Assembly: GCA_004212095.1 (NCBI GenBank)
Contig: RXIJ01000034.1
Coordinates: forward strand, 1 to 35,017
Source: Methanosarcinales archaeon
GTDB taxonomy: Archaea; Halobacteriota; Methanosarcinia; Methanosarcinales; EX4572-44
Direction: 5' to 3'
DNA: 35,017 nucleotides
Part shown: one piece after another, positions 1 through 35,017 of the stretch
Numbering within the stretch: position 1 is the first letter of the stretch
How the letters are laid out: each line of letters opens with the position of its first letter
Program-made: the position numbers and the translations under genes
The notes under the pieces: model-generated
Seen by the model: only the letters and a program-made list of their open reading frames with translations
Told to the model about the DNA's origin: nothing
Database searches by the model: none

Positions 1-158
1 CTGACACCAACAAAATCCGAAGCCACTTCAACATATCTATGCTTGATAAAATATAGCCTCTTCAACACCGTTGTATCCTTTTTAAGATGTTTGATGCGTT
101 TGGACAAATCTTGAACCGTTAGATGTCTCTTTATTTGAATTTGTCCTGTTTTTACCAT
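1..158 (-). CDS. N-terminal part of a probable transposase (helix-turn-helix, IS630-like), truncated by window edge
   Basis: Reverse complement of 1-158 reads MVKTGQIQIKRHLTVQDLSKRIKHLKKDTTVLKRLYFIKHRYVEVASDFVGV... open to the window edge. The LYFIKHRYVEVASDFVGV segment resembles transposase HTH regions. Not in the supplied ORF list because it lacks a stop in the window. Confidence 0.5.
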   Translation of the reverse strand, partial: MVKTGQIQIKRHLTVQDLSKRIKHLKKDTTVLKRLYFIKHRYVEVASDFVGV

Positions 159-400
159 TGGTACGGTGTATGGCATCTATAAATCTTAAATGTTTAGTTC
201 GTGGCTGTAAATGCCAATTACCAGGAAGAATAGAAGCATATCTTTCAGTCGTCAATTTTATCTCTTATGAGCTGATTGCTGCGGTTTTATGGAAAATTGA
301 GAAATATAAAATTGGTGTAAGTTATGAAGAGTTAATAGAAGAAGCAGCTAAGATATACGAAGTGGAATTTACATTAAAAAATTCAAAAATATACAAATAG
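158..400 (+). CDS. Small hypothetical protein, divergent from the partial transposase; may not be real
   Basis: 80-aa ORF; C-terminal part (KIGVSYEELIEEAAKIYEVEFTLKN) looks protein-like, no family recognised. Confidence 0.25.
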   Translation: MVRCMASINLKCLVRGCKCQLPGRIEAYLSVVNFISYELIAAVLWKIEKYKIGVSYEELIEEAAKIYEVEFTLKNSKIYK

Positions 401-856
401 ACACATATTTCAAAGGGCATTAAAAAAATTTTCAAACCATTTGATATTACATCTCTTCAAACATGAATTCTTAATACGTTAAAAATAATTATTTATGTGT
501 GTTAATTTTTTTGAATAGAAAAAACAACTTTTATTTATAATAAAATTGCCTTGCAGGATGTGGATTTTCATACTTTTGTTGCAAATGTTTAGATGAGGCT
601 CAAATATAGTTACTAAAATCGCCGATACACAGGTTGTACAGCACCTTATTATGCCAGTGCCCTTAACCGCGAATACATGGGTTTTGGAGATGCTGGTGTT
701 AGCGAAGTTTTTATATATAAATAAGGAAGTATGAACTTTCATATACTGCCAGTTAACGTTCAACAGTGTGAACGTTTGCTGAACCATGACATATAAATTG
801 TTTATAAAATAGCGTCTTATGATAAATACAAATATAGAAATTAAAGAAGGAATATT

Positions 857-1198
857 ATGAGTGCAATGATGGGAATGAATCCTCGAAAAATGAAACAGAT
901 GATGAAACAGATGGGAATTGATGTTGAAAACATTGATAATGTGGAACAGGTAATAATCAAAACCAGTGAAAAGAATATTGTATTCAACGATGCAACGGTT
1001 AGTATTATGGTTGTGAAAGGCGATAAAACCTACCAGATTACTGGTACACCACATGAAGTGCCTCGCGAGACTGAGATATCAGAAGATGACATAAAACTCG
1101 TAGCAGAGCAAACAGGCGCTACAAAAGAAGACGCCTATAAAGTGTTAAAACATACAGATGGTGACATCGCAGAAGCAATAATAAAATTATCTGAATAA
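857..1198 (+). CDS. nac: Archaeal nascent polypeptide-associated complex protein (NAC domain + UBA)
   Basis: MSAMMGMNPRKMKQMMKQMGIDVENIDNVEQVIIKT... NAC core, C-terminal UBA (EQTGATKEDAYKVLKHTDGDIAEAIIKL). Preceded by AGAAGGA-type RBS. Confidence 0.95.
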   Translation: MSAMMGMNPRKMKQMMKQMGIDVENIDNVEQVIIKTSEKNIVFNDATVSIMVVKGDKTYQITGTPHEVPRETEISEDDIKLVAEQTGATKEDAYKVLKHTDGDIAEAIIKLSE

Positions 1199-1260
1199 GA
1201 TAATATCATTTTTTATTTTTTTCTTGGCAGGGAAATATAAACGCATTTGTTTATCCTGCA

Positions 1261-1282
1261 CTCGATTGCTTCCGCAATCGAG
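1261..1282. other. Perfect 9-bp inverted repeat, CTCGATTGC-ttcc-GCAATCGAG, overlapping the first repeat unit
   Basis: Direct reading; the left arm is missing from units 2 and 3. Confidence 0.85.
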
Positions 1283-1445
1283 AATTAAAGGTTACCTGTT
1301 ATTTTCTGCGAAAGCGAAGTTGTGCAGTGCTTCCGCAATCGAGAATTAAAGGTTACCTGTTATTTTCTGCGAAAGCGAAGTTGTGCAGTGCTTCCGCAAT
1401 CGAGAATTAAAGGTTACCTGTTATTTTCTGCGAAAGCGAAGTTGT
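1267..1445. repeat. Tandem direct repeat, about 3 copies of a 61-bp unit
   Basis: Unit tgcttccgcaatcgagaattaaaggttacctgttattttctgcgaaagcgaagttgtgcag starts at 1267, 1328 and 1389; third copy diverges after gaagttgt. Confidence 0.97.
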
Positions 1446-1496
1446 ACTGTTTTTATCTATCAGTACATCGCTATATTCTATGTAAAGGTGAACGGT

Positions 1497-2918
1497 ATGA
1501 AGCGCACAAAAATTATCTGTACCATAGGACCTGCGAGCAGCAGTAAAACTACGATTCGCGAGATGATTATTTCTGGAATGGATGTTGCACGAGTTAATTT
1601 TTCTCATGGAACCCACGCCGAGCATAAAAAAACTATCCAGTTAATACGAAAAACCGCAAATGAGCTTGAAACACAGGTAGCAATTCTGCAGGATATTGCA
1701 GGACCAAAAATACGCATTGGAAGAATTGAAAACGAAAAAATCAGTCTTCAGACAGGCAGTAACATTGACATTACTACAAAACCTGTAATCAGTACTGTCA
1801 AACAGCTCAGTATTAATTACACAAAACTACCATTGGAGGTACATACTGGCGATGCAATTCTTTTTGCAGACGGTACTATAGAAGTTGTAGTGAACAGTGT
1901 TGAAAAAGAAACTATCCATTGTACTGTTATTGATGGTGGAATTCTTACATCCAACAAAGGCGTAAACGTTCCCAGCACTACCATTCGCACACCAACCATT
2001 ACAGAAAAGGATGAAGCAGATATGCTTTTTGGGATTGCAAATGACGTAGACTATATCGCTATATCCTTTGTTAGAATGCCAGAGGACATACTACAAGCAA
2101 AGAGTATAATAACTGGTGCTAATGCAGACACTGCTGTGATTGCGAAGATCGAAAAACAGGAGGCTATAAAAAAGATAAATAAAATTATAGCAGTATCTGA
2201 TGGCATCATGGTAGCACGCGGGGACCTTGGCGTTGAAGTGCCTCTCGAGGATGTGGCATTGATACAAAAGAAAATAATAAAACTGTGTAACAATTATGGA
2301 AAACCAGTTATTACAGCCACTCAAATGCTCCGCTCAATGGTGGAAAACAATCGCCCAACCCGTGCAGAAATTACAGATGTTTCCAATGCCATACTTGATG
2401 GCACAGATGCCATCATGCTTTCGGAAGAGACGGCAAACGGCAGCCACCCGATTCAATCAGTAAAGATCATGTCGAGAATTGCACAGGCTACCGAAATCTC
2501 TGATGAATTTAAAGAGCAGATGTTTCGCCGCAATCTTGCACCACTTAACAACATCCCGGATGCAATCAGCCAGGCAGCCTGTAATATTGCTAAACATCTG
2601 GATGCTTCTGCGATACTTACACCAACAAGCACAGGTAGTACAGCACGATTGGTAGCACGATACCGACCGGCACAGTCAATCATTGCGATGTGTACTATCA
2701 GCAAGGTCTACAGGAAGCTGCGGCTTATCTGGGGTGTGCAGTCGGTGATGACTGAGGTAACTGATAACACTGATCAACTGGTGCAAAGTGCAAAGCAGAT
2801 TGCCAGGCTGAAAGGAATTAAACCTGGCGAGCTTATCGTTATCACAGCAGGCACGCCAACAGGAACAGCAGGCAGCACAAACCTGATTAGGGTAAGTAGG
2901 ATAAAACCAGTAGATTAA
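1497..2918 (+). CDS. pyk: Pyruvate kinase
   Basis: MKRTKIICTIGPASSSKTTIREMIISGMDVARVNFSHG...MVARGDLGVEVPLEDVALIQKKII...PVITATQMLRSMVENNRPTRAEITDVSNAILDGTDAIMLSEETANG. The ORF-track start at 1383 lies inside the tandem repeat; ATG 1497 gives the canonical N-terminus. Confidence 0.96.
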   Translation: MKRTKIICTIGPASSSKTTIREMIISGMDVARVNFSHGTHAEHKKTIQLIRKTANELETQVAILQDIAGPKIRIGRIENEKISLQTGSNIDITTKPVISTVKQLSINYTKLPLEVHTGDAILFADGTIEVVVNSVEKETIHCTVIDGGILTSNKGVNVPSTTIRTPTITEKDEADMLFGIANDVDYIAISFVRMPEDILQAKSIITGANADTAVIAKIEKQEAIKKINKIIAVSDGIMVARGDLGVEVPLEDVALIQKKIIKLCNNYGKPVITATQMLRSMVENNRPTRAEITDVSNAILDGTDAIMLSEETANGSHPIQSVKIMSRIAQATEISDEFKEQMFRRNLAPLNNIPDAISQAACNIAKHLDASAILTPTSTGSTARLVARYRPAQSIIAMCTISKVYRKLRLIWGVQSVMTEVTDNTDQLVQSAKQIARLKGIKPGELIVITAGTPTGTAGSTNLIRVSRIKPVD

Positions 2919-3007
2919 AAGGACTTCATACCAAAAGTCATGTAAACCATATTTTGGATGATTGAACTATATTTGCACTACCTGGGGCAATTTACAGCCT
3001 TTTTATA

Positions 3008-3044
3008 AACTGCACAACTTCGCTTTCGCAGAGATAACCAGTAA
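3008..3044 (-). repeat. Inverted partial copy of the 61-bp repeat, downstream of pyk
   Basis: Reverse complement of ctgcacaacttcgctttcgcagagataaccagtaa is ttactggttatctctgcgaaagcgaagttgtgcag, matching ttacctgttattttctgcgaaagcgaagttgtgcag of the repeat with a few mismatches and a gap. Confidence 0.88.
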
Positions 3045-3063
3045 CTCTCTGCCCACGGTATTG

Positions 3064-4197
3064 TTATGATTTTAATAGAAATTTTGGTATTCTTGGAATT
3101 AACCATTTGATATAATTTTTATATGATAGTTTCATGGAAGGGATTTCAAGGTATTTGTTAATAACTTCATCATTAGTAAAAATTTTTAAAAATATTGAAG
3201 GATAACTATGTATTAATTTTGATAATATTAGTGAATATTTTAAATTATCTATAAATTCTGACTTGCAAATCACTTCATAATTTTTTAATGTTTTTAAATC
3301 TTTATTATTTAATATTATTTCAGAAATAACTTCCACTGCAATCTGACCAGATCGTATTGCATAAGCAATACCTTCTCCATAAAAAGAATCTACAAATCCA
3401 GCAGAATCCCCACTTAAGATAACTCTTGGACTTGTTATCCTTCTTTTGATGCCCCCGGCAGGAATTATGTGGGAATGCAACTTACAATTATTGATAAAGT
3501 TATTTTCGTTTAAAAAATCTAACATTTTCTTTTTTGGATGGGGCAAGCTTTTTGCCAATCCACCTATTCCCACTGAAAAATATTTTTCATGTGGAAATAT
3601 CCACCCATAACCATGTTTGAAACATCCGAAGTGGAGGTCGATAGCGTTATGTATATAGTTATCTATTGCTTTAGTATCCTCTTCAATTTCTGCAACAATG
3701 CTTATTGCATATTCATTTTTTTTATCTTTTCTTCGAATTTTATATTTTAATTTGCCATGCGAACCTTCTGCAATAATGACAAAATTCGACTTATACGTGT
3801 TATCATCAGTAAAAACTTTTACATAATCCTTATTTTCCAGATAATTAATGATTTTTTCTCCCATTTTTATTTGAATTCCGGTTTCTTTAGCTTTTTCGAG
3901 TAAAAAATTATCCAAAACACCTCTACTTGTTAAGACTGCTATCCTGTAATTTCTATGCTGTTCAACAACCCGACCTCTGAAATGAACTCTCGCACCAAAT
4001 AGATCTCTTTCAATGATAGCTCTGGGAATTTTAAAATCAAGATATGACATTGCTTGTTCTGAGAGGGCCCCGCCACATGGTTTATATCTTGGAAATATTT
4101 CTTTTTCGATTAGAAGAGTCTTTAAGCCTTTCTTTCCTGCAATTCTACCAGCAGCCGATCCAGAAGGTCCCCCACCAATAATGATTAAATCATACAT
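3064..4197 (-). CDS. Geranylgeranyl reductase family FAD-dependent oxidoreductase
   Basis: MYDLIIIGGGPSGSAAGRIAGKKGLKTLLIEKE (Rossmann GxGxxG), KPCGGALSEQAM, RVILSGDSAGFVDSFYGEGIAYAIRSGQIA. Confidence 0.92.
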   Translation of the reverse strand: MYDLIIIGGGPSGSAAGRIAGKKGLKTLLIEKEIFPRYKPCGGALSEQAMSYLDFKIPRAIIERDLFGARVHFRGRVVEQHRNYRIAVLTSRGVLDNFLLEKAKETGIQIKMGEKIINYLENKDYVKVFTDDNTYKSNFVIIAEGSHGKLKYKIRRKDKKNEYAISIVAEIEEDTKAIDNYIHNAIDLHFGCFKHGYGWIFPHEKYFSVGIGGLAKSLPHPKKKMLDFLNENNFINNCKLHSHIIPAGGIKRRITSPRVILSGDSAGFVDSFYGEGIAYAIRSGQIAVEVISEIILNNKDLKTLKNYEVICKSEFIDNLKYSLILSKLIHSYPSIFLKIFTNDEVINKYLEIPSMKLSYKNYIKWLIPRIPKFLLKS

Positions 4198-4344
4198 AAA
4201 AATCTCCTATTAAAAATTTAGGTTTTTAGTACTAAAACTACATATCTGTAATTCTTCATATTCAATCTAACTGACGGCACTCCAAAAACCCTGAGCAGCG
4301 CCACATTTCACCCCACATCGTTTTCATGCTTAAAGATACCTTTT

Positions 4345-6507
4345 CTATTCTTTCCTACTCTTTTTATACCTTATGTATCCGGCAAGCACAAGCAGTCCAG
4401 CCGAGAAGAGTGCAATCGTCGACAGTTTAGGTATCTGTGCCATCCGAGTCTGCGTTGTATTTTCCTGTGTTGTTACAATCATCTTGTTTGTCGAAGACGA
4501 TGTCGTATGCATGGTATGTTTCAGCTTGGCCTTCTGGAATTTGCCAGATTAACGTAACATTGAGATTGCCGCTGTCATCAGTTGTCACGTTCTCCTATTC
4601 AGTGGAGGGGTCTTCGCTCGTGTTCAACATTTTACCCTCGTTTACAGGGCTATCCTGTATCCGGATAGTGTAATTCGTATTCGGAGAAAGCCCCTCTGCC
4701 TTCACAGAGACATTTTCACCTTGCATGTATTCGTTACGCTCTGCACCAGCAGAATTAGTCGAGATTACTGAATAGACGTTAATTTTGCCTTCGTACACAC
4801 GGTAATTGTGCTTTGTAATGGTAACGTTCAATTTTCCAACGCTTGGATTGATTGTAAATTCATCCGCCTCCGGTCTTTTGAATACAGACAACCGCATCCT
4901 GTACCTAAACTGTACCGCTGCCAGACACATTGATAACAAATGTCTGCTCTTCCGCGGGAATGTGGAAAGGTTTGGCAACAGTGAAATTCTCTGGTACACT
5001 GGTCCAAATAAGTAGTTTAGGGTCTCCGAGAATGTTTAAAGCATATTGAATTCACCGCATTGCATTCCCGTCTTCAAGTGAGTCCGGAATATATCGTATC
5101 TTTGAGTACGTAACTGCCTCTCCGAGGTTATAGATGCTGTTATTAAATGTTGCATTGAAGAACGTACCAGCCACATCTGCTATTGCCGACGTAGCCAATC
5201 GAACCGCCATTGGCGTTATTCATAAAATGCTCAGACAGCGAATCGCTCTCAAAATTATTTGAATAACAGGATGTGCTGTAAAATATGAAATTCTCTAGTG
5301 AATTTGCCAGACTGTCTACATCGGAATTGCCAATCGAACCGGAAGCAACACTGATACTTCCGGTGCTGCCGTGCCTGATATGATTGACGATGTTGCACCT
5401 TGCATTAAACTTTGCCATTGCAGAACTCTTGTTTAGATTACCGTAACGCTGATACAATTCGGTAATGTTGAAATTATCAGGTATGTAGCTGTCATTGATC
5501 AGATCCTTTGTGATGCCGCCATCATTGGCAGCTCCATTAAGATACTCCTCTAAAAACAAAATATTCAATGTGTAATTATCAGAAGGTGGACTCTTCTCAT
5601 AGGTCAAGGTCTTGTTGACAAACGTCTGTGTTTCTGCGACAGTATCCACTGGCGTCCTTCCAACGAAGACGTCAGGATATAAATCCACGCTATCGTTTAC
5701 TTTTCCGTAATTTAAATTTCCATTTGCATCCCATGTGTCATCAAGGTTAGAATAATACAGGTCTGCTGGTATTGTTTTATCTTTCCAGGTTTTACCTTCA
5801 ACATACCTATACCCGTCACGATGTAGAACGATACCGGTATCGCCACCAAGAAGTATCCATTTCGTGCCCCACGCAGTCTTCGCATCTGAGATAAAGTTTC
5901 TTATCTTCTCCTTTCTCTGGATTGACTGTAACTGGTGCTGGTGTAAAACGAGGCATGGCGTACGTTACATTTAAAACGATGTGTTCATACAGAACACGTT
6001 CTTCCAAAGCAGGTCTGTACTGTAATGGAAACACACGAAAACTCAATATTTTATATTCTCTTAACGACCCTACGTGCATCCTGCCATACAAATTCCCGGG
6101 ATATGCATCGGAAGAATTGCATACCTAACCTTGCTGAACATGACCTTGTAAAGTGTGAGACATTGCCGGAACTGGTGGCTGGGCTGACAAAATGGTATAG
6201 TTCCCTGACAGCAATTTCTTACTGTATTTTACTACCTCGATACTCTTCACAGTTGCATGGGATGGTATGGCAACAAAAATGCTTTTCGTTGAAAGCATAG
6301 ACTCTCCGATGTTTGTTATAAACCTGCAACCAGACATTGAAACTATATCATAATCGTTGTGTTTCTCAAACTGTCAAAGTGCAGGTCAATTATTATACTG
6401 TTAGAAATACTCTGTGCGCGGGTTGCCGATGCAAGCATAACGATTGCAAGAAAAACAACCAGCGCTGTGATTAATATGATTTTGTTTGATTTATTTTTGG
6501 TTCTCAT
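4345..6507 (-). pseudogene. Decayed surface-anchored gingipain-like (peptidase C25) protein
   Basis: Signal peptide MRTKNKSNKIILITALVVFLAIVMLASATRAQS from ATG 6507. C25-like core fragments in 5143-5688 (YPDVFVGRTPV, NHIRHGSTG, FIFYSTSCYSNNF). C-terminal anchor IPKLSTIALFSAGLLVLAGYIRYKKSRKE ending at 4345. Pieces are in different frames with in-frame stops (TAG at 4595-4597, TAA near 4430). Confidence 0.82.
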
Positions 6508-6630
6508 ATCAATCCAAAACAAGGTGAAACAGCCGTTGTTATTGGCAAATAAGGATGACCAGTGAATCCAGCATCCAAAATTATATCAATAACAATTTTT
6601 ATTTCTATAAATAAAATATACGGGTGAATT

Positions 6631-8508
6631 TTACTTGTTGTTATCCACCTCTTCGTAGTCTACATCAACCACCTTTTCTTCATCACCGGTTTTTGTACTT
6701 TCAGTTTCGGTTTCTGGTGCCTGCTCTTCCTGTGCTTGCTGTTGTTGTGCCTGTTCCTCCTGTGCCTGCTGGTAAAGAATCTGGCTCAGCGCATGCATTT
6801 CTTTTGTAAGTTCTTCTATTGCTGATTTTATCGTGTCTACATCATCGGTTTTAATCGCATCTTTGAGCTTTTTTACCGCGTCTTCGGCTTTTGTTTTCTG
6901 GTCTTCTGCAACTTTTTCACCAAGTTCACTAATGGTCTTTTCTGTTGTATACACAAGAGAGTCTGCCTGATTTTTGACCTCTATTAACTCTTTTCGTTTT
7001 TCGTCTTCTTTCGCGTGCTCCTCTGCATCTTTTATTTTTCCATCGATTTCGTCTTCCGACATCTTAAGCGGTGCTGAAATAGTCATATCCTGTGATTTGC
7101 CTGTTCCAATGTCTTTTGCTGTTACATGAAGTATTCCGTTTGAATCAATATCAAAGGTGACATCTATCTGCGGCATGCCTCTTGGCGCCATTGGTATTCC
7201 CACGAGTGTGAATTTTCCAAGTGATATGTTGTCGGCAGCCATCGGGCGCTCTCCCTGGAGTACATGAATATCCACGCTTGTCTGGCTATCTGCTGCTGTT
7301 GAGAATATTTCACTCTTCTTTGATGGTATGGTCGTGTTTCGGTCAATCAGTGCTGTCCTGACTCCACCAAGTGTTTCGATTCCAAGTGTCAGTGGTGTAA
7401 CATCAAGAAGTACTATATCTTTTACTTCACCTGCAAGCACTCCGCCCTGTATGGCTGCCCCAAATGCAACACATTCCATTGGGTCCACACCACTTTCGAT
7501 TGGTTTGCCTATAACGCCTTCTACAAATTTTTGTACGATTGGCATGCGTGTAGGTCCGCCGACCATGATGATTTTATTAACATCTGATGGTTGTAATTTG
7601 GCATCATCAAGAACCTGTGTGATCGATCCTTTACACTTCTCCACCACGTCTTTCACAATTTCTTCAAGTTTTGCCCTGGTCATTTCCATCTCAAGGTGCT
7701 TGGGTCCATTGGCATCAGCAGTTATGAATGGCAGGTTGATGCTTGTGCTCATTGCAGACGAAAGCTCTATCTTTGCTTTTTCTGAAGCATCTTTCAGTCT
7801 CTGCACTGCCATTTTGTCTTTTCTCAGGTCAATTACGTGTTCTTTTTCAAATTCCTCAGCGATGTAGTTGATGAGTTTCTCATCCATGTCTGTTCCGCCA
7901 AGTTGTGTGTCACCAGACGTTGATTTTACTTCGAATACACCATCCCCAAGTTCCATTATGGTTACATCCAGTGTTCCCCCACCAAAGTCAAAGACAAGTA
8001 TTTTCATTTCGCCTTCTTTTTCCAACCCATAAGAAAGCGAAGCTGCTGTTGGCTCATTGATAATTCGTACCACATCCAGTCCAGCTATTTTTCCTGCATC
8101 CTTGGTTGCCTGCCGCTGATTGTCATTAAAGTATGCTGGAACGGTTACTACCGCTTTTTCCACATTTTCTCCAAGAAATGCTTCAGCATCTTTTTTTATT
8201 TTTTGAAGGATGAAAGATGAAATTTCCTGTGGTGTGTATTTTTTATTGCCAATTGTTGCTTTATAATCTGTTCCCATTTTTCTTTTAATCGCAGTAATTG
8301 TGCCTTCAGGGTTGCTTACTGTTTGTCTGCGCGCAGGCTCCCCTACTAACAGCTCTCCTTTTTTTGTGAAGGCTACAACAGACGGGAAAGCTTTTCCCCC
8401 TCCAACCGTGGTCCCTTCTGCACTTGGAATAAGTGTAGGTCTTCCACCTATTAATGCTGCTGCTGCCGAGTTACTTGTACCCAAATCGATTCCTATTATC
8501 TTAGACAT
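6631..8508 (-). CDS. dnaK: Molecular chaperone DnaK (Hsp70)
   Basis: [32 protein letters not shown]...[42 protein letters not shown]... Confidence 0.99.
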
Positions 8509-8540
8509 ATTTTTATTTACCTCATATTTATAAAATTAAT

Positions 8541-9023
8541 TTATTCTGAATGTTTTGCAATTCGCACCATTGAATGACGCAGTACTTTTCCATGAAGCAT
8601 GTATCCCTGCTGCAGTTCTTCAAGTATGGTATCCTCTAAAACTTCATCAGTTACGGTTTGCATCAACGCTTCATGTAGATTGTGGTCAAACTGCTCACCT
8701 TCTGTTTTTATTCTTGACAGTCCTGCTTTCGCCAAGATTTCACTTAATTGTTTGTATACAATGTTTAGTCCTTTAGCCAACTCCTCGTTTTTATCATCAC
8801 TGCAATTTTTAAGTGCGCGACCGAGGTTCTCATAAATATCTATCAGTTCTCTGATAAGTTTTTCATTTGCATATTTGACAAATTCTTCCTGCTCCTGAGA
8901 TACTCTTCTTTTATAGTTCTCAAACTCAGCCTGAAGCCTTTTTATGTACTCAAGATATTCTGCCTTTTCTTTCTCTGCCATTTTAAGCAACTGGTTTTTT
9001 TTGTAGTATTGGTATAGCTTCAT
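8541..9023 (-). CDS. grpE: Nucleotide exchange factor GrpE (internal Met start possible)
   Basis: EYIKRLQAEFENYKRRVSQEQEEFVKYANEKLIRELIDIYENLGRAL...HEALMQTVTDEVLEDTILEELQQGYMLHGKVLRHSMVRIAK. Confidence 0.97.
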   Translation of the reverse strand: MKLYQYYKKNQLLKMAEKEKAEYLEYIKRLQAEFENYKRRVSQEQEEFVKYANEKLIRELIDIYENLGRALKNCSDDKNEELAKGLNIVYKQLSEILAKAGLSRIKTEGEQFDHNLHEALMQTVTDEVLEDTILEELQQGYMLHGKVLRHSMVRIAKHSE

Positions 9024-9136
9024 AACTGCAAACCTCTGCTCTTAAAACACTCCAAACTGTTCTAATTATATGTAGCCATACAATCTCACGAAACATTTTA
9101 AGATGAAGGATTTAAAATGCGTACCCCATATAATAC

Positions 9137-10033
9137 TTACCATCCACGTGTTTGAAGCATCTCTGATTCTGGTATCGTTTTTGTGTCCATCCCTTTCATT
9201 GGGTTTCCAATTCCTTTCGAGATCTCTGCAAGCATTTCTGGCTTGTCATAGTTGTTTACTGCTTCAACGATGGATTTTGCCATTTTTTCAGGGTTTTCTG
9301 ATTTGAAGATGCCAGAGCCTACAAATATACCATCCACTCCTAGCTGCATCATCATTGCAGCATCTGCTGGTGTTGCTATGCCGCCTGCTGCAAAGTTTAC
9401 CACTGGCAGGCGCTGAAGCTTTGCTGTTTCAACTACCAGTTCAATTGGTGATTCCATTTCTCGTGCTGTTTTAATCAGTTCTTCTTTGTTTTTACCTGCA
9501 AGAGCACGGATTTCACCTGTGATCTGTTTTGTGTGACGCACTGCCTCTTTTACATCTCCTGTGCCTGCCTCACCTTTAGTACGTATCATTGCTGCACCTT
9601 CGTTTATGCGCCGCATGGCTTCTCCAAGGTTTCGTGCACCGCAAACAAAAGGTATTGTAAATCTTGTTTTATCTATGTGATACATTTCATCGGCTGGTGT
9701 CAGAACTTCTGATTCATCCACCATATCAACTCCAACGGCCTCAAGTATTTCTGCCTCTACAAAGTGCCCTATTCTTGTTTTTGCCATCACAGGAATGGTT
9801 ACCTCATTGATGATTGACTCTATTATTTCCGGATCCGCCATTCGTGCAACTCCACCTTCTTTACGTATATCAGCCGGTACAGCTTGGAGTGCCATGACAG
9901 CAACAGCACCAGCCTCTTCAGCAATGTGTGCTTGCTCTTTGTTTGTAACGTCCATTATCACACCGCCTTTCTGCATTTTTGCAAAGCCGCGTTTTATTAA
10001 TTCCGTGCCATGTCTAAGTTTTTCCATGTCCAT
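9137..10033 (-). CDS. pdxS: Pyridoxal 5'-phosphate synthase lyase subunit PdxS
   Basis: [55 protein letters not shown]...[36 protein letters not shown]. Confidence 0.98.
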
Positions 10034-10187
10034 AATAAGTACACTGATTTATGATTATACAAGATAAACTTTGCCTTGGAAAACTGCCACGTTACATGAT
10101 GTTAGCATTGTTTTTGAATATTTGAAAAAACCAGAATTTTAAGCCAACACCAGATGGCGTAACGGTCTCAAGATGCGCTCAAAAAGA

Positions 10188-11603
10188 TCAAGTAGAACTT
10201 GATTCAGGGTGCTCTGGTATGTAGAGTTTTTGCCATTCAAAAAAAAACTTTTCCATCCACCAGTTAATATCTTTTTGTCTGACCCTTCTTTTGAGTGCCA
10301 TAAACCGCTTCCTTTTTTCGTCCTCTGGCATTTCTACCGCTTCTTTTATGCCTTCTGCAATTGCATTTATGTCATAGGGATTGACAATGATCGCCTCCTT
10401 AAGCTCCTCAGCCGCTCCTGCGAATTCGCTTAGTATAACCACACCAGTATCCTTTGCAGCTATGTATTCCTTTACTACAAGATTCATGCCATCCATGATT
10501 GGAGTGACCAGAACAACGTCTGCCATTTTATAATACTTTACAAGATTGTCAAAAGAAACTATCTGATAAAAATATTTTATCGGGGTCCAGTCGACAGTAC
10601 TGTATTCACCATTGATACAGCCGACACTTTTGTCCAGTTCATGTTTCATCGTTCTGTATTCTTCAACCTTGGTGCGTGATGGTGTCGCAACCTGCACAAG
10701 AGTTATTTTTTCTTTCCACTGCGGATTATCCTCAATGAACTGCTTAAAAGCAAACATGCGTTCGGGAATGCCTTTGGTGTAATCAAGTCTGTCAATTCCA
10801 AAAATAATTTTTTCACCTTTAATTTTACTGCGAAGAGTATGCGACCTGTTTTTTACAGATGTGAATTGTTGATAATCTATACCAACTGGAAACACACCAA
10901 TTTTTACATCCCGGTCTCCATGATGTACGATGCTCTGCTTTTTATTCACCTGGAAACCAAGTTGTTCAGCACATTCAATAAAGTTTTGTGCATAATACTG
11001 GGTATGAAATCCTATCAAATCGCTGCCAAGCAAACCATTGAATATCTCATCTCGCCAGGGAATCTTGCTAAACGTGTTCCATGATACCCAGGGGATATGC
11101 CAGAAAAAAGCAATCTTATGCGTGGTATTTCGTATCATCGATGGAACAAGGCTTAAATGATAATCGTGTACCCACACAAAAGAGTTTTCTGTTGCAACAT
11201 CCATGACAGCTTTAGCAAACTTCGTATTAGCTTTAACATACATCTGCCAGAATCGAGTGCTAAACACCGCTTTTTCAGTAAACAAATGAAAAACAGGCCA
11301 TAGTATTCTATTAGAGAATCCATGATAATAAAATTCCTTCTCTTTTAGAGAAAGCTTTACTCGCTTGAGTGTATAGCACGGTGAGCTGCAAGGTACCTTC
11401 ACAACATCGCCATTCTCAAAATCAGCCTTACCACTTCCCCATGCAACCCATGTCCCTCCTGTTTTTCGCATCGTTGAATCGAGTGCGCTTACTACCCCAC
11501 CTATCCCTTTTTTACATATAATCCCCTTTGATGTACGCTCATGGCTGTAAGGCTCTCTGTTGGTAACAAGAACCAGTTCACCAGGAAGTTCTGCTGCTGC
11601 CAT
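10188..11603 (-). CDS. otsA: Trehalose-6-phosphate synthase family glycosyltransferase (GT20)
   Basis: [12 protein letters not shown]...GGVVSALDS...[16 protein letters not shown]...[45 protein letters not shown]...[21 protein letters not shown]. Confidence 0.93.
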
Positions 11604-11719
11604 TGTATACTAATTACTACCTTATTTGTCATAAATGTTGGCTAATCGTTCGTCCTGCAAAGTTGACGAAAGTTTTATCTGTTTTCAACTGTAATAATAT
11701 TTAGTGTTATTACGGAACG

Positions 11720-12994
11720 TTGAGAGTTATGGGCATTCATCTTGATCCGTCACTTACCTACATCGATGGCACTAATCACGTGCTTACTGAACAAACCACT
11801 CTTTCACAGATAGAGGCTGTTCAGGCAAAGTTAGGAATTACAAATATTACACCCATCACAAATCTTGATAGGGTTGGTATAGATGTGTGCTCTGTCACAC
11901 GAAAAAACGCAGCCAGGGGAGCAAACTCTGTTTATTCAGGCAAAGGTGCAAGTGCTAAACAATCAAGAATTTCCGCACTGATGGAGGCAGTTGAGCGATG
12001 CCTTGCCGAAGCGCCAGGAAACAATGCAGATATAGAGACGCCACACAGTTACAAAGAGAATATTATTGACTCATATTTGAATCTAAAAAAACAAGAAACT
12101 GTTCTTAATCCAAACGAGTTGATATTGAATGGAGCAATGTCGCTTAACACGCCACTTGAATGGATGTGGGGCAACGATCTATTTACCGGTGAAGAGATTC
12201 TTGTGCCTGCAAATGCAGTGTATCACCCATACGAGCCGCCTATAGGAAGCAATCGCTTGTTTCGAAGTGAAACCAATGGACTTGCTGCAGGTAGTTGCAT
12301 GGAAGAAGCAGTACTTCATGGACTCCTTGAAGTTGTTGAACGGGACGCTTACAGCATAGCAGAATACACCAAAAACACAGGAAAAAAAATCCTGCTGTCT
12401 ATAGAGAACGGTGTGCCATACCAGCTTTATAAAAAATTCGCTGGTGCAGGCGTGGATGTGCACCTCTGGCTGCTTCCGGCAGACAGCGGCATACACGTCG
12501 TTCTTGCAGCCGTTGATGACGTTGTGTTGAAATATCCAACATTACTTCTTATAGGCGCTGGTGCACACCTTGATCCTGCTGTCGCTGTAAACCGTGCATT
12601 AACAGAGGCAGCACAGTCGAGACTCGTACAGATACATGGATCACGCAAAAACAACGAGAGAGACGAGATGCAAGAACGGGTCGGGTACAATGCCATCAAA
12701 AACATAAATCGGCACTGGTACCGAAGCAAAGCAGAAACAACCACACTTGATGAGCTTGAAAACCAGGCATCTGACAAGCCATACAACAATATTCAGATAC
12801 TGCTTAAAAAACTCGCCCCAACATCTGCAAGAGCAATTATTGTAAACCTCAGTAGACCAGGCATCGATATACCTGTTATACGTGCTATAATCCCTGCTTA
12901 TGAAATTTGTGCCCTTGATTCAACACGCTTTGGCTCACGGGTACGAAATCATATAAAACTTGGTGCGGGGGCACGATGGAAGAAAAAGCATTGA
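11720..12994 (+). CDS. YcaO-domain protein (methanogen-type; TTG start at 11720 or ATG at 11729)
   Basis: NLDRVGIDVCSVTRKNAARGANSVYSGKGASAKQSRISALMEAVERCLAE, GSNRLFRSETNGLAAGSCMEEAVLHGLLEVVERDAYSI. Confidence 0.93.
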   Translation: MRVMGIHLDPSLTYIDGTNHVLTEQTTLSQIEAVQAKLGITNITPITNLDRVGIDVCSVTRKNAARGANSVYSGKGASAKQSRISALMEAVERCLAEAPGNNADIETPHSYKENIIDSYLNLKKQETVLNPNELILNGAMSLNTPLEWMWGNDLFTGEEILVPANAVYHPYEPPIGSNRLFRSETNGLAAGSCMEEAVLHGLLEVVERDAYSIAEYTKNTGKKILLSIENGVPYQLYKKFAGAGVDVHLWLLPADSGIHVVLAAVDDVVLKYPTLLLIGAGAHLDPAVAVNRALTEAAQSRLVQIHGSRKNNERDEMQERVGYNAIKNINRHWYRSKAETTTLDELENQASDKPYNNIQILLKKLAPTSARAIIVNLSRPGIDIPVIRAIIPAYEICALDSTRFGSRVRNHIKLGAGARWKKKH

Positions 12995-13137
12995 GTGAAC
13001 CCCCATGATTTTTGCAAGGAGACTTTTCCTGATAAAGTCAAATTGCATGTAGCCAGCCCAGAAACTGCTGTAAAAATAGTATATATTTCCCTCATTATCA
13101 ATTAACCGGAAAGTGTATGAAAAATTGTCATTGTAAA

Positions 13138-13155
13138 GAGGGGAAAAACCCCCTC
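13138..13155. terminator. Candidate hairpin between convergent ycaO and hppA
   Basis: GAGGGG-aaaaac-CCCCTC inverted repeat located between the two convergent stop codons; function inferred. Confidence 0.45.
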
Positions 13156-13161
13156 ACCCTC

Positions 13162-15201
13162 TCAAAAAAATCCGCTGTGAATAAAGATAGCTGAGAATAG
13201 TATTGCTATCATGTTTACTACTTTTATCAGTGGATTTAATGCAGGTCCTGATGTATCTTTGAATGGATCGCCAACTGTGTCACCAACCACTGCTGCTTTG
13301 TGTGCATCCGAACCCTTGCCACCATAAAGTCCATCTTCGATGAGTTTTTTGGCGTTGTCCCATGCACCTCCACCATTTGACATGGTAAGAGCTAAGAGAA
13401 GCCCTGATACAATAACTCCTATCAGCATGCCGCCAAGGGCTACTTTTCCAAGTATGAGTCCCACAAGCAGCGGAACTGCTATTGCAATAATGCCTGGTAC
13501 TATCATGTGTCGAAGGGCTGCCTTGGTGACAATATCAACACACTTACCATATTCTGGTTTTGCAGTTCCTTCCATTATCCCTGGTATCTCTCTAAATTGT
13601 CTGCGTACTTCTTCCACTATCTTAAAAGCTGCATCACCAACCGCATTCATAGTTACTGAGCTAAATATAAATGGCAGGAGTCCACCAATAAGAAGTCCTG
13701 CGAGTACGAGCGGGTTAGCGAGGCTAAGATCCCCTGGCAGGAGATCTACTTTATGAGTGTAGTCTGCAAACAGAGCAAGTGCTCCAAGGGCGGCTGAGCC
13801 TACTGCATACCCCTTTGTTACAGCTTTTGTGGTGTTTCCAACTGCATCAAGTGCATCGGTTGTTTCTCGTACGTTTTCAGGAAGTCCGGCCATTTCTGCA
13901 ATACCACCAGCATTGTCGGTGATTGGTCCGTATGAATCAAGGGTGATGATCATTCCTGTTACAGAAAGCATGGCTGCTGCTGCAATGGAAATACCATACA
14001 AACCCATGCTTGGATCGGCAGCACCTCCTGTCAGGAAAAAGGATGCGAGGATTCCTGCCGAAATGACCAATACCGGAGCTGTTGTACTTTCAAAACCAAA
14101 AGCAAGTCCGGAAATGATATTGGTGCCTGCACCAGTTTGAGAGGCTTCTGCTATTTTCTTTACTGGTCTGTATTTTGTAGAGGTGTAGTATTCAGTTATT
14201 ATGACCATCAATACCATGATCACAATGCCAATTATTGTTGCATAATAAAATTTAAATGGAATTGATAATGTTTGCGTGATTACAAAGAAAGCTGCAAGAC
14301 AGATGATTGCTGATGCTGCAACACCTTTATAAAGTGCGTTCATGATATTTTTGCCAGCCCCGATGCGGATAAAGAATATCGCTGCAATCGACGCAAATAT
14401 TGCTACTGACCCGATTGCTAAGGGATATATGACTGCATTAGCAATATCTTTTATGATCAGCGACCCAAGAAGCATTGCTGCAAGAATCGTTACCACATAC
14501 GTTTCAAATAGGTCTGCCCCCATGCCTGCACAATCGCCAACATTATCGCCAACATTATCTGCAATCACTCCGGCATTTCGTGGGTCATCCTCTGGTATGC
14601 CAGCCTCCACTTTTCCAACAAGATCGGCTCCGACATCAGCAGCTTTGGTGAATATGCCGCCACCAACCCTTGCAAACAGACTGATAAGGCTTGCTCCAAA
14701 ACCAAAGCCTACAATCAGGTCAACCTTTCCCGGCTCTCCACCATATAATAAGTATAATCCACTAACGCCAAACAGTGCAAGACCGACAACAGAAAGACCT
14801 GTGACTGCCCCTCCCTTGACTGCTACGCCAAGTGCCTCCTTTAATCCATTTTTCGCAGCGTTTGCTGTTCTGACATTAGCTCGTACTGATACATTCATTC
14901 CAATATAGCCAGCAAGAGCTGAAAAAATAGCTCCTATGATAAACCCCACAGCTATTTTAAAACCGTCGTGCTGCTTTAAACCGATGGCAATAACAACAGC
15001 AAGTACAACAGCTACAACCGCAATCGTCTTGTACTGCCTGTTCAGATATGCCATTGCCCCCTCCTGAATTGCTGAGGATATTTCCTGCATTCGTTCTGTT
15101 CCAGGCTCGTAGCTCAGTACTTTTCTGGCAAACAAGCCTGCAAAAACAAGGCTGATAATACCTGCAACAGGTGCAATATATAACCAATACATAGAATCCA
15201 T
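13162..15201 (-). CDS. hppA: Membrane-bound ion-translocating inorganic pyrophosphatase
   Basis: Multi-[82 protein letters not shown]. Confidence 0.98.
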
Positions 15202-15335
15202 ATTTTGTATACCTCTTCAATATTAAACCGCCAATAGATATTCTATATAATAAAAAGCCTTTGGATATTTACAAAGTCTGTGGTGATGGTTTGGAGCGGT
15301 CTTTTGATTGTCGCAATCTATATATTACTCCATTA

Positions 15336-16406
15336 TCAGGGCTTGCGTCCTTCAATCACATCATCAAGTTTGTCAGGTACCCGGTCAAGGTTATCAGCTA
15401 CAGGCATAACCGTGGGCTGCTTTATATCATTGAGCACTCTCTGTCCCTCCCCACTTATCACAAACTGCACAAATTGTGCAGCAAGTTCCGGGTGTGGTGC
15501 ATTCTCCGGAATTGTGATCGCATAGAAAATCGGTTTACCAACCCGGTCAGTCCCAACTGATGTAAACCGTTGAAATCCAAGCCTGACCATAACTTTTTTG
15601 TAGGTATCTTCATATTCCGACGAGCTCAAATCAATTTCATTTGGAAGCTCCAAAAACCGCAATCCATGCTGTTGAGCCACGCTTTTGTATCCAAATATAT
15701 AGTCTATTTCGTTGAAGTCAAGCAGTGCTAACAACTGCACACTCCCTCCCCTGATAATAATTTTTTTACTTTGGGGCTTGAATATTTCCGGTATGAGCAC
15801 TATGTAGGTTCCGTTATTTTCTGTTACTGGTATTTCCGGATTGAAATTGCAGGATATTAACCTGTCAAAGATTGTTTGGTCGTTATAGTACAATTCAGCG
15901 AGTTGTGCTGTCATCAGGGTTCTGTATCCACATGCATCGAGCATCGGATTTGAAAACCCAAACTTCACATCCGGCCGTGCAAGGATTTCATACCAGTTTG
16001 ATTCGTTGATTTCGTTTGCATATCTGCTTTCGTTGGTGTATGCAATAACCATTTGATTTCTTGCAAATCGGACGTACCAGCAGCAATAGCTCTCTGTATT
16101 ATTGCCGGTAGCATACATCAGGTCAGGAATCAGGTTTTCGTCTGCAACCGCGAGCACATCGTACTCCTCATGAATATCTGTTATGTGCCTGATTGCCTGG
16201 ATGCTCCCGTGCCCTTCGATTCGCACATCAACGTCCGGATGCCTGCTTTCAAATTGATGTTCTATTTCCCCAAATGGCACGATCAAACTTCCGGCATAGA
16301 TAACATCTAATTCAGTTTTCTTTTGTTCACCTGTTAATACCGTACCAAAAATGATAACAACAATTATCAAAAGAGATGAGAATGTTACCATATAAATTGT
16401 TCTCAT
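15336..16406 (-). CDS. WtpA/ModA-like extracellular oxyanion (tungstate/molybdate) ABC substrate-binding protein
   Basis: DVIYAGSLIVPFGEIEHQFESRHPDVDVRIEGHGSIQAIRHITDIHEEYDVLAVADENLIP...YANEINESNWYEILARPDVKFGFSNPMLDACGYRTLMTAQLAE. N-terminal TM segment. Confidence 0.88.
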   Translation of the reverse strand: MRTIYMVTFSSLLIIVVIIFGTVLTGEQKKTELDVIYAGSLIVPFGEIEHQFESRHPDVDVRIEGHGSIQAIRHITDIHEEYDVLAVADENLIPDLMYATGNNTESYCCWYVRFARNQMVIAYTNESRYANEINESNWYEILARPDVKFGFSNPMLDACGYRTLMTAQLAELYYNDQTIFDRLISCNFNPEIPVTENNGTYIVLIPEIFKPQSKKIIIRGGSVQLLALLDFNEIDYIFGYKSVAQQHGLRFLELPNEIDLSSSEYEDTYKKVMVRLGFQRFTSVGTDRVGKPIFYAITIPENAPHPELAAQFVQFVISGEGQRVLNDIKQPTVMPVADNLDRVPDKLDDVIEGRKP

Positions 16407-16975
16407 TTGATCTCAATCCTGTCCACCCATTTAATCCAGTAAGTGCCTTCAGTCATGAGGTTTTCTTCTCCAACTATAGAAACTCTAAAAGGTCTTCCAT
16501 CATTTTCCGGGAGGAGTTTACCATCTTGCCAATATGTCAATATCAGCTTTAGATCGCCATGTGGAACCTCTCTAAGGTCTTCCGGGTCAAAGGTGTTAAA
16601 ATCGCATTTTATCTGGTCGTAGTCAAAAACCATCATATATCCATCTTGTGCAGATATCCATACTGTGCTTGACTCGTTAATTCCTCCGACAAGATTGCAA
16701 AGGTCTTCTATTGGAACGCCTTTGCATTCAAAGGGGCCATATTTCATACCAACAGTTGAGAAGAAACTCCCGCGCCCAGTATAAGATGGCATTGTTTTAA
16801 TGTCATCGAATGACAGCACCATTTCTTCATCACCGACGAGTGTCAGGTTCCAGTCGATTTTTTCTTCTGTAACTCCGGGAAAATGCAGGCACCCGGATAC
16901 AGTAATGATAACACCGATACACGCCATTGCAATTGCTAAGGTTGGTAAAATGGGAACTCTACTGTCTCCTTTCAT
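16403..16975 (-). CDS. Lipoprotein with oxidoreductase molybdopterin-binding (sulfite-oxidase fold)-like domain
   Basis: Lipobox-like ITVSGCLHF; WNLTLVGDEEMVLSFDDIKTMPS...KYGPFECKGVPIEDLCNLVGGI..VWISAQDGY...ILTYWQDGKLLPENDGRPFRVSIVGEE...WIKWVDRIEI. Confidence 0.8.
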   Translation of the reverse strand: MKGDSRVPILPTLAIAMACIGVIITVSGCLHFPGVTEEKIDWNLTLVGDEEMVLSFDDIKTMPSYTGRGSFFSTVGMKYGPFECKGVPIEDLCNLVGGINESSTVWISAQDGYMMVFDYDQIKCDFNTFDPEDLREVPHGDLKLILTYWQDGKLLPENDGRPFRVSIVGEENLMTEGTYWIKWVDRIEIK

Positions 16976-17805
16976 TTCATACCCTTCCTTAGCGTGTACG
17001 CAACCAACAAGAGTCCCTCAATCGCAAGAATGGCATCGAATCCTGGCACTGAGCTTGGTTTTGACTCGGGCATGGATTTTGCAGGACCTCCTTTATGACC
17101 AATATATCCGCCGCTATAAATTCTCAGCTCATCCACCCATTTCACTGTAAATCCGCCTGTAGAGGGATACAGTTCATAGAAATGCTGGCACTTCGCAGGT
17201 AGGCACTCGTGCATGTCACAGTTTCCAAAAACGTGTTTGCCCTCCGGATTGATAGAATTGTCTGCAAAAAAGACGAGTCGCATCCCGGTGTAGTAATCAG
17301 GCGGATAGCCAACGCCTTGCCGTTCACCAACCTTTGTGTCTTCTCCATTGTACCAGCAGAGAACCATTGATCCCTGCCGTGCTTCCGGTTGATAGACATT
17401 TGTGTAGCTAAACTCCACGTGGTAGCCATCTGGCGAATGGATCATTACATCATCGCCAGAAGACATTCCTCCAACGAGATTGCATAAATCCATGATATCT
17501 GTGCCCTTAACAGCACCCTTATCTTTAAAGTTTGCAGTCTCGTTTGGATTCCATTTATCTCCTTCAAATACTGGTCCCTGGTGGTAGTAATGCGTTACTC
17601 CGTCCCCATGAACAGGTAGATTTGCCTCCATCCATCCATAAGTTACATCTGTTTCATTAAGAACGGTTGTCCCGTCTTCTGCATATTTTACCACGTGCAC
17701 TTCTGTCGTTGGATCCGCGTGAGCAATACACACTGTCCATACCAACAACAGAAACAACGAAATCACAAATATTATTCTTTTATTCATTTTATTGTTTTCC
17801 TCCAT
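16972..17805 (-). CDS. Secreted protein with one molybdopterin-oxidoreductase-fold-like domain and PGF-CTERM-like anchor
   Basis: Signal peptide; HVVKYAEDGTTVLNETDVTYGWMEANLPVHGDG...KGTDIMDLCNLVGGMSSGDDVMIHSPDGY...FGNCDMHECLP...; C-terminus PSSVPGFDAILAIEGLLLVAYTLRKGMK. Confidence 0.82.
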   Translation of the reverse strand: MEENNKMNKRIIFVISLFLLLVWTVCIAHADPTTEVHVVKYAEDGTTVLNETDVTYGWMEANLPVHGDGVTHYYHQGPVFEGDKWNPNETANFKDKGAVKGTDIMDLCNLVGGMSSGDDVMIHSPDGYHVEFSYTNVYQPEARQGSMVLCWYNGEDTKVGERQGVGYPPDYYTGMRLVFFADNSINPEGKHVFGNCDMHECLPAKCQHFYELYPSTGGFTVKWVDELRIYSGGYIGHKGGPAKSMPESKPSSVPGFDAILAIEGLLLVAYTLRKGMK

Positions 17806-19277
17806 TTAATCACATAAGCTATTGCCAATAATCCACCTATTGCAAATAACGCTTCAAATCCCTGTACTGATGATGCTGGCACTGGTGTAGCTGTTTGGAC
17901 GGAAGCTGGTGTTGCGGATGGCGAGGGGATACTGGTTGCATTTGGAGTGGTGGTGACAGTGGTGGGAGGTGAAGAAGGTGCTACCTTTACCTTGGGTGTT
18001 TCGGCTGGTGCTGGGCTGGATACCCTCACACTCCCGGTTCCATCCGCATTTCCATTTGTAGCTTTTATCATTGTTGTCCCCACAACATTAGCTCTAAAGA
18101 ATCCAGTATTATTGATTGTTCCAATGCTTGTATTGCTGGTTGTCCAGTTGAAAGTAACTCCAAACATTTCATTATAATGTTGATCATACGCAATTGCGTT
18201 GAACTGCTGCGTGCTGCTGACATTTAGTGTTACTGATGATGGTAAGATATTAATTATTGTCAAAACAGGCTCAGGCAGATGAGTAGGGCTTGGAATTGGC
18301 GTCGATGCTGGTACCGAGTTCTTTACTGTTGCATCAACCGTTTTATTCACTGTTCCATTCTCTGCCATTATCGTGACATTGCCGGCTGAGAGTGCAGTAA
18401 ATAATCCTGAATCGTTAATCTTCCCGACGGTTTCATTGTCGCTCGCCCACACAAAGATAATATTTGGTATTTCTGTGCCATACTGGTCATACCCGGTTGC
18501 TGTGAACTGCCGCGTGCCGCTGACATTTAGTGTTACTTCTACAGGTGAAATCTCAATTGAACTTAGTTTAGGGGGGTCCATCGTGCTGTAAATCACTATC
18601 TCATCAACGTATTTTACAGATAGCCCTCCCGACGATGGGCGTCCGACATCGTGGTCAGTGTAATTGTACCAGTACTCCGGAGATAGGCACTCGTGCATAT
18701 CCCAGTGCCCGAATACATGGTCATCAGCAAAGAAGACGAGCCGCATTCCAGTGGGATAGTCCGGAACGTATCCATCATCAGCTCGCCACCATGTCAGTAC
18801 CATTTGTCCCTGTCTTGGGTCTGGATCGTAGACATTTGCGTAACCAAAGTACTTCCTTAAGCCGTCAGACGCATGGATCATTACCCTCTCACCCGGGGAC
18901 ATTCCATCAACCAGTTCACAGAGGTCTTTGATGTCTGTCCCTTTTACAGCGCCAAAGTCCCTGCTCTCTATATTTGTGGTTTCATTCACATCCCATGGGT
19001 CACTCTCGAACTTTTCCCCGAACATGGGTCCCTGGTGGAAGTAATGCGCCACACCGTCGCCTTGTACGGGCAGATTCTCTTCCATCTGTCCATACGTCAC
19101 CGTTGTTTCGTTCAGAACAGTTGTCCCGTCAGAGGCGTACTTTACCATGTAGACTTCAGTTGTTGCTGCCTGCGCCGGAGGCGTTGAGAGCAGGAGCACA
19201 ATACCAATGAACAGTATCAATAGCATTGGTATTGTCAATGGCGCTCTTCCCATCCCTTTCCCCCTAACCGGAATCAT
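17784..19277 (-). CDS. Secreted protein: molybdopterin-oxidoreductase-fold-like domain + two BIG2-like domains + T/S/P stalk + C-terminal anchor
   Basis: KGTDIKDLCELVDGMSPGERVMIHASDG..FGHWDMHECLS; LSSIEISPVEVTLNVSGTRQFTATGYDQYGTEI and INILPSSVTLNVSSTQQFNAIAYDQHYNEM; anchor SSVQGFEALFAIGGLLAIAYVIKWRKTIK. Confidence 0.85.
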   Translation of the reverse strand: MIPVRGKGMGRAPLTIPMLLILFIGIVLLLSTPPAQAATTEVYMVKYASDGTTVLNETTVTYGQMEENLPVQGDGVAHYFHQGPMFGEKFESDPWDVNETTNIESRDFGAVKGTDIKDLCELVDGMSPGERVMIHASDGLRKYFGYANVYDPDPRQGQMVLTWWRADDGYVPDYPTGMRLVFFADDHVFGHWDMHECLSPEYWYNYTDHDVGRPSSGGLSVKYVDEIVIYSTMDPPKLSSIEISPVEVTLNVSGTRQFTATGYDQYGTEIPNIIFVWASDNETVGKINDSGLFTALSAGNVTIMAENGTVNKTVDATVKNSVPASTPIPSPTHLPEPVLTIINILPSSVTLNVSSTQQFNAIAYDQHYNEMFGVTFNWTTSNTSIGTINNTGFFRANVVGTTMIKATNGNADGTGSVRVSSPAPAETPKVKVAPSSPPTTVTTTPNATSIPSPSATPASVQTATPVPASSVQGFEALFAIGGLLAIAYVIKWRKTIK

Positions 19278-22200
19278 GCGTAGCTTGCAAGATCATCAGC
19301 GCGTCTACCGATGTGACTCGCCCGTCTCCACTCATATCAGCAACAAGATCCGTCTCGATGCCGCCGACTGTCATCTGCAAGGCAAGTGCCGAATCAACAG
19401 TCGTGAGTCCCCCGTCATGATTGGCATCGCCACGCAGCATCGTCCTGTTACTGTATACCACAATCCTTTTGACGGTTATGGCACTCGATACGTTTGCTCC
19501 GATGAGTCTAAGAGGCCAGTTGGAGCTGTCCTCGTGGATATGTGTGCTATTGAGTGTGTTCGCAACGATGTAGTTACTATTCCTAATCGTGTCTCTGCTG
19601 TCGATTGTCACACTGTGTCCATCGCTCGCGATGATCGTAATGTTGTATCCTGCTGCGGCAAGTGTGTCATTGTATGCACCATCTGAGTGTGAGTTCTCAT
19701 CGTCCACCCAACCACATAGTAACCAGAGAGGCAAGCCCCCCCACGTTCTGCTTTTGCTATCTGTATATTCGGATGCGTGTTCGCCCATCGTACAGGTGAG
19801 AGCATTCTCGAAGTAGGACTTGCTGATGGTACCCTTAATAGCACCGTCTAACGTGAGAGTCCAGTCCGCCTCTGTGCCATTGTATATCTTGATGGTGTTG
19901 ATGTACTTAGTGGAAAGACCCCCACATGAAGGGTACTGGATGTCATCACTCCAGTAGTAGTGCCAGTAATCCTCATCCATGCACTCGTGCATGTCCCAGT
20001 TGCCGAAGATATGATCGCTGGCGTTTGCAGTAAAGAAGAGCCGCATTCCATTGGAATAGTTAGGCACATAGCCCTGATCATCTACCCACCATGCGAGGAA
20101 AGCCTCGCCCTGGCGTTCCTGCTGCTCAGTCGAGAGTTCGCCGGTGTAGATGTTTTCGTAGCCCAGTTTGGTTTCGTACCCATCGCTTGAGACCAGCTTG
20201 ATCTCAGTTCCTTCTACCATGCCTCCGACGAGTTCACACAGGTCTTTAACCAAAGTCCCTTTCACTACCCTGTCAATCTTAAAGCCACTGGGATATGTCT
20301 CATTCTGACCCCAGTGGTCTCCAGTGAAATCACAAGCCTCAAACTTATAGTGCGTTGTGCCATCTCCGATGACAGAGAGATTTGCCTTCATCCACAGGTA
20401 GGTGACATTGGTCTCGTTCAGAATAGTAATACCATCCGTATCGTACTTGATGATGTGGACAGAAGGTACCTCTGTTGACGCACCAAACTCGGTCAGTTCG
20501 ATCTCTGCAATGTTGCCAACTCTATTTCCACCGGATACTTCACTTCCGACAAGCCTGAGTGGCCATGGTGGAGACGATCCCTCTTTCGAGAGTGGTGTTC
20601 CGTTCAGCGTGTCCGCAACGATATACCCGCTATTGCGTGCCACATCTGCGCTTGCGAATTCTTTGGAATATCCATCACCTGCCTTCACGATGATCTTGTA
20701 TCCTGCAGCAGCTTGTTCGTCGTTGAAACAGTCCGAACCATGAGATATTCGGTCGTCTGTCCAACCGCAGAAGAACCAGAGCGGAACACCTCCCCAGATA
20801 TCTCCAGTATCGGAATCAGTCCAGGTTACTCCGTGGCAGGAGAGTTCGGATGCAGCCTCGTACTCTGCTTGAGAAAGCACATCGGTGATCTTGCCGCTCA
20901 AATTGAGGTTATAGCTTCCGGAGTCGGGTGATGGGGTGATAAGTTCAACGAGGTTAATTTCGGAGATGTTACCAACCTTGTCCGTCCCAGATGTAACGGA
21001 GCTACCCACGAGCTTGAGAGGGTGCAAATAATCAAGTGGTGATCCGTTTAAGCTATTTGCCACGATATACCCATTGTTACGGGCAATCTCGCTGCTATTA
21101 AAGGATCTGTTGTAGCCATCGGCTGCGATTACTTTGACCGTGTAGTTGGTCGCTGCAAGAGAGTCATTAAACGTCCAGTGACTGCCTGCCTCGAGGTTGT
21201 CCACTGCACTACAAAGACACCAGAGCGGAACACCTCTCCAGATATCGCTACCGTCGGTGTAAGTCACGTTATGGTAGCATGAAACAGCACCCTCGAATTC
21301 TGCCTGTGTGATAGTGTCCCCAACATCACCGAGCAGTTTGAGTGTCCATCCTTCCGGTGGTTTGGGCAGACCAACGAGTTGGATCTCAACGATGTTTCCG
21401 ACATGCTGTCCACCAGTAACATCGGCACCTTTGAGGTGGAGAGGCCAGCAAGGCTTCCCTGAGGAGGTGTTCTCAGGAAGTGCTGAGCCGTTTAATTTAT
21501 TTGCAACGATATATCCATTGTTCCGTGCGATGTCAGCAACATCAAGGGATGTACTCCATCCGTCGCCTGCTATGACTTTTACACTGTAACCCTCAGCAGC
21601 AAGCGTGTTGTTGAATGCACTGGCTCCATGCTGTAGTTTATCATCAACCCTGCCCACCAGATACCAGAGTGGAATACCTTCCCACGTTCTGTTCTCGGCG
21701 TCAGTATATGAAGCGTTGTGACATGCCATGCCATCTTCAAACACGGTTTTATTCATCATTTCGTTTATTGCACCAACGATTTTAAGATTCCAGTCACCTA
21801 TCGCTGGGTTCACCGTGATCCTGATGACTGCTGTCGCGTTCTCCGTAGTCTCTTGATCAGTCCCATAGTAGAACTCAATATAATCGCCGTCAGTGATCGG
21901 GTTGTTGCTCACGCCGGTGGTGTCAGAGTAGTAGTCCTGATATACGCCATTTAACAGGTAGTTCCAGGTCAGTTTGGGTGTAACGCTATCATTATACTCA
22001 TACTCCTCGATCCAGTCGATCAGGGCGGTATTTTTAGAATCCTTCCAGCTCCCGTTATAGCCGAATGCGCCGTCATCGGCAGCAACTTCGAGCGCACCGT
22101 GAGGCGTGAAGTTGGCAACCTCATGAGGATTACCATCCGTATCATGCCACACGAAGTTACCTTCTTCCAGTACGACTGAACCATCGAAGATTACATCAAT

Positions 22201-23268
22201 TCCGGTTCCGGCATTCGCTGTGATATTAATTACCGCTATGGCGTCTTCAGCCCCATAATCGAGCAGCTTGACATTGCCGTAGAAGTAGTACACTACGTCG
22301 TTGTCCTGAAGTTCATAGACGTTCAAGCCCTCGGTGCTGGGATTATTCCAGTCATCCAGGACGTTGCCGTTTACCGAGCAACTCCATGCCCACGTTACAG
22401 TATCATTTGCCTTGTTGTAACGATACTCTCCAATGTCGTCAACCATCAAAATGCCTTTATCAGCGAACTTCTTATCGGTGACGTTATAGTCAAATCCGCC
22501 GGCGGTCGCTGCTGCATCGAGAGCTCCCAGTGGCGTAAGCTGTTTTACCTCGTAATCGACCCCTGAATCGTAAGCAGTTAAGGTGAAGTTCCCTTCCGTG
22601 AGTGTGACCTCACCGTCGAAGACTGCGTCTATTGTAGAATATATCGCTACATTAGAGACATCCCTTACGGATAGTCCATTTGAGGAGGGGTAAGTGCCGC
22701 TGTAATTGTACCGATATTCAGGAGCCATGCATTCGTGCATGTCCCAGTTGCCAAAGACAGTATCATTGGCAAAGAATACAAGTTGTATCCCGTCGCTATA
22801 ATCGGGGACGTGAGCCCCATCTTTGTACCAGCAGAGAACCATTGGTCCCTGTCCCTGTTGCGGCGAATAGACGTTCTCGTAGCCGAAGTATTTGCTAAAC
22901 CCGTCAGATGCAATGATCTTTACCTCATCTCCTGTTGACATGCCTCCAACCAGTTCACAGAGGTCTTTAACGTCTGTTCCTTTCACATGACCTTTGTCCT
23001 TGATATTCATTATTTCGGTTGGATCCCAACAGTCTCCCTCGAAAATAGGTCCCTGGTGGGAGTAATTTACACCATCGCCCTGCACTGCCAGGTTCGCCTC
23101 CATCCACTGATAGGTTACCGTAGTTTCGTTCAAGATTGTCGTATCATCTGAAGCGTACTTTATTATATTCACTTCAGTTGTGGCTGCTATCACAGGCACT
23201 GCCGAACTCAGTATTACAATGCATAATAGCATTGCCAGTATCACACCTTTTCCTGTATCTTTTCTCAT
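19264..23268 (-). CDS. Giant secreted modular protein (1334 aa): 2 type-1 and 4 type-2 molybdopterin-oxidoreductase-fold-like domains, 2 DUF4430-like domains, C-terminal dockerin
   Basis: Signal peptide; type-1 domains with KGTDVKDLCELVGGM...GNWDMHEC; type-2 domains with GIPLWYLVGRVDD / GVPLWCLCSAVDN / GVPLWFFCGWTDD / GLPLWLLCGWVDD; DUF4430-like segments (EGNFTLTAYDSG..., EGNFVWHDTDGNPHEVANFTPHGALEVAADDGAFGYN); dockerin RGDANHDGGLTTVDSALALQMTVGG..ADMSGDGRVTSVDALMILQATHDSG. Confidence 0.88.
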   Translation of the reverse strand: MRKDTGKGVILAMLLCIVILSSAVPVIAATTEVNIIKYASDDTTILNETTVTYQWMEANLAVQGDGVNYSHQGPIFEGDCWDPTEIMNIKDKGHVKGTDVKDLCELVGGMSTGDEVKIIASDGFSKYFGYENVYSPQQGQGPMVLCWYKDGAHVPDYSDGIQLVFFANDTVFGNWDMHECMAPEYRYNYSGTYPSSNGLSVRDVSNVAIYSTIDAVFDGEVTLTEGNFTLTAYDSGVDYEVKQLTPLGALDAAATAGGFDYNVTDKKFADKGILMVDDIGEYRYNKANDTVTWAWSCSVNGNVLDDWNNPSTEGLNVYELQDNDVVYYFYGNVKLLDYGAEDAIAVINITANAGTGIDVIFDGSVVLEEGNFVWHDTDGNPHEVANFTPHGALEVAADDGAFGYNGSWKDSKNTALIDWIEEYEYNDSVTPKLTWNYLLNGVYQDYYSDTTGVSNNPITDGDYIEFYYGTDQETTENATAVIRITVNPAIGDWNLKIVGAINEMMNKTVFEDGMACHNASYTDAENRTWEGIPLWYLVGRVDDKLQHGASAFNNTLAAEGYSVKVIAGDGWSTSLDVADIARNNGYIVANKLNGSALPENTSSGKPCWPLHLKGADVTGGQHVGNIVEIQLVGLPKPPEGWTLKLLGDVGDTITQAEFEGAVSCYHNVTYTDGSDIWRGVPLWCLCSAVDNLEAGSHWTFNDSLAATNYTVKVIAADGYNRSFNSSEIARNNGYIVANSLNGSPLDYLHPLKLVGSSVTSGTDKVGNISEINLVELITPSPDSGSYNLNLSGKITDVLSQAEYEAASELSCHGVTWTDSDTGDIWGGVPLWFFCGWTDDRISHGSDCFNDEQAAAGYKIIVKAGDGYSKEFASADVARNSGYIVADTLNGTPLSKEGSSPPWPLRLVGSEVSGGNRVGNIAEIELTEFGASTEVPSVHIIKYDTDGITILNETNVTYLWMKANLSVIGDGTTHYKFEACDFTGDHWGQNETYPSGFKIDRVVKGTLVKDLCELVGGMVEGTEIKLVSSDGYETKLGYENIYTGELSTEQQERQGEAFLAWWVDDQGYVPNYSNGMRLFFTANASDHIFGNWDMHECMDEDYWHYYWSDDIQYPSCGGLSTKYINTIKIYNGTEADWTLTLDGAIKGTISKSYFENALTCTMGEHASEYTDSKSRTWGGLPLWLLCGWVDDENSHSDGAYNDTLAAAGYNITIIASDGHSVTIDSRDTIRNSNYIVANTLNSTHIHEDSSNWPLRLIGANVSSAITVKRIVVYSNRTMLRGDANHDGGLTTVDSALALQMTVGGIETDLVADMSGDGRVTSVDALMILQATHDSG
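20480..21810 (-). repeat. Three tandem type-2 domains within the giant protein (a fourth near 19450-19870); boundaries approximate
   Basis: Each repeats W.L.L.G.I...(S/T)...E....(S/T)CH..(S/T)(Y/W)TD...W.G(I/V)PLW....VD....ND..AA..Y.(V/I)..(A/I)..DG(W/Y)S...IARN.GYIVA..LNG..L.....PL.L.G..V..G..VGNI.EI.L. Confidence 0.85.
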
Positions 23269-23339
23269 CTTAATTACCTCTTAATATCATATTTTTCATC
23301 AAGTTTATTTATTCCATTTTTATAATATTTTTAAAATGC

Positions 23340-23475
23340 AGGTTTCACAATTCAGCCTACGAATAGCCGTATCTTGTTGCAGCCAAAAACAGAATCGTTG
23401 TCGTTGATTCAATGTTTTTGGTTACAGCACCTCATCATGTTAGCAAAGACATAACACATTATTTATAAGTGTTTT
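23340..23475 (-). promoter_or_regulatory. Promoter/5' leader, copy A (TATA-like element, palindrome 23383-23421)
   Basis: TTATAAATA-like TATA box on the minus strand around 23458-23470; stem CCAAAAAC-att-GAATC / GATTC-t-GTTTTTGG; aligns with copy B at 25455-25580. Confidence 0.6.
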
Positions 23476-23638
23476 GAAGATGCGCAGCATATATCAATGA
23501 TTAATATAAATCTATACTAATCAATATTTCAAAAATATACTTTAAACACAGGTTTGTATAGATTGTACTGATCTTCTCTGCTTTTAGATAGCTGGGAACA
23601 ATATTGTGTCTGTTTCTTGTTCACCCTATATGCAACAA

Positions 23639-25420
23639 TCAAGAAGGAAGGTTAGATTCATTGCTCGGTTCCACACACCGGTTGCATCCAGCACGTCCAC
23701 ACCACTCACATGACACGTCGCTGCAGATCCCGTGTGCTTGCTCAAGGACAACGGTCTCGAATACCGTATCCGGTGGATAGATGTGTGTAACCACTTTGTT
23801 ATCTTTTGATACATCTGCAACTTTTATCACTTCCATTGTCGCTTTATCCCCTTCTATCGTAATTCTGGCGTATCCAAGCGCATGTTCAAAGCTGCTCCGG
23901 TAGCCCTGTATCTTCTCAGATGCAAGAGAATATAATGGTGCGCCCCCACAACCCAAGACCACGTACTGGATGCCACTTTCCTCGTATCGCTCGTAAACGT
24001 GCACATGACCGTTGAATACCACATCCACACCATTGTTTATGAAAATATTTTCCCACGCATCGTTTTTCCAGCCGCCCAAATGTCGTTCATTTGAACTGTA
24101 TATCGGATGGTGAAACGACACGAATTTCCAGGTTGCACTCGTATTAAGGTCGTTTTGTAACCATTCCGTTTGCCCAGTCGTGTGCGGCGATGCCCAGTCG
24201 TTGTCGTCCAGCACAGTGAAGTGCACGTTTCCGCAGTCGAAAGAATACCACCCCAACATTCCAAAGGCATCGTAATAGTTCGTGTGATTATATTCATGAT
24301 TCCCAAGCACTGGATACAAGGTGGTATTTGCCAGCATCGTCCTGCCGGCATCGAAGAAGTCATCCCATTCATCCATGTCGTTTCCACTGCAGACAAAATC
24401 TCCTGTATGTATTACAAATGAAATATTTTCCTCTTCTGCAATACTGTCTGCAACGAGTTTGTGTCTCTCCATTTGCGTGAATAAACCAGTCTGCTCTCTC
24501 GTGTCCCCGTAGACTATGAAGGTGAATGAACCATTACCATATGTCTTGAATGTGCGGTCGCCTGTAGAACCAGTCCCAACTGTTACCTGATAGTGATACA
24601 CCGTGTTCGGGGTTAAATCTCTTATAACAAGATGATGTAGTTGTTTATTTTCGGTATCATTAATTATGTGGTCGTATTCACCGTTCTCAGCATAATATTT
24701 CTCTATCGCGTACTTAACTATTCCCAAAGTCACATCTTCTGACTTCCAGTTAATAGTTGTTGAGTATGCAGTGGTGCCTGTAATATAAGGGCCCCATGAA
24801 ATGACTGATGACGGCGTAGACAATGTTCGCGGAAGTGGCTCAGTGCTGTAAATCGTTGGTTTATCAACGCATTTTATAGATAGTTCCTTTGGAAATGGAA
24901 TACCTGGCTGATAATAGTGCCAGCAGTTTTCAGCCACGTATTCGTGCACATCCCAGTTACCAAACATATTGGCATCTGCACGGTGTTGCCGCGTAGGAAC
25001 CATTGGCATCTGCCAGGGTTGGTAACTGTGGCCATAGATGTTATCCCATGCAAACCACCTGGGGAAGCTATCAGATGCTTTAATCTCTGCTCCATCGCAT
25101 AAGAACATTCCATCAACAAGGTCACACAAACTCGTAGCGTTTGCCCCAACAATCGGACTTTTATTCTTGAGGTTTAGAGTCTCATTAGTACCCCACAGAT
25201 TGCCCAAATCAAAGCTTGGCCCCCGATAGTAGCGGTTTGCCAAATCATTACCATGAATGGGTAGATTTGCTTCCATCCATTGGTACGTTACATTTGTTTC
25301 GCCCAGTGTCAAACTGTCCATATCATACTTTATTATGCACGCACCAGTTGCCGGATCACCTGCTTCTACAGGCAGTACCAAACACAACATCGCGATGCAC
25401 AGCAGCATTGCCTGTATCAT
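23639..25420 (-). CDS. Secreted purple-acid-phosphatase-like metallophosphoesterase with N-terminal type-1 domain and Cys-rich C-terminal tail
   Basis: N-term TYQWMEANLPIHGND...ANATSLCDLVDGM...FGNWDVHEY. FnIII-like segment then FIVYGDTREQ, HTGDFVCSGND, VLGNHEYNH, VSFHHPIYSSNE, VVFNGHVHVYER. Tail CSDVSCEWCGRAGCNRC. Confidence 0.9.
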   Translation of the reverse strand: MIQAMLLCIAMLCLVLPVEAGDPATGACIIKYDMDSLTLGETNVTYQWMEANLPIHGNDLANRYYRGPSFDLGNLWGTNETLNLKNKSPIVGANATSLCDLVDGMFLCDGAEIKASDSFPRWFAWDNIYGHSYQPWQMPMVPTRQHRADANMFGNWDVHEYVAENCWHYYQPGIPFPKELSIKCVDKPTIYSTEPLPRTLSTPSSVISWGPYITGTTAYSTTINWKSEDVTLGIVKYAIEKYYAENGEYDHIINDTENKQLHHLVIRDLTPNTVYHYQVTVGTGSTGDRTFKTYGNGSFTFIVYGDTREQTGLFTQMERHKLVADSIAEEENISFVIHTGDFVCSGNDMDEWDDFFDAGRTMLANTTLYPVLGNHEYNHTNYYDAFGMLGWYSFDCGNVHFTVLDDNDWASPHTTGQTEWLQNDLNTSATWKFVSFHHPIYSSNERHLGGWKNDAWENIFINNGVDVVFNGHVHVYERYEESGIQYVVLGCGGAPLYSLASEKIQGYRSSFEHALGYARITIEGDKATMEVIKVADVSKDNKVVTHIYPPDTVFETVVLEQAHGICSDVSCEWCGRAGCNRCVEPSNESNLPS

Positions 25421-25454
25421 ATTTTTTCCTTAATCTTATTTATTCCACCATTTC

Positions 25455-25580
25455 ATAATTTAGCCTGCACACAATTTTATCTTATCGCGGTTAAAAACGG
25501 AATCGTTATCATTGATTTGATTTTTGACCACAACACTTCGATATGTTAATATAGACATAGAATATTATTTATAAGTATCT
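25455..25580 (-). promoter_or_regulatory. Promoter/5' leader, copy B (TATA-like element, palindrome 25489-25529)
   Basis: Shares TTATAAATA, the CAAAAA...AATC...GATT...TTTTT palindrome and flanking sequence with copy A. Confidence 0.6.
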
Positions 25581-26088
25581 CGGAAGTATACAACACATAT
25601 TAATTATTAATATATAATAATTTTAATGTCGTTGGTGATTTCTGCCAATAAACGTGGGACACTCATGTCTGAAAGATGCCAAAAAAAAACGAGTAGCAGT
25701 GGCTAAATTTATCATGGTGCCTAACTAAAATTAATTAACCCGAACCGGAAAGTCACCAGAACCAACCGCAGAGAGCAATTTCGCCTGTGTCGTATTCACC
25801 TCTTCAAGTACAAGGCTAACCTGCTTTGTATCCTTAGGTCCCACACAAGAGAAACTTTTAAGTAGTGTACTATAGAAAGGGATAGTGAAATAAAACTATC
25901 CGATTATATAAAGAAACTCGGAATGGATTACTAAACCGTCTGGAACTGGTACAGGAAAGGAGTTAAAAGATAGAGATAGTACGGAAGAGTGTTTGTTCTT
26001 TAAAGTTCGCAACGAACAGCAAACAGAAAATGATGGATGGTTTTCCATGAGATGTGTAACTATAAAAACGGCCAGCACTTCCAAACCA

Positions 26089-26171
26089 GCGGGGGTAGCC
26101 AAGCGGTCAACGGCGACAGGTTCAGGGCCTGTTCCTTAAGAGGTCCGAGGGTTCGAATCCCTTCCCCCGCA
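26089..26171 (+). tRNA. tRNA-Leu (anticodon CAG)
   Basis: Acceptor GCGGGGG/CCCCCGC + A; anticodon arm ACAGG-TTCAGGG-CCTGT; long variable arm; T arm GAGGG-TTCGAAT-CCCTT; no encoded CCA. Confidence 0.95.
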
Positions 26172-26278
26172 CTTTATTGGTTAGGTTAACAGCAATATCC
26201 TAATCAATCTTTGTAACATTTGAAGGTTAGCATCTATCCACAGATCAATCTTACTTGTGAGCCTTTTTTTACACTATA

Positions 26279-27322
26279 TCAGTCTTCTTTTAGCTTGAAT
26301 GTCTCCATGCTGTGTTCTGCCTTACGTCTTTTTCTTATAGATACTTCTTTGATATGATCGAGATCGCTAAGTTTCTTTGTTGTTATAACTCCGCTTCCCT
26401 CCAATCCTGAAAATATCTTTTCTCCTATTTCTGTTCTGATTATAACAGTTGACCATCCATCCTCAGATCCTTCGCATCCTACTGATATGTCAGCCAGTTC
26501 ACTGGTATAATCCTCGCAGACAAGACAATGTTTTGGAACCCAACCACTTGTCTCTGTAATAGGGAGGGACAGTTTGTTCTCTTTTGTGTATGCATTAAAA
26601 AAATTCTTGGAAACACTGATTTTTGTTATTTCAGTAATGTCAACACTATCCTCTTCTATTCTTTTGCGCATCTTCTCATATTCAAAATTCTCCCTGCAGA
26701 AAAGACCAACTAATAGAGTTATTGCAGGATAAAGCTCGAAATTTATGTACTGAAGATGCCTTGTTGATCTAATGTGGCAAGGTGTTCCAACGATGCATAC
26801 ACGGTCGAGTGTTTGATCGATAACAGCTGTTCTGATCTTCATCAGGTTTGGCGTAGTTCCATACTTAGTTCCCGAAGCTTTGACAAAACCATCAAATGTT
26901 GTTGCAACTGTTGGCTCAGGCTTCCACTTATAACTTTCTGCAAGTATGGCGCCGTCTATTATATCTGCATTCAGAACGTATCTCAAAATTGCTGTTACGA
27001 TCCCACCATCCTGTGATTTTGAGAGAATTTTCTTATCGTTTACTTTTGCTTCAAAAATATTTCGGTATATTCCGATAACCTCTTCTTCTCTCCTTTTTCT
27101 CCCAAAGATCATCTCTTCTATCTTATTTTCGTTAAATCCAGTCTTATAACATGCATGATAGCAGGTCTCGCAGTCTTTGCATGCATCTTTTTTTTCTGGC
27201 CTTTTCGGTACTCCATTAATCCATTGAAGGTGATTAAGTGGGCATGAGGCAATGCATGCACCACAGCATGTACATATCCCACTTTCTATCACCTCTGATT
27301 CAAGCTCTTCGTATGCAGGCAT
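26279..27322 (-). CDS. Coenzyme F420 hydrogenase/dehydrogenase beta-subunit (FrhB/FdhB) family iron-sulfur protein
   Basis: SGICTCCGACIASCPLNHLQW...CKDCETCYHACYKTG (two ferredoxin-like clusters); SQDGGIVTAILRYVL; VCIVGTPCHIRSTRHLQ; HCLVCEDYTSELADISVGCEGSEDGWSTVIIRTEIG. Confidence 0.93.
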   Translation of the reverse strand: MPAYEELESEVIESGICTCCGACIASCPLNHLQWINGVPKRPEKKDACKDCETCYHACYKTGFNENKIEEMIFGRKRREEEVIGIYRNIFEAKVNDKKILSKSQDGGIVTAILRYVLNADIIDGAILAESYKWKPEPTVATTFDGFVKASGTKYGTTPNLMKIRTAVIDQTLDRVCIVGTPCHIRSTRHLQYINFELYPAITLLVGLFCRENFEYEKMRKRIEEDSVDITEITKISVSKNFFNAYTKENKLSLPITETSGWVPKHCLVCEDYTSELADISVGCEGSEDGWSTVIIRTEIGEKIFSGLEGSGVITTKKLSDLDHIKEVSIRKRRKAEHSMETFKLKED

Positions 27323-27327
27323 GCATT

Positions 27328-29139
27328 TTACAACCCAAGTTCATTTAACTTTTGTTTTGAAGGGTATCCATCTTCATCATAGCCACGTCTCTCATAATAC
27401 ATTGTAAGCATGTCCTCTAATGGATGCACTTTTCCTTTTGCAGGACCTTCTGGCATCTCTTCTATTAAAAATCTCTCAGGCAGTTTGTCGTCCTTTCGGT
27501 CAAATCCTTCTCGCTTGTTAAACAGCCTCTCCAGTGCAAATATTCGCTCACCTGTCTTTAAAAACTCATCTTGTGTGTACCCATCCCAACCAGTCACTCC
27601 TGCGATCATGTTTGCATACTCATCAGCACCTATCGCGAAGGTTAAAAAGAGGCAATTGCTCGACGAATCAACCGCAGAAGTGAGGTTTTGGAATAGTATG
27701 GTAAGATCCACTTTGGCTTCGCTTGCATCAACAGGGTCAACTTTTAGTGGCGACCCGATTATCTCAGCTGCGATCGTGTATCCGCTGACATGACATGCTC
27801 CACGGTTTGCAGTTGCATAGTTTAACCCAATACCAAAAGCCCCTCTTGGATCATAGGCAGGAAGCTCCAAACCTTTTACCTGCATCGCATAGTACTCTGA
27901 TTTTTTTCCTATTTTTTGAGATGCAAGCTTTGTCCCATCTGCAAATACATCCAAAAATCCCTCTCTTTTTGCAATCAGCTCTACCATTTTTATCATAGCA
28001 TCTGCATCGCCAAAGGACAGTTCAAAGCCAAGATCATCGATTGAGATAATCCCTTTCTCGAAGAGTTCCATTGCAAAACCTATTGTTGAGCCAGTTGATA
28101 TTGTATCAAGACCGTACTCGTTGCAGAGATAGTTTGCTCTTGCGATAGCATTTAGGTTATTCACACCACATTCGCCGCCAAATGCCCAACTCGACTCATA
28201 TTCAAGGCTCTCTCCTTCTGTTCCAGCATATTCACCGCTTTCTATTTTTATCCAACGACCACATTCCGTGGGACATTCATAGCATGCTTTTTTCTCTTTC
28301 ATTATTGTCTTTTTTATTTGCTCACCAGATATGAGATCTGCATCCTTAAAAACTCCAGTCTGGAAGTTTTTTGTTGGGTATATTCCGGAAGCATTCATGA
28401 TGTTGGTGAGCACAGCTGTTCCGTATGTATTCAGTGCTCCACCCTCTTTCATAACATCATTTTCTGAAATTAGCTTCAACACTTTGTCTGCAGCTCTTCT
28501 AAAAACGATAGGTTTAGCAACCTCTACATCCTTTGTGCCTTTTACCACGATTGCTTTAAGATTCTTACTCCCAAAAACAGCACCAAGACCAGTCCTTCCG
28601 GCAGCACGGTACTTCTCATTGATCACTGCAGCCATACGTGATTTTTTTTCACCAGCAATGCCTATTTGAAGTACTTTTGCTTCCTCATCAGTTTCTGCTC
28701 TGATTCCATCATCCACTTCACTGACAAGTTTGCCCCAAAATTTGCCTGCATCCCTGAATTCGACGTTTTCATCATTTATTAAAATGTATGTTGGATTTTC
28801 AGCCTTTCCTTTTACCACAATTGCATCATATCCACATTTTTTAAACTCGGTAGCCCACGTACCGCCTGCACTTGCAAACGTTAGACCACCGGTTGCTGGA
28901 CTTTTTGAAACCACTATGTGCCTTCCGCTTGATGCACTCTTCGTTCCAGTAAGAGGCCCTGTTGCCACTACGATGATGTTTTGTTGAGATAATGGTTCTA
29001 CATTAGCCTGCAGTTCATCGTATAATATCTTTACTCCAAGACCTCTTCCGCCAAGGAACATTCTTGCAGTTTCTTTATCGATTTCTTCTTCTTTACACGT
29101 TTTTGATGTTAGGTCAACTCTTAGTATTTTTCCTGACAT
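27328..29139 (-). CDS. Aldehyde:ferredoxin oxidoreductase (tungstopterin enzyme) family
   Basis: MSGKILRVDLTSKTCKEEEIDKETARMFLGGRGLGVKILYDEL...SGRHIVVSKSPATGGLTFASAGGTWATEFKKCGYDAIVVKG...ACYECPTECGRWI. ATG 29139 preferred over 29226. Confidence 0.96.
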   Translation of the reverse strand: MSGKILRVDLTSKTCKEEEIDKETARMFLGGRGLGVKILYDELQANVEPLSQQNIIVVATGPLTGTKSASSGRHIVVSKSPATGGLTFASAGGTWATEFKKCGYDAIVVKGKAENPTYILINDENVEFRDAGKFWGKLVSEVDDGIRAETDEEAKVLQIGIAGEKKSRMAAVINEKYRAAGRTGLGAVFGSKNLKAIVVKGTKDVEVAKPIVFRRAADKVLKLISENDVMKEGGALNTYGTAVLTNIMNASGIYPTKNFQTGVFKDADLISGEQIKKTIMKEKKACYECPTECGRWIKIESGEYAGTEGESLEYESSWAFGGECGVNNLNAIARANYLCNEYGLDTISTGSTIGFAMELFEKGIISIDDLGFELSFGDADAMIKMVELIAKREGFLDVFADGTKLASQKIGKKSEYYAMQVKGLELPAYDPRGAFGIGLNYATANRGACHVSGYTIAAEIIGSPLKVDPVDASEAKVDLTILFQNLTSAVDSSSNCLFLTFAIGADEYANMIAGVTGWDGYTQDEFLKTGERIFALERLFNKREGFDRKDDKLPERFLIEEMPEGPAKGKVHPLEDMLTMYYERRGYDEDGYPSKQKLNELGL

Positions 29140-29342
29140 TTTTATCACAGCATACAGAAGTCTTCTATTGTTTGTATAAAGATGTGTCGTTTTTGTAGTA
29201 TCCGAACGCTTAGAAGACATTCGCACATCCTCTATGGATTCTTATTATTGTACATTCTCTGTTTGGCTATTCAGACCAGCAAAAGGTTTTAACTGATAAG
29301 CGATGAATTCGTATTCTATTACATTGAACATTCGAGAATTAT

Positions 29343-30425
29343 ATGAAGTCATCCATTGAAATCGGGAAGATAATTGGAATTCCAATAAAACTGCATATCA
29401 CATTACTGCTTGTGCTCCCATTTTTTGCATACATCTTTTCAGTGAACGAACAATTCGGTTTTGGCGGCGTACCATCTCAAAGCCTTCAATATGGATTATC
29501 CATTACTGCAACACTCTTCTTGTTTCTGTCTATTTTGTTGCATGAACTTGCTCACTCTTCTGTTGCCATACATTATGGTTCAAAAGTGGACAGTATTACA
29601 TTATTCCTTTTTGGTGGTGTTTCATCAATGGGCGAGATGCCGCGAAATCCGGTTTTTGAGTTTAAAATGACAATTGTTGGGCCGCTTACAAGTCTTGCTT
29701 TGGGTATTGTATTTCTTGGTATTGATAAAATACTCGGCATCTTCGGTAATAACGTATATTATTTCTTTGGAATACTTGGAATTATTAACGTGGTGCTCTT
29801 TGTTTTTAACATGATTCCAGCATTTCCAATGGATGGCGGCAGAGTGCTTCGTGCATGGCTTGCAGGTCGTATGAGCTATATTGAAGCCACAAGAAAAGCG
29901 GTTTCCATTGGCCAGATTCTTGCTATTGGCATGGGAATTCTCGGGTTGTTAGTAATCAACCCATGGCTTATTTTAATTGCCTTTTTCGTATATATTGGAG
30001 CAGCAGAAGAGGGAAAATCTACAGAGATGTCAGTCACGCTTGAAGGCATTAAGATATCTGATTTAATGAGCGATGAAGTCATTTCTGTTCCACCATCTTT
30101 GAACCTGAACGAGCTTGTGGATGTGATGTTTGAAAGAAAACACATGGGCTATCCAGTGGTGGAAAATGGCAATCTACTTGGTATTGTTACTTTTACTGAT
30201 GTCAGTCATGTTCCCTCCCAAAAACGTGGTGGAGTTGTGGTTGAAGAGGTAATGACCAAAAATATCATATCGTTGCATCCGGATGATCCGGCAGAAAAGG
30301 CTCTTAAGTTATTATTTACACATAACATAGGAAGACTGCCGGTATTAAGTGGAGAGCGACTCGCAGGCATTGTTTCTCGAACAGATCTCATACGCTCCAT
30401 CCAGATTTTTGGTGGTAAACTTTGA
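29343..30425 (+). CDS. Site-2-type (M50) intramembrane metalloprotease with C-terminal CBS pair
   Basis: ILLHELAHSSVAIHYG (HExxH); NMIPAFPMDGGRVLRAWLA; CBS repeats ISDLMSDEVISVPPSL... and VEEVMTKNIISLHPDD.... Confidence 0.95.
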   Translation: MKSSIEIGKIIGIPIKLHITLLLVLPFFAYIFSVNEQFGFGGVPSQSLQYGLSITATLFLFLSILLHELAHSSVAIHYGSKVDSITLFLFGGVSSMGEMPRNPVFEFKMTIVGPLTSLALGIVFLGIDKILGIFGNNVYYFFGILGIINVVLFVFNMIPAFPMDGGRVLRAWLAGRMSYIEATRKAVSIGQILAIGMGILGLLVINPWLILIAFFVYIGAAEEGKSTEMSVTLEGIKISDLMSDEVISVPPSLNLNELVDVMFERKHMGYPVVENGNLLGIVTFTDVSHVPSQKRGGVVVEEVMTKNIISLHPDDPAEKALKLLFTHNIGRLPVLSGERLAGIVSRTDLIRSIQIFGGKL

Positions 30426-31657
30426 TAGAGTACACTGTAAGTGTAACTGCCAGGCAGGAAAAAGGCATCGTTGTTGTTGGAACAGCGCATGTATCAGAAA
30501 AAAGCATCAACGAAGTCAATGAAACAATAGAAAGAGAACATCCGGATATTGTTGCTATTGAACTCTGCCAAGGTAGATATGAAGCTCTTGTAGGTAAACA
30601 GGAAGTAAAAGAAATACCTGTCCGGGAACTACTAAGTGCAGACAAGTTTCACTATTTTTTGATTCACTGGCTGCTGTCATACGTGCAAAAAAAGATTGGG
30701 GCCGAAATGGGGGTAAAGCCTGGAGCTGAGATGCTTGCAGCTATTGAAAAAGCAAAGCAGATTGAAGCAAAAATCGCACTGGTGGATCGAGACATTCAGA
30801 TTACTTTGCAGCGACTCTGGTCAAGGATGACGCTATTTGAAAAGGCAAAAATAACGTTTGCAATTATTGCAGCAGGTCTTGGGATTGGTGGAACAAAAGA
30901 GATAGATATCAATACCGTAACAGATGCTGATATAGTAACCCAGCTTGTAGAGGAGCTTCGAAAATATGCACCGTCTGTCGTAACAGTGCTCATTGATGAA
31001 AGAGATGCCTATATTGCAAGAAATCTTTTAGATATCTCACACGACGGGCATGTAGTAGCAGTGGTGGGGGCAGGGCACAGAGCAGGCATACAAAAATATC
31101 TCGAACATCCTGAAACACTGCCGGCTCTTGATAGCCTCACCACTTTACCAAAGAAGCGATTTAGTATCATCAAAGCTGCAACAATACTGATTATTATAAC
31201 AGCAATTTTTATGCTTGCGGCGATGATTATCTATGGGCAAATCTCTCCTACAACCATGCTTACAGCCATTGCCTATTTATTTATCACACAGGGCGTACTA
31301 TCAGCAGCAGGGGTAATTATAGCAAGAGGGCATCCGTTCTCTGTGCTTACAGCCCTATCATTGGCATGGTTTGGTTTCATTCATCCATTCCTTGCTGTTG
31401 GCTGGCTCGCTGGACTTGTGGAAGCATATTTTAGGCCACCTACGCATAATGATTTTACCACATTAGCCGAAGCTTTAAGCTTTAAAGAATTGATGAATAA
31501 CAAACTATTTCGTGTAATCATTGTAGCAGCACTTGCAAACATTGGGAGCATGGTTGGAACTTTTGTAGCTATACCTTTGATGGTACACTACCTTGGCATA
31601 CCAGACCCTCTTGAAATCATAAAATTAGCACTTGAAAATGTATTAAAACTTGTATAA
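30422..31657 (+). CDS. TraB/PrgY family membrane protein (TTG start, 4-bp overlap with M50 gene)
   Basis: GIVVVGTAHVSEKSINEVNETIEREHPDIVAIELCQGRYEAL...IALVDRDIQITLQRLW...VVAVVGAGHRAGI; C-terminal TM segments. Confidence 0.93.
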   Translation: MIEYTVSVTARQEKGIVVVGTAHVSEKSINEVNETIEREHPDIVAIELCQGRYEALVGKQEVKEIPVRELLSADKFHYFLIHWLLSYVQKKIGAEMGVKPGAEMLAAIEKAKQIEAKIALVDRDIQITLQRLWSRMTLFEKAKITFAIIAAGLGIGGTKEIDINTVTDADIVTQLVEELRKYAPSVVTVLIDERDAYIARNLLDISHDGHVVAVVGAGHRAGIQKYLEHPETLPALDSLTTLPKKRFSIIKAATILIIITAIFMLAAMIIYGQISPTTMLTAIAYLFITQGVLSAAGVIIARGHPFSVLTALSLAWFGFIHPFLAVGWLAGLVEAYFRPPTHNDFTTLAEALSFKELMNNKLFRVIIVAALANIGSMVGTFVAIPLMVHYLGIPDPLEIIKLALENVLKLV

Positions 31658-31853
31658 GTATCGAGCTGAATCAAGATAGCCGTCTTCTTCCGGTTTCTCT
31701 GTTTTTATGGATATGAGGTATTCAGACATTTTCACCACATCAGCTGTTTTTGCACCGCCAGTAATCGCTTTTTCGTGTGGGTTTTGGCGATGTTTCACAT
31801 TCGGTTTGCCTTCGCATGTGTGTTAAAATTGAACAAGCTCAACTATAAATATA

Positions 31854-34820
31854 TCACCCAGCCGTCGCCTGTAGAATTATTAATGCATCGAGGGATGTGA
31901 CCTTGCCGTCGCCACTGACATCAGCAGCATCGTCGAACGAACTGCTACCGGTGGCTATTTCGAGAGCGATCGCTGCATCTGCTGGTGTGAGCGTGCAGTC
32001 ACAGTTGAGGTCGCCTCTTATCGTTGGCACAAACCCTGTTTCATCCATAGCGTATCTCACGTACGGATTTTGCATGAATTCACGCCACACTATTCCACTA
32101 CGATAATTCTCAATCATGAGCATGATCGCACCCTCATCAATTCCGATATACTCATCAGTCCGCCACGTCTGGCATCCGCTGAGAGAAACATTCGTATCAA
32201 GATTGAACGCATCCTTAAAACCGTATTCACCCCATATTTTACCGCCATAAGTTTCGTACATATACCGCAAAGCAGGAATTGCAATATCAGGCGCTAACGC
32301 AACCGATCCTCCAGCTCCAGTCGGTGGGATGGTTCCATCGTGCCAATAGCAAGGACAGCCCCCATAGCCAGTATACCCGCCGGGTCCATCACATGCAGTA
32401 AGTCCCCAGCAGTTCTCGCCATAAGTGGCATACACATTGCTGTTATCTATGCAGAACAATCGGTTCTCTCTGACTGCGTTTATCGAGTTCTGCCAGTAGT
32501 TCGTATAACCATCGTGTTTACACCTGAAATCAATCCAACAGTGCGAATACTGATAGGTGAATAGACTTCCTGTATAGCAATAGATAAAATTCTCACCATC
32601 GCAACCGTCTGATGCACTGCATGGCAATTTAAAGTCGTCCATGTAAATAGCAGAACCGGATGTGGACACATTGGTTCCTAAAATGGCAACTGTGAATCGG
32701 TTGACCTTCGTCTTATCCAGTACACCATCCTGCATTGTCAATTCCCACACTCTAAAGGATGAAACTGGTATATCAAGTTCATTCCAACCCATCCAGTTCA
32801 AAGGCAATTCGTATATCCAGTATTCATTGCCATAATCTTCTTCGATCTTAATTCTCAATGTATTACTGGAATTATCACCATATATCCACAGATTTACACT
32901 ATCGTAGTTAGCCCATGTACTTTTTTGCAGGTAGGCTCCGCATCGTTCTCCACCAGCACCATCGCCGGTGTTATAGCCAATCTTCATCGAATAATCCCCG
33001 ATTTTGCTATTGTTCGAGCGCGATATATCGATGGATGCACCTGAACCTGAGTCTACAAATGTTACCCAAGCACTCACATTATTATCTTCAAAATCGTCCA
33101 CCATTCTACCACAGTCTTTTCCGTACGTGCTTGCCCACGCATCCCAACTCCTTTTCGGATCCGGAACCGGATGGGTTGGCGAGCCAATAGCCAAGAGGTA
33201 CATAATCATTGCTTCATTATAACCACGCCAATAGTCCGGTGATAAGCCCTCTTCAGGAGTCCATTTCATTGCAATCGTATCAGTTCCGTTGAGCATCCAC
33301 GTCCAGTTAACTCTTTCATAGAGTTCGTTTGACAGGCTCTTTATACTCTCATTTTCTTTAAAATGCTCGCCGGCATGTAACACTCCTGTCATCAGGAGTG
33401 CGGTGTCAATGGATGATACCTCACAATCCCATTCACGCTCTCCAGTGCTCATGTTAATCCAGTGATAATAAAAACCTTCTTTATTATACAAATTGTTGAA
33501 CGTTTCAAGCGTGGTTAATATCCGGTCAGATGCATCCGTGCTATTTACCCACCCTCTGCTTTCTGCTATACATATCGCTGAGAGGCCAAAACCCACCGAC
33601 GCGATACTGCAAGGGGAATCCAATGTGCTTCTATCCCTAATCAAACCGTTTGTTTGGTTTACTTCGCTCCAGAAATAGTTGAAAGTGGCATGTTCTACCA
33701 TCTCAAGAAAATCATCGTCTGATACGGGCATGTCAGACAATTCCAGTTTGATGTCATCCACGTAAATGGTGGAACCGAGTGGACTGTTTCCGGATACGAC
33801 CAGTGTAAATCGATTTATCTTCGACTTATCATAGATACCTTCTGCTGCCCCCCCAGCAACAAAGGATGAGAGTGGTATAACGAGTTTTTTCCACCCACCC
33901 CAATCTATAATTGATGTGTATCTCCACCATTCTTCGCCATAAGCTTCCTCAAGCTTAATTTCCAGTGTATTGCCAGAATTGTCACCACACACCCACAAAC
34001 TCACATTGTCATAATTTACCCATGTATCCATCTGCCTGTAAACGCCGCACCAGTTTGTTTCATACCCACTTATGTTGTAGCCGATCCTCATCGAGTAACT
34101 CCCAGATTTACTGTTATTTGAAAGTGACCGGTTGATGGATGCGTTTTGGGTTGCAAATAGAGACCAATCACCCACGTCAGTATCTTCGAAATCATCGATG
34201 ATGGGATTTGTCATGTCCGCTTTCGTGAGATATTCCTCGCTATCTGATAGGTCGTACTGATTGGAATATGATACAGGTGGAATCGCTGCCATTTGCAGGA
34301 TCGTTAATGCATCGAATAGGGTGACTTTGCCGTCGCCATCATTTTCGACAATGTTATTATTAATTATAGGATTATTATTGCTGCTCCCAATCCAAATTCC
34401 ACTATCGTGATTCAATGTTATCGTATTATTGATTATGTCACATGCATTATTTTCGATATAGACTCCGTAGTCTCCATTTCTTATCGTGAACCCATCAATT
34501 GTGACATTATTAGCTGTTATATACGCACATTTACTTCTTCCCAAACCGAGTATATTTGAGTTTCCATTCTCCCCAACAAGTATCAATGATTTGGAAATTG
34601 AAATACACTCATAATAAGACCCGTTATATACAAAGATCGTATCGCTTTCGTTTGCCGCATTTATCGCATCCTGAATATTTGTAAAATCCGCGCCTCCACT
34701 ATCACCCACATACCAAATCTTTCCTGATGCTGCTCCAATAAACAACAAACTTAATACTGCCATTACAAAAAGAACATCCATCAACTTCCGTTTCAAAGCA
34801 TTTTCAATTACCATCCTCAT
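31854..34820 (-). CDS. Secreted dockerin-containing glycoside hydrolase, 'putative glucoamylase' (PF10091/GH144-like), with beta-helix N-terminus and two CBM-like modules
   Basis: Start at ATG 34820 (or 34814) after taaaggagat. N-term IWYVGDSGGADFTNIQDAINAANESDTIFVYNGSYYE. Catalytic segments HATFNYFWSEVNQTNGLIRDRS, SIASVGFGLSAICIAESRGWV, WRGYNEAMIMYLLAIGSPTHP, QYSHCWIDFR, ENCWGLTACDGP, IPALRYMYETYGGKIWGEYGFKDAFN, YIGIDEGAIMLMIENYRSGIVW. Dockerin RGDLNCDCTLTPADAAIALEIATG...SGDGKVTSLDALIILQATAG. Confidence 0.88.
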   Translation of the reverse strand: MRMVIENALKRKLMDVLFVMAVLSLLFIGAASGKIWYVGDSGGADFTNIQDAINAANESDTIFVYNGSYYECISISKSLILVGENGNSNILGLGRSKCAYITANNVTIDGFTIRNGDYGVYIENNACDIINNTITLNHDSGIWIGSSNNNPIINNNIVENDGDGKVTLFDALTILQMAAIPPVSYSNQYDLSDSEEYLTKADMTNPIIDDFEDTDVGDWSLFATQNASINRSLSNNSKSGSYSMRIGYNISGYETNWCGVYRQMDTWVNYDNVSLWVCGDNSGNTLEIKLEEAYGEEWWRYTSIIDWGGWKKLVIPLSSFVAGGAAEGIYDKSKINRFTLVVSGNSPLGSTIYVDDIKLELSDMPVSDDDFLEMVEHATFNYFWSEVNQTNGLIRDRSTLDSPCSIASVGFGLSAICIAESRGWVNSTDASDRILTTLETFNNLYNKEGFYYHWINMSTGEREWDCEVSSIDTALLMTGVLHAGEHFKENESIKSLSNELYERVNWTWMLNGTDTIAMKWTPEEGLSPDYWRGYNEAMIMYLLAIGSPTHPVPDPKRSWDAWASTYGKDCGRMVDDFEDNNVSAWVTFVDSGSGASIDISRSNNSKIGDYSMKIGYNTGDGAGGERCGAYLQKSTWANYDSVNLWIYGDNSSNTLRIKIEEDYGNEYWIYELPLNWMGWNELDIPVSSFRVWELTMQDGVLDKTKVNRFTVAILGTNVSTSGSAIYMDDFKLPCSASDGCDGENFIYCYTGSLFTYQYSHCWIDFRCKHDGYTNYWQNSINAVRENRLFCIDNSNVYATYGENCWGLTACDGPGGYTGYGGCPCYWHDGTIPPTGAGGSVALAPDIAIPALRYMYETYGGKIWGEYGFKDAFNLDTNVSLSGCQTWRTDEYIGIDEGAIMLMIENYRSGIVWREFMQNPYVRYAMDETGFVPTIRGDLNCDCTLTPADAAIALEIATGSSSFDDAADVSGDGKVTSLDALIILQATAG

Positions 34821-34965
34821 ATCTCCTTTAGAAGCCGTCAAATTAGCTTTTTGACTTAAAACTCTATCTCTTTTTTGAGTATGACTTGATTTACAGGCAT
34901 GCTGCACCCTACCGACAGTTTTAGATAGTTTGCCAAGTCTGCCTCTTATGGCAGAAATTTCAAAA

Positions 34966-35004
34966 GTTTTCAAAGGAGTCTCTTTTGCAGACTCGCTTGA
35001 AAAC
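34966..35004. other. Long imperfect inverted repeat upstream of the dockerin hydrolase
   Basis: gttttcaa-ag-gagtct-cttttgc-agactc-gc-ttgaaaac: 8 bp + 2x2 mismatch + 6 bp stem. Confidence 0.8.
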
Positions 35005-35017
35005 TATTTTGCTTTAA

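Follow-up and report, generated by a model that had tools for sequence, protein, structure and literature searches.

The window, which is the whole stretch of 35,017 nucleotides analysed here, comes from the genome of Candidatus Argoarchaeum, an ethane-oxidising archaeon. Five genes (g1 to g5) were found on its minus strand, with end-to-start overlaps of 14, 22, 4 and 4 bp; rechecking of the coordinates gave an exact match to the five-gene overlapping operon of the original prediction. All coordinates of g0 to g5 and their parts refer to the minus strand. The largest gene, g1 (19264-23268), encodes a 1334-aa dockerin scaffold. Its product consists of a type-1 domain identified by sequence comparison (domain a; 22633-23184), two tandem DUF4430-like repeats (21808-22635), three successive type-2 domains (A, 21367-21795; B, 20941-21351; C, 20485-20916), a second type-1 domain (domain b; 19876-20472), a fourth type-2 domain (D; 19447-19866) and a dockerin-like C-terminus (19291-19431). 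The DUF4430 label of the repeats derives from a sub-threshold match to this family in a relative from locus L179.

The second gene, g2 (17784-19277; 497 aa), encodes a type-1 domain together with Big_2 domains and a PGF-CTERM anchor, the latter two recognised by profile, and g3 (16972-17805; 277 aa) encodes a type-1 domain followed by a PGF-CTERM-like anchor whose match lies just below the cut-off. The product of g4 (16403-16975; 190 aa) is a lipoprotein with a single sulfite-oxidase/PruR-like domain of a third class, G4. The last gene, g5 (15336-16406; 356 aa), encodes an array-type WtpA oxyanion-binding protein with an N-terminal membrane segment that has no lipobox cysteine. The next gene upstream of g1, g0 (23639-25420), encodes an N-terminal type-1 domain joined to a purple-acid-phosphatase-like phosphoesterase (PF00149, E 5.5e-15). 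This type-1 domain of g0 extends the cluster to at least six genes. The operon proposed earlier is thus real, but its five genes are not the complete unit, as the phosphatase gene belongs to it too and the number of genes differs between clusters.

Sequence and fold of the array domains

The shared type-1 motif that had been proposed was confirmed in g1 (twice), g2 and g3, with a variant form in g4, and self-comparison gave E-values down to 1e-75, far beyond chance. The g4 product matches PF00174 (E 2.3e-8, 34 bits against a cut-off of 24), and its homologues (n=44) share an invariant C-terminal W-V-K-W. Eighteen of the 21 type-2 members match the same family (best 5e-6), with a methanogen scaffold reaching 71 bits. 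By sequence, the type-1 domains are connected to PF00174 only through G4. A comparison of the type-1 profile with an enzyme set gave nothing (probability 1.3), and the type-1 assignment therefore rests on the G4 link and the fold search. The type-1 domains also weakly match the second half of NF041762 (GEGP motif-containing diheme protein), a region which itself matches PF00174-like stretches of other archaea; however, their score is 25 against a curated cut-off of 300 bits and the window proteins contain no CxxCH.

A cysteine is present at the register of the cofactor cysteine in all four type-2 domains of the window (ACH, SCYH, SCH and TCTMGEH; in domain A the pair is Cys516-His517 of g1), one more than the three of four counted originally. 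The cysteine occupies this register in 92% of 119 type-2 domains, where Cys-x(0-7)-His is the conserved feature, methanogen families included. No conserved cysteine was found at this place in the type-1 or G4 domains. The D-G-Y/F motif is common to all three classes, being conserved in 100% of G4 domains, in type-1 domains at 99% for the aspartate and 88% for the aromatic residue, and in type-2 domains at 90% and 88% respectively.

Structures predicted with AF2 for type-2 domain A and for the type-1 domain of g3 were compared with the PDB using Foldseek. The best matches of the type-2 model are PruR structures (E 8e-6 to 1e-4), followed by sulfite dehydrogenase and YedY. For the type-1 model, which is of moderate quality (pLDDT 68), the six best matches are all PruR, although weak (E 1.7e-3 to 2.4e-2). 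The short G4 core returned only spurious beta-propeller matches when used as a PDB fold query. Judged from these models, the array domains have a sulfite-oxidase-type fold with PruR as the closest solved structures, clearly so for type-2 and more weakly for type-1. The fold class was anticipated in the original prediction, and the PF00174 matches of g4 and the type-2 members agree with it.

PruR is a periplasmic pterin-binding protein that carries no molybdenum cofactor (PDB 7kos and 7rkb) and acts in the PruR-DcpA pathway; Asn/Asp102 and Tyr104 are among its pterin-site residues, and its pocket is reportedly too small for the molybdenum cofactor, with reduced monapterin being preferred (PMC13259868). 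The N-D-Y of PruR aligns with the D-G-Y of the enzymes, which is the motif kept in G4, type-1 and type-2 domains, and from this alignment the D-G-Y/F motif of the window proteins may contact a pterin. No conserved equivalent of the PruR pterin-site Trp160 was found in type-1 or type-2 domains, whereas a tryptophan of the invariant C-terminal W-V-K-W is a possible counterpart in G4. The earlier suggestion of pterin capture is strengthened since the nearest solved structures are pterin-binding PruR proteins, with a pterin remaining a putative ligand.

The array domains resemble PruR in their sulfite-oxidase-type fold, in being secreted, in probably not being molybdoenzymes and in the Asn/Asp-x-Tyr motif. 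PruR, however, is a single periplasmic protein of ~170 aa whose partner is a regulator of the c-di-GMP or kinase type, whereas the array has many copies on anchored surface proteins and is paired with WtpA, and its type-2 domains keep the Cys-His pair. We recognised no DcpA/DTB-type regulator gene in the mapped clusters, where WtpA is found instead. A search for PruR relatives on plasmids returned sulfite-oxidase-like enzymes and no PruR.

Surface display and export

The C-terminus of g1 scores 19.1 bits against the dockerin family PF00404 (E 0.0016), slightly under the cut-off of 22.9, and five cohesin matches are present in the genome. Across the clusters, array domains are combined with Big_2, PEGA, DUF3344, dockerin and PGF-CTERM. 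Dockerins of ANME archaea have been reported on the substrate-binding proteins that serve nickel/oligopeptide and TroA-type systems (PMC9012536). Dockerin-cohesin display is common to those surface proteins and the array, whereas we found no mention of SUOX/PruR-fold arrays or of a tungstate linkage in that paper.

No TatC was found in the Argoarchaeum genome (79% complete), and it is also absent from 25 of the 28 other array-bearing genomes, many of which are closed. Pre-loaded molybdoenzymes are therefore unlikely. The array domains are probably not enzymes, and their original description as secreted and repurposed is supported.

Distribution and the array WtpA

The cluster occurs in 44 genomes across Halobacteriota, among them those of alkane oxidisers of the ANME type and many closed genomes of methanogens; a stand-alone phosphoesterase gene lies within methanogen clusters. 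No description of it was found in open-licence papers, and this conserved cluster of PruR-like surface domains and array WtpA is apparently undescribed in that literature. The original view of an undescribed system holds to this extent, but the system is widespread in Halobacteriota and not peculiar to the window genome. Linkage to a WtpA-like protein, whose absence from relatives would have counted against the prediction, was found throughout: the gene for the G4 lipoprotein adjoins or overlaps the array wtpA in 44/44 genomes, with gaps of -44 to +55 bp. A permease and/or ATPase gene lies beside the array WtpA in about ten of the 44 genomes, on the same strand at nine loci (L187, L188, L190, L191, L192, L197, L198, L199 and L210) and on the opposite strand at L195. 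No linked permease was found in Argoarchaeum or in most others of the 44. The window also has an AOR gene near the array (27328-29226). Linkage to AOR, raised in the original prediction, is not supported, as it was seen in Argoarchaeum (the window and L022) but in none of the other clusters that were mapped.

The g5 product is a WtpA by both profiles used (NF003196, E 7.5e-113, 377 bits against a cut-off of 355; TIGR03730, 360 bits against 243). Asp160 of WtpA is a tungstate ligand and sets tungstate selectivity (PMC10221389); its equivalent in g5, from the alignment and a 58-residue spacing, is Asp157 (codon at 15936-15938). The position of a further tungstate ligand, Glu218, is occupied by Ser222 (codon at 15741-15743). 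This serine is found in all 44 array WtpAs, all of which retain the oxyanion-pocket residues (two Ser, Asp160 and two Tyr), and the same substitution occurs in six of 25 non-array WtpAs, one of them in a WtpABC operon. Because the Glu218 ligand is missing, the anion bound by the array WtpA may not be tungstate or molybdate. The array WtpAs make up one side of a single branch (support 100/100), apart from the ordinary WtpAs.

The WtpABC importer is thus matched in the equivalog assignment of g5, in Asp160 and the other pocket residues, and in the permease and ATPase present at some loci. It differs in that the array WtpA belongs to a separate clade and has serine for Glu218, and in that its gene lies next to a gene of the array or overlaps it. 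In Argoarchaeum, moreover, the array has no linked permease or ATPase, and a complete ordinary Wtp operon is found elsewhere (L141).

Proposed role of the array

The constant position of the array beside a WtpA-type capture protein suggests that the cell surface serves to collect a metal or cofactor in short supply. Taken as a whole, the observations are best explained by a surface array that captures a pterin or metal-pterin and feeds a W/Mo-type oxyanion importer, a reading we hold tentatively, at a little under an even chance. The PruR-kind, non-enzymatic domains would be exported by the Sec route and attached to the cell through dockerin-cohesin pairing, PGF-CTERM anchors and the lipoprotein, where they would capture a pterin-containing ligand, probably a Mo- or W-pterin cofactor, or products of its breakdown, that nearby cells have released. 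The surface phosphoesterase of the cluster may then trim the captured ligand, and the freed oxyanion would be handed to the array WtpA and on to an ABC importer, which in some lineages would be formed by the permease and ATPase encoded beside the array WtpA and in Argoarchaeum perhaps by the ordinary WtpBC. The specific form in which the multi-copy array scavenges the intact W- or Mo-pterin cofactor (or molybdopterin) and hands its metal on to a specialised importer of oxyanions is a doubtful but serious possibility.

Methanogens and the anaerobic oxidisers of methane and ethane depend on tungsten or molybdenum, bound to pterin cofactors, in their core enzymes. If the proposed capture role is true, these organisms would collect W/Mo or the cofactor at their surface, and pterin-binding proteins of the sulfite-oxidase fold, known from signalling in bacteria, would also have a place in the surface biology of archaea. 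Because methanogens with closed genomes carry the cluster, the proposal can be tested directly.

Next in probability, and in our judgement unlikely, is a sensing role in which extracellular pterins would be bound as a redox or neighbour signal, in the manner of PruR, to control aggregation or surface attachment. The nearest fold is indeed that of a signalling protein, and the many copies are carried by scaffolds that resemble adhesins and contain dockerin, PEGA and Big_2 domains. However, no gene for a cytoplasmic output, such as DcpA or a kinase, was found in the mapped clusters, and the universal WtpA linkage, with an ABC permease or ATPase in about ten genomes, points to uptake.

The phosphoesterase in or beside the clusters, together with the loss of the Glu218 ligand in every array WtpA, would also fit another oxyanion such as phosphate, which the phosphoesterase would free from an organic substrate held by the array and the serine-substituted WtpA would bind. 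This appears rather improbable, as g5 scores above the WtpA equivalog cut-off and keeps the tungstate-selectivity residue Asp160, and the same serine occurs in non-array WtpAs, including the member of a WtpABC operon.

The shuffling of the domains with Big_2, PEGA, DUF3344, dockerin and PGF-CTERM is what structural or adhesive surface modules would display, with no small-molecule ligand and with WtpA merely on the same transcript. Against this, the D-G-Y/F pocket motif and the type-2 Cys/His pair are kept over 44-167 sequences and every one of the 44 genomes has wtpA adjacent or overlapping, and we consider such a purely structural role decidedly improbable.

Secreted molybdo- or tungsto-enzymes of the sulfite oxidase type are very unlikely. 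The array domains share with sulfite oxidase, YedY (MsrP) and YuiH-like enzymes the PF00174 fold, the W-x-G and D-G-Y motifs and, in type-2, the cysteine at the cofactor register, and G4 is above the PF00174 cut-off; the type-1 and G4 domains, however, have no such cysteine, most array-bearing genomes lack the Tat route, and the cluster has no visible redox partner. Finally, CxxCH in the type-2 domains of ANME-like relatives raised the question of heme-c surface domains for extracellular electron transfer, an extremely improbable reading given that the window proteins contain no CxxCH. What the 119 domains conserve is Cys-x(0-7)-His, for which reason heme-c binding was rejected as their general function.

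The gene cluster and its distribution

In exact agreement with the original description, five minus-strand genes (g1-g5; 15336-23268) were found to overlap by 14, 22, 4 and 4 bp. The lipoprotein g4 matches PF00174 above the cut-off, g5 is a WtpA by its curated NCBIfam score, and both g2 and g3 carry PGF-CTERM-type anchors. The scaffold protein g1 contains a type-1 domain, two DUF4430-like repeats, three type-2 domains, a type-1 domain, a type-2 domain and a dockerin-like C-terminal end slightly under the cut-off; five cohesin matches occur elsewhere in this genome. The cluster comprises at least six genes, as the upstream gene for a purple-acid-phosphatase-like protein (23639-25420) also starts with a type-1 domain, albeit degenerate. 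A near-identical cluster in RPGO01000029.1 (Ca. Argoarchaeum ethanivorans Eth-Arch1), with proteins 83-94% identical, places the genome in the genus Argoarchaeum. Another Argoarchaeum-type cluster (83-90% protein identity) lies on QNCM01000129.1 (L034), a contig labelled Omnitrophota that is probably mis-binned.

Type-1 domains were found in 13 and type-2 domains in 10 of the 188 genomes of the order, confined to the Argoarchaeum family (f1), two families that by elimination would be those of ANME-2 (f2 and f3), and one genus (g27 of f5) that includes the ANME-3 genome HMMV2, identified by a contig match to record L037. The genome searches covered the phylum only, where 42 of the 348 genomes sampled, many of them closed, contain type-1 domains. 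A frequent cluster plan there consists of WtpA, G4 (the domain class of the lipoprotein), a small type-1 protein, a phosphoesterase of ~400 aa, a PEGA/DUF3344 type-1 protein of ~1000 aa and a large scaffold of the T1-T2-T2-T2-T1-T2 type. One protein of 764 aa (L031:116-2410), which combines a G4-like domain with a dockerin-like terminus, was observed outside the WtpA cluster of its genome.

Fold, putative pterin-site residues and export of the array domains

The sulfite-oxidase-type fold originally proposed is borne out by the PF00174 match of g4, by the fold search with type-2 and by sequence profiles, which concur on a sulfite-oxidase/PruR-like fold for G4 and type-2 and reach type-1 via G4 only. 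In AF2 models built from alignments (pLDDT 82 for type-2, 68 for type-1), the best five PDB matches of type-2 are all PruR (E 8e-6 to 2.4e-5), with sulfite dehydrogenase next and YedY further down; the best six of type-1 are likewise PruR (E 1.7e-3 to 2.4e-2). PruR lacks the molybdenum-ligating Cys, and its pterin site involves Tyr104, Trp160 and Asn102, the last replaced by Asp in some groups (PMC13259868). HMMER aligns the N-D-Y of PruR on the enzyme D-G-Y (sulfite-oxidase-like protein against 7rkb and 7kos). This D-G-Y motif is invariant in G4 and nearly invariant in type-1 and type-2, and from sequence its residues in the window proteins may touch pterin.

A Cys had been noted in three of the four type-2 domains of g1; it is in fact present in all four, each time followed by His (ACH, SCYH, SCH and TCTMGEH). 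In a set of 119 type-2 domains, conservation reaches 92% for the Cys and 95% for the His, and the two are separated by 0 to 7 residues. In type-2 domain A, 13 residues separate the Cys from W-x-G; since this falls inside the range of the compared enzymes (10 to 18 or more), we read the Cys as lying at the cofactor-Cys register. Some type-2 domains of ANME-like relatives carry CxxCH, with CVGCH or CMGCH at the Cys-His site in seven clusters (L025, L027, L029, L030, L036, L037 and L146), a possible lineage-specific gain of heme c in organisms known for extracellular cytochromes. The variable Cys-His spacing outside these relatives argues against heme as a common function of type-2 domains.

Enzymes that use molybdenum cofactor receive it in the cytoplasm and are then exported in folded form via Tat. 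TatC had no match in the window genome (79% complete) and was absent from 25 of the 28 other array-bearing genomes, many of them closed (29 handles less G004, which has no array). Export of the array domains as loaded enzymes is therefore unlikely; once outside the cell, they could bind pterin, metal or cofactor. An exception to the Tat-less rule is the 1.5 Mb genome G201, which has three TatC matches; its ten type-1 domains are distributed over several contigs (C8, C10, C14, C15 and C16).

Linkage to WtpA and a proposed mechanism

The predicted linkage to a WtpA-like protein is conserved, with a same-strand wtpA within -44 to +55 bp of every G4 found (44/44 genomes). One branch with 100/100 support separates all array WtpAs, those encoded beside G4, from 25 ordinary or neighbouring WtpAs. 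Twelve of the 13 type-1 genomes of the order contain this second WtpA, the exception being a 57%-complete genome. The window genome also has an ordinary WtpA, encoded in a complete operon elsewhere (L141, on G000:C90), where a TsaA-like gene lies between WtpA and WtpB and the WtpA open frame, at 588 aa, is much longer than usual. A conserved linkage to aldehyde ferredoxin oxidoreductase, also considered originally, is not supported beyond Argoarchaeum: among the mapped clusters, this gene was seen next to the array in the window and at one other locus (L022). In the window, the oxidoreductase-like gene and an adjoining FrhB/FdhB-like gene occupy 26279-29226.

Most likely, the array would capture a pterin-type ligand at the surface, most attractively Mo/W-pterin from lysed neighbours; the co-encoded phosphoesterase would trim it and the oxyanion would pass to the array WtpA and then to an importer. 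Next to the array WtpA, about ten genomes encode a permease (divergent, 31-39% to WtpB), an ATPase or both, which links the array with import in these lineages; neither was found within 3.5 kb of the array WtpA in Argoarchaeum. Pterin sensing instead of feeding is a less likely alternative.

Tungstate in WtpA is bound by Asp160 and Glu218, with Asp160 setting selectivity (PMC10221389). Based on the 58-residue ligand spacing in PF0080, Asp157 and Ser222 are their equivalents in the window protein. The Asp is kept and Ser replaces Glu in all 44 array WtpAs, and the same Ser occurs in 6 of the 25 non-array WtpAs, so that the ligand is likely an oxyanion of uncertain identity. Scavenging of another oxyanion, such as phosphate, appears somewhat less probable than sensing, and a purely structural role for the array domains is the least probable of the three.

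Besides the proposed capture array, the window encodes another dockerin-bearing surface protein, a putative glucoamylase (31854-34973; PF10091, E 2.5e-68) with CBM_11. Three minus-strand ORFs in different frames (4595-6091) look like fragments of a single broken secreted protein.
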